Below, in pieces: positions 1 to 64,000 of a DNA stretch of 64,000 nt; the stretch's first letter is position 1, and each line of letters starts with the position of its first letter. The notes beneath the pieces are model-generated. The model did not search any database and was not told the DNA's origin. It was given only the letters and a program-made list of their open reading frames with translations. Location of the stretch: positions 5,375,310-5,439,309 of the forward strand of contig JAJEKV010000025.1 in the NCBI GenBank assembly GCA_021234155.1, written 5' to 3'. The translations under genes and the position numbers were made by a program. The stretch comes from Isoetes taiwanensis (taxonomy: Eukaryota > Streptophyta > Lycopodiopsida > Isoetales > Isoetaceae).

Positions 1-721
1 AAGAATGTGACAATAATTTGTGAGTATGCTAATATGTTGTGTTGATGATGCAGCATTCTACAACTTAAGATGTAAAATTTAATGCCCCCAACGAACTTGC
101 TAGCAAGCATGCACATCCAAGCACATATCCTTAGGGATGCGCCTATGCGCATTTCCACCATAATACCCCAGCTCTACTTGTTTTATTTCCTATTCTGCCA
201 TTCATTTATGCTCCCCCCGAAAATTAATAATGGATCATTTGCCTTGCACGCGCAGGTTGCCAAGGATACCACGTGTCAACCTTTCAGTGGGCACTCATTC
301 ACGCCGGATTCCACATGGCAACCTTTGATTCGTTTCCAAGAAAATGCAAGGCTGGAATAGAATCAGCTAAGGTTTATATTATATCGAAGCCTTTTCGTTT
401 GGCGAAGTCCGGCGCCTTGGTTGGTCGATCTTGAGGTAGGCCAAAATGATCTCTTCGCCATCACTTAATATACTAGTCGTTTATATGTATTTTTTCAAAC
501 AATCGATTCTGCAGCTTGGCATTCTGTGCAAGCTTTGTTTTGCTTTGTTTTGTTCTGCATCCCGACATTGTGCGCAACATTTGTTTTGCGTTTGAGCTGT
601 AGGTTCGCTAACCCTAGACCTTTGGATAGCATTTGGCATACATGTACATATTCCTATACTAATGTGAAAACCGTTAAGAAAATGGCTAATTTTGCTGTGA
701 AGTTTTGAATTTCCATCAATC
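1..721. other. no supported gene; intergenic
   Basis: I see no gene here. A 92-codon open frame at 82-360 has no recognisable domain. The stretch probably includes the upstream region of the predicted gene starting at 722. No convincing TATA box could be fixed. Confidence 0.4.
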
Positions 722-1874
722 TTGATGGCCACTGCAATGAAGAAAGAGGAAGAGACAGGGGAGGGACAAGTAGAAGAAGAAGGTGTAACGAAAACTGATT
801 TGACTGGAGAAGAAGGTGTAAACAAAACTGATGAGAAAACTGAAGAGACTGGAGAAGAAGGTGCGAAGAAATCTGAAGAGCAAACTGAAGAGACTGGAGA
901 AGAAGATGTAAAGAAAACTGAAGAAACTGAAGAAGAAGGCGTAAAGAAAATTGAAGAGCAAACTGAAGAGACTGACACTGAAGAAGAAGGTGTAAAGCAA
1001 ACTGAAGAGACTGGAGAAGAGAAAGAAGATGTCAGAAAGTCTTTAACTCCTGAAACTCGTCTGCGATTGGCATCCCTTTTGTAAGCTTAGATTGTACTTA
1101 TACAACTCAATGTATTAGCATTTTCTGGAATCGTGTTTCTTGCCTTACATGCTTAGCTCTATGAAACAGGTGTGCTGAACTGTATAAACTTGGTGTTTTG
1201 GATAAGAAGGGAAGTTCACCAGATGCTGTAAAGGATTTTTGCATTGCAATGGAATTAGTTGCAGCTAATAGGGAAAACAGTACCTTGGTAATTGTCTTAG
1301 TTTACTATGTTTTTGTAAGTTGCATCTTCTTTGTCGTCAGCTCACTAAAAAGAGAATGGCAAAACGTACAAGGATATGACACATTTAGGCCAAACAGATT
1401 ATTTGCTATTTGTGACGGATATGAACCTGATCATCAGATTGTCAGGATTAAGTCGTTGCTATCACTTTCTTTGAGTCTCATTGTGGTCAAGACCGATCCA
1501 TGCCACTCATCTGACATGAAAAACTTCAACAAGTAACTTTCCTTTCTATTTGTGCAGGAAAGCTTTTCGTTTCGTTTCGCTGCATTGCTTCTAGGCGTAT
1601 ATGTTGACAAAACGAGAAATGAAGATTCATTATTTCGAAGGGAATGCTTGAAGTGTATCGAGGAAATTACTGAAGGATCGGAAGGTACTAATGCGTGAAC
1701 TCTATTTTGCATGGTGGAATATTCGTAGTTGGAAAACGCACCTTACCTTTTGCATGTTCAATATTCGAAGATGGAGAAGGGTCATCTTGTACTAGTACTA
1801 CTAGTACCACTGGAGGAGAGTCAACTACAACTAGTGTCAGTGGATCTCCTAGTAACACTGAGTCAACTTCTTAA
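722..1874 (+). CDS. predicted four-exon gene, Glu/Thr-rich N-terminus, unknown function
   Basis: I infer exons 722-1080, 1170-1287, 1558-1684 and 1771-1874 (about 235 aa). The first three introns start with GT and end with AG (1081 gtaagc / 1169 ag; 1288 gtaatt / 1557 ag; 1685 gtacta / 1770 ag), and the reading frame stays open through every junction. Residues 5-105 are imperfect repeats of a T-E-E-T-G-E-E-G-V-K-K type, acidic and probably disordered. Next comes a helical-looking segment (LRLASLLCAELYKLGVLDKK..., then FRFAALLLGVYVDKT), and the last exon is Ser/Thr-rich. If intron 3 is not used, translation stops at 1696-1698 and gives about 205 aa. The compact helical part vaguely recalls FRIGIDA-like repeats, but not enough to name it. 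The Ser-rich open frame on the opposite strand (481-978) is a shadow of the repeat. Confidence 0.5.
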
Positions 1875-2962
1875 CCAAATGTACAAAGGTAATATTGCTA
1901 ATGATTTGCCTTCTTAGTATACAAGATGAAAGCACGTAGAGAGTTGTATTTAGCATTGGGAATCATGTAGACGTATATTCACAGCATAGTGATTGTGCCT
2001 GTCAATGTGTTTGCGATGGTGGAAGCGCCTCTTTTCTATTGACCATAGGTTACACCACTAGCAAATATATGGATGGGATGGCATAAGAAATTGCTTCTTT
2101 TGCTAATTGACATGGTATCTTCTTGCAGGACGAAGGGTTGTGCAATCACCAAGAGTTTCACCATAGAACCTCATAAGGCTCAGACACTGAAACATAACAA
2201 ACAACAATCATATACATACATTTCAGACAAAAAAATAAGTATTGAGAATAATGAATAGACCTATACCCAATGCTAATTAGAATAATATAGACATCTAGAG
2301 GTTTAACGTTGATAGATTCTACTCCACCATAGAAGTCTAAAAAATATTTCACACACTTGATACGCAGCAAATTTGCTCCTTTGTTGGATTGCCTCTATTG
2401 ATGGGAAAATTCATTTGGGGATATATTATGAGTATACATGTAAGTGAAGAGGCGAGCTAGGATCGGCTATATGTACTCAAAATCTTTTTATCGATAGAAT
2501 GGATAATCTTACCTTTAAAAAAACAGAGATTGCCGACGACTTAGGATAGTCATTAAGGCCATAACTTGGTAAAACCCCTTGATAATGCCACCACAAGGCC
2601 CCCAAAAAATTTTCGTTATTAGTTTCTTATAATAGTTTTTACCCGAAACCATTATAATATATTAATGTTACTTTGTGGGTTAATATGTTGAAAAACTATG
2701 ACTAGTTACTTACCACAGTTCACCATCACAGTTCTTTATGCTAGTTAATTTATTTAGTTTAGCACTATGTTTTATGTCTATGTTTTAAGTATCTGGTTTA
2801 ACAAGTAATGTAGGCAGTGAACCACCCCTTGTTTTTGGCCTAAAATGTTCATGTGACTTAGAGTGGTTTATAATTAAGTTGTTTATTCATTTTTCACATG
2901 AACCAGTGTTGTTTCATACAATAAAACTTTTCAATTTCTTATCAAAAGACACATGTCAACTA
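1875..2962. other. intergenic, nothing recognised
   Basis: AT-rich sequence with only short open frames. I see no domain, RNA gene or terminal-repeat structure. Confidence 0.4.
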
Positions 2963-3098
2963 CTAATGGTCTTTTCATCAAGATAGTGGTAGCTTTTGTG
3001 TCAAGTTGCTAATGGTTTTTTGTCAACATAATGGGAGCTTCGGGGTCAAGTTGCTAGTGGTTTTTCGTCAAGATAGTGATAGCTTTTGGGACAAGCTG
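2963..3098 (+). repeat. 45-bp minisatellite, three imperfect copies
   Basis: Three tandem units of about 45 bp share the pattern ctaatggt-ttttcgtcaa-gatagtg-gtagcttttgg-tcaagttg. Mismatches between units show it is not recent. Confidence 0.7.
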
Positions 3099-6000
3099 AT
3101 AATATTTTAGACAATAAATTTGGTGTTGGTTTAATAAATGTAGTCACACATACTCATGCCCGAAAACCATTGCCATTTTGCGAACATAAATGGTAATCAA
3201 AATTGTTAAGAAGAAAAGAAAAGTAATGCAAGCTTTTACATAAAACATCACACTTTCACATTGAAAAAGCATGTGTGATCATTAAAGTAACTATGGTATA
3301 TTGTGATGTTAAATAAGCGGGTTCAGCGGGCGGGATTTGAACCCTAATATTTCCATTTGTACTTGGACATGCATACAACGAGCAAGATCAGCGATAATGT
3401 GATGCGCACCATTCCGGTCGCAAATTCAATGCCACATCTTTTTAGTAAACTTTTAGGGTCAGTCTTAACAACTATGTCATCCACTACCATATGAAAGTTC
3501 AACCACATCTCGTCTACAACATGTCAGATTTAAAAATGCTTAACAAAAATTTAATTCAAATCTACAAACAAAGAAACATACCTAATAGTTTTTTCTAATC
3601 CAACAAATACTTCTTGGTTTCTCCACAAAAGTAGCGAGATGGTTTATCGATGCATTACAACCTTGGAACCCTAAGCACAAAAACTGAGCGCCAAAGGGTG
3701 CTGGTTCCGGCACAGCTTATTATTCAAATTGATCAACATAGTGCGGGGAAGCTCTCTCCGGAAACAACTTCTCAATGTTCAATTTCGTCATTGAATTGAA
3801 CCTAGTGCCTCGGCAGAAAAAAAGCTTTCCAAACCGCATAGTGCGGGTTCTCAAGTAATGCATTATTCGCATGCTACAAGCTTAATGCATTTTTCACATG
3901 CTACAAGATTTTCGCCTATACACTTGGGCAACCACAAGCTAGAAACGTCAAATACATCTCGCCGCTTGAAGACTTTGCAGCAAGGAAGCTGAAGGGCAAC
4001 CTTTCTAAAACCGTAATTTAAGAGCGTAAGACACCAATATAAAAAGAGCCTCAATGAGGAAGATGCCATCATGCCGCAAGCGGTCCAAGGCCCTTTCTCG
4101 ACCCATAATATCATGTTTGCCGCAAAGAAAAAAGTCTAGCATGATCTTACTAAAAGTCTAGCATAAATTAACGGGTGGCTTGCAACCTTTTGGATATGGT
4201 TTGGGCCTTATCGACCTGGCGTAACCGGCATAAAGGGATTGGCCTGTCCGCCGGGCAGAGGAAGAGGTCTTACTCATTTGAAGGCCACTCATTACATCCC
4301 ATTTTATGGTAATGTTTCCTAATGGGTCAAAAGCCTCACCGCAAATGCTTTCACCATAAACTTGAGAAACCATATGCAATTAAACAGGGAAAAATATGCT
4401 ATTTCAACTAGACACTAAGATCCTTCGTTCTCACTATCGATTAATCGGGCTGAAGCAGTCCTAATCGCTTAAGAAAAGTGTACACAATGCGGCAATGACA
4501 TTGCTTACCACTAGTATATTGAGGAATAGCGAAGGGTGAAGCCGAAAAATGTAAAGTGCCTGCATGATAATCCAGCAGATAAATCCAGAAACAAACAAGA
4601 ATCGAGCCCCAAAACACAGAAGTGCACTGACATAACAATTCTGGTGGCGCCGCTTAAGTTCCGCCACCAAATGTAAGTTTCCATCAAACAAAAACTAGAA
4701 TCCGTGGAGGAAAAAAGCCCTCCCATTGTTTACGAGCTTTTTACCCCTGGAATCCCCAAAGATCTGTGTTCCCGAAATTGGAAGGGGCTTTGCTTGTAAT
4801 CTATACGCACACGAATAACACATGTTAAGCTGAGGGAAAACGATACCCTCTTGCATATTTGCTCTACAAAATATCTTGGCTCTAGCATTCAATAAGATTA
4901 ATGGAACAACCATTTCATGCTCCTCCAAATGGATAAATAGTAAAGAGAACCCCTGGTTTGGTGCCCTAAAATACAAGATGTCTATATCGTATGCAAGTTC
5001 TAAAAATACAACGGATCGAATGCAAGTTCTAAAAATGCCCGTTGTTCTTGGCAGAAATGTTGCCTTGGATAACCCGCAGCAATGCAAAGAAACAATAAGT
5101 ACATGTTTGGAACTATATTTGAAGATATGTTTCCAACCTAAAAGCGAGGATCTTATCTTTTAACTTTTCAAATGGGCATCTAGAAACATCCTAAAAAATC
5201 ACTTTTCTTTGTTGACTTACCCATTTTCCACAACGGAGAGATGCCTAGAATTTCCTCGACAACGCAAATGACAATAAAATCTGATTTTAAAAGCATCAAA
5301 ATGAATAAGGAATTGCTTTCATCAAACCTTGCACTATCTTCCGTGGGGGATCAACTGGCGATGTTTCAAAAGACTAGATTTCTTGTCATCACTCTAGAAA
5401 AGGAGTGTCCTCGTGTCTAAGTTCCTCTGCAATTACCTTTGGCGAATGTCCTACAACTCCCTAACATGTGTTAGGATAGAAGAACTACTTCTCCAGATAA
5501 TAAGCGTAACTTAGTCAAGCAATACCTTATCGATAATGATTCCGCATAATAATGTGCTTGAATCGAAGGAAATGCAAAGATCCACATCCCAGTTGCCATT
5601 CTCCAAAGATGCATCAAGAACAATTGTGCCATCCGGTATTGTTAGTGCTTTTGTGAACGGCGATTAGCTTTTTCACTATGCACTCTCGACCAAATGAGAT
5701 GTGACAATACATAACCATTATGCAATATCAAATACACTTAATAGAGAAGGCCATATGTTCCAATATTGATGGAAAAGTTTTGATAACAAAATACAAGGAA
5801 GAATAAAAACATAGCATGATAAACAAAACCGGCAGCTAGAAATACCTAAGGAAAAGTGTCCGGCAGTTCCGACATAATTAATGGGGTTGCTTTCTCCCTG
5901 GCTAGACTTTAACAAGGTGATATATGACCTAAAACTCCTCATGCTTAGGATCCGATTGATCTGCATCATAAAGGAGAGAATCGGCAAAGTAAGATGCTTT

Positions 6001-6240
6001 AGAGAGAAAAGAAGAGAGACGATATTGCTTAATGGGTAGAGGAATAAAACCATTGTGTCAAGTATGGTTTAAGATCGCCCCGCTCCTCCTTACTATTTCC
6101 TCATAAGCTTAAGAAACCGGAGCTGGCAGAGAAGAAGTATGGGTAGAAGCGGAGCCAACTGGCCATGCGAAAGGGAAACCTAAACGTGATATGAAAATAT
6201 GGTGGGAATTTTGAATTTTTTTAATTCTTTTAGAAGGTGA
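3099..6240. other. intergenic, no identified gene
   Basis: This stretch holds several short open frames. The longest are on the minus strand: 4695-5087 (130 codons) and 5718-6053 (111 codons). Neither shows a domain I recognise. A minus-strand string resembling a tRNA B box (GGTTCAAATCC) lies near 3337-3347, but no matching A box at tRNA spacing could be confirmed. Confidence 0.35.
4695..5087 (-). CDS. unrecognised open frame, possible gene remnant
   Basis: A 130-codon minus-strand frame. Its protein is of mixed composition with no clear membrane segment or motif. Neighbouring minus-strand frames (3863-4114, 4461-4691) could be exons of one decayed gene, but I found no convincing splice set. 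It may be noise. Confidence 0.15.
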   Translation of the reverse strand: MHCCGLSKATFLPRTTGIFRTCIRSVVFLELAYDIDILYFRAPNQGFSLLFIHLEEHEMVVPLILLNARAKIFCRANMQEGIVFPQLNMCYSCAYRLQAKPLPISGTQIFGDSRGKKLVNNGRAFFLHGF

Positions 6241-9200
6241 CATTTTGAAATAAGTCCAATCTTATTTAGCAAAATAAAATGATTAAAAAAAAATGTGGCT
6301 ATCATCTTTTCCTCCGGTACATAGCGATAGGTGCGTTCGAGTATGTCAGAGGATTAGAATCGCTACGATCCACAGTGTTGGGTTTCGAATCCCTCCTTGT
6401 CCATAACGGTTCTCTACCCAAAGAGATAGGAAGGCAAAGCGCAGCTTGTGATTGGGGGAGCAGACGCAGAGCTATGGAAGTTACTAGCATTTTAATATGG
6501 GACCAACTTAGACATGGGCCATTTAATCTAGAGAAATGCAAAGGAAAGTTGTGATACACGGTCCCAAGCAGTTTTGGCATAGCTACTGGGAATGCCATTC
6601 TGAACGTTGTTCCGATTTCGAATACGTTCCGAGAGGTGGCACATTCCCGAAATGTTTGTTCCTATTTTGAAACTGTTATCTACCGGGAACGGTGTTCCGA
6701 ACATTTTTAGACGTTTCAAACACTGTTTCTGATGTCGTTCTTAATAGCAAAAATTAAAAAAGCATTTTAGTCTAAAATGAAACAGGAATGTGGTCCTTTT
6801 CTTCCCATCTCTCTCTCTTCACAGCAGGGGCAGCTGCAGCGTTGCAGCAAATCGATATTCATTAATCTTGAGATTAATTTGTTTAAATCGGCATATTGCT
6901 TGAATTCTATCATATTCTGCACAATATCATAATTTACAGATTTGAGTAGACGAATATTATTCATTGCCCTTTATACTTTTAAGCTAGCAAAGTAGTTCAA
7001 TGTGTTCCCCAAATCCATAGTCAATTCTTTTTTTCTTTTTCTTTTTTTTTTTTGTGAAAGTTGGATGTTCTGGTTCTCAGGTTCCGGGTAGCTATGAGTT
7101 TTGGTCAATTTGTTGCATGACATCGAGAATCATTTGCGCGCCAGTGGTAAGTCTTCATGGGATAGAATATGGAACTTTTAATTGTTTTTTTTTGTCTTCT
7201 TCTTTTTGTGAGATGCAGCAACCACAGGCACATGAAGAAGCATATATACAAGGACTCCTTACCAAGACATTGGACTTCCCAAAAATATGGTGATAGGATT
7301 TTCTGCTTCTCTCCTCCCCCTCCCCCTCCCCCTTCTTCCATAGCTATAGTTGCATGCCTGCATGCCAGGCCAACAAAGGGCATAGCAATTGAAGCATAGC
7401 AACTCGTGGTTATTCTTTATAAACTTCGAGAATGCTTTGAATGAAGCTGCTTCTTGGAAAAATTACAAGGATCCAAAATAGTCTTGTTAATAGGTACATA
7501 TTTTTTTCCCATTGTTCTTATTCTTATTCTTAGAATATATGCCATTTCCTTCTATCTACACCAATAATAGTTCATGTATGCTCTGACTACTCTTTTAGAT
7601 GTCAGTTCCAACTAAAACAAAGATTTTTGTATCTAGATTGTACTTTGAGTAGGAAGCTAACGTAGATCCTACCTTTGTCTATGTGAAATTAAGCGAGATG
7701 CAACATTTTTTCTTGATCCTTGATTTGTGCTTCTCTCCATACTTTGCTATTTGTACTAATATTGAAGATAGTTTTGCATTTTTCCATTAGTCCATACTAT
7801 ATCTTCTTTGTTTGTTTGTCTGGGTCCCATACGTCATTTCGTCTCCATGGTGATAAAAGACAATTCAATTCAATTCAATTCTTAATGACTTGTTTAAACT
7901 GGAGTTTTATGTTCTAATGTTATAGTGGCTAATATTTATAAGCTCCAAATCTACCTCAAGTTCTTGACTCTTTTAAAATCAAGGAATGCCTTTACAACCT
8001 ATGGAGATGCCTAACATGATATTTTAGCTTTCTAATCTTCTAATATTTTCACATGTGCCATCTTAATCGAGTTTTTCTAAGGAATCTAGAATTATCCCCA
8101 TGTGACAAGCGAGAAATGGGTAATATTTAGGAGAGATTTTTTATATTGATATTGATGTCAATGGTAAAGTTCCAATAGTAGGGCCGCACGTTGGTTAGTG
8201 GTGCATCATTCAAATAATTTGTACCTCGATATATTGTTGCATGCCCTGCATTTAGTTGCAATGCTTAGGTTCTAAAGATATAAGATATAAACAAAGCAGT
8301 ATTTCATGTTATGCTTTATCAGTATGCATGTTGTATAGGTATTAATGCCCACTTATCTTTATCATGCCCTCTTACCTTTATCAAACATCGGGTTTAGCAT
8401 GCACTTTTCTTCTCATCCCCCTCCCCCCTTTTTATATGCCCTTTTTGGGCAAGGATGGATACTGAACCATATCCATAGAGCAATCCGAGCCATCCAGAAT
8501 GTAGTGCATATTTCTTTTTAAGTAAGAAATTAAATATGCAGTGAAATATTTATTTATTATCTTTATCACCATCATTAGATCAAAATTGAAAATTCTCGTC
8601 TTTAAGATACAACAACAATTGATAGGCTTTTCATTCATCTCAGTTTTCTACAATGATATAGAGTGGGCCGCATATTATAAGGTACCCATAAAATTTAAAA
8701 ACCCTAGAGAATATCTAGTTATATAAGCCTTATTGTTTCTGCTACAAATCTTGGCTAATGTACATCCAAGAGCTTATCATCGAGATTAATAAACCTTCCC
8801 CTTTTGGTTTTCAAGGAAAAACCCTAGTGATAAGCGGCAAGGGGCTTAAACAAATGCAAGGTTGCTAAAACGCCCCATAAAAATCCCACGCTTCAAGGAG
8901 AAACGTGAGTCGGCGCATCACTGCACATCACCACCACTAAAACACAATGATAATAAAACAAAAACCCTCGAAAGCCGTTGAGGTCGTCAATGATGCCACG
9001 AGAGAATTTTGATAAACAACATTTACCTAAATAACAAAATTAAGGGATGGAGAGTGAGAAACAAAGGAAACCGGGCGAGATGAGAAAGCACCAATGATAA
9101 GTTAAAGAAGAACTCCACAATAAATAGCAATCTCCTCAATTGAATGGTGGCTCAAAAAATGTGATATATGCATGCGACGCATGCAATGCATGATGTTGTC

Positions 9201-9989
9201 CGAGAATCCCGATCGCCACTGGATCGATTGCATAACAATTACCCTTTGGTAAATTTAAATATACACACAAGTATTTCTTCCTTGTGTAAATCCTCATCAT
9301 GTGATCTTGTATCATACATGTTCTTTATACGTGAGGATTTCATATGTCCATATGTAAGTTTCCACATTAGATTAAGTGGCCTTTGGGAAAAAAAAAAAAG
9401 AATTCAATAGAGATGGGAAGGTAATTGTGAATGTCAAAAGATTAGTTAAAGGTACTTCAATATTGTGGAGATGGTCTAATAACCATTTATATGGAGTGTA
9501 TTAACAAACTATTACTAGTTTAACGAACCACTATAGTATGCAAAAGCTATCTCACAAAACCACAACGAGCTTTAATAAACCACTATAGCATCACAATCAA
9601 CATTAATAACCATATCATAAACCATAATCAGTTTAGACAAATCACTATAGCATGTAGTTTTCTTCTATCGAATTAATTCATGCATAAGAAACCACATATA
9701 CCATGGTTTTTTTATGATATGATATTGGTTAAATATAGTAGTTCATTTTTGGGATCCTTGTGCACCCACGACCATGGATTTCTAGGTCATGAAGTTTCCT
9801 GCCTCAACTTTGAGACCAACATTGCACCTATAATTTGGAAAACAATTAGGTCGGACCCAAATTTCCTAAGGTGGGGAGGTGTATTTTTTTGGAACTTATA
9901 CCCCCTTTTTTTTTTTTTTTTTTTTTGGTTTTGAAGAGCATGACCTATCTTATTTTTAGGGCAAGGCTTTGTGGATACGATGAATATTC
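6241..9989. other. intergenic left flank of the tandem array
   Basis: No gene is supported. Notable simple sequence is a C/T-only tract at about 7305-7337, a poly-T at about 7021-7052 and a poly-T run of more than 20 at about 9906-9926, just before the array. Around 9500-9660 the string 'accactatag' recurs several times as a loose repeat. A tRNA-like T-arm string (near 6382-6398) was not accepted as a tRNA gene. Confidence 0.4.
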
Positions 9990-11132
9990 AAGCAGGAGTC
10001 ATGCAGGAATCTTAACTTGAATCCCCTTTTTTTTCAGGGGAAGGGGAGGGGAAACCATAACTAGAAGCCACACGAAAATGCTATAACTAAAAAAACTATG
10101 GGATCAAACGGCAGAGAACCTAGGACCTTATGGAATCTAACCGACATCTCTAACAATCAGACTAAGCAGTAAGATGCTTGACAATCCATGGCAAAGGAGC
10201 AAACATCATGACAACAATCTAACATCCAGACTAGGAACACAACTCATATCGAAGATCCAGTAAGAACCGATCCTTAACCATATTCACATGTAGCAGAGAT
10301 TACATTTTTGGTTAAAAGATAACGGAGAATCGGTTTTCAATATGTTCTGATTTATGCATGTTTAAGCAAGACGGAAGATGGGCATCATGTGGTTGATCTG
10401 TGAAGAAACTAGCTGAGAAAACGCTGAATGATTTAAAGCAATCCGGTCGCCTATTATGGTCGATTCATCCTCCCGCACCATTGAATCCTGCAGCAGAACA
10501 AAAACCCGAAGAATTTGCTACGAAATTCGATCAAACCAATATGACCTTCATTGCAAAATAGAACGAATTTCTTTGCTTAGTCACTCTCGGACCGAAAAAA
10601 GTAAAGGAAATTTGAAAACGAAGCTTGTGTTTTTTTTTGGTCCGTTCTTTTTTCTTAGCCGAGCAGCACATATTTGTGATAATATTGTAACCATCGATGT
10701 CGGCCCAGTTTAAATTAATCGAGAATCCAAAGTGCCGGAATCGAAGATGACATAGATCCGCATATTTTGTGCCGGTCCTATAAGGCTCGTTAGCTGCACC
10801 AACAAAAAAGGCAAAACCAGAACTAGATTGAAAGGGGCGCATCGCCAAAGCGAAAATAACCGCTCAATTTGCCCAATTTCCATAGCCATAGCCATGTACC
10901 GGCGTTTTTAATGGCGTGCTAAAAATAAAATAAAAATATAACTCCTCCCAATGGTTTTTTGGGCCATTATTTTGTAAACTTGGCATGCTCTTAATCACTG
11001 TCTGAGATTTTCATTCTAGGAATGAATCTCGGACCTTGATTCAAGCGTGAAGAGGGGGCATGTATGGGCTATAACAGCTTTATTTGGAATTTTCTTGTCA
11101 CCATAATAATTGTCTTCTTGAACACCTCTTGG

Positions 11133-11254
11133 AATAAAAAATCTCGACAGTAGTCAAGGCTGATAATAGGCTCTACACGGACTAGTTATAGGCCAGAATA
11201 AAAATCTCGACAGGTCATAAAGGATAATAGGCTCTACATCGCCAATTATAGGCC
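11133..11254 (+). repeat. two-copy tandem repeat of about 63 bp
   Basis: Two adjacent copies share aataaaaatctcgaca, gataataggctctaca and agttataggcc. The same pair recurs in unit 2 (about 21858-21978) and unit 3 (about 33271-33402). Confidence 0.65.
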
Positions 11255-13309
11255 GTGAAATGGCCTCGGCCGTCTTGCATATTACATCTTTGGTCGGCCA
11301 GCGACCATTTCTAGCCCATAACGGCACCGTGTAGAGGGGTGTAGAGGCATTATCCACCCCCATAACGTCCCAAAATGTCCATCCAGTATGATCTGGAGCG
11401 AAAAATGGGGTTTGATTTTTTCTGTATTTTTTTTTAATGTTCCCATTGAGAACTCCTCCTTTCCTCATGGCCTTCTTTTTTTAAACCTATACAACATCAA
11501 TTTTGTAATCTGAATGGAACTTCTTTCACACAATGGGATAGGAGCACACTCGAGTTGAGTTTTGCCTTTGTGATATAATCATCATTTCAATGTATTATTC
11601 TAGGTAAATCTTTCGAATACGTTGGAATCCAATAATCCTAAGCCACCCAAAGGGTGAACCCGAATGTGTAATCTAAAGGTATGTTCATGATCGTCACTGT
11701 ACAAGTCTCAATAGTCGACTTGTACAAGATCGAGTAGCCCAACATGTGCTACATGCTGGCCTACAACATTATAAGTAGACAACAATGTTGTTAAAAAACC
11801 CGTTTTTTATTTTTAAAGACCTCTATACAAATCCTCACATTTTCTAAAGGATTTTTATGATTTGGTATCTTCCCATAAAAAAAAAAAATGCACATTTTTT
11901 GCATTGCTTTATTTAACATATTTGCTACTGTTAGAATACACATTTTTGCTACAAGTTACAAGACGTAGTATGCCAACAAGTAAATCAAAAGCTTCTGTTG
12001 CTATTGGAAACTTAAGTTCAAGTACAAAGGTATCATAGCTATTTTGCTATGCAACTTTTATGAAAGTTCAAAAACACATTATAGTGGTTAAGGAATATAA
12101 GAATTTTATATACAAGGATAAATAAGTTCAAGAATACCATATATTTGGATTAAAAAAATTAGAGACTAAGGATTTTTAAGGATTTTAAAAGATTTTTAAG
12201 GATTTTAAAGTTTTTAAAAAAGTTTTTGGGTTGCCCTAAGGGGCAAACCCTTGTTTATGGGGTTTATGGCATATTCCTAGTATATGCCAAAGATATGCAT
12301 GGAATATCGAATAATGGCTAAAAACCCATTGTTGGCGTGAACCTGCGGTCATTTATGTTGCGGGAGCCCCTCTCGAAAACCCGCTAAGCGGTTCTAATCT
12401 AGGTGTTCTCGGTTAACTGGTTCTAATCTAGGTGTTTCTAATCTGTTAATCATAGGGCGGCGATGGCCGGACTGATGTGCAATCGATGTAAGTTAGCAGT
12501 GAGTTTCTCTTGCGTTTTTTCAAGACTGTATGAGCAAAGAAGAGTACGCTTTTGTAAATTTTGTGACCGGAGACCAACCCACGAACCAGGTGGGCTGCAA
12601 CCATCACAAATAAGTTAACGGTGAAAAATATCGATAAGAATCTCCCAAAATCTACCTTGAAACAAGCCGCATTGCATCGAAGAAATACGATTCATAAAAG
12701 CTACTCCATGGATACATGGGGCGGGTAAGGAGATTAACACCCTTTTTTGTTCGCCAATCGAGGTCGAATCGGGGGCGGCCATCAAGAAATCGGAACCGAT
12801 TGCTCCCAAACTACACCCTTTGGCCATGGTACCCTCTGCAACCTCCTTCTTTACAAGCTGTAACTCCTTAATCGATTCCTCGAACTCAAAACTTCTTTCC
12901 AAGATCAAGACAGCTCGCCTCCCTAAAGTTGAGATCCGGACATTCTTCTGTTCCATATCCAAGCTATCAACTCATTAGTTTCGTGTAGCCAGACATGTCT
13001 GAAAGGAAAAATCGAATGAGTTTGTGCTTAGCTGGGGTGATCGGCTCAATCGTGGCTTCGAATCCAGAGCTGGTGATTCTTGTGCATCGATCCTGCTGGT
13101 AAACGTAGCCGATTATGGAGCCCCCTGATTACCTGTTTAATAGAAAGAGTTTTTCAGAGACCTGCTCATGATATGATCAACATAAAAATGCCCCTACCTA
13201 GCTTTCAAGAGCCGAACTCCATCGCCCGCAGCTTGAGCATTATCTCTTTTGGAAATCCAGGCCGGATCTAAGGTCTATGCTTTTACACTGAGGCATGCAA
13301 ACAGACATG

Positions 13310-14330
13310 AAAAGTTGAAACGCATGAAAGAAAGGCATTCAGTCTGCATGCAAAGGAATGGGGGCCGGAGATAGCGCCATAGCTGCAACCTCGGTTCTGG
13401 ATAATGGGAGCGTCGCCATGGCTATGGAGCGGCAGGTAAGCAAAAGATAAGTTCATAAGGCCTCTGGGTCGGTGAACGCCCGTAATGTCGGAAAAGACAG
13501 CCCGCATGTGTCGACCACTTCATCTTGCCAGAGAGCCATCATTTTTGCGTGTGGGCAGTCAACAGCAGGTAGGAGTCGACAGTCTGACACTCCTCCCATT
13601 AATCCACGTATCTACCTACCCCCGATTATGTCCGTTGATGCCTTATTGCCACCCGCTTTCTTGGTGATTACACTTTAAAAAGTTAGGTTTCCTCTTTTGA
13701 TCAAGGTTAGGTTTCCATATAATTTAATATCACTAGGGGTTGAACTGTATTTTGTGGCCAAGGTGGAGGTACGAGTCCCCCAGCCTTTTTTCCAAATCCC
13801 CCTAGTTAGTTTTCATTGTTATTCAAGGTTAGGTTTCCAGCCGATCTTGCTTTTTGCACCCTAGGGGTTTTTGCATAAATGCATGAAAAGTGCCGGAATG
13901 GGCATGCAGAGATCAAGCACATGCAGAGATCAAGCTCATGCAGAGATCAAGCACATGCAGTTGCATGGTGCGGAATAGCATCTGGAGTTAGTGCCATAAT
14001 CGGTGCTTTAAAATCTCACCATGCTGGAATGGAGTGGTCGCCATGGCCATGGCCTCTCTACTAAGGAGGAAGAAAATGTTAAAGGTGCCAGGCTCGAATT
14101 TTTCCCAGACAGTCGGAATGCGACAGTGCACAGCGTACTGCCAGTTTGCCTGTCATGATTTTTTCGTATGGACAGAGGTAGGTGGAGGCAGACAGCCTGG
14201 GAAACCCCACGTGTCTACCTAATTTTTCAACTTGTCTGTTGATGTCCTCTTCCCGCCCGCTTTATTGGTGATAACACTTTAAAAAGTAAGGTTTCTGCCT
14301 TTAATCGAGGTTAGGTTTCCATCTGAGTTC
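13310..14330 (+). repeat. old internal duplication of about 0.5 kb
   Basis: The segment from about 13310 to 13830 is echoed at about 13870-14330. Both halves contain, in order, a ggaatggg...gcatgcaaag/gcatgcagag string, a 'cgccatggctatgg' / 'cgccatggccatgg' core, a 'gtaggagtcgac' / 'gtaggtggaggc' motif, 'ccacgtatctacct' / 'ccacgtgtctacct', 'ttggtgataacactttaaaaagt' type sequence and 'gaggttaggtttcc'. The halves are well diverged, so this duplication predates the 11-kb array. It occurs in all three units. Confidence 0.6.
13903..13960 (+). repeat. 17-bp tandem repeat (catgcagagatcaagcw)
   Basis: Three copies plus a partial in unit 1, the same in unit 3 (about 36010-36067), and two irregular copies in unit 2 (about 24664-24711). 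Confidence 0.75.
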
Positions 14331-15006
14331 TCTTTTCAACAATTTTCAATAAGGCTACAAATTCTGCATGGTGGTGTTTTATTGCTAAAATCTTTAGCAT
14401 GGGCGTTGTTTTATTTTAAAAAATTGGTGGTGATCCTCAAATTCCAACTGCTTCATGTACGATTGATTTTTGAGTGCTAAAATTTTGCAATGGTCCTCAA
14501 ATCCACTTGCATCATGTCGAATAGCTGACTTTAAGGTGGAAGACTTGACCTTTTCTATTAAACTTGTCCTTATGCTTCTGCAATACTTACTCTATGCCGA
14601 GCACCAAAAATTTCTTCAGGGCAATTCCCATAAAATCATGGTATCAAGTACTCTATTGTTTTGAAGTAGAAATTTTGATTGATTGTGAAAACATGACTTT
14701 GAAGATTTAAGCCACTTCACCCTCTGGCCGTGGAGGGCAATCCTCCATGCGCAGCACCTTGTTAACATATTTTGTCTGAAATATGTTTTTAAAGATTTTT
14801 TCCAAAAATTTTAAAAATCTTAAAAAAATCTTAAAAAACGTTTTTTAAACGTACGGATTTTGACGTACTTAATAACATTGGTAGACAATCTAGTGTGGGT
14901 GGGTTTTTTTTTTTTTTTTTTTTTTGAAGGGGGGGGATCTATATAACTGCCTAGCTATTCCGATTATCTATCTACTACCTAGAGGTCACCATAAGCAATT
15001 TGGACT

Positions 15007-15345
15007 ATGGGAGCAAAGGAAAAACCGTTCAAGTCTTCAACCAAGGAAGACAGCGATGATGAAGATTTGGTCTTTGCGCAGTTGAAATACGAAATACTGG
15101 CCATGAAATCTCTTCTGCAGGAAATCATGAAAGGACATCGAGAAGTTTCAGATGAAAATTAAAAACTTCAAATTTGTATAAGAGAGCTTGAATTGCAAAG
15201 CGAGATGGATGCATAACAGCTCAAGATACTAAAGGAAGAGAAGCAAACTTTGGCCAAATTAGAACCTAAGAATGATGTTATGAAATTTTTTTTTGACTAA
15301 TTTGGAAAACAAGGATTTGCATTGTTTAAAGAAGGGCAAGACAGA
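15007..15345 (+). pseudogene. gag-like coiled-coil remnant, unit 1
   Basis: An ATG at 15007 follows a poly-T/poly-G tract and a TATA-like tctatataac. It opens 51 codons beginning MGAKEKPFKSS with an acidic DSDDED patch. After the TAA at 15160-15162 the same frame continues as a heptad-like coiled coil, interrupted by another TAA. Unit 3 has CAA where unit 1 has the first TAA, so that stop is probably a later C-to-T change. The acidic start plus coiled coil is reminiscent of plant retroelement gag, but no zinc knuckle, protease, RT or integrase follows. The family assignment is an inference. Confidence 0.35.
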
Positions 15346-15629
15346 GTAGAGTAAATAAGATTGCAAATATTAAGGTCTCGGGCTTCATGAAACACAAGAT
15401 GACAATTTGATAGAAGTAATGGACGATTTCCTTATATAAGAATAAGGCATTTTTACATGAACCTGGATTACATTCATGCACAAGAATAGGAAAGAAATTG
15501 GAAGGACGTCATAGACCACGGATCTTAAGTTTTTTTATCTATAGAATCCAGAAATTGGGTAATGTAACATTCATGCACTCAGTTTGTAGATGATATGGGA
15601 TGTATAATTCCAAATAAGTTAGCATATTA

Positions 15630-16071
15630 CATCTCCTGTAGAGCTATCCTATAACACTTAGTTATAGTTTAAGAACCCTCATCAATGAGCCCTAATGGAA
15701 CCCTATCTGTAACCTAGATGCATATGATTTGAATTAGTTGAGCATATATTATTCCTCAAGTTATGGATGTTCTATGATGATGGTTGATCATTGTTTGCAC
15801 CTTTTGTATATGAGGGGATAGAGATCTCGTAGCCATAGAGACGATGCTCCTAGCTAGTTCCAATAATTCTCAATTATATGCGGCCTATGCATAGGAGCCC
15901 ATCTGGTCGTGGGTATCAGGAGGTAACAGGGATGCACAAGGTAGAACTCGCCTAGTGACAGTTGGACCCTTGGCATGTAGAGTCTAACAAGGGTCATAGT
16001 GTGCTAGGCTCAAAAGTCTACCACAACCTATAGGTAGAGTATGAGTCTGACATGTCCTATATGATGCATTC
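15630..16071 (+). repeat. partial LTR-like segment (diverged copy of LTR interior)
   Basis: This stretch aligns by eye with the interior of the neighbouring LTR (about 16480-16910). Shared blocks include aatgaaccctaa/aatgagccctaa, gttgatc-ttgtttgcacc-tttgt, gggatagagatct/ggggtagagacct, gatgctcctag, gcataggagcccatctgg and ggtatgggtccgacac / gagtatgagtctgacatg. It has no TG or CA end of its own. It could be a fragment of a related LTR into which the full LTR inserted. It is present in units 2 (about 26870-27308) and 3 (about 39270-39712). Confidence 0.5.
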
Positions 16072-17611
16072 TGTGACGTTCCCCTAAAATATACGGCATA
16101 CGTACGTATATTTTACGGCCACATCACCATACATTTCTACATCCCTAGACATGTATACGAACAATGTGGGGGTAATGACTAAGTTATCTATAACTTAGCC
16201 AACCTAAGGTAAGAAGCCATTTCCACATGGCCTCACCTTATAGGCATACCGCCACATAGATGCACCTATAGGAGCCAAGTGGCACTCATGTAAACCCTAC
16301 CATATAAAAGGCTAAACCCTAAACCCTAGCCACTTTTGGCTCCACCAACCTCAGACCCACCAGTTCACGATCGAAAGCTCGACCAAGACCGCCTCTTGAC
16401 GGCTGGGTTCTGGCAGCCCTTTGCCGAGATGGAGAACCAGGAAATTCCAGGGGTAGCTGCCGTCAGCGGTTTTCAATAGATTCCTGTATTGCAGTAGAGC
16501 CATTCCAGAACCTATTGTTCTGAACATGAACCCTAATCAATGAACCCTAACTATAGGTTAGATGCATGTGATTAGAATTAATTGTTATTCTCTTTAATTA
16601 TCAAGATTATGTTGATATGATGTTTGGTTGATCTTATGTTTGCACCTCTTGTGTATTTGGGAAGGGGGTAGAGACCTATAGTAGCCATTATTTAAATGAT
16701 GCTCCTAGTTTAGACCCATTAGTTCCCATTAATTTGCGGCCTGTGCATAGAGCCCACCTGGCTACGGAGTCTATGGAGCACCACACAACGGGGTCAGTGG
16801 CAAAGTGGAGGGGGCCTTGCTGAGCCCTCTTGGGGTCCCATAGCGGGCTAGGCTCATAGTCGGTCACTTCATGTGGGCCGGGTATGGGTCCGACACTTCC
16901 TGGGTCAATGGTGTCGCCTCGACTCTCAAGAGTTGCAGAGTGTCGGGCTTGGCTCTTGTTTTGGGGAGTTCAGGTGGTATGGGCGTGTGTCGCCACGATC
17001 CTCTAGCCCCGCCCATGGAGCCACCAAGACTCAGGGGGGAGATGCAACCCTTCCTACCTCATCGCGACCGGGAGATGCAACCCGAGTAGTCTCGTTGGGT
17101 GATACCATGGGATTACGTCTCCGTGAGATTCTGATCACGTCGAGAGCCCCGATAGCCTATCCGCCAAAGCAGTATGCGGGAGAGGGGGATGGAGGGTCAA
17201 CCCTAGCCATTGTCTATTGCCAGCCAAGTCATTGCCATAACTCCTGGGCTGTTCTATCTGGAGGCCCCCAAATGACTCCCCTTGAGTCCCCCAGCCCGGT
17301 AGGAGCCTCTATTTGATGTATTTGACGCATTCATTGTAATTGTTGTATTTGATGACATGGTTAGATGTATTATCACTACCCTTGAGGTAGTTTATTGTTA
17401 TTGTAGCTAGTGCTTATGTTGTATATTTTTGCTTCGTGACATAGGGACCCCATAGAAAACGGACGAGAATGACACCTCTGGTCCTCTACTCGATCGTCTC
17501 GGACCCCGAGACGCGAGTTAAACAGAGGGCCCATACTGACGGTGCCGTTGGATGGGGAAGGTCCTTCGATGCATACGGCGGGCTGTCGTATATAGCGCAA
17601 GGAGCGTCACA
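16072..17611 (+). mobile_element. LTR (Ty3-chromovirus style), unit 1
   Basis: Starts TGTGACGTTCCCC and ends GGAGCGTCACA, giving inverted 7-bp ends TGTGACG/CGTCACA, 1,540 bp. A TATA box (tataaaa, 16303-16309) is followed by telobox-like ctaaaccctaaaccctagcc, fitting a promoter and transcript start. A tRNA-iMet primer-binding site follows after 1 bp. TGTGACG starts are common among plant Ty3/Gypsy chromoviruses (established knowledge). No polypurine tract is visible just upstream, so this reads as a 5' LTR of a truncated or non-autonomous element, not a complete element. Open frames inside (16871-17316) are shadows. Confidence 0.8.
16303..16309 (+). promoter_or_regulatory. TATA box in LTR
   Basis: tataaaa about 230 bp into the LTR, directly upstream of a telobox-like AAACCCTA repeat. 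Conserved in all three LTR copies (around 27541 and 39951). Confidence 0.6.
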
Positions 17612-17612
17612 A

Positions 17613-17624
17613 TGGTATCAGAGC
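17613..17624 (+). other. primer-binding site for tRNA-iMet, unit 1
   Basis: TGGTATCAGAGC, complementary to the 3' end of plant initiator tRNA-Met, 1 bp after the LTR end. This fixes the LTR as a 5' LTR. Confidence 0.85.
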
Positions 17625-18101
17625 AATGTTCTTGGTTGACCAAGATCAAGCACTGACCATCACCTTATAATAGAAAACTAACTGGCCTAGTAAAAATTGG
17701 GGTGCGAATCCCAATATTAAAACCTCGAGTGGGAAAAGTTTTCCATGGATAAGGTCATCCTTAAAATAAAGTCTAACTTAGAAAATAATAGTAATAGAAT
17801 CCATGAATTCTAGAGCTTGATGAAAAAAAAAATAGAATTGGCCAAAATAGACTTCCCGGTGGAATGTGGTGCAAATCCACAATAAATAACCTAGGGACCA
17901 TTGGAGAATTATAGGGTTCTAATATTATAGGGTCAATGTAAATGAAGGTGTTTGGAATAAATAACCGTAAATATCCCTATATATACCCTAATTTGGCCAC
18001 AATAATTTTGCCTTAATCTGTTCCTTAAATCCCTTCTGAGTTACCTTCTCTCCAAAAAGGAGATCTTTAAGAATTTTCGTCCAACTCCAGAGCAGTTTGA
18101 T
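17625..18101 (+). promoter_or_regulatory. leader/promoter region between primer-binding site and H3-like frame
   Basis: About 480 bp with no coding frame. A tatatata box at 17978-17985 (in 'ccctatatataccc') lies about 120 bp before the ATG and is conserved in all three units. The H3-like frame may therefore have its own promoter as well as the LTR promoter. The element 'attatagggt' occurs twice at about 17908-17932. Confidence 0.4.
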
Positions 18102-19158
18102 ATGGCGCGCACGAAAGCCACCGCCAGGAAATATCAAGCTCGTGAAGGTGTTCGACACGTAAGCATAGGCAAGCAGATTTACCCTAAGAAACATCCAAGA
18201 AGCGAGAGCGAAGAATCATCCGATGAACGGAGTTCACAGGAAGACGAGACGGTGGTATTAGTAGATTATGCGGAGTCATCGTCAGAAGAACAGCAGTCAG
18301 AATGACAAGAACAAGTACAATCGCAGCAGGGAGAGGACTTAGAATCGCGAAAAAGGAGGGAAGTACGCCGGGGTAAGCGAAAAGTAACACACGTGGCCAC
18401 AGAGGACTCGGAGGAACAAGACGAGTCAATTGCACGGGAGAGACGATCTAAACGCCGCCTTGATAGGTATGGTAACTCGAGTCTAGTAATTCATGATCAA
18501 GGACATTAGGAGCAAACAGAACAAAATCTCTCGGAGCAAGCGATAGCACCGCCACCACCATATCCGAAATGGCCTACCCATGGGAAATCAGATAAGAAGT
18601 ACAGAGCAGGGGAGAGACCATTAAGTCTCCAGAAAGATCGGGAATACCGGAGGAAGTTGCAAGATTACCGTGCATATATGGAACAATGGGTTGCCTATAA
18701 TCATTGGTATAGCACACTGAAGATTCCCAGATTTGTAAAAGGAGGAAGACCTCGAGCGGATGTTCGGAAACCCCCACCTCGACCGGAGGAGCTGAAGAAA
18801 CCGGCAAAGCACGTGCCAAACTCGAAGCACTCCAGGGCCCTAAGAGAAATTAGGCATTTCCAACAATGCGTAAATCTCTTGATTCGAAGAGCCCCATTCG
18901 AGAGGCTAGTGCGAGAAATTATGCGTGAATTTACTACCCAAAGATAGGGTTACCCCTATGATGCTCAGGGTTTGCCAAGAAGCAGCTGAGGCAGAGTTGT
19001 GTCAGTTGTTTGAGGAGTCAAATCTCTACGCTATTCACGCAAAACGAGTCACTGTTATGCCGAAGGACATGAATTTGGCGAAACGAATACGAAGGGAAAC
19101 GATATTGGGGGTATTTTTGAAGGGTTACAAAATCATGAAATCTTGTCATAATTATTAG
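18102..19158 (+). pseudogene. long-tailed histone H3-like protein, unit 1 (two stops, one frameshift)
   Basis: The frame starts MARTKATARK, matching the H3 tail MARTKQTARK with K4 and K9 kept and Q5 changed to A. An acidic SESEESSDERSSQEDE patch (residues 34-49), a basic RKRREVRRGKRK patch (about 83-94) and an aromatic YRAYMEQWVAYNHWY block (about 189-203) follow. The H3 fold begins at ALREIRHFQQ (nt 18837, about codon 246; codon 47 in normal H3). Alpha-1 is [15 protein letters not shown]. After a frameshift near 18943 come the alpha-2 parts [24 protein letters not shown] and alpha-3 [17 protein letters not shown], then about 17 extra residues. Loop 1 has canonical H3 length, unlike the longer loop usual in plant CENH3. 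No intron is seen. In-frame stops are TGA 18303-18305 and TAG 18507-18509. The histone identity is secure, but the role is unknown. It could be a retroposed H3 variant or a gene captured by the LTR element. Confidence 0.85.
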
Positions 19159-19335
19159 TAAATGTTTATGTCAAAGGTGTTCGTTTTATATGTTTAAAGG
19201 TTCTTCTACATTAAAGGACTATGTATTAAACTTTGCTTACTAATCTATAAAGTCTCCTTGTTTCCATAAAATTGTAAAGCTATAGTGCTTCTACAAAGTT
19301 ATTATGGAATATTAAATTTTCTAGCGCTTATAGAA

Positions 19336-19406
19336 TAGTATTTTAACTTGGTATTCAGGTAGCTATGAGTAATGCTAGTATTGAAGCGTTGTATTTTAAC
19401 TTGGTA
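19336..19406 (+). repeat. short duplicated motif downstream of H3-like frame
   Basis: tattttaacttggta occurs twice, separated by 'ttcaggtagctatgagtaatgctagtattgaagcgttg'. The motif is expanded to three copies at 48080-48235 on the far side of the Helitron. Confidence 0.6.
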
Positions 19407-19677
19407 ACAGAGATTTAGTTTTCAAATGCAGATATTATAAAGAACTCAAGGAAACTATGTTCTGATTTATGCAGGTTTAAGCAAGATGGAAGATGGTAGT
19501 TTCGAATCCTAAAGTAGCAGTCTATTTATAGGTACTGCGAAAGGAAAACTATGTTTCCTCCACAGCCATTTTTCTTTTTTTTAATTGAAGGGAGGGAATG
19601 CACACTGCATGGTGAGACTTGCATTCACCCACGTCGGTGCTAGTATTGGCTACATCGTTTTAGTCATAGCGCGGCAT

Positions 19678-20290
19678 GATTAGCTCGAGCTAATCACTGT
19701 GATTCGCTCGAGATAATAATGTGATTAGGTCTTGCGAATCACAAAAAATGACATGGCACAAGACGGCAGGCTGGTGGCGCATCAATGCAAAGATGTTTTC
19801 GCATGTTATTATTGTGCATTTATTATTGTGCGTGTGTGTTATGATTAGCTTGAGCTCATCGCACATTTCAAATGTGAGTCTAATTGTGAGCGTTAAGTAT
19901 ATTCGCATGTGCGATGTGGTTAGTTCAAGATAACCAAACATTATTATTTCCATGTGCAAAGAATCTTCCCTTAGATATTGCACCAGATGGTACAATTATG
20001 GGGGAAAGTTCATGTCAGATGTGATTGCTCGCATAATCACAGCTACCTCGTGAAGTGTGTATGGGTCAGAGGCATGCTCAGGTGCACAGGCAAGATTTGC
20101 AGAGATGCTGAAAACACGAGCAGGAGAGGAAAAAACACAAAAAAATCATGCCACCATGTCACTGTGATTAGCTCGAATGAATCACTCAACTCACTTCCAG
20201 GAATACGAAGATTCGCTCGAGCGAATCACTTTGGTACCCCAGTTTTAGGAATCCGAACATTCGCTCGACTGGATCACATTGGCATCTCAC
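19678..20290. repeat. cluster of XhoI-centred palindromes, unit 1
   Basis: Perfect 18-bp palindromes GATTAGCTCGAGCTAATC (19678-19695) and GATTCGCTCGAGCGAATC (20210-20227), with partial forms at 19701-19712, about 20165-20183 and about 20260-20277. The interval is otherwise non-coding. The unit 2 counterpart starts at 30895. Confidence 0.7.
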
Positions 20291-20324
20291 AGGGGAGCCA
20301 ATAAAGTGTGCGCCTTGTCTCCTA

Positions 20325-20405
20325 ACCAGGTATAGATAGTGGGATTTGAACCTCTGGCTGGATGAGGCCAAACCCGTAGATCCACCTCTAGACCACCGCC
20401 ATGAT
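20325..20405 (-). repeat. tRNA-like head (SINE or tRNA pseudogene), unit 1
   Basis: On the minus strand, TGGTCTAGAGG (A-box-like, 20385-20395) and GGTTCAAATCC (perfect B box, 20342-20352) lie at tRNA spacing. No clean acceptor stem can be paired, so a SINE head or tRNA relic is likelier than a working tRNA. Confidence 0.45.
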
Positions 20406-23400
20406 GGACAACCATTAGTTTTTTTACTATGGGATATTTGGTTTAATATTCCTAGGAATTTCAGGTATTTTGTATGCTAGGTATTAAATTTTCAAAGTCT
20501 CCATCGTCACAATTGTGTTTTCATCTAACAGAGTATATTCTAGGTAAGATTTAGCAATAATGCAGGATTTACCGATAATGCAGGATGTATAAATTGACAC
20601 ATGATTTGAAGTAGAGCTGCTAAGTGACCTAAAGTAGCCTTTGCAAAAGATCATGGATGGTAATAAAAATCTGTTTGGACAAAATTTAGAACCATGTTTT
20701 TGCAAGTGGAGACCTAAGCAGGAGTCATGCAGGAATCTTAACTTGAATCCCCTTTTTTTTCAGGGGAAGGGGAGGGGAAACCATAACTAGAAGCCACACG
20801 AAAATGCTATAACTAAAAAAACTATGGGATCAAATCGGCAGAGAACCTAGGACCTTATGGAATCTAACCGCATCTCTAACAATCGAGACTAAGCGAAGAT
20901 GCTTGACAATCCATGGCAAAGGAGCAAACATCATGACAACAATCTAACATCCGGACTAGGAACACAACTCATATCGAAGATCCAGTAAGAACCGATCCTT
21001 AACCATATTCACATGTAGCAAAGATTACATTTTTGGTTAAAAGATAACGGAGAATCGGTTTTCAATATGTTCTGATTTATGCATGTTTAAGCAAGATGGA
21101 AGATGGGCATCATGTGGTTGATCCGGTGAAGAAACTAGCCGAGAAAAACGCAATGATTTAAAAAGCAATCCGGTCGCCAAGTTATGGTCGATTCATCCTC
21201 CCGCACCATTGAATCTCGCAGCCCGAACAAAAACCAAGAATTTGCTCTTAAATTCGATCAAACCAATATGACCTTCATTGCAAAATAGAACTAATTTCTT
21301 TGCTTAGTCACTCTCGGACCCCTGAACGTAGGGAAATTTGAAAACGAAGCTTGTGTTTTTTGTCCGTTCTTTTTTCTTAGCTGAACAAAGACATTTTGTG
21401 ATATCAGTAACCATCGATGTCAGCCCAGGTTTAAATTAATCGTAATCCAAAGTGCCTAATCGAGAAGATGACATAGATCCGCATATTTTGTGCCGGGTCT
21501 ATAAGGGCTCGTTAGCTGCACCAAATGAAAAAGGCAAAACCGAACTAGATTGAAAGGGGCGCATCGCCAAAGCGTAAATAACCGCTTCAATTTGCCAATT
21601 TCCATAGCCATAGCCATGTACCCGGCGTTTTTGCGGCGTGCTAAAAATAAAATAAAAATATAACTCCTCCCAATGGTTTTTTTTTGCCATTATTTTAGAA
21701 ACTTGGCATGCCCTTATTACTGGCCCCGAGATTTTCATTCTAGGAATGAATCTCGGGGCGATTGATTCAAAAGCGTGAAGAGGGCATGTATGGGCTATAA
21801 CAGCTTGGCTGGAATTTTTGTTGTCACCATAACAGTCGTCTTCTTGAACACCTCTTGGAATAAAAATCTCGACAAAGTCAAGGCTGATAATAGGCTCTAC
21901 ACCTGACTAGTTATAGGCCGAATAAAAAATCTCGACAAAATTAAAGGCTGATAATAGGCTCTACACGGTTATAGGCCGTGAAATGGCCTCGGTTGTCTTA
22001 GATCGATATTACCTCTTTGGGTACAACCTCGACCATTTCCTAGCCCATAACGGCCTGTGTAGAGGGTGTAGAGGCTGTTATCCACCCCATAACGTCCCAA
22101 AATGTCCATCCAGTATGATCTGGAGCGAAAAATGGGGTTTGATTTTTTCTGTATTTTTTTTTAATGTTCCCATTGAGAACTCCTCCTTTCCTCATGGCCT
22201 TCTTTTTTTAAACCTATACAACATCAATTTTGTAATCTGAATGGAACTTCTTTCACACAATGGGATAGGAGCACACTCGAGTTGAGTTTTGCCTTTGTGA
22301 TATAATCATCATTTCAATGTATTATTCTAGGTAAATCTTTCGAATACGTTGGAATCCAATAATCCCAAGCCACCCAAAGGGTGAACCCGAATGTGTAATC
22401 TAAAGGTATGTTCATGATCGTCACTGTACAAGTCTCAATAGTCGACTTGTACAAGATCGATAGCCCAACATGTGCTACATCTTTGCTACAACATTATAAG
22501 TAGACAACAATGTTGTTAAAAAAACCCGTTTTTATTTTTTAAGACCTCTATACAAAATCCATACATTTTCTAAAGGATTTTTTTTTATGATTTGGTATAC
22601 TTTCCTCCCCTCCCCTCCCCCCCACCCCCAAAAAAAAAATGCACATTTTTTGCATTGCTTTATTTAACATATTTGCTACTGTTAGAATACACATTTTTGC
22701 TACAAGTTACAAGACGTAGTATGCCAACAAGTAAATCAAAAGCTTCTATTGCTATTGGAAACTTAAGTTCAAGTACAAAGGTATCATAGCTATTTTGCTA
22801 TGCAACTTTTATGAAAGTTCAAAAACACATTATAGTGGTTAAGGAATATAAGAATTTTATATACAAGGATAAATAAGTTCAAGAATATCATATATTTGAA
22901 TTAAAAAAATTACAGACTAAGGATTTTTAAGGATTTTAAAAGATTTTTAAGGATTTTAAAGTTTTTAAAGGTTTTTGGGTTGCCCCTAAGGGGGCAAACC
23001 CTTGTTTATGTGGGTTTATGGCATATTCCTAGTATATGCCAGTATATGCATGGAATATGCGAATGACTGCTAAAAACCCATTGTTGGCCGTAAACTGCCG
23101 GTCATTTATGTTGCGGTGGGAGCCTCTCAAACCGGGTTAACCGGTTCTAATCTAGGTGTTCTACTAATCGGTTCTAATCTAGGTGTTCTAATCTGTTAGT
23201 GCCGAATCGGCGATGGCACCGGACCGGGTTTGAACTCGATGTGTTGGGGCAGGCCGAAGCTCTTTGGCGTTTTCCTGATCGACAGATGAGCAGCAAGAGT
23301 CCAAGCTGTAAATTTTGCACCGGAGGCCAACCCCACTCACCGGGTGGGCTGCAAAACCATCCCAAATAAGTTAACGAAAAAATATCGATAAGAATCTCCC

Positions 23401-25749
23401 AAAAATCTACCTTGAAACAAGCCGCATTGCACGAAGAAATACGATTCATAAAAGCTACTCCATGGATACATGGGCGGGTAAGGAGATTAACACCCTTTGT
23501 TCAGAATCGAGGTCGAATCAAGCGGCCATCAAAGAACCGAACCGATTGCTCCCCAAACTACACCCCTTGGCCATGGCTGTACCCTCTGCAACCTCCTTCT
23601 TTACAGCGGCCTTCATAATCGATTCCCCGAACCTGAAAACTTCTTTCCGAGATCAAGACAGCGAGCTCGCCTCCCTAAAGTTAAGATCCGGACATTCTTA
23701 CTCGCTCCATATCCAAGCTATCAACTCATTAGTTTCGTGGTAGCCGACATGTAATCCGAAAAGGAAAAATCGAATGAGTTTGTGCTTAGGTCAAGGTGGT
23801 CGGCTCAACCGTGGCTTCAATCCGTGAGTGATTCTTGTGCATCGATCCTGGCCGGTAAACGTAGCCCGATTATGGAGCCCCCGACACTGCTTAATAGAAA
23901 GAGTTTTTCGAGACCCGCCATGATATGATCAACATAAAAATGCCCCTATCTAGCTTTCAAGAGCGAACTCCATCGCCTCAGCTTTGAGCATTATCTCTTT
24001 TGGAAATCCAGGCCGGATCTAAGGTCTATGCTTTTACACTTTCTGAGGCATGCAAACAGACATGAAAAGTTGAAACGCATGAAAGAAAGGCATTCAGTCT
24101 GCGCACATGCAAAGGAATGGGGGCCGGAGATAGCGCCATAGCTGCAACCTCGGTTCTGGATAATGGGAGCGTCGCCATGGCTATGGAGCCGCGGGTAAGC
24201 AAAAGATAAGTTCATAAGGCCTCAGGTCGAGAACGCCCGTGAATGTCCCTGAAAGAGACGATTACGCATGTGTCGACACTCGTCTTTGCCAGAGCCATCA
24301 TTTTTTATGTGGAGGGCATCAACAGCCAGTAGGAGTCGACAGTCTGACACTCCTCCCATTAATCCACGTATCTACCTACCCCCGATTATGTCCGTTGATG
24401 CCTTATTGCCACCCGCTTTCTTGGTGATTACACTTTAAAAAGTTAGGTTTCCTCTTTTGATCAAGGTTAGGTTTCCATATAATTTAATATCACTAGGGGT
24501 TGAATCGTATTTTGTGGCCAAGGTGGAGGTACGAATGTCCCCCAAAATTTTTCCAAATCCCCTAGTTAGTTTTCATTGTTATTCAAGGTTAGGTTTCCGG
24601 CCGATCTTGCTTTTTTGCACCCTAGGGGTTTTGAATAAATGCATGAAAAGTCTTTGGAATGGGCATGCAGAGATCAAGCTCATCCATGCAGAGATCAAGC
24701 ACATGCAGTTGCATGGTGTGAATAGCATCCGGAGTTAGCGCCATGTCGATGCTTTAAAAATCTCACCATCTTTGGAATGGAGTGGTCGCCATGGCCATGG
24801 CCTCTCTACTAAGGAGGAAGAAAATGTTAAAGGTGCCAGGCTCGAATTTTTCCCGGGCAATTGAATCGACGACGGTGCAGCGTCTTGCCATTTTACTGTC
24901 ATGATTTTTTTCAGATGGACGAGAGGTAGGTGGAAGCGCATGCACAGGGAAACCCCACGTGTCTACCTAATTTTTCAACTTGTCCATTGATGTCCTCTTC
25001 CGCCCACTTTATTGGTGATAACACTTTAAAAGTAAGGTTTCAGCTTTTTAACCAGGTTAGGTTTCCATCTGAGTTCTCTTTTCAACAATTTTCAATAAGG
25101 CTACAAATTCTGCATGGTGGTGTTTTATTGCTAAAATCTTTAGCATGGGCGTTGTTTTATTTTAAAAAATTGGTGGTGATCCTCAAATTCCAACTGCTTC
25201 ATGAGATTGATTTTTGAGTGCTAAAATTTTGCAGTGGTCCTCAAATCCACTTGCATCATGTCGAATAGCTGACTTTAAGGTGGAAGACTTGACCTTTCTA
25301 TTAAACTTGTCCTTATGTACAATACTTACTCTATGCCTGAAAGCACCAAAAATTTCTTGAGGGCAATTCCCATAAAATCATGGTATCAAGTATTCTATTG
25401 TTTTGAAGTAGAAATTTTGATTGATTGTGAAAACATGACTTTGAAGATTTAAGCCACTTCACCCTCTCTTTGGCGTGGAGGGCAACCCCTCCATCTTTGA
25501 AGACCTTGTTAACATATTTTTAATCCTAAATATGTTTTTAAAGATTTTTTCCAAAAATTTTAAAAATCTTCAAAAATCTTAAAGAACGTTTTTTAAACGT
25601 CACGGATTTTGACGATACTTAATAACATTGGTAGATGTAATCTAGTGTGGGTGGATTTTTTTTTTTTTTTTTTTTTTTGGGGTCTATATAACCCTAGCTA
25701 GTTCGATTATCTATCTACTACCTAGAGGTCACCATAAGCAATTTGGACT

Positions 25750-26082
25750 ATGGGAGCAAAGGAAAAACCGTTCAAGTCTTCAACCAAGGAAGACAGCGAT
25801 GATGAAGATTTGGTCTTTCTTGGTTTGAAATCTGAAATCTTGGCCATGAAATCTCTTTCCAGAAATCATGAAAGGACATCGAAGTTTCGAGATGAAAATC
25901 AAAAACTTCAAATTTGTATAAGAGCTTGAATTGCAAAGCGAGATGGATGCATAACAGCTCAAGATACTAAAGGAAGAGAAGCAAAATTTGGCCAAATTAG
26001 AAGCTAAGAATGATGTTATGAAAGTTTTTTTTGACTAATTTGGAAAACAAGGTTTTGCATTGTTTAAAGAAGGCAAGATGAG
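25750..26082 (+). pseudogene. gag-like coiled-coil remnant, unit 2
   Basis: Copy of the unit 1 frame starting MGAKEKPFKSS. It is frameshifted in several places relative to units 1 and 3 and cut at about 26083 by the LINE fragment. Confidence 0.35.
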
Positions 26083-26610
26083 AATAGAATAGAATAGAAT
26101 AGAATAGAATAGTTTTTTATCGCCCATGGGACCAATCGGCCTATGGGACCCGGAGGAGCGCTGAGCAAACTTATTACTATCCGGGTTAAAAAACCCCGCC
26201 CAAAAAGGGTGTTCGAGGGAAAAATCGTGGCGATAATAAGAATGCAAAACTGCACAAGTATACATCATCATGAAATAAATGTGTATGTACATGTCAAGTC
26301 GTGCCCGAGGACATAGCTGATCTTCGCATGTCCATGACCTCAAGGTATGATCCAGCATCCGCGTCACGGATGCCGTGTAATGTCACATGTAGCTGCTGGC
26401 GGGGCCGACCAACCACGATAGCGTCCGGATTTGATCATATCTTTGGCAACTTTGAAGGGTATGAGATTCATCCTCAATGACTCCCATTTGGCAGCATTGA
26501 CAAAGCCTGTCCTGACGTGGCTCACCAATCCATCTGCCTGTCTCAATTCGAAGATGATGTGCCCCTGTGCGAATGGAGGCAATGAGTCTGCGTCTTTTCA
26601 TGGGCAAGTA
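26083..26610 (-). mobile_element. 5'-truncated LINE fragment
   Basis: Inserted in unit 2 only. Read on the minus strand it encodes the C-terminal end of a non-LTR reverse-transcriptase protein: HLRIETGRWIGEPR, then LCQCC and ESHTLQSC, a CCHC-type zinc knuckle ahead of QRYDQIR (26383-26607). It ends in a (TATTC)n tail, seen as repeated gaatag/aatag at 26083-26111 on the plus strand. A 3' tail microsatellite and 5' truncation are typical of LINE insertion. The right junction also lost about 25 bp of unit sequence compared with unit 1. Confidence 0.7.
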
Positions 26611-27308
26611 GCATTGTGGGCTTCATGAAACACAAGATGACAATTTGATAGAAGTAATGGACGATTTCCTTATATAAGAATAAGGCATTTTTACATGAAC
26701 CTGGATTACATTCATGCACAAGAATAGGAAAGAAATTGGAAGGACGTCATAGACCACTGATCTTAAGTTTTTTTATCTATAGAATCCAGAAATTGGGTAA
26801 TGTAACATTCATGCACTCAGTAGGTAGATGATATGGGATGTATAATTCCAAATAAGTTAGCATATTACATCTCCTGTAGAGCTATCCTATAACACTTAGT
26901 TATAGTTTAAGAACCCTCATCAATGAGCCCTAATGGAACCCTATCTGTAACCTAGATGCATATGATTTGAATTAGTTGAGCATATATTATTCCTCAAGTT
27001 ATGGATGTTCTATGATGATGGTTGATCATTGTTTGCACCTTTTGTATATGAGGGGATAGAGATCTCGCAGCCATAGAGACGATGCTCCTAGCTAGTTCAA
27101 TAATTCTCAATTATATGCGGCCTATGCATAGGAGCCCATCTGGTCGTGGGTATCGGAGGTAGCAGGGGATGCACAAGGTAGAACTCGCCTAGTGACAGTT
27201 GGACCCTTGGCATGTAGAGTCTAACAAGGGTCATAGTGTGCTAGGCTCAAAAGTCTACCACAACCTATAGGTAGAGTATGAGTCTGACATGTCCTATATG
27301 ATGCATTC

Positions 27309-28840
27309 TGTGACGTTCCCCTAAAATATCTGGCATCGTAATGCGTATATTTTACGGCCACATCACCATACATTTCTACATCCCTAGACATGTATCACGA
27401 ACAATGTGGGGGTAATGACTAAGTTATCTATAACTTAGCCAACCTAAGGTAAAGCCATTTCCACATGGCCTCACCTTATAGGCATCTTAGCCACATAGGC
27501 GCACCTATAGGGCCAAGTGGCACTCATGTAAACCCTACCATATAAAAAGGCTAAACCCTAAACCCTAGCCACTTTTGGCTCCACCAACCTCGGACCCACC
27601 CCACGTTCGAGCTCGACCCGGGCCGTCTTGACGGCACGGGTTCTGCAGCTGGCCGATTGCGAGATGGAGAACCGAGGAATCGGTGATGTAGCGTCGGTGT
27701 GTGTTTCAATAGATTCTGTGTTTTAAAGTGAGCCATTCTAGAACCTGTTGTTACGAACATGAACCCTAATCAATGAACCTAACTATAGGTTAGATGCATG
27801 TGATTAGGATTAATTGTTATTCTCTTTAATTATCAAGATAATGTTGATATGATGCTGGTTGATCTTATGTTTGCACCTCTTGTGTATTGGGAAGGGGGGT
27901 AGAGACCTATAGTAGCCATTATTTAAATGATGCTCCTAGTTTAGACCCATTAGTTCCCATTAATTTGGACTGTGCATAGAGCCCACCTGCTCTCGGAGTC
28001 TATGGAGCACCACACAGCGGGGTCCAGGTGGCAAAGTGGAGGGAGGGCCTTGCTGGCGTAGCTACTGGGGTCCCATAAGGGGCTAGGCTCATAGTCGGTC
28101 ACTTCATGTGGGCTGGGTATGGGTCCAACACTTCTGAGTCAATGGTGTGCATACGACTCTCAAGAGTTGCAAGTGTCGGCTTGGCTCTTGTTTTGGGGAG
28201 TTCGATCGGGTATGGGCGTGTGTCGCCCACGATCCTCCTAGCAGCCCATGGAGCCACTTGCACTCAGGGAGGGGAGATGCAACCCTTCCTACCTCATCCC
28301 GGACCCGGAGATGCAACCCTAGTAGTCTCGTTGGGTGATACCATGGGATTACGTCTCCTGAGTTCTGATCCACGTCGAGGCCTGATTTAGCCCCTATCTG
28401 CAAAAGTATGCACCTTGAGGGCAGATGGGTGGTCAACCCTAGCCATTGTCTATTGCCAGCCCAAGTCATTGCCATAACTTCGATCACTTCTCCGGCCCCA
28501 GTGACTCCCCTTGAGTCTGAGCCACAGGTAGGAGCCTCTATTTGATGTATTTGACGCATTCATTGTCTTGTTGTATTTGATGACATGGTTAGATGTATTA
28601 TCACTACCCTTGAGGTAGTTTATTGTTATTGTAGCTAGTGCTTATGTTGTATATTTTTGCTTCCGTGACATAGGGACCCCATAGAAAGCGGAATGAGAAT
28701 GACACCTCTGTGTCCTCTACTCGATCGTCTGACCCCGGACCAGAGTTAAAACAGGGCCCATCTGACGGAGTGCCGTTGGATGGGGAAGGTCCTTCGATAC
28801 ATCACGGTGGGCTGTGGTATATAAGCAAGGAAAAATCACA
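27309..28840 (+). mobile_element. LTR, unit 2
   Basis: Starts TGTGACGTTCCCC and ends with tcaca (the CGTCACA end has become AAATCACA). About 1,532 bp. Same TATA and telobox region. Matches the unit 1 LTR closely in AT-rich parts and poorly in GC-rich patches. Confidence 0.8.
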
Positions 28841-28841
28841 A

Positions 28842-28852
28842 TGGTATCGAGC
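28842..28852 (+). other. primer-binding site for tRNA-iMet, unit 2 (1-nt deletion)
   Basis: TGGTATCGAGC, one base shorter than the TGGTATCAGAGC of units 1 and 3. Either decayed or a consensus error. Confidence 0.7.
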
Positions 28853-29327
28853 AATGATCTTGGTTGACCAAGATCAAGCATCGCCATCACCTTATGATAG
28901 AAAACTAAGCTGGCCTAGTAAAAAATTGGGGTGCGAATCCCAATATTAAAACCTCAGTGGGAAAAAGTTTTCCATGGATAAGGTCATCCTTAAAATAAAG
29001 TCTAACTTAGAAAATAATAGTAATAGAATCCATGAATTCTAGAGCTAGATGAAAAAAAAAAATAGAATTGGCCAAAATAGACTTCCGGTGGAATGTGGTG
29101 CAAATCCACAATAAATAACCTAGGGACCATTGGAGAATTATAGGGTTCTAATATTATAGGGTCAATGTAAATGAAGGTGGTTGGAATAAATAACCGTAAA
29201 TATCCCTATATATACCCTAATTTGGCCACAATAATTTTGCCTTAATTTCCTTAAATCCTTACGAGTTACCTTCTCTCCAAAAGGAGATCTTTAAAATTTT
29301 TCGTCAACTCGGAGAAAGCGGTTTGAT

Positions 29328-30377
29328 ATGGCGTACATAAGCCACCGCCGAAATATCAAGCTCGTTGAAGGTGTTAAACAAATAAGCATAGGCAACCCAT
29401 TTACCCTAAGAAACATCCAAGAAGCGAGGCGAAGAATCATCAGATGAGCGGAGTTCCGGGGAAGGAAGGCGACGGTGGTATTAGTAGATTATCTTGAGTC
29501 ATCGTCGGAAAGAACGGCGATCGTAATGACAAGAACAAGTAGAATCGCCTAGGGGAGAGGACTTAGAATCGCAAAAGGAGGGAAGTCTGGCGGGGTAAGC
29601 GAAAAGTAACACACGTGGCCACGGAGGACTCGGAGGAACAAGGCGAAATCAATTTGCACCTGAGAGGCGATCTAAGCGGCCTTGATAGGTATGGTAACTT
29701 TCGAGTCTAGTAATTCGTGATCAAGGACATTAGGAGCAAAGCGAACAAAATCTCCGGAGCAAGCGATAGCACCGCCACCACCATATCCGTAAAATGGCCT
29801 ACCCATGGAAATCGGATAAAAGTGCAGGCGGGGAGAGAGACCATTAAGTCTCCGGAAAGATCTGAATCTTTGGGAGGAAGTTGCAAGATTACCGTGCATA
29901 TATGGAACAATGGGTTGCCTATAATCATTGGTATAGCACTATGAAGATTCCCAGTTGTAAAAGGAGGAAGACCTCGGCGGATGTTGAAAACCCCACCTCG
30001 TAGGAGGCCCGCTGAAGAAACCGTGAAAGCACGTGGCTAAACTCGAAGCACTCCGGGGCCCTAAGAGAAATTAGGCATTTCCAACAATGCGTAAATCTCT
30101 TGATTGAAGAGCCCCATTAGAGAGGCTAGTCACGAGAAATTATCAGAATTTATGACCCGGTATAGGGTTACCCTATGATGCTCGAGGTTTGCCAAAGAGC
30201 AGGTGAGGCGAGTTGTGTCGATTGTTGTTTGAGGGAGTCAAATCTCGCTATTCCGCCAAAAACGAGTCAACAGTTATGCCGAAGGACATGAATTTGGCGA
30301 AACGAATACGAAGGGAAACGATATTGGGGGTATTTTTGAAGGGTTACAAAATCATGAAATCTTGTCATAATTATTAG
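29328..30377 (+). pseudogene. long-tailed histone H3-like protein, unit 2 (many frameshifts)
   Basis: Collinear copy of the unit 1 frame from ATG to the same terminal tag. The start is damaged (atggcgtacataagcc). Many 1-3 nt indels break the frame, though blocks for the acidic patch, the aromatic block and the [14 protein letters not shown] end are still readable. The last 120 nt are identical to unit 1. Indels cluster in C/G-rich trinucleotides, so some may be consensus errors. Confidence 0.75.
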
Positions 30378-31544
30378 TAAATGTTTATGTCAAAGGTGTT
30401 CGTTTTATATGTTTAAAGGTTCTTCTACATTAAAGGACTATGTATTAAACTTTGCTTACTAATCTATAAAGTCTCCTTGTTTCCATAAAATTGTAAAGCT
30501 ATAGTGCTTCTACAAAGTTATTATGGAATATTAAATTTTCTAGCGCTTATAGAATAGTATTTTAACTTGGTATTCAGGTAGCTATGAGTAATGCTAGTAT
30601 TGAAGCGTTGTATTTTAACTTGGTAACAGAGATTTAGTTTTCAAATGCAGATATTATAAAGAACTCAAGGAAACTATGTTCTGATTTATGCAGGTTTAAG
30701 CAAGATGGAAGATGGTAGTTTCGAATCCTAAAGTAGCAGTCTATTTATAGGTACTGCGAAAGGAAAACTATGTTTCCTCCACAGCCATTTTTCTTTTTTT
30801 TAATTGAAGGGAGGGAATGCACACTGCATGGTGAGACTTGCATTCACCCGTCGGTTGCTAGTATTGGCTACATCGTTTTTAGTCATAGCGGCATGATTAG
30901 CTCGAGCTAATCAATCGTGATCGCTCGAGATAATAATGTGATTAGGTCTTGCGAATCACAAAAAAAAAAATGACATGGCACAAGGCAGCGAGCTGGTGGC
31001 GCATCAATGCAAAGATGTTTTTTCATGTTATTATTGTGCATTTATTGTGCGTGTGTGTTATGATTAGCTTGAGCTCATCGCACATTTCAAATGTGAGTCT
31101 AATTGTGAGCGTTAAGTATGTTCGCATGTGCGATGTGGTTAGTTCAAGATAACCAAACATTATTATTTCCATGTGCAAAGAATCTTCCCTTAGATATTGC
31201 ACCGGATGGTACAATTATGGGGAAAGTTCATGTCAGGATGTGATTGCTCGCATAATCACAGCTACCTCGTGAAGTGTGTATGGGTCAGAGGCATGCTCAG
31301 GTGCACAGGCAAGATTTGCAGAGATGCTGAAAACACGAGCAGGAGAGGAAAAAACACAAAAAAATCATGCCACCATGTCCCGCGTGATTAGCTCGAATGA
31401 ATCACTCAAACTCACTTCCGGGGAATAGAAGATTAAACGAGGCGAATCACTTTAGTACCAGTTTTTAGGAATCCGGAACATTCGCTCATTTGGATCACAT
31501 TGGCATCTCACAGGGGAGCCAATAAAGTGTGCGCCTTGTCTCCT

Positions 31545-31626
31545 AACCAGGTATAGATAGTGGGATTTGAACCTCTGGCTGGATGAGGCCAAACCAGAGA
31601 TCTGACCTCTAGACCACCGCCATGAT
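31545..31626 (-). repeat. tRNA-like head (SINE or tRNA pseudogene), unit 2
   Basis: Same A-box and B-box pair as in unit 1 (A box 31606-31616, B box 31563-31573). Absent from the truncated unit 3. Confidence 0.45.
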
Positions 31627-32045
31627 GGACAACCATTAGTTTTTTTACTATGGGATATTTGGTTTAATATTCCTAGGAATTTCAGGTATTTTGTATGCTA
31701 GGTATTAAATTTTCAAAGTCTCCATCGTCACGATTGTGTTTTCATCTAACAGAGTATATTCTAGGTAAGATTTAGCAATAATGCAGGATTTACCGATAAT
31801 GCAGGATGTATAAATTGACACATGATTTGAAGTAGAGCTGCTAAGTGACCTAAAGTAGCCTTTGCAAAAGATCATGGATGGTAATAAAAATCTGTTTGGA
31901 CAAAATTTAGAACAATGTTTTTGCAAGTGGAGACCTAAGCAGGAGTCATGCAGGAATCTTAACTTGAATCCCCTTTTTTTTCAGGGGAAGGGGAGGGGAA
32001 ACCATAACTAGAAGCCACACGAAAATGCTATAACTAAAAAAACTA

Positions 32046-32245
32046 GGGAAAAACTACAATATACCCCTAACTTTTTGCAAAATTCACAACATACCCCTAA
32101 CTTTTTGAAAATTCATGAAATGCCCCTAATGTATAGGTTTTTAGGGGCATTTTGTAAATTTTTAGGGGCATTTTATGAATTTTTAGAAAGTTAGGGGTAT
32201 ACTGTGAATTTTGCAAAAAGTTAGGGGTATTTTGTAGTTTTCCCC
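32046..32245. mobile_element. 200-bp Mutator-like MITE
   Basis: Near-perfect inverted repeat of at least 58 bp with ends GGGAAAAACTACAA / TTGTAGTTTTCCCC, and inner repeats of atacccctaacttttt. It is flanked by a 9-bp target duplication aaaaaacta (32037-32045 and 32246-32254). Units 1 and 2 hold the uninterrupted site (about 10089-10098 and 20813-20823). The 9-bp duplication points to the Mutator superfamily. Confidence 0.9.
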
Positions 32246-35200
32246 AAAAAACTATGGGATCAAACGGCAGAGAACCTAGGACCTTATGGAATCTAACCGA
32301 CATCTCTAACAATCAGACTAAGCAGTAAGATGCTTGACAATCCATGGCAAAGGAGCAAACATCATGACAACAATCTAACATCCAGACTAGGAACACAACT
32401 CATATCGAAGATCCAGTAAGAACCGATCCTTAACCATATTCACATGTAGCAGAGATTACATTTTTGGTTAAAAGATAACGGAGAATCGGTTTTCAATATA
32501 TTACTCGATTTATGCGAGTTTAAGCAAGATGGAAGATGGGCATCATGTGGTTGATCTGTGAAGAAACTAGCTGAGAAAACGCTGAATGATTTAAAGCAAT
32601 CCGGTCGCCTGTTATGGTCGATTCATCCTCCCGCACCATTGAATCCTGCAGCAGAACAAAAACCCGAAGAATTTGCTACGAAATTCGATCAAACCAATAT
32701 GACCTTCATTGCAAAATAGAACGAATTTCTTTGCTTAGTCACTCTCACCAGGAAAGCGAAGGGAAATTTGAAAAACGGCTTGTGTTTTTTGGTCCGTTTT
32801 TTTCTTAGTTTGAAACGGCACATATTTGTGATATCTTGTAACCATCGATGATCGATCCAGGTTTAAATTAATCGAATCCAAAGTGCGAGAATCGGGAAGA
32901 TGACATAGATCCGGCATATTTTGTCTTATTCTATAAGGGCTCGTTGGTCGCACCAACGTAAAAGGCAAAAACGTAGTAGATTGAAAGGGGCGCGATCGCC
33001 AAAGCGTAAAACTGCTTAATTTGCCCGAATTTCCATAGCCATAGCCATGTACCGGCGTTTTGCGGCGTGCTAAAAATAAAATAAAAATATAACTCCTCCC
33101 AATGGTTTTTTTTGGGCCATTATTTTGTAAACTTGGCATGCCCAATAAAATGGGTGTCTGAGATTTTCATTGAGGGGCATGTATGGGCTATAAACTTGGC
33201 TTGGCTGGAATTATTATCGCCATAACAGTTTTGTTGTCACCATAACAGTCGTCTTCTTGAACACCTCTTGGAATAAAAATCTCGACAGGCCGTCAAGGCT
33301 GATAATAGGCTCTACACGGACTAGTTATAGGCCTAGAATAAAAATCTCGGCAGTTTGTTAAAGTATCGATAATAGGCTCTACACGGGCCAATTATAGGCC
33401 AGGAAATGGCCTCGGCCGTACTGCATATTACCTGTGCTGGGTACAGCCTCGACCATTTCCTAGCCCATAACGGCCTGTGTAGAGGGTGTAGAGGTTGTTA
33501 TCCACCCCATAACGCCCCAAAATGTCCATCCAAGATGATCTGGAGCGAAAAATGGGTTTGATTTTTTACGTATTTTTTTAATGTTCCCATTGAGAACTCC
33601 TCCTTTCCTCATGGCCTTCTTTTTTAAACCTATACAACATCAATTTTATAATCAATGGAACTTCTTTCACACAATGGGATAGGAGCACACTTTCGAGTTG
33701 AGTTTTGCCTTTGTGATATAATCATCATTTCAATGTATTATTCTAGGTAAATCTTTCGAATCGTTGGAATCCAATAATCCCAAAACCACCCAAAGGGTGA
33801 ACCCGAATGTGTAATCTAAAGGTATGTTCATGATCGCCACCTTTGTACAAGTCTCAATAGTCGACTTGTACAAGATCGAAATAATAACATGTGCTACATG
33901 CTTTGCCTACAACATTATAAGTAGACAACAATGTTGTTAAAAAACCCGTTTTTATTTTTAAAGACCTCTATACAAATCCTCACATTTTCTAAAGGATTTT
34001 TATGATTTGGTATGTTTTCCCCCAAAAAAATGCACATTTTGCATTGCTTTATTTAACATATTTGCTCTTGTTAGAATACACATTTTTGCTACAAGTTACA
34101 AGGCGTGGTATGCCAACAAGTAAATCAGACGCTTCTGTTGCTATTGGAAACTTAAGTTGAAGTACAAAGGTATCATAGCTATTTTGCTATGCAACTTTTA
34201 TGAAAGTTCAGAAACACATTATAGTGGTTAAGGAATATAAGAATTTTATATACAAGGATAAATAAGTTCAAGAATATCATATATTTGGATTAAAAAAATT
34301 ACAGACTAAGGATTTTTAAGGATTTTAAAAGACTTTTAAGGATTTTAAAGTTTTAAAGGTTTTTGGGTTGCCCTTAAGGGGGCAAACCCTTGCTTATGTG
34401 GGTTTATGGCATATTCCTAGTATATGCCAGTATATGCATGGAATATGCGAATGACTGCTAAAAACCCACTATTGGCCGTAAACTGGCGGTCATTTATGTT
34501 GCAGGGGAGCCCCTCTCGAAACCGGTTAACTGGTTCTAATCTAGGTGTTCTAATCTGTTAGTCTTGGAACGGGCGATGGCACCGGACCGGTCCGGAATCC
34601 ATGTAAGTTAGCGAAGTTTCTCTTGCGTTTTTTCGCATTGTATGAGCGCAGAAGAGTACTTCTTTCGAAATTTTGCAATCGGAGGCCAACCCATCTCTGG
34701 GTGGGCTGCAAAACCATCCCAAAAAGTTAACGAAAAATATCGATAAGAATCTCCCAAAATCTACCTTGAAATAAGTCGCATTGCATCAAGAAATACTGAT
34801 TCATAAAAGCTACTCCATGGATACATGGGGGGTAAGAGATTAACACCCTTTTGTTCAGAATCAGAGGTCGGAACTGGGCGGCCATCAGCAAATCCGGAAC
34901 CGATTGCTCCCCAAACTACACCCTTGGCCATGGCTGTACCCTCTGCAACCTCCTTCTTTACAGCGCCAGACTCCTTAATCGATTCCCTGGAACCTGAAAA
35001 CTTCTTTCCAAGACCAAGACAGAGCTCCGCCTCCCTAAAGTTGAGATCCAGACATTCTTCTGTTCCATATCCAAGATATCAACTCATTAGTTTCGTGTAG
35101 CCAAACATGTCTGAAAGGAAAAATCGAATGAGTTTGTGCTAGGCCGGGGTGATCGGCTCAACCGTGGCCGAATCCGGAGGCTGGTGATTCTTGTGCATCG

Positions 35201-36999
35201 ATCCCGGCGGTAAACGTGGCGATTATGGAGCTCCCCGATTACCGCTTAATAGAAAGAGTTTTTCAGACCCGCTCATGATATGATCAACATAAAATGCCCC
35301 TACCTAGCTTTCAAGAGCCGAACTCCATCGCCCGCAGCTTGAGCATTATCTCTTTTGGAAATCCAGGCCGGATCTAAGGTCTATGCTTTTATACTGAGGC
35401 ATGCAAACAGACATGCAAAGTTGAAACGCATGAAAGAAAGGCATTCAGTCTGTGCACATGCAAAGGAATGGGGGCCGGAGATAGCGCCATAGCGCAACCC
35501 TCGCTTCGATAATGGGAGCGTCGCCATGGCTATGGAGCGGCAGGTAAGCAAAAGATAAGTTCATAAGGCCTCTGGGTCGAGAACGGCCCAGAATGTCGGA
35601 AAGAGACAGTTCTGCATGTGTCAGACTCGTACTGCCAGAGAGCCATCATTTTTGCGTGTGGGCAGTCAACAGCAGGTAGGAGTCGACAGTCTGACACTCC
35701 TCCTATTAATCCACGTATCTACCTACCCCCGATTATGTCCGTTGATGCCTTATTGCCACCCGCTTTCTTGGTGATTACACTTTAAAAAGTTAGTTTTCCT
35801 CTTTTGATCAAGGTTAGGTTTCCATATAATTTAATATCACTAGGGGTTGAACTGTATTTTGTGGCCAAGGTGGAGGTACGAGTCCCCCAGCCTTTTTTCC
35901 AAATCCCCCTAGTTAGTTTTCATTGTTATTCAAGGTTAGGTTTCCAGCCGATCTTGCTTTTTGCACCCTAGGGGTTTTTGCATAAATGCATGAAAAGTGC
36001 CGGAATGGGCATGCAGAGATCAAGCACATGCAGAGATCAAGCTCATGCAGAGATCAAGCACATGCAGTTGCATGGTGCGGAATAGCATCTGGAGTTAGCG
36101 CCATAATCGGTGCTTTAAAATCTCACCATGCTGGAATGGAGTGGTCGCCATGGCCATGGCCTCTCTACTAAGGAGGAAGAAAATGTTAAAGGTGCCAAGC
36201 TCGAATTTTTCCCAGACGATCGAATCCTAATCGGCGATTACACAGATCTTGCCCGGTTGCACTGTCATGTTTTTTTTTTATGGGCGGAGGTAGGTGGAGG
36301 CGACATGCCTACCCCACGTGTCTACCTAATTTTTCAACTTGTCCGTTGATGTCCTCTTCCCACCCGCTTTATTGGTGATAACACTTTAAAAAGTAAGGTT
36401 TCTGCCTTTAATCGAGGTTAGGTTTCCATCTGAGTTCTCGTTTCAACAATTTTCAATAAGGCTACAAATTCTGCATGGTGGTGTTTTATTGCTAAAATCT
36501 TTAGCATGGGCGTTGTTTTATTTTAAAAAATTGGTGGTGATCCTCAAATTCCAACTGCTTCATGTACGATTGATTTTTGAGTGCTAAAATTTTGCAATGG
36601 TCCTCAAATCCACTTGCATCATGTCGAATAACTGACTTTAAGGTGGAAGACTTGACCTAAACTTGTCCTTATGCTTCTGCAATACTTACTCTATGCCGAG
36701 CACCAAAAATTTCTTCAGGGCAATTCCCATAAAATCATGGTATCAAGTATTCTATTGTTTTGAAGTAGAAATTTTGATTGATTGTGAAAACATGACTTTG
36801 AAGATTTAAGCCACTTCACCCTCTGGCCGTGGAGGGCAACCCTCCATGCGCAGCACCTTGTTAACATATTTTGTCTGAAATATGTTTTTAAAGATTTTTT
36901 CCAAAAATTTTAAAAATCTTCAAAAAATCTTAAAAAATGTTTTTTAAACGTACGGATTTTGACGTACTTAATAACATTGGTAGACAATCTAGTGTGGGT

Positions 37000-37033
<34 letters not shown>

Positions 37034-37112
37034 AAGGGGGGGTCTATATAACTTTTCAGCTAGTCCGGATTATCTATCTACTACCTAGAGGTCACCATAA
37101 GCAATTTGGACT

Positions 37113-39000
37113 ATGGGAGCAAAGGAAAAACCGTTCAAGTCTTCAACCAAGGAAGGAAGAGACTTTTAACGCCCACCTGAGCCCAATCGGGCTATGGGAC
37201 CAGAACAAACAAAGGGGGAAGCCCCGGGCAAGCCCAAGCAAAACCAATCAAAACATGGGGACGGCCCGTTACAACAAAACATGGGGACAAAGCCCGTTAT
37301 CACTCAAAACCCGGGCTAGACCAAAGGCGCCTGGGGATCAGTTTTGGCCATTGATCCCTAATGATAGCTCGACCGCCTCAGTATTAATTCGCCCATTCTC
37401 GCTGCGGGGCCCTCATGGACCCGACACAATTCCTCTTTCCGTCTGCAGAGTCACCGGAGTCAAATCTTCCCCGCCCGAAGGTGGTCCCCTTCAAATGATT
37501 GCCATGTCGCAAGACGTGCGGCCTGAAAGAGCATTTTGAAAGCAAACCAAGAGATGGCGGGGAGATGGTCGGGCGTCTTTGCTCCCACCAGCTGATTGAA
37601 AGGATGCCGTCGGCATGGATGTGCATCTCCCGAGCAAAAAAGAGGTCACCGGCTTCGTGGGGGTCAAATCAATTGCCTCCGGGCAAGGCCCACAATGCGC
37701 CAGTAGAAAGGGCCGGCGGAGTGAGCCGTGGCCATACTTCAGCACGGAGCGGGACTCTACCGCAACTGGACATTGTGGGGGCTGCGAAATCCTCCGGAGG
37801 AGACCGTGCGTTACGGAGATCGTGGTCACGGCCATAGGCGCACTACTCGCCTGCATGGAGGGCCTCAGAAGCCGCTGGCTGTGACCCACCACCGGAACCG
37901 GCCTGCCGCGGCCCCTACGCATCAGAAAGCAAAGCAATTCTAGTAATCGGACTCCAGCTCCTCGCCAGCTGGCAATCGGGCACGCTCCTGAGAGTGGCGC
38001 GGGCACTCCATCGCAGGGATCCCATCAAGTACCGAAGTAGCACCGAGCCGAAAGCATCAAGGATGTCCAAAGTCGTAGCTTAAAGAGGCATCGGGACCGG
38101 TGGTGTTAGAAGAGGGCCGGGGCCCAAAATGATAAATGTCCGGGGCGTAGGGGCTTAATCGCGGGGGTCATAGGGTCGGACGGATCGCTCGCTCGAAATG
38201 AAAGAAAATTCTTCTCCTTACGGGTCTCCCCGCCATACGTTTGATCTTACGGGCCATCCGAAACAAAGGCAACGTTAAAGGGTGCCAAGGTTGGGCGGGT
38301 CTCCGGCCGCCTGTGCTTAGAATCCAATTTGGGACTCTCGAAGGCAGCAGAGCACCTTTTGGGCGCTTGGGGTTTTCGGGGCTAGAGAGATTGTAAAACC
38401 ATAGAGAGAAAAGCCGAAAGGGCAAATCAAGGGGGTCTATGCAAGGGCAAGCGTTGAGGGCGATGTCGAAGCAATAATGGGACCCAAAACAGTCCAAAAC
38501 AATTCAAAGCAATCCAAAACTTGGTACCTACGGCCGATGCTGTGGATGGAAATCTTGGCTGGTCCAGCTCCGATTCTGGATCTTGATGCTAACCTCCTCC
38601 AGTACGGAGTTACATGAGCATGGCCTCAAGGGCTTCAGAGCCTAGGGCGCCTGTAGGCGGCCGAGTAAGGCACTAGGGGGCCCGAGGAGGGACATCGATG
38701 ATGAAGATTTGGTCTTTGCGCAGTTGAAATACGAAATACTGGCCATGAAATCTCTTCTGCAGGAAATCATGAAAGGACATCGAGAAGTTTCAGATGAAAA
38801 TCAAAAACTTCAAATTTGTATAAGAGAGCTTGAATTGCAAAGCGAGATGGATGCATAACAGCTCAAGATACTAAAGGAAGAGAAGCAAAATTTGGCCAAA
38901 TTAGAACCTAAGAATAATGTTATGAAATTTTTTTTTTGACTAATTTGGAAAACAAGGTTTTGCATTGTTTAAAGAAGGCAAGACAGAGTAGAGTAAATAA
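37113..39000 (+). pseudogene. gag-like remnant, unit 3, split by GC-rich insert
   Basis: The same frame starts at 37113. After about 13 codons it is interrupted by foreign GC-rich DNA (about 37151-38692) and resumes at about 38697. This copy keeps CAA (Gln) where unit 1 has its first in-frame stop. Confidence 0.35.
37151..38692. mobile_element. 1.5-kb GC-rich insertion, possible non-LTR retroposon
   Basis: Present only in unit 3, splitting the gag-like frame between ccaaggaag and the resumed gatgatgaagatttgg. It is far more GC-rich than its surroundings. The left end (about 37165-37202, gcccaatcgggctatgggacc) resembles the 3' end of the LINE in unit 2 (ccaatcggcctatgggacc), so it may be a related retroposon on the minus strand. 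Open frames such as 37491-38006 minus show no domain I recognise, and target duplications are unclear. Confidence 0.5.
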
Positions 39001-39712
39001 GATTGCAAATATTAAGGTCTCGGGCTTCATGAAACACAAGATGACAATTTGATGGAAGTAATGGACGATTTCCTTATATAAGAATAAGGCATTTTTACAT
39101 GAACCTGGATTACATTCATGCACAAGAATAGGAAAGAAATTGGAAGGACATCATAGACCACTGATTTTAAGTTTTTTTTATCTATAGAATCCAGAAATTG
39201 GGTAATGTAACATTCATGCACTCAGTAGGTAGATGATATGGGATGTATAATTCCAAATAAGTTAGCATATTACATCTCCTGTAGAGCTATCCTATAACAC
39301 TTAGTTATAGTTTAAGAACCCTCATCAATGAGCCCTAATGGAACCCTATCTATAACCTAGATGCATATGATTTGAATTAGTTGAGCATATATTATTCCTC
39401 AAGTTATGGATGTTCTATGATGATGGTTGATCATTGTTTGCACCTTTTGTATATGAGGGGATAGAGATCTCAGTAGCCATAGAGAGCGATGCTCTAGCTA
39501 GTTCCAATAATTCTCAATTATATGCCCTATGCATAGGAGCCCATCCGTCGTGGGTATCGAGGAGGTAACAGGATGCACAAGGTAGAACTCGCCTAGTGAC
39601 GGTTGGACCCTTGGCATGTAGAGTCTAACAAGGGTCATGGTGTGCTAGGCTCAAAAGTCTACCACTACCTATAGGTAGAGTATGAGTCCCGACATGTCCT
39701 AGATGATGCGTC

Positions 39713-41250
39713 TGTGGCGTTCCCCCAAAATATCTGACATCGTCGTATATTTTACGGCCACATCACCATACATTTCTACATCCCTAGACATGTATAATGA
39801 ACAATGTGGGGTAATGACTAAGTTATCTATAACTTAGCCAACCTAAGGTAAGAAGCCATTTCCACACGACCTCACCTTATAGGCATACCGCCACATAGAC
39901 GCACCTATAGGAGCCAAGTGGCACTCATGTAAACCCTACCATATAAAAGGCTAAACCCTAAACCCTAGCCACTTTTGGCTCCACCAACCTTGGACCCACC
40001 CGTTCATGATCGAGTTTTCCGACCCAAGGCGAATCTTCGGCTGGGTTGCAGCGGTTAGCGATTGCGAGATGGAGAACCGAGGGAATTCAGCGCAGAATGG
40101 CCGCGGCGTGTATTTCCGAATAGATTCCTGTATTGCAGTAGAGCCATTCTAGAACCTATTGTTCTGAACATGAACCCTAATCAATGAACCCTAACTATAG
40201 GTTAGATGCATGCGATTAGGATTAGTTGTTATTCTCTTTAATTATCAAGATTATGTTGATATGATGCTGGTTGATCTTATGTTTGCACCTCTTGTGTATT
40301 GGGAAGGGGGGTAGAGACCTAGTAGCCATTATTTAAATGATGCTCCTAGTTTAGACCCATTAGTTCCCATTAATTTGCCCGGTTGTCGTAGAGCCCACAC
40401 AGCTCTCAGTCTATGGAGCACCACACAACGGGGTCGGTGGCAAAGTGGAGAGGGAGGGCCTTGCCGCGGCGGCTCTTCGGGGTCCCATAGCGGGCTAGGC
40501 TCATAGTCGGTCACTTCGTGTGGGTTGGGTATGGGTCCGACACTTCGGATCAATGGTGTCCTCGACTCTCAAGAGTTGCAAGTGTCGCTTTGGCTCTTTG
40601 TTTTGGGGAGTTCAGATCGGGGTATGGGCGTGTGTCGCCCGCGATCCTCTAGCAGCCATGGAGCCACTGCACGGGAGGGGGAGATGCAACCCTTCCTACC
40701 TCATCGGACCGGGAGATGCAACCCGGAGTAGTCTCGTTAAAAGATACCATGGGATTCGTCTCCGTGAGGAGTTCTGATCCGAGGCCGATTTAGCCTATCT
40801 GCAAAGTATGCAATGGAGGGGCGGATGGAATTAGTCAACCCTAGCCATTGTCTATTGCCATTGGAAGTCATTGACATAACTTTCGGTGCTGTTCTATCCG
40901 AGGTTGACCGTGTCGACTCCCTGAGTCCGAATACCACGGTAGGGAGCCTCTATTTGATGTATTTGACGCATTCATTGTACTGTTGTATTTGATGACATGG
41001 TTAGATGTATTATCACTACCCTTCGAGGTAGTTTATTGTTATTGTAGCTAGTGCTTATGTTGTATATTTTTGCTTCCGCTGACATAGGGACCCCATAGAA
41101 AACGGGACAGAATGACACCTCTGTGTCCTCTACTCGATCGTCTGGACCCCAGCAAGTTAGATAGAGGCCCATCTGACGGTCTTGCTGGATGGGAAGGTCC
41201 TTCGATGCATCGCGGTAACAAGCTGTCGATATAGGCGCAGGAGCGTCACA
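39713..41250 (+). mobile_element. LTR, unit 3
   Basis: Starts TGTGGCGTTCCCCC (one change in the terminal TGTGACG) and ends GGAGCGTCACA, 1,538 bp. Same promoter layout as units 1 and 2. Confidence 0.8.
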
Positions 41251-41251
41251 A

Positions 41252-41263
41252 TGGTATCAGAGC
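41252..41263 (+). other. primer-binding site for tRNA-iMet, unit 3
   Basis: Intact TGGTATCAGAGC 1 bp after the LTR end. Confidence 0.85.
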
Positions 41264-41740
41264 AATGATCTTGGTTGACCAAGATCAAGCACTGGCCATC
41301 ACCTTATGATAGAAAACTAACTGGCCTAGTAAAAATTGGGGTGCGAATCCCAATATTAAAACCTCGAGTGGGAAAAGTTTTCCATGGATAAGGTCATCCT
41401 TAAAATAAAGTCTAACTTAGAAAATAATAGTAATAGAATCCATGAATTCTAGAGCTTGATGAAAAAAAAATAGAATTGGCCAAAATAGACTTCCCGGTGG
41501 AATGTGGTGCAAATCCACAATAAATAACCTAGGGACCATTGGAGAATTATAGGGTTCTAATATTATAGGGTCAATGTAAATGAAGGTGGTTGGAATAAAT
41601 AACCGTAAATATCCCTATATATACCCTAATTTGGCCACAATAATTTTGCCTTAATCTGTTCCTTAAATCCCTTCTGAGTTACCTTCTCTCCAAAAAGGAG
41701 ATCTTTAAGAATTTTAGTCCAACTCGAGAGCAGCTTTGAT

Positions 41741-42782
41741 ATGGCGCCACCCAAAGCCACCGCCAGAAATATCAAGCTTCGTTGAAGGTGTTGACATGTA
41801 AGCATAGGCAAGCAGATTTACCCTAAGAAACATCCAAGAAGCGAGAGCGAAGAATCATCCGATGAACGGAGTTCACGGGGAAGACGGTGGTATTAGTAGA
41901 TTATCTTGAGTCATCGTCGGGCGGAAAAAGAATCGAATGATAAGAACAAGTAGAATCGCAGCAGGAGAGGGACTCGGAATCGCGAAAAAAGAGGGAATGT
42001 ACGGTAAGCGAAAAGTAACACACGTATGCCCAGAGGACTCGAGGAACAAGAGCGAGTCAATTGCAATTCGAGAGACGATCTAAACGCCTTGATAGGTATG
42101 GTAACTTCGAAGTCTAGTAATTAGTGATCAAGGACATCGAGCAAACAGAGAACAAAATCTCCTGAAGCAAGCGATAAGACCGCCACCACCATATCGAAAT
42201 GGCCTACCCATGGGAAATCGATAAGAAGTAACAGCAGGGGAGAGACCATTAAGTCTCCAGAAAGATCGGGAATACTGGAGGAAGTTGCAAGATTACCGCA
42301 TATATATGGAACAATGGGTTGCCTATAATCATTGGTATAGCACATTGAAGATTCCCAGATTTGTAAAAGGAGGAAGACCTCGAGCGGATGTTCGGAAACC
42401 CCCACCTCGACCGGAGGAGCTGAAGAAACCGGCAAAGCACGTGCCAAACTCGAAGCACTCCAGGGCCCTAAGAGAAATTAGGCATTTCCAACAATGCGTA
42501 AATCTCTTGATTCGAAGAGCCCCATTCGAGAGGCTAGTGCGAAATTATGCGAGAATTCTGACCCAATAGATAGGGTTACCCCTATGATGCTCGGGTTTGC
42601 CAAGAAGCAGTGGGCGAGTTGTGTCGATTGTTTGAGGAGTCAAATCTCTACGCTATTCACGCCAAAGCGAAATCCTTTGTTATGCCGAAGGACATGAATT
42701 TGGCGAAACGAATACGAAGGAAAAAGATATTGGGGTATTTTTGAAGAGTTACAAAATCATGAAATCTTGTCATAATTATTAG
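41741..42782 (+). pseudogene. long-tailed histone H3-like protein, unit 3 (frameshifts)
   Basis: Collinear third copy. The start reads atggcgccacccaaagccacc. The stretch from the aromatic block through [13 protein letters not shown] is intact in one frame (42285-42569) and nearly identical to unit 1. Frameshifts follow in loop 1 and alpha-2, and the [13 protein letters not shown] end is readable in another frame. The Helitron lies 170 bp downstream of its stop. Confidence 0.8.
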
Positions 42783-43153
42783 TAAATGTTTATGTCAAAG
42801 GTGTTCGTTTTATATGTTTAAAGGTTCTTCTACATTAAAGGACTATGTATTAAACTTTGCTTACTAATCTATAAAGTCTCCTTGTTTCCATAAAATAGTA
42901 AAGCTATAGTGCTTCTAATTATGGAATATTAAATTTTCTAGCGCTTATAGAATCTTCTTTTTTATTTTGTGAGGGTGTTGGAGTGCGTGCCACGGGCGCC
43001 GGTGATGTTACGCCGCATCGCGGCGTTCCCATAAAATTGCGTTCCGCTGGGACGAGGGTTGCCAATTTTGAATCCTTCATCATTCACTCCTTCTCTTTCC
43101 CTCTCGAATTTCTCGATCGATTTTGCTTCCTAAAACCCTCAAATTTGCTTGGT

Positions 43154-43402
43154 ATGGCGAAAATAGATGAAAAGCCCTCCTCCAGTGCTTAAAAATTCTA
43201 TTCGTTCTTCACTTTCCTCCTCGACGAAACCGTCCATCTAATCCATACCTCCAAGGAAGATCTGCGGCACATTACAACCCTCATCTTGGCGCCTCACCGG
43301 GTTGTCTGGATCATTTGATTCTTGGTGGGCAGCTCATTTTTGCGAATCCGCGGGATTAGGAATCGTTGGAGCAGGCGGTACATCGACCTAAACCCTATTC
43401 AG
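43154..43402 (+). pseudogene. captured first-exon-like gene fragment inside Helitron
   Basis: A pyrimidine-rich leader precedes ATG 43154 (MAKIDEKPSSS). The same frame then runs through a stop into FYSFFTFLLDETVHLIHTSK... and RVVWII, then another stop, reaching a plausible donor (cag|gttcta) at 43402/43403. I do not recognise the source gene. Helitrons often carry host exon fragments, so capture is a reasonable inference. Confidence 0.35.
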
Positions 43403-46012
43403 GTTCTAATACATGTTCATACTTGCTTTGGCATGTTTGATTTAGGGCTTTTATTTGGAGCAAAGGGGAAGGAATCTAACGGGGAAAAGCTACAGCGAGC
43501 AAGCATATTTCAAATTGTTCAATTTCAAAACTGGACTTTTTCCTATCAAGTAGCTTTGGTGATCATGTTTCGTCCTTTCTCTATTTTTTCCTATCTAAAA
43601 TATTTGCTCATTGAGATGCACGCTAAGAACTGCGGGATCTTTAAAAGATTACATATGGCTATGATATGTAAAGAGGAAGCGACAACAAGATTTTGATTTT
43701 GTGCAGCAGCATCATATGGCAATACGAAATTTGACGTTTTGAAGATTTGAAGAGTTGTTGTTGCTTCCAGCGCCTTAGCCTCAAGTAGATGGTCATATTT
43801 TATTTGTTCTCATGCATTGTGCATCTCTATGCTTGCTTGCATCCTAATCCATTGTTTGTGGTTTATCTGTCTAAAAGCATTTTTAAACGTAACCTACTAT
43901 AAACCACAAAGCAAGTAAATATTATTGAGTTATGAGGCCGATAAACCATGCCATTTTAAATGGCTTCTTTCCAAATAGAACGTGGTTTTCCAGTCTCTAT
44001 TCTCTTTTTCTTTGTAGTTCGAGACTTGCGACTTGCGGTTGTTAGAGCCCCTAGATAGCAGAAGGGCTGGAGTTCCAATGGCTGCTTCAGGTAAATTGAT
44101 TTCTAAAAATATGTCATCTCTTTCCAAAGCCCATTTTTTCAAGAAAAGCAACCCAAGGAGGTATGCATTCTTACTTCTGTTGCCGCACTCCTCTAAGCTA
44201 ATTTCGTTGTATGGCTTGCAATTGTCATATCCCAGATAGCACGGGGCTGGAGCTTCAATGGTTGCAAAGCCATGGTTTTTTCTGCAGCTTTCTTGCAAGG
44301 TAAGGTTTACGGTAAATGTATTCTTTGTATATGTACTTGCTCTGAATCCCATGAGAAATATGGAGGCAAGCCACTTGGTTTGCTTCAACTTCAGCCGCAA
44401 AATCATAGTTTTGATTGGTAAGGTTTATGTTAAACACATCCACTTTCTTTAAATTTATGTGTTTTTGGTCTGACACAGAAACGGCAAGGTTTAACTTCAG
44501 TTGATTTGCTCCACTATGTTGTGTAGCCATGAGCAACAATGAAGCTACCATGCGAGGTAATAGAAAACATCTTTCTGTTCTTTGATTTGGTATTTTTTTT
44601 AAATTTTGCTTTGAAATACAACAAAGCAAACCTTATATAGATCAACAAAGGCGAGTTCATTTGAAAGGTCTCCATCAGGTATGAGACACCACTTTTTCAA
44701 TTCTCACATTTTCTATTATTTGTGGAAAAACCCGGACACAATTGTGTTCTTTTTTTCTTTGTTCTTTGGAGCTCTGTTTGTCGTAATTGCTCCTGAGTAA
44801 TGTGACCATTGGAAATTCCTTTTGCTGCATTTGCAAATTTAGAAGAGCACAAGATAAAAAGCATCAGCAAACACATAATATTATAGTCGTCCTCTTTTTT
44901 TTGTTGTATATGAGTTGTTCTAGAGCTTTCTTTTAACTATGTCTAAGGATTTTTACTAGTGTAACTTGGCATCGCCAAATTTGCCTTGATGGTTTTAGTT
45001 TGTGGTTTATACAGGTCATTCTTATTGTGGCGATGTTAGATATCTTTCCATAACGACAACATGATAACAAGATTGATTCTACTTGGTAGTTGAATTTGTA
45101 TTCTCATGCGCTATTAAACTGTCGTATATGATTAAAGGTGAGGAAGAAATAGGTGGTAGGTTGGTTCTTACCTTTCAAACTTTTTACAACTATTGACACA
45201 CACATTTTGCCATGTTCGTTACATAGATTCAAGGTTATTTCGTGGTTAAAATCCACCTCAACACATATTTGTACGTCATTCATTGAATTGTAATGCAACG
45301 AGAGTCCTCTGATTTTGTATCTAGCAACGCACATGTTCGAAAGGTATATAGACCAAGTATTCTAGCATGCGGCTTTGCCCTTATTCATTTGTTTCATCTT
45401 TAACTCCATTTCATCAGCCGACGGGCGACATATATAGGTATTTCCAAACTGATTGAACTGGAATTACGGGCTTTATAGATGTTGCATAGAACTATGTTTT
45501 CAAGCTAAAAACGAATGTCACAATATCTCTTTGCTTTTATGACACAAAGGAGGATTTGAAATAAGCAATTGCAAAAAGCCCCACCAATCAGAAGCACCTT
45601 GAAGCTCTGAAGGAGAAACCTTTAGGCCATAAGGGATTAATTAGGTTGGGCATAATTAGGTGGTCCATGTATTAACTACACTCTACTGTAACTGGTTTTT
45701 CCCTTTATTTGTGTGCTTCAATCAACAAAAGATCACGAACCCCTACAAAAAATTCCAAGCCAAAAAAATTGGAAGGCACTTTGGTTTGCCCTTCGTATTA
45801 CTGGTTAAATTCAGTAGGATTATGATGTTTAAAAAGCTACGAATTCCATTTGTTGGATAAATTGTTGTATGGCCTCATAATCTTTCTCGACTTCTTTTTA
45901 TTCAACAATTGTGCAAGTGGGTAGTCATAGTTGAAAGTGATAGCTTACCATGCTTCAGATTGTGATTGTTTCAGTTTATGAAAAAATTTTTTTGGAAGAG
46001 ATAGCTTCAATG

Positions 46013-46262
46013 GAATTGCCAAATGAAAATCATATTGATTTAGTCTTTTCTAGAAACAAAGCAGGAGGGTATAAAAACAAATGATACTATATATTTGAGC
46101 ATTTTGCAAACATGTGGGAAATTGGGAGCTATTACACAAGGCAGAATGTTTCCTAGGGTGCAATTGCCAAATGAAAATCATATTGCTTTAGTCTTTTCTA
46201 GAAACAAAGTAGGAGGGATAAACACAAATGTGCAAGCATGTGGAAAATTGGAAGCTATTAAA
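46013..46262 (+). repeat. local duplication of about 120 bp in Helitron
   Basis: 46013-46133 and about 46160-46262 share long strings, e.g. attgccaaatgaaaatcata, tagtcttttctagaaacaaa and gaaattgggagctatta / aaaattggaagctatta. Confidence 0.75.
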
Positions 46263-48050
46263 CAAAAGGCAAACATAATACAAACAAATTTGGCAAAAAT
46301 CGGAAGATTTGATATGGAATGCGCTAATTCCATGTACATAAGCGAGAGGGCATGAGGTTTCTTATCATTTGTCATCATGATGTTAGAAGCAATTTGAGTA
46401 GGGTTCATTGTTACAAAGCGAGAGGAGGCTGCTTTTTTTTTTTCAAACTCGGCTTCCCTTCACAATTTTGCAATATTGTATTTGGTGAACTTCATCTATT
46501 TAAAATCTGAGAATGTCCAAAAATAGCGTTCTTAGTTTGATATTGAAGCGGGCTTTTTAGATCTTGGCGATTTTAGCATTGTTCCAATGTGCTCAGGGTA
46601 AGAACTGATTACTTTTGCATGTTCTTTTGCTCCTCTACAGTAACGTTGTAATGATTTATGTTGTTAGACCACATGTATCGATTATGAACAATGGATTTGT
46701 TACATGCTTTGTGGAGTTGGATCAGTGAAAAGAGAGTTGGTTTCTTCTTGAAACCTATATGTGTACCCTTAATTTTATATGTGGCTATGTCGACTTGGTA
46801 TTCTGGTATATTGAACTCTTCCATGTATATTCCTCTTTTAGTTCATGCTTTACTACTGTGGCTTTTTTCGCTGCATGTCGTATTGTTTACTTTCGAGTCA
46901 TGTACTATTAGTAGTTTATTATACCAGGACTCAGGTTCTTCTTTTACGATTTTAAAGTGTAGTCTTCCACTAGAAAATGGTCATTTACGACCTGGAGTGT
47001 GCCCTTACTGAAGTGTATAAGCGTTGTTCATGCATTGTTTTTTGGTATATTCTAATCGAAGCCTTTTTTTTGCAGGCTTGGGAAGCTTCATGAGGAGTAT
47101 CTTCATCTTTAGGGTGTTGTGGAGTACCATTTTTTAACTAGACTTTTCTATTAGCAAAAAGATTAGCATATGAGTTGTACACATATGTTGGTCATTACTT
47201 GGGTAGGTTTTCTTTTTCTGCAACTGCTATTAAATTATACTCTTCCTTAGATTGGCTGGTGACATTGTTGGTGCAAAGCCTGAACCCGTGTTTTGGAGCG
47301 GCGTCCATTAATGATATTTGTGAAGCTCTGATTATAAAAGCAAGCACTTAACAAAATTAGTTGATTTATAATATCATAGTCTGTAGAAGTTGAGTTCATC
47401 AGATGAAAGTCATTAAACGAGAGATGTAAGCTCGAATTAAGGAGACACCATGGTGTTTGTGAACGGATTCTTATGTTCAATATTTCATTAAGTTTGTATT
47501 TTAAACACCCTATAGTAATTTTATTCTTTCTTATAGGGCATTCAAGCATTTAACCTTTCCTATTCACATACATTTAGTACTTTGTTGGCTCTTCTACCAA
47601 CATAGAATTTGCCTGCAATATAGGATTTTGTTCTTAATAACAAGAGCGGATATATCCATGGTTTATTTCTCATAATTACCATTTGCCACTTTCCTAATAT
47701 ATTTAATGGTTTATCAAACTATGACACAATTACTAACACATAGAGAATGGACAAAAGATGGATGTTATGACTTTGCATCAAGAGCTTTTAAACTTAGAGG
47801 TGACCCCAAAGGGTTGAATTGTCGGGGTTCTACCTTATCGGGAAGGATTTTTAAGTTACAAAGAAATAGTCTTGAATCACACATTAACTCACACGCATCA
47901 TTATCGTCTCTTTGGATAATATTCAGGATCATCGAGCACCCTTTTACTACAAGCTTGACGTATTGAAAGTGCACGTAAACAACTACAATTCAAAGTCCAC
48001 TGCATCTGTCCCTTCCACACTTCGATGACTTCCACACTTTGATGACTAAT

Positions 48051-48067
48051 GCCCGGCCTCGCCGGGC
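48051..48067 (+). other. Helitron 3' terminal hairpin
   Basis: Perfect stem GCCCGGC/GCCGGGC with a CTC loop, 8 nt upstream of the terminal CTAG. This is the subterminal hairpin expected of Helitrons. Confidence 0.9.
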
Positions 48068-48079
48068 ACACGTTACTAG

Positions 48080-48235
48080 TAGTATTTTAACTTGGTATTC
48101 AGATAGCTATGAGTAATGCTAGTATTGAAGCGTTGTATTTTAACTTGGTATGCTAGATAAGTATTGAAGCGTTGTATTTTAACTTGGTATTCAGGTAGCT
48201 ATGAGTAATGCTAGATAAGTATTCAAGTGTTGTGA
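48080..48235 (+). repeat. expanded minisatellite at right edge of the array
   Basis: Homology to the 11-kb unit resumes at 48080 and ends at 48150. The motif gtattttaacttggtattcaggtagctatgagtaatgctag then continues in imperfect copies to about 48235. The array breakpoint lies inside this motif. Confidence 0.7.
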
Positions 48236-49055
48236 ACGAAAATAGAACGAGCTTAAAACATTATATTGTGTTAACAGATTGTATTTAAGTCATTGTAATC
48301 ATCAAACTGTGCGCAATAAGTATTGGTATTGATAGATCTCTAGTTTCTTAGTAAAACACAAAAATATATTAGAATAAACAAGTTTCTGAATTAACAAGCA
48401 TAGGCACGATACTGTAAAACATTATAGTTTAATGTTTAGAGCTGGAACGAGTAGAATATAATCAATAGCTTCAACTATTATAAGCAACAAACTTATTAAC
48501 AGCCTGTAGTTGAATTCCATTCGAAACTTACTTAACCGTAACATTAACGACTGTGTACTTGAATGGACTTGTGAAGAAACTTTACATTGCAGCTCTAAAT
48601 TTGTGGCAAAGCGACTCTTAGCGGTAAAATAGAAGAAAAGGTCACAAGCCCGGATTATAGAATAGCTTGAAAAACATACCCAGGAAATGGGGCGCTTCTT
48701 ACCCAAGTTCTCGATCTTTACTATAAAAATAGAGTCAGCGAGGTAAGTATGCTTGCATCAAACATCTGGTCGAACTTGCATCCCTGGCCTCAATTGTAAC
48801 CCAAAACGATGACCTTTCTGGCGAGGATCGCCTCCCAAAATGAATGAAGCCATATCTTCAAGAAAAAAATAGCCATCTTGCAAAATAGAAGGATATTCGC
48901 AAAGTTCTGCAATATCTCGATTGAGATTCGCCAAGACACCTGCAAAATAGAAGGGATTAAGCGGACTAGCGGCCCCCGGCCGATGCGCCGTAAACACCAC
49001 GCCAAACACTTTGAGCTCAAAGCGCGGGGTATGTCGCCCGGGGGCTTTAATCCAC
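48236..49055. other. intergenic, no identified gene
   Basis: Two minus-strand frames (48422-48706 and 48758-49009) lack recognisable domains. No terminal repeats are seen. Confidence 0.35.
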
Positions 49056-49161
49056 CACTTTCTCCTTCATTTTTGCTACCTTAAACTTTCTCCTTCATTT
49101 TTGCTACCCTAAATCTTCTCCTTCATTACGCTACCCTAAACCTTATCCTTCATTTACGCTT
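49056..49161 (+). repeat. about 28-bp minisatellite, four copies
   Basis: Tandem units of the form tttctccttcatttttgctaccctaaac, with later copies shortened. Confidence 0.75.
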
Positions 49162-49334
49162 TCGACCATGCCCACTGAACCGTCTTTTCAAATTAGCCAT
49201 ACCCTTTTAGCAGGACAATGCCCTTTTTCTTGCATATAATAAAATAGATAACCTTTTCGTTCCTTTTGAGATCAATCTTGTTCCTTGCATTATAGGGGTT
49301 TAATGCGAGGGAATTAATCTTGGTTAAAGCATGG

Positions 49335-52300
49335 TATAGTGTCTTATTTTAGTTGTCCCCTGTCCCCTAATTAGTTCAAAAATTAGTTGAAAGGTAGTTA
49401 CACTTACCTATTTTAGTTCTTGCTTCAACCACCACTTGCAGCAGAAGAGAATTCAAAATTTGGGGAGAATTTTTCGATTACCGCAGGATGGATCAATCGA
49501 TGAAGAAGAATGCATGGACTTTCTCCTAAGATTTGGGTCTGATAGAAGATCAAATTGACCCATACAAGAATGTAAGAGCCTTTTTTGCATACTTTCTTCG
49601 AAGACAAAAATTCGGTTGTTGCTTTGCTTTGAATCAAGATTTCTTTCATTGTAATTTGATTTCAATAGACATGACTTTGCTTTGTTTTTTTTATTTGCAT
49701 GTACCTTTGGTTTCCTTAAATTTTTTGGTCTCTTATTATTTGCGAGAAGATGAAATTAATTTCAATATTGTAAGGCCCTCTTGAAATTTAGTTTGAAGAC
49801 TAAAAATTTGGGTATGTTGCCATTCAAAGTTTGCTTTAAATCACAGTTATTCTCATTCTAGCAATTAAAATTGATTGTAGTGCTCTCTTTGTTTTGTGTT
49901 TGATTTGCATGTAGATTTGGTTTCCTTCTTGTAATCCATCGAGGAAAATATATCCGGCATGCATTCAAAAGAGCCATGCATGAAAATATATATCCAGGAA
50001 TGTGGTGAATTTTTTTTTGGCATATTGAGGCCCCAAAGTATTCACGATATGTAATTCCTTTTTATATGATACTTTCTTCGCCTCGTTAATTTTGTAGCGG
50101 GGACTATTATAGGTGCGAAGGTGCGTTATGAAAGCAATCAAGATGGAAGAAGTGGAGCAAAAAGAAACCTTTATGGGGAAAGAGGAAGAGGACAAAAGAG
50201 AGCAAGAGACTCCTAAAGAAGAGGGAAACAAAGAAAGAAAAAGAAGAAGAATGCTTTGATCACGGGAGTCCAAAGCTTATGCCAAATCAAGTGAGTAAAC
50301 AAAAAGATTGTGTCTAATCTAGTGTTCATTCAAAAGAACAAGTTTTGAAATGTCGTTGGAAGAAAAAGGGAAGTGCTAAATGATTTCTTGAAGCACAAAA
50401 GAAATGAAGGATACTTGCTGATCACTTGAAGGATTCTTAAGTCAAAAAGCCATGTGATTGAGAACATTGAGAATCTATTCCGGACTATAAAAGGATCTAG
50501 TAGTTTAGATTCTATGGCTGCAAGAAATTTGTACTTGCCATGTCACATTGGGAAGGAGACTTTAAATCAAGCTATTAACAAGAGAAGTTTAGGAAAAAAG
50601 TTTTGGGAGTCTTCCTAGATGTATTAAAACGTGAAGGAAAAGCATTAAAGAAGTGGAGTTTAATAAGAAGGATGGGTATATTTTAGAAGGTCACTTGAGG
50701 TTTGATTCAATTGACAAATATGTGTCATTGAGCTGGTTCAAAGTTTTGGGACACAAATACAAAGTTTCCCCTAATGCAAAAGGATGTGAAGTTAAAAGGG
50801 AAAAGAAATGTGAAGGAGGAACATGCTACACATTATCCGGAGGATACTCAAAAGTTAATTATCTTTTTTGATTTTTTTGGTGATATGTGCATCATTTGTA
50901 GATGTAGTTGTTATTTGTTGCAGCTTATGTGGATGTAGTTGGTGCTTGCAGCTAAGGTTTGAAGTGATTCTTACTATGCAACTTAAACATATTCTAAACT
51001 GCTTTAGGTTGGTGGAAAGATTCAACTTTTGTTAGTCCTTGGTTATTGCGCTTAGTGTTTGAGCTCCATTACATATAGTTTCAGTTTGTGCTGTTAGAGC
51101 ATGTTAAATAGTTAGACTCTGAGTGATGTTTTGCCAAGTGTTGAGTTGTAACTTTCCTGGTTGCGGTTTGTGATTATGTTTGTTTGCGTGCAGTTGGTGT
51201 TGCGGTTATGACCATTAGTTGCGGGTTGTATGTTTGTAGTTGTAAAAGCTCTGTTGTCATAGTGAGTTCAATGGCGCTTATAGTTGCAGTTAGAGTAGAG
51301 TTATATGTTCATGTGTACACTTGTTATTTGACATGTTACTACGCGTATTTCTTGATTATGTTTTGCGATCGAGATGTTCATTAAATTCAAAGAGCAGCAT
51401 ATGTTACAATTGGCCAAAGAGCATTTGAAAAACTAAAAACCATGGTATGTAATGAAATTGAAACAGTTCAATTCATCTTGTTGCATTCATCATGTGAGAC
51501 TGCAGATGCTCTTGATGGCTTAAATTCATTAGAAATATGCATGTAGAATGTTGCATTTTGTGCATGTGAGGTATCGCCAATCTGAGCCAACTATGTGCTG
51601 CCAAGACTAAAAGTATAAGTAATCAATCACTCACGAAAAATCCATATTGTATTGTGTCCTAAAGAAGAAAAATCAAAATTCCACAAGAAAGATTGCATTT
51701 ATGGAGGTGTGGCGGTGTGGTGTGTCTACCATTTTCCTGTGTGTCCTCTAGAGTTGTCCAAGAAGGATTTGTGAGTTGGGAGCTTGGGATTATGAGGGAG
51801 GTAAGGATAAGTGGGGAAGAAAGTACTCCGGCGTCTCAGGAGGAAAACAAAATAAAAAATCTTTATGCACACATTGATTGTGGATGGAAAAGTTTCGGTA
51901 ATGTTTTTAGGCACAAATGGCAAGCGATGCGGTTTAGGATATGTTAGACAACCTCCCTTTTGGGGGTTATTGTATCTCGTAGTAGATTTTGCGAGAGAAA
52001 CTTCCAATTCACGGTTCGGGATCAAGTTCAATCGCGTCTTGGACAAGCAAGCAGGTCACCATTCTTGTACAAATCACATATTTGGAGCCTTCATCGGTGG
52101 CGTCATCGGACACCATACTATATATCTGATGATACAAAACATGACACACTATTAGTCCGGCATGCATTTATGATGCATCACTAATTCATGAAAGAAACGG
52201 GGCATATCCAAAAAGCATTGGGGTGTTTTTCAGATGGAGGCGCATCCCAATTCAAAGCCGCCATCCATTCTATTTTGTAGGAAGGTATTCTCGGAGACAC

Positions 52301-53010
52301 TCATTGAAATGATGTGGAATTTTTACGGCTCCAATCACGCAAAGGGGAGCATGATGGGAAGGCTGCAGAAAGAAATGGTGGCTAAGAGATGATGAAGAAT
52401 CCACGCCTCACGTAAAAGTAGAAATGTCTTTGTGATATATTGTGAATATAGCGAGGGGAGAATTTCATAGCCGTTGCTCCATCTTCAAGTGTGAACAAGA
52501 AACCAAGAGAAGATTAGTTTTGGGAAGTGAAAATGTGGAAAAAGAATGCATGTGGGGTGCCGATCGTGGAGGACAGGACGAGGAACATTCATTACGTGCA
52601 TGCATTTAATTAGCATCTCCTCGAATTGCATATAAAGGCTTATCTGTTTTACATTGCATATTGCCTTGATGCAATACAATGGGAGAAGTGTCGAACAGGG
52701 AATATGTAGATGATTAGGAGCCTCGTGGTTGTTGAGCCAAGCCAGAGCTTTAGGCTGATGAATCTGAAGTTCGCAGATCCAAAAGAGGAAGATGCAGGCG
52801 TGTTGAGTGATTTGGTGTAGGGAAGGAGATAACCCATTTCGTCGCAGCTCAAAGGACAATGATGAGGACACTTTATTTTTGGATATTATTGTGTTATGCG
52901 AAAGAGAAATATGTGGTTGAATTATTTTTGAAGCCTATGGGAATTGGTTTTATAAAGGGGAAGAAGTTTTAGAGGGAACTTACTACAAAAAAAGTCCAAA
53001 GATCGCTACG
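49335..53010 (+). repeat. segmental repeat, copy A (before gap)
   Basis: Direct copy of 60652-64000. Shared landmarks in the same order include tagtgtcttattttag, ggtagttacacttaccta, the 50653-50871 frame (start MEFNKKDGYILEG) and gaagaagttttagagg near the end. Contents look like a decayed gene or transposon with no family I recognise. The part at 50880-51340 is rich in gttgtagttg-like strings. Confidence 0.85.
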
Positions 53011-54700
53011 AAGTTACACTTTATGTATGTTCTAACGCAGCCAAAGGCATTGTTTATGCTACAAGTTTGCTCAATAAAGACTTGATATGGCACAAGCAAA
53101 ACATATAGGTTTGAAAAGGAAGCCGAGGTTGTTTACAAACTTTGTGAAGTTTGTGATGAAAATATTTTAGACAATCTCCAGATGTGCTATGTCGGGGCGA
53201 AGAGGATTAAATATTTAGTTTGCGATTGGAATGTAGTTAGTGTTGCGCCTCTGCATTTGAAGCTTTAAGTGAAGAACAAAACGAGATCGAAGGGTCTGAT
53301 TTATATTGTGTGCTATGATGTATTATGTTGTTGATGTTCTTCTTTGCATCATCAACAAATAAATAAAGAATTTTTAAGGACTTTTACCACAATGTTCTTT
53401 TTTCTTGAATAAAACAAATATCCCCGCCCAGTTTGGAAATATGCTCGAGATTGGATGTGTATTTGTATTATCCAACGCTTTTTGATTTGGAAGGGCTCTA
53501 AGACAAAACTTCCGGATACAAAACATGAACATATATTAAAATGTATTGGAACAAATCGAGATTGCATAGGCAAAGTCGTGCTCTAAATAGCAACGTCTAC
53601 GGATCAAAAAAAGGCCAACCCAAAAAAGGCCAATGCAAATATATGTATAAAAAGCATCTTTTCGCCCTAGTAGAATTTGCATGCATGGAAGGACCCATCA
53701 CTTCATACATGCACCACTCTTCTTTGGAAAAGCAGGTTTAGGCGATCCCAGGAAGGAAGTGGCAAGGAACCCTAAAAAAACCAATGGTTGTTGTGGACGT
53801 ATATCCCACAAGCCTAACTCAAATAAAGGGTTTCCAAGCTACATATAAGCAATTAAAAATTATTTCTAGTAAATGGAGTTAATGTGGGGGCATGGGATGC
53901 CTTCTTGATGCCTGATTGGGTGTGTGTGTGGCAATTTGTCTTGGACCTATGCACAAATTTAGGTTGGATTGGTTGTTCATGGACCGCACCACGAATCCAT
54001 GGAAGCGGCCATTCCTTTTTGCCAAATTTACGCGAAACTATACCAGCTAATCATTGCTATCCTTTTGCAAAATTTCGTGAAAACTATAGCTAATCTCATT
54101 GCTGGATTATCGCGGAACTTATTGACTACCCATTCCATTTACATTAGCTGGAAGAAAATCTGGCTCATTTCTTTTAGCCATAATTAGTGATATCACTTGA
54201 ATATGGTCTACATAAGTTTCATATGGTCAAATTGTTTTACATCACATAAGTTTCTACATATGGTCACATAAGTTTCTGTCACTTGCATATGGTCACATCG
54301 TTTCTTTTAACTTCATAGGAGTGTGTTATGGGTTTAGGGTTAATTAGAACACATTAGAACTTTATTCCCATAGTTTTTTAAATGCCTATTGAATTTGCCT
54401 TTTGGCACTAGTTAGAGTATCATATGACCAAAATGCACTAGTTTAAGGCATCTTCAAATGCATCCATAGTTTAAGTGCACAATGTACCTTATATATTGAA
54501 AATCATGACTTGTCTACATTGTTTCAAATAACTTCATAAGTGTGTTATGCGTTTAGGGTTATTTGGAACATTAGAACTATTGATGCTTCCCATAGTTTTA
54601 GATTGAATGTAAGGAATAAATCTATGTAGAACATTCTCTTTACCAAAAATCTAGGTATGCTTGCATGGCCTCTGTTACGAGGCAAAGACATTAATAGCAC
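53011..54700. other. intergenic, no identified gene
   Basis: A continuous coding-like run of about 45 codons at about 53108-53242 (FEKEAEVVYKLCEVCDENI...) is open but unrecognised. The rest is AT-rich with no supported feature. Around 54200-54310 'cacataagtttc' and 'atatggtca' recur. Confidence 0.3.
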
Positions 54701-54721
54701 CTTTACAACCGCCTCTATATA

Positions 54722-55055
54722 ATGCCATTTTTTTCGCGATTTTTCTCGTCTTCCACTCATCCTAATTCCGGTTCCTTGTTCTTCCCATTCAGATCACTCG
54801 GTCCTCCAATTTCTTCCATCGGGACATGGCGGGGATCAAGTACACGGCCAGAAGGTCGAACCGAAGAATCCTCTCTGCTTCTCCACTTCCAGCAATGGGG
54901 GCATGCAAATGACCTTTGTTGCTAGAATTTTTGTCAAGGAAGTGAATCGAGTCATTGAGCAAGGAGCTAAAAGTTTTCTAAAAAGTCCAGCAGTTGGATT
55001 GACCGCAGGTGTTTTGCCGCCTCATGAGCGCCTTTTACATGACCATGCAATCTGA
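54722..55055 (+). pseudogene. gene fragment with transit-peptide-like start
   Basis: A TATA-like ctctatataatg lies just before ATG 54722. The frame opens with a Ser/Phe/Arg-rich, organelle-transit-like sequence (MPFFSRFFSSSTHPNSGS). About 110 nt on, the better coding signal moves to another frame, containing CFSTSSNGGMQMTFVARIF and VKEVNRVIEQGAKSFLKSP and ending TGA at 55053-55055. This suggests one frameshift in an otherwise coding stretch. The family is not recognised. Confidence 0.3.
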
Positions 55056-56264
55056 TGGACTTTTATCTTTATGTGGAGCTGCCTCGTCCGATAGCCAATA
55101 TAATATAGTCCGGCAGTTTAGAGCTTGTTTTTGGTTTAAGGTTTAGAGCTTCTCGAAAGCTTGATTTTTTGTAAAGCATCCACCTGATGGTTTCCTTCTA
55201 TGTAGTCTGAAACAGAAACTTTGTGTAATTCGAGCTTGCTTTCTTTCCTCGTAAGACAACCACTTTGATGGTTTTTCCTTAATATAGCGAGAAACTTTGT
55301 GTAATTTCTTATGTCGAAACCGTAATTTCTTTTGTCCGCATCTATTAATGTGTTTTTACTTTGTGAATCCTTTTTGCAAGTCCTACTTATCTTTGTCAAA
55401 GGAAATACAAAACCAAAGTAGTTACAACTGATGCACTTCAAACCCGAAAGCAAACCAAATCTGAAGCAAACAAACAAACATCCTAATTGAAATGGACACC
55501 ACTATCTTCACCATTCTAATGTGTCAAGGATCTGCATTATGGTAACTGTGAGGCAACTTAGTCTAAATCTTCACGTGTTCTCCTTCATGTTTCTTAAGCT
55601 TTTCACTTTCTCTCCCTTCTTTTCCTACCCTCCCTGCTTTTGATGCGATTCAATTTCCCCTTTGTTGCATGCACCTCGTGCTTTATGATTGCCAAAATGA
55701 AGAGCGATTTTTAACCAAAGCCTAAAACTCTGCCGTTCTCCATTGTTTTTGGCTTCAAAAAAGAAGATCAATCGACTTTCAAACTTGAAGGATATCGTCA
55801 AAGGCTCAGCTTTCATTCCCTTTGCGAATTTTCGGGATCTTACTCTTCAAAGCAAATTAATGGGAGCCTCTTCCACACCGCCATTTCACCAATATGGGAT
55901 AATCCTTTCGAAAGATCCCAATTTCTTGGTGTTATGCCTTCAATGGATCTTTCATGGCATTCCTGAGTATATGGTGTCCAGCGTAGCTTCCCTATTGAAG
56001 TCAATTACCGATTCTCGCTTGGGACAATATGCTTCAAAAATGAACGCCTCAACTAGGATCTAAAACTTGCTACCGCCGCAGTATTCATTTAAAAACTCTC
56101 TATGGTTTTGAGAAAATGAAATGTCTTTCCAATGCTTTGTCATTCTCAAAGCAAAACAAAACATAGGATAAACTTTTGGTCTCCTTTTGGTCTCTCTGCC
56201 AAAAAGGCCTTACCATAAATGTAAATTTACCATCTTATAAAACTTCTAACTTTCTTGCTCATAG
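55056..56264. other. mostly unassigned; one unrecognised 106-codon frame
   Basis: The frame at 55743-56063 (MFLASKKKINRLSNLKD...) contains no domain I know. The first member of a duplicated 157-bp segment lies at 55291-55447. Confidence 0.3.
55291..55447 (+). repeat. 157-bp dispersed direct repeat, copy 1
   Basis: Matches 57003-57163: gaaactttgtgtaatttctt, tttgtccgcatctattaatg, aaggaaatacaaaaccaaa and gatgcacttcaaaccc occur in both in order. Confidence 0.8.
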
Positions 56265-56390
56265 GGTACGGAGTTGGGCGCAGAGGTCATCGAGAGGAGA
56301 AAATTTGATAGGAGTGAGCAAGATAGGTTTGAAGTTGAGTTATATATGGAGATGAGAGAATACATGAACACCAAAAGTTCCTCCCCATAA
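56265..56390 (+). CDS. possible 3' terminal exon, unknown gene
   Basis: A pyrimidine-rich acceptor (tttcttgctcatag) is followed by 41 open codons rich in charged residues (GTELGAEVIERRKFDRSEQD...), ending at TAA 56388-56390. I cannot identify the family or the upstream exons. Confidence 0.25.
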   Translation, partial: GTELGAEVIERRKFDRSEQDRFEVELYMEMREYMNTKSSSP

Positions 56391-57329
56391 TCAATGGTTC
56401 AAGCCGTGACAGATGATCGAGAACAATGAAAATAAGCAAGGCAAGAGAAAGGATTTGCAAGCAGGAGTATATATACAGAGGTTATGCAAATGATTTACAT
56501 GTTTTGGTTCTAAACTCGAACCATCATGAATTCACTGAAAAGCGGTTCAGCAAATATAGGCGCATGTTCTACACCTCCGTTGCACGTTAGCTGATGCTTA
56601 TAGCACCCTTATACTTCTCATGGTTCAAAGAGGATTTTCACAGTTAATAAAGGATAATCTATGGGATGGTCGGCCTTCTATGTCATGGAACTAGCTGATT
56701 CATTCACTCAATCCTATAACCAACTGTTCCAATACCGCTATAAACTCGATGATCCAAAAGATTCCTACCATTCCCGATGAGACATACATTGACAAGATTG
56801 CTGGAGATGCAATAGTATCATTTTGGTTTTTGCGGGTTTGTTATGAGGAGCGGTTTTCTTTATTTGGGCGAGATATGGGATTACCTCTTTGGAAAAAGAC
56901 CCCGCCTTCTGGCTCTAATCCTCTTCTACAACAAACATTAACTAACCAAAAGAAAAATAGGACTCAAGGCCCGACCAAACTTGGACAAGACCTTAATATG
57001 ATGAAACTTTGTGTAATTTCTTTTCCGTAAACCGTGTAATTTCTTTTGTCCGCATCTATTAATGTATTTACTATGAATCTTTTTTTCCTGCAAGTCCTAC
57101 TTAATCTTCACAAAGGAAATACAAAAACCAAACTAGTTACAAATCGATGCACTTCCAACCCGGGCTTGAGGCAATGTTGAACATAAAAAGTACAAATGCA
57201 ACAAAAAGTACATCAATTTACATTATCAAGATGGCAACAACATGATCTTTGATCAATCACCAACCATAATCAAACTTCATTATCCAAAATGTTAAATGCA
57301 ACTGCATCGGTACATCAAGAGTACTTTTT
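56391..57329. other. unassigned
   Basis: Short open frames only (e.g. 56749-57030). Includes the second copy of the 157-bp repeat. Confidence 0.3.
57003..57163 (+). repeat. 157-bp dispersed direct repeat, copy 2
   Basis: Second copy of the segment at 55291-55447, with small indels. The spacing is 1.7 kb. No LTR-like ends are visible, so the origin is unclear. Confidence 0.8.
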
Positions 57330-57932
57330 TAAACTTTTTCAAGATATCCATTGCTTGTTTAGATTCTTTATCCAACCAGTTTGATAGTTTCAAGCCGAAG
57401 TCTTTCGATTCTCAACTTCCAACAGCCCTGGAAAAGGTTTCAAATGCTTTCGAAGAAAATTACCTTCACGGCAGATGGTTGATAACTTGTTGGGGTCACT
57501 ATGCCACATACACTATTCTGTAGCAGCGTATAACATGTCATCAATCAAAACTGTTGTGTTCAGTTCCCTTGTATCTAGAGTCGTGGTAGACCTTGTTGAG
57601 ATCTTTCAAAGAGAATAGGCTTTTGCTCACTTTAAATGATGTGTTTGTGCACACATCTGGAGTGCCAAGTAAATGCAACTTGTCTCTAAGACTCCTTAGA
57701 AAGGTATGCTTCAGGATTAAATTTTGCAGCCTACACTCGTCGAGATAGCACCCACGGGAGTGCTCCACGACCATTCCAAAACTCCAATGCTCTTGGGCCT
57801 TAAAACCAATATCTTTGAGAGATTGAGATGCTTTTGTCTTCTGCACCATCTTTGAAGGTCATTGGCAATAGTTCCCCACCTAAAGCGACTTTGCACAAAA
57901 ACTCCTTCAAGCTCAAAAATTAAAAGCTTCAT
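57330..57932 (-). pseudogene. FCP1/SCP-like phosphatase (NLI-interacting-factor family) pseudogene
   Basis: Read on the minus strand from 57932, it begins MKLLIFELEGVFVQ. This aligns with the catalytic DLDG(V/L)LV start of the family, but both acidic positions are Glu instead of Asp/Asn. Downstream in a shifted frame come LRDKLHLL, CTNTSFKVSKSLFSLKDLNKVYHD and, after another shift, NTTVLIDDMLYAATE. The last matches the conserved NTLLIDDSPYKAL block that holds the late acidic pair. A TAG then interrupts, and GNFLRKHL recalls the C-terminal GDLRxYL segment. At least two frameshifts plus stops and the altered catalytic motif make it inactive as read. Upstream minus frames (58252-58479) may belong to it but are unrecognised. 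Confidence 0.7.
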
Positions 57933-60640
57933 AGGCGGTTTTAAACTACGGCAATGATCTCAACATAGAGGGATCAAGTATGTATGTCACACGTTTACTA
58001 TTCTTTATAGTAGCCACCATTCTCTTGTACTTCAGAGAATTTAAATGTTAAAAAACACATACTAAGTGGAAGTTAAGAGATGGAATTGCCTTTACGGTGA
58101 ATATGATTCCTCGATCTCAAGGATTATTTATTTGTTTTAGTGCGCCTATGCTCTGCTCCTTCCAGCGTACAATTCTTTTCACGAGTGCTCAACATTCTTC
58201 TTCTCAAATTGGTAAGGCTGTTAGTCCCTCTTTTCTCCTTACATGGTGTGATCAACTTTGCTTTTTCATACTAGGTGATGATCGTATCCTTAGTTCTTGT
58301 CCATGATATGGCCTCTCTAGGCACATGTTCTTTATCTCACCGCCAAACACTTTAAATGTGTAAGGACTAGAATTCATGACCTTTCCATTTTTACATAAGC
58401 TACTGGTGGAAGTGACATTGTGGCCAAATCTTGTCTCTTCAAGATAAATGTCATTCTCCAACTTCAAAACATGCTTCACTCTTAATATCGGCTAAGACTT
58501 CTTTAACGCGACATGCGAATCAAGACTGCTGATAACAATTTCATAACACGCACCATAACTGCATGTCATTTTTAAACATGCATAACCTCAACTCATGCAA
58601 TGATTACATTACCTTCTTTGACATTATTTTCAGTAATGACTACTTGGCGAGTCTTTTGTGTTTCTTCTTCAGCAGTCAAATCACGGCCTCAAGCGTCTTA
58701 GCGGCTTGTTTTCATGGCGGAGGACATGGATGTTGGAGTAAAGGCATTAAATCCTCCGATCGCTACATCCACAGCCGCCGGCATTCCTCAATATAAGATT
58801 GCTTGATCATTTCAAACATCATAAATGTACAACCAACCATCACAAGACTCTATCATTGTGTTCATTTGCACTCTTTTCGTGGATTCGGACCAAGTAGGAT
58901 ATCCATTGATATCTTGTGCTCTGGATCTCGCGGCTTGTTCTTCGATACACTACACGCGGAAGTTATACCTACATATGCAAATGGTTCGCAAAGAAATGAG
59001 GCCAAAAGAGTGATAATGTTCAACTACACCAGAAATGCACAAGTGAGGAGATGATGCATGCATGCGTGCAACGTAGAAGCGTATACCATCGTTTTCAATG
59101 ATCTGTGACAAAATGGGCAGCGCAGCTTCGTTCAGTCCAATACTATCAGCCATTGATACTCTCATAACTATTATTGCTCCACGTGGCTGGAGGATCAAAT
59201 CAAATAATGGCTGACTCATAGTTTGTCTAGCAAGTAACATTCTTTTAAGACAAGATTTCATCTTTTCAGCTCATCAGTAATGCCATCCCTAAATGCAAAT
59301 GCCAGTCGTTACTTGCATCCTTTATGACGGAGAATTATAATCTCGGCAAGTTCTTTACTGCGGCGTAGGTCAGCCCGGTATCAATGCCAACCCTTGCTAT
59401 AGTGGGTAAAGGTTGCAATTAGTAAATACATATCGCCAATGTCACCTCAAATTGTGCTTGTTCTTTGCCAGGCCTTTGATTTGTCAGTTAGTCTACTTTT
59501 GTCATTCATTGGTGGCTTTTCCAACGATGCTAATCTTATCTTCTATCCACGAAATCCATTCTTTTCAACCACATTGACATTGTTGTAACATTAATACATC
59601 ACGATTAGACAAAATTATCTCTATTTGCAACAACAAATGAGCATTGTTTGATTGGCGCAACTAATAGCTAAGCTGAAACTAAAACAAAGCTGAGGAAACT
59701 ACCACCAAACTGCAACTACTACCAAAAGAAAAACATTGACTGTAACTACATGCTGCCAAGCCCGACGAACTATAACTCCAACTTGATAGTTACCTTTCGA
59801 GCCCCTGGCTGACACTACTACACACCGCGAAGTGACATTAGGGCTAACTCAAAGTAGTTTCAACTCGAGGCTGCACAAGCGCCAAAGTTGCAAATTGAAC
59901 CACACCAAACTAGAACTCCGGTTCTAGCGCCCTTTGCAACTAATGCATATAAACAGCTTCTAACACTAGCGAAAATAAATTTGCACTAACTAAAACCTGC
60001 GCCACTCAAATGTCAAATGTAACTTAACATGAACCATTTCGAGTATAGCAACGAAATTTAAGCGTATGCAAGCGACGGACACAAACTATCAACTATGGCA
60101 AGCTGCCAACTTATCTACTCACTCATCAAACCAAGAAGATACATCTAAATTACCTTGTGGATTGTTGTGGAAGTTGCTCTCTGCTTAGTGTTAGATGTTA
60201 CGCCGTTGGAGTGCTCTTGGAGGCGATATATATGACTTTAGATGCGTCATTCCTCCTCTTCATCAATTGTAACGTCTTGACACTATGACTCATTCTTTTT
60301 AGTTCTTGAGGCTGAAGATGCATGCTCAGCTAAGCCAATCTGATGCGCCCATTGCAATGTAACACAAAGCCATGGCTTCGTACGGAACGCCCTAAAACTT
60401 TATCTGTTGAATATCTTCTTGCTAGATCCATAAACTCCTTTTCTTTTTTCTCGAAGCATTGACAACAGCTCTACCCTTCTCACCCCACATCTTCCATCTC
60501 AATGTCATCATGCATTCTCCTGATTTTATACAGTCGCTAGGTGATCCCTTTCTCTTTAATAACCGATTACGTTAAGCTATCTTCTTCCATGAACACGAAA
60601 GTAAAAATGAAAAGCCGCGATTACAAACCACAAGTGACTA
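57933..60640. other. unassigned, low-complexity toward the end
   Basis: The minus-strand frame 58950-59261 (103 codons) and plus-strand frames 58563-58796 and 58803-59054 overlap without a clear winner. From about 59640 to 60110 the sequence is rich in caactac/aactacc-like strings and has no long frame. Confidence 0.3.
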
Positions 60641-60651
60641 NNNNNNNNNNN
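60641..60651. other. assembly gap (11 Ns)
   Basis: Eleven Ns. The sequence to the right repeats 49335-53010, so this is a scaffold join whose true distance is unknown. Confidence 1.
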
Positions 60652-63600
60652 TCGCATAGTGTCTTATTTTAGCTGTCCCCTAATAGCCTGGTTCAAAATT
60701 AGTTCCCAAAGGTAGTTACACTTACCTATTTCGCTTGCTTCAAACCACCACCTACCGAGAGAATTCAAAAAATTTGGGGAGAATTTTCTATGCACCGTGA
60801 TCGATCAACATGAAGAAGAATGTGCATCAAGATTTGGGTCCGATAGAAGATCAAATCTCACAAGAATGTAGAGCCTTGCACACTTTCCAAGACAAAATTT
60901 CTAGTCCCGCTCTGTTTTGAACCCCATCAAATCTGATCTCAACAGACAATGACCCTGGTTTCTGTTCTTTATCTGGTACGCACCCCTTGGCTCCCTAACC
61001 TTTCCCAGTCCTCATTCTCAAGATGAAACTAATTTTGGCCATTAAAGGCCCTAAATTTCGCTTGAAGACTAAAAAATTTGGGTATGCCGCCAGTCCAAAG
61101 CTCTGTTTTAAATCACAGATGGCTCCTCATTCTAGCACAAAACTGATTGCAGTGCCTTTGTTTTGTGCCCATCGGCATGCAGATTTGGTTTCCTTCTTGT
61201 AATCCATCCGGTAGGGTAGTGCTACAGGTCCCAAGATGTACCCTAAAGAGCCATGCTACTAATATATCCCGAGGAATGTGGTGAATCGTTTTGCACACAA
61301 AGACCAGCAGGAAGTACAAATTCCTTTCTATGATACCTCCTGCGACCTGTGACCATTATAGGTGCTGCATGCTTAAGTAGCAACCCAAGATGTTAAAGGG
61401 AGGGAGCAGAAACTTGCTATAAAGAGGAAGAGGACAAGAGAGCAAGAGACTTAAAGAAGAGGAAAACAAAAGAAAGAAAAAAGAAGTTGAGAAGAATGCT
61501 TTCTGGATGCAGAGTCCAAAGCTTATGCCAAATCAAGTGAGTAAACAAAGACTGTCTAATCTAGTGTTCTTCATCCAAAAGGCAAAGTTTGTGAAATGGA
61601 CTTAAAAAGAGAAAAGGGCTAAATGATTTTGAAGCACAAGAAGGATGCCTACTGCTGATCATCACCTGAAATATCAAGTTTGACGAGAACCAAGATCCAG
61701 TAGATTCTATGGCTGCAAGAAGTACCTTGCCATGTCTGATGGGAAGGAGACTAAACTGCTGCTAGCAAAGAGAAGTTTGGGAAAGTTTTAGGAGTCCATC
61801 CTAGATGTGTCATGCCAGCCTAAGGAAAACGTGAAAGAAGTGGAGTTTAAGGGTTAGGGATGGGTATATTTTAGTTGTCACTTTTGCGGTTTGATTCAAT
61901 CGACAAATATGTCATCGAATGGTTCCTAAAGTTTCGACACAAATACAAGAGTTTCAATGCAAAGGATGTGAAGTTCAAGACCTGAAAGAATTAAAGGAGG
62001 AACATGCTATACACATTATCGAGGATACTCGTGCAAATTATCTTTGTTGATTTTTGGTGATATGTGCATCATTTGTAGATGTAGCTGTTAAGCAAAGCTA
62101 AGTGTAGATGTGTAGTTGAAGCCCATGCCTAGCATTTACTATGCAACTTAAACATTTCGAGCCGCCCAGCCTTGGTGGCCTAGATCCAACTTAGGCTGTT
62201 GGGGTCCCAGCCTGGTATCATAGCCAGTGCCTGGTTCATTGCTAGTTTTGTGTTGCGTGAGCATGTTAAATAGTTAGACTACAAATGTTGCTCCAAGTGT
62301 CCGAGTTAAGGCCTGGTCACAAAACAGGATTATGTCTCATGGGTACGCCTTTGGTGTTGCGCTATGACCATTAGCTGTGTCAGCGGTTTGTAGTTTGTGC
62401 TGTCATAGTGAGTTACAGTTGGCGCTTATAGTTGCGAGGAGTTACATGTGTGTTCATGTATCATTATTTGACATGTTACCGTGATATTTTGATTATGTTT
62501 TGGTACCAGAGATGTTCATTAAATTCAAAAGAGCAAAGACCTTCAAAATTACAATTGGCCAAAGAGCATTTGAAAACTAAACCATGGTATGTAATGAAAT
62601 TGAAATACCAATTCATCTTGTTGTATCTACCATGTGAGACCGCAGATGTCTTTGGCTATTTAAACTAATTTAGAAATATGCATGTAGAATGCTGCAATCT
62701 GCAGTGGAGGTATGCTAATCCACAGCCAACCATAGCTTCCGCCAAGACTAAGAAGTATAAGTCACCATCACTGCAATCCATATATTGTGTCCTAAAGAAG
62801 GAAAATCAAGAATTTTACAAGAAAGATTGCATTTATGGAGATTGCGGAGTGCGGTGGGTGTCTCGGCTACCTGTGTGTCCCCAGAGTTGTCCAAGAAGGA
62901 ATGGTGGAGAGTTGGGAGCACTGGATTACAAAGAGGAAGGAGGTAAGGGATAAAGGGGGAAACCCAAGAAAGTAATCTAGTCATTCTGGAGGAAAACAAA
63001 ATATCCACTGATCGGATGATTGAAGGGCATGAGTAAAATGGCGTTTACTAGGATATGTGACAACCTTTGGGTTACTCAGTAGATTTTGCAAACTTCACAA
63101 TTCGGGCTGGTAGATCAAGTTCAATCATGATCGATGAAGCAATGGCCCCAAATCACATACCATTTGAGCCTCTAATGGACGCCAACACCCATTACTATAT
63201 ATCTCTGATGATACAAAACATGACACACCATGCCTTCAAGATGTACTTATGTGATGCATCACGAATTCAAGCAAAGATGTAGTATGTATCCAAAAGCATT
63301 GGGTATTTCGTATGGAATGCATCCCACCAAAGCCGCCTACCATTCTTATTTTGTGGAAGGCACTCATGAGATACCACTGAGTTTCAGATGTGGGAATTTT
63401 TTCTTGGCCCAATCACGAAAGGGAGCATGATGGAAGGCCGCAGAAAGCTGAAATGGTGGCTAAGGAGTATTTACCATACCCTTGCTCCATCTTCATGTGA
63501 ACAAGAAACCAAGTAAAGGGTCGTTTTGGGAAGTGTGAAAATGTGGATAGAAAGAATGCGCTGGGTGCCGAATCGTGGAGGGGCCGAGGAACATTCATTC

Positions 63601-64000
63601 TGCATGCATTTAATCTCTAGCATCTCCTACGCACTGCATATATGCTTATCTTGTTTCTGTGCATATTGCCTTGATGCACAATGGGAGAAGGTGGTCGAAC
63701 AAGGAATATGTAGATGATTGGGAGCTCAGAAGGTATGGAGCCAAGCAAGGCTATACCGATGAACAGCTGCGCAAGATCCTAAAAGAGGAAAGATGCACTG
63801 TGAAGTTGAGTGTGATTTGGTAAGGAAGGAGGATAACTCAATGTCATCTGTGACAAATGGATGAGGACACTGATTTTGGATATTATCGTACCTAAAGAGA
63901 AATATGTGGTCCGTATTGCACTCAGCTCCAAAGTGGAACTATTTCATAAAGGGAAGAAGTTTTAGAGGAACTTACTACAAAAGTCCCAAGATCGCCATGT
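60652..64000 (+). repeat. segmental repeat, copy B (after gap, noisy)
   Basis: Collinear with 49335-53010 but about 330 bp shorter. It has scattered small deletions, substitutions and inserted C/G-rich triplets. It begins immediately after an 11-N gap and runs off the window. It could be a true tandem copy, an alternative haplotype or poorly polished sequence. Confidence 0.85.

Follow-up and report, generated by a model that had tools for sequence, protein, structure and literature searches.

A histone H3-bearing first ORF in dispersed Ty3/gypsy LTR retrotransposons of Isoetes taiwanensis, and its probable broken, tandemly triplicated relative

In the genome of Isoetes taiwanensis there are dispersed Ty3/gypsy LTR retrotransposons that encode, in their first open reading frame (ORF1), a histone H3 whose N-terminal part is long. 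According to our analysis, an H3-like frame at 18102-19158 (forward strand) of a 64,000-bp stretch of this genome (hereafter the window; G000:C1029:5375310-5439309) is very probably a broken, tandemly triplicated relative of this ORF1. An earlier note, made from the letters of the window, had taken the frame for a plant H3 variant. This claim has to be abandoned, because an LTR lies upstream of the frame in each tandem unit and the relatives of the frame are followed by gag-pol.

The first copy was delimited by frame reading, by Pfam matches to both halves of the fold and by a 99% self-match (G000:C1029:5393411-5394250). It starts with MARTKATARK at 18102, one change from the H3 N-terminus A-R-T-K-Q-T-A-R-K, and continues without introns in one frame over some 245 tail residues to ALREIRHFQQ at residue 246, where the H3 fold follows and then a C-terminal extension of about 20 residues; on the start, the tail and the lack of introns the earlier reading was accurate. 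Three lesions interrupt the copy, namely stops at codons 68 (TGA) and 136 (TAG) and a frameshift within loop 1 near 18944, and the second half of the fold lies in a different frame from the first. Both halves exceeded the curated cut-off of Pfam Histone PF00125 (8e-08 for 18510-18944 and 1.9e-12 for 18949-19155), and PDB H3 chains aligned over the fold (query 2-112, 9e-28, with the two window pieces joined by XX as the query), which confirms the claimed H3 identity as an H3-type core histone along alpha-N to alpha-3. The best 120 of 870 H3s retrieved with the fold from the protein database matched it at 49-61%.

The same database search with the tail yielded eight proteins, all with a histone domain, at a query coverage of only 12-23%, and the search with tail residues 141-248 yielded 12 candidates, none of which scored; no relatives were found in viral contigs or in prokaryote contigs. 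Over a 630-bp stretch of the tail, its own frame contains 2 stops and each of the two remaining forward frames 12. The expectation is 10.7 stops, and 20,000 Markov sequences gave a P(<=2) of 0.00135, which makes it unlikely that the tail is open by chance; one reverse frame of this stretch holds only 3 stops too. The AlphaFold2 model of the tail with the first half of the fold was poor as a whole (pTM 0.31) and contained a predicted helix at tail residues 176-206, in an aromatic block, with 10-residue pLDDT means of 77-92.

The survey of relatives covered 1.658 Gb in 1110 contigs. The genome searches with PF00125 and with the query P0130 gave 8705 and 12960 candidates, respectively, these being loose first-look counts and not copy numbers. 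The best 150 PF00125 matches were scored and all exceeded the cut-off; five of the 150 listed had an internal stop, as judged by eye. By eye, the first 15 scored 164-165 bits, and the eight of them that were fetched (L001-L008) were canonical H3s. These eight host H3s all carry Tyr41, with no Phe41 form among them; Phe41 is reported to have arisen in H3.1 in ferns (PMC5809374), so that the finding may reflect either an early-diverging land plant or a set made up of H3.3-like genes only. The other 135 of the 150 scored 144-155 bits and had open frames of up to 494 aa (by eye). Twenty of these 135 (L009-L028), picked for long frames, were fetched, and in 20/20 the H3 fold lies behind a long N-terminal part in an open frame that measures 367-494 aa from stop to stop; all 20 proved to be element-borne. 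The P0130 search gave at least 119 matches, 48 of them without a stop by eye. At an identity of at least 57%, 33 matches were listed, window copies 1 and 3 included and some being pieces of one copy; 28 have stops and the other five are partial (by eye), so the close kin of the window look dead. At 43-56% identity 86 were listed, 43 of them stop-free by eye; most start at residue 19-81 and end at 327-351 and therefore cover much of the tail. Seven stop-free matches were fetched, of which L033 failed the filter and was dropped, and six ORFs were kept.

The ORF1 sequences form two clades with different N-terminal parts and an H3 fold in both. Clade II is represented by the six open ORFs, which are 346-376 aa long from the first Met and have tail and fold in common with the window; intact copies thus exist elsewhere in this genome, a point that the earlier note had left to a search. 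Four of the six start with MARTKQTARK, L032 starts with MARTKQTYWG and L036 starts later. Serine-rich and acidic stretches are followed by a basic KKRERE block, PPYPKWP or a near form of it, the aromatic block and the fold. In clade I (L009-L028) the fold is preceded by about 310-360 residues, which begin with MPRFKLTVDLKK... or METPKQVYKRKP... and share the motif RIPYP[IL]F..NER, with L018 standing apart; an ARTK start was seen in 0/20 and ARKS in 1/20. The H3 core motifs IHAKRV, KD[LI] and FKTDLRFQ occur in all 20 clade I ORFs, and the eight folds compared were 84-89% identical to host H3. For the clade I N-terminal module (the first ~220 residues of ORF1) there was no meaningful Pfam match and no sequence relative in PDB (best E 0.59).

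The elements have the order LTR, ORF1, an unrecognised ORF (in clade I), gag, protease, RT/RNase H and integrase, and the 3' LTR was read in one clade I element. Most of the 20 clade I loci are similar to one another over kilobases, starting at a left end common to them that carries the terminus TGTGACGTTCC; within one substitution, this terminus is present 5' of ORF1 in 18/20, its position in L016 looking internal. Paired direct LTRs were found in two loci. In one, the 5' LTR begins at position 1529 of L011 and the second lies in the adjoining L029 (96.7% identical over 1.65 kb), with about 11.6 kb from LTR start to LTR start. In the other, L023, direct repeats of 2.27 kb (95.6%) flank ORF1 and ORF2, and the polypurine tract AAGGAGGGGAGAA lies immediately 5' of the second repeat; inspection of L023 by eye for a target-site duplication and a tRNA primer site gave no clear result.

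Gag-pol was read in one element of each clade, L011 + L029 in clade I and L037 in clade II. L011 carries gag, a CCHC motif and protease, and L029 carries RT, RNase H and integrase, followed by the second LTR. The Pfam matches over this element were Ty3_capsid (1.5e-16), RVP_2 (1.7e-13), RVT_1 (7.5e-33), RNase H (2.6e-33) and the integrase zinc finger (2e-20), while rve and CCHC fell under their cut-offs. DNA similarity to its RT region reaches into L021, L018 and L024. Between the histone ORF and gag lies ORF2, of 460-470 aa (5387-6796 in oriented L011 and 5422-6801 in oriented L016), for which no Pfam family was found. L037 lies on the same contig as the clade II locus L030, 2.2 kb downstream of its ORF1. 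By tblastn, its RT-integrase stretch matches L029 at 77% over 643 aa, with gag and protease matches too; its pol frame is interrupted by stops.

The window holds three tandem units, at 9990-20829, 20716-32049 and 32246-42953, the last ending about 170 bp past the third H3 frame. They are about 10.7-11.3 kb each and about 88-93% identical, with one H3-like copy apiece (at 18.1, 29.3 and 41.7 kb). The three repeats of about 11 kb that had been noted from the letters alone are thus real, with the amendment that all three copies are broken: none is open, and copies 2 and 3 are more disrupted than copy 1. Copy 2 (29328-30377) and copy 3 (41741-42782), both on the forward strand and with approximate ends, have many frame breaks. 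For copy 2, reading 27700-30701 in all three forward frames with stops as X produced no Pfam match, and copy 3 matched Pfam Histone at 3.2e-4, under the cut-off. A foldback-like near-palindrome of about 200 bp (32046-32245) lies exactly between units 2 and 3.

An LTR on the forward strand adjoins each window ORF1, with similarity over 1.0-1.7 kb, E down to 5e-178 and a common terminus. The LTR of unit 1 (16072-17689) carries the terminus, ends about 0.4 kb 5' of ORF1 and matches the LTR of L030 at 68% over 1764 columns (E 5e-178); those of unit 2 (27309-28917; E 5e-144, terminus present) and unit 3 (39713-41328; E 4e-153, terminus with one change) match it at 66%. Directly 5' of the LTR of unit 1 lies a second, partial LTR piece (15587-16058), and the other units have such pieces at 26825-27295 and 39230-39700; all are on the forward strand and 62-63% similar to L030 556-1005. 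Searches of the window for remnants of gag or pol, by tblastn with clade I and clade II pieces and by Pfam over unit 1 and the greater part of the sequence lying outside the three units, were negative; the X-coded reading that gave no gag-pol did detect the histone. The histone was the only Pfam family found over the window frames, the scan running up to 60.1 kb of the 64 kb, with forward frames for 1-2.3 kb and the tested forward frames for units 2 and 3. Since gag and pol remnants are lacking, the array is not a complete element, and the tandem unit may be a piece of the element plus flank.

Two other features of the window are recorded here. The stretches 49336-53006 and 60656-63995 are an older duplication of about 70-81% identity, with strong loss of CG and CAG/CTG between the copies. 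At 701-1081 lies an open frame of 127 aa with acidic repeats of the TEETGEEGVKKTEE type and a possible exon at 1165; no Pfam match was obtained for it in the forward frames.

The place of the window copies among the elements is given by several comparisons. The LTR regions of clade I match the window at 16661-17659, 27892-28880 and 40304-41298 with 61-65%, and the first of these stretches is matched by the LTR region of 18/20 clade I loci (all except L016 and L019). When 59 overlapping 2.1-kb stretches of the window were compared with the clade I LTR regions, 13 had any match, and the eight strongest of these (at least 113 bits) sit over the three LTR sites. Counted from the start of the LTR, the ATG lies at a distance of 2030 bp in the window, of 2197 bp in L030 and of 1968-2663 bp in 17/20 clade I loci, the exceptions being L017 and L019, which lack the terminus, and L016, whose only match looks internal. 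At the protein level, 6/6 clade II ORFs are matched by window 18510-18944 (50-53% over 109-128 aa, a large share of them in the tail) and by 18949-19155 (70-78% over 50 aa). The start of the tail (18102-18302) matches four of the six, two of them only over the first 14 residues, and its middle (18306-18506) gave one weak hit (22 aa, E 0.003). In the tree of the fold, the window and the six clade II ORFs form one group with a support of 100/99.

The breakage of the window copies should be read with the quality of the array in mind. Among the sites where CAG/CTG is seen in any copy, 37/288 keep it in all three units, against 111/233 for the GAC/GTC control, and CG is kept at 134/483, against 252/531 for the GC control. 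The substitution rate between units is 0.092-0.116 near CG or C[AT]G and 0.013-0.017 elsewhere, a contrast inflated by counting a motif when present in either copy. Small indels amount to 0.45-0.56 per substitution in the array, with a ts/tv of 0.94-1.15. The controls were pairs of dispersed elements of the same genome, which differ among themselves: L016/L017, L009/L022 and L024/L025 have 0.06-0.08 indels per substitution, a ts/tv of 1.7-2.2 and no special CAG/CTG loss, while L011/L012, L014/L015 and L023/L028 are intermediate, and the LTR pair of L023 also shows CAG/CTG loss. We rejected 5mC deamination as the chief source of the differences between units, since its products account for only 31-34% of the lost CG (the GC control having 18-28%) and for 7-16% of the lost CAG/CTG.

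CG and CHG are methylation contexts in plants. Systematic nanopore errors arise from base modifications, according to an excerpt of a bacterial study (PMC10687267). Both points together suggest that the array was poorly called at methylated sites. The concentration of the unit differences at CG and CAG/CTG implies that assembly error may lie behind some of the breakage; decay fits as well, and poor calling does not prove that the window copies are intact. Gene calls in 9990-42953 are therefore to be treated as unreliable.

Across dispersed copies, the H3 fold of both clades is kept under purifying selection. We used Nei-Gojobori dN/dS values as mean dN over mean dS, with saturated or very small dS pairs dropped, for loci drawn from the best histone or tail matches, which biases the sample to intact copies. 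In clade I group A (10 loci), dN/dS was 0.036 for the fold (45/45 pairs), 0.101 for the module (31/45) and 0.201 for the linker (32/45); in group B (7 loci, 21/21 pairs) the values were 0.020, 0.126 and 0.126, with L018, L027 and L028 outside both groups. The six clade II loci gave 0.052 for the fold (9/15 pairs), 0.096 for the aromatic block (15/15) and 0.137 for the rest of the tail (14/15). With dS of about 0.5-1.4 among the compared loci, such low dN points to selection at the protein level and not to mere youth. The earlier note had considered that the tail might be an unrelated read-through of non-coding DNA; the open relatives and their tail dN/dS of 0.10-0.14 speak against this.

Taken as a whole, the results are probably best explained by an H3 carried by the element for element-made chromatin, with broken clade II copies in the window. 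The element H3 would pair with host H4 and would then enter nucleosomes or pack onto element cDNA, and the long N-terminal part may lend H3 chromatin a property useful to the element. This property could be chromatin control on its own copies, either by resisting or redirecting silencing of the H3K9/K27 type or by means of a factor recruited by the tail. Control of the chromatin of the element's own copies is, in our estimate, the likeliest single property, even if the odds are somewhat against it. That clade II keeps K4 and K9 in context suggests that its H3 is used as one open to modification. Since clade I is without the K4/K9 start and clade II has it, a simple story of lost silencing marks does not fit both clades, and control over their own chromatin could be their common theme.

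The main rival to chromatin control is a different job in the same element, where the H3 ORF would pack cDNA or target integration, as a tether to nucleosomes or chromatin, instead of acting on silencing. The complete fold in the open ORFs, the basic blocks in the window tail and the helix that AlphaFold2 predicts in the aromatic block would suit such a role, which we hold to be a serious possibility, if short of an even chance. A domesticated element gene, that is, a host locus that kept and amplified LTR and ORF1 after the loss of gag-pol, appears unlikely. It would be consistent with an array of three tandem copies that has LTR and ORF1 and no gag-pol, and with a copy 1 that is open save three lesions in a sequence that is itself unreliable; however, all three copies read as broken, and the dispersed relatives nearest to them (90-92% over query 1-340) have stops too, as dead element copies would. 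Plant LTR elements are known to capture pieces of host genes, and on this general background the H3 ORF might be a captured passenger of no use to the element. For such a hitch-hiker dN/dS should drift towards 1, whereas it is 0.02-0.05 in the fold and 0.10-0.14 in the tail or module at the dS given above, and we regard this explanation as very unlikely.

The position of the fold in the H3 tree bears on whether a host gene is involved. The clade I folds form a group with a support of 94/96 (10/20 loci) or 99/97 (all 20). Both clades and the window as one group had an AU p of 0.319, which is compatible with one capture of H3 as well as with two, and the window with clade I alone had 0.117, a grouping that is neither rejected nor supported. 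With the fold alone, the grouping of the window with plant CENH3 was not rejected (AU p 0.47 and 0.53); in the best tree the window and clade II adjoin plant CENH3 with a support of 37/0, which is no evidence either way. The fold tree called for in the earlier note places the window firmly with clade II and is neutral on kinship with CENH3. Loop 1 has the canonical length: by eye, it spans 17 residues, after Phe to QEA, in L030 as in the host H3 L005, so that the earlier description of it as canonical and not of the CENH3 type holds for the open clade II ORFs, while the three window copies differ from each other at loop 1. The H3 of clade II is perhaps a CENH3-like one. CENH3 or another host variant was seriously weighed until the discovery of the clade II elements, and is now disfavoured. 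A host H3 variant gene (e.g., CENH3 or a gametic H3) that came to lie near LTR sequence by chance and was duplicated would account for the MARTK start and for a fold not separable from CENH3, and an excerpt of one study reports cenH3s and divergent plant generative-cell H3s as not clearly separable (PMC3380720), but the tail common to dispersed relatives, the like LTR upstream of L030 (read in this one locus) at a similar distance with gag-pol downstream, the canonical loop 1 and the 100/99 grouping with element ORFs make it the most improbable of the explanations.

Plant Tat/Ogre-type elements have an extra ORF before gag. The elements described here resemble Ty3/gypsy elements, those of the Tat/Ogre type included, in their LTRs, polypurine tract, gag, aspartic protease, RT, RNase H, integrase and an extra ORF between LTR and gag, and differ from them in that this extra ORF encodes, after a long N-terminal part, a complete histone H3. 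Histones are carried by viruses, namely H4 by bracovirus and core histones by Marseillevirus and Medusavirus. These are likewise selfish elements encoding a core histone; here, in contrast, the carrier is an LTR retrotransposon with many dispersed copies in one genome, with H3 only among the parts read and an N-terminal part that measures about 245 to 360 residues. With plant CENH3, the likeness lies in a long variable tail starting MART and in FQ, NLLI and APF in alpha-N/alpha-1, and the differences are the canonical loop 1 length, the RIR end and the element-borne position. The gH3, gcH3 and leH3 of Lilium are divergent plant H3s as well, but they are host genes, and the excerpted text on them makes no mention of such a tail (PMC3380720). 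A limited literature search found no histone-encoding retrotransposon, which weakly supports its absence from print; the layout, put forward in the earlier note as the best candidate for something undescribed, can keep this label within that search, and only its framing as a host variant falls.

For annotation, our survey carries a warning, as the best-scoring histone-family matches in this genome are mostly not host H3 genes: 135/150 listed fall below the canonical group in score, and the 20 fetched from among them are all element-borne. A bolder reading, less likely than not, is that this lineage makes its own H3-bearing nucleosomes, with H3 fused to different N-terminal parts in the two clades, so that the copies set their own epigenetic state in a histone arms race. 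Few host proteins are as constrained as H3, which is also the protein on which plants write the silencing of transposons. An LTR retrotransposon with its own selected H3 and a long new N-terminal part would have a direct lever on the silencing system, and whether transposons supply nucleosomes becomes a testable question.
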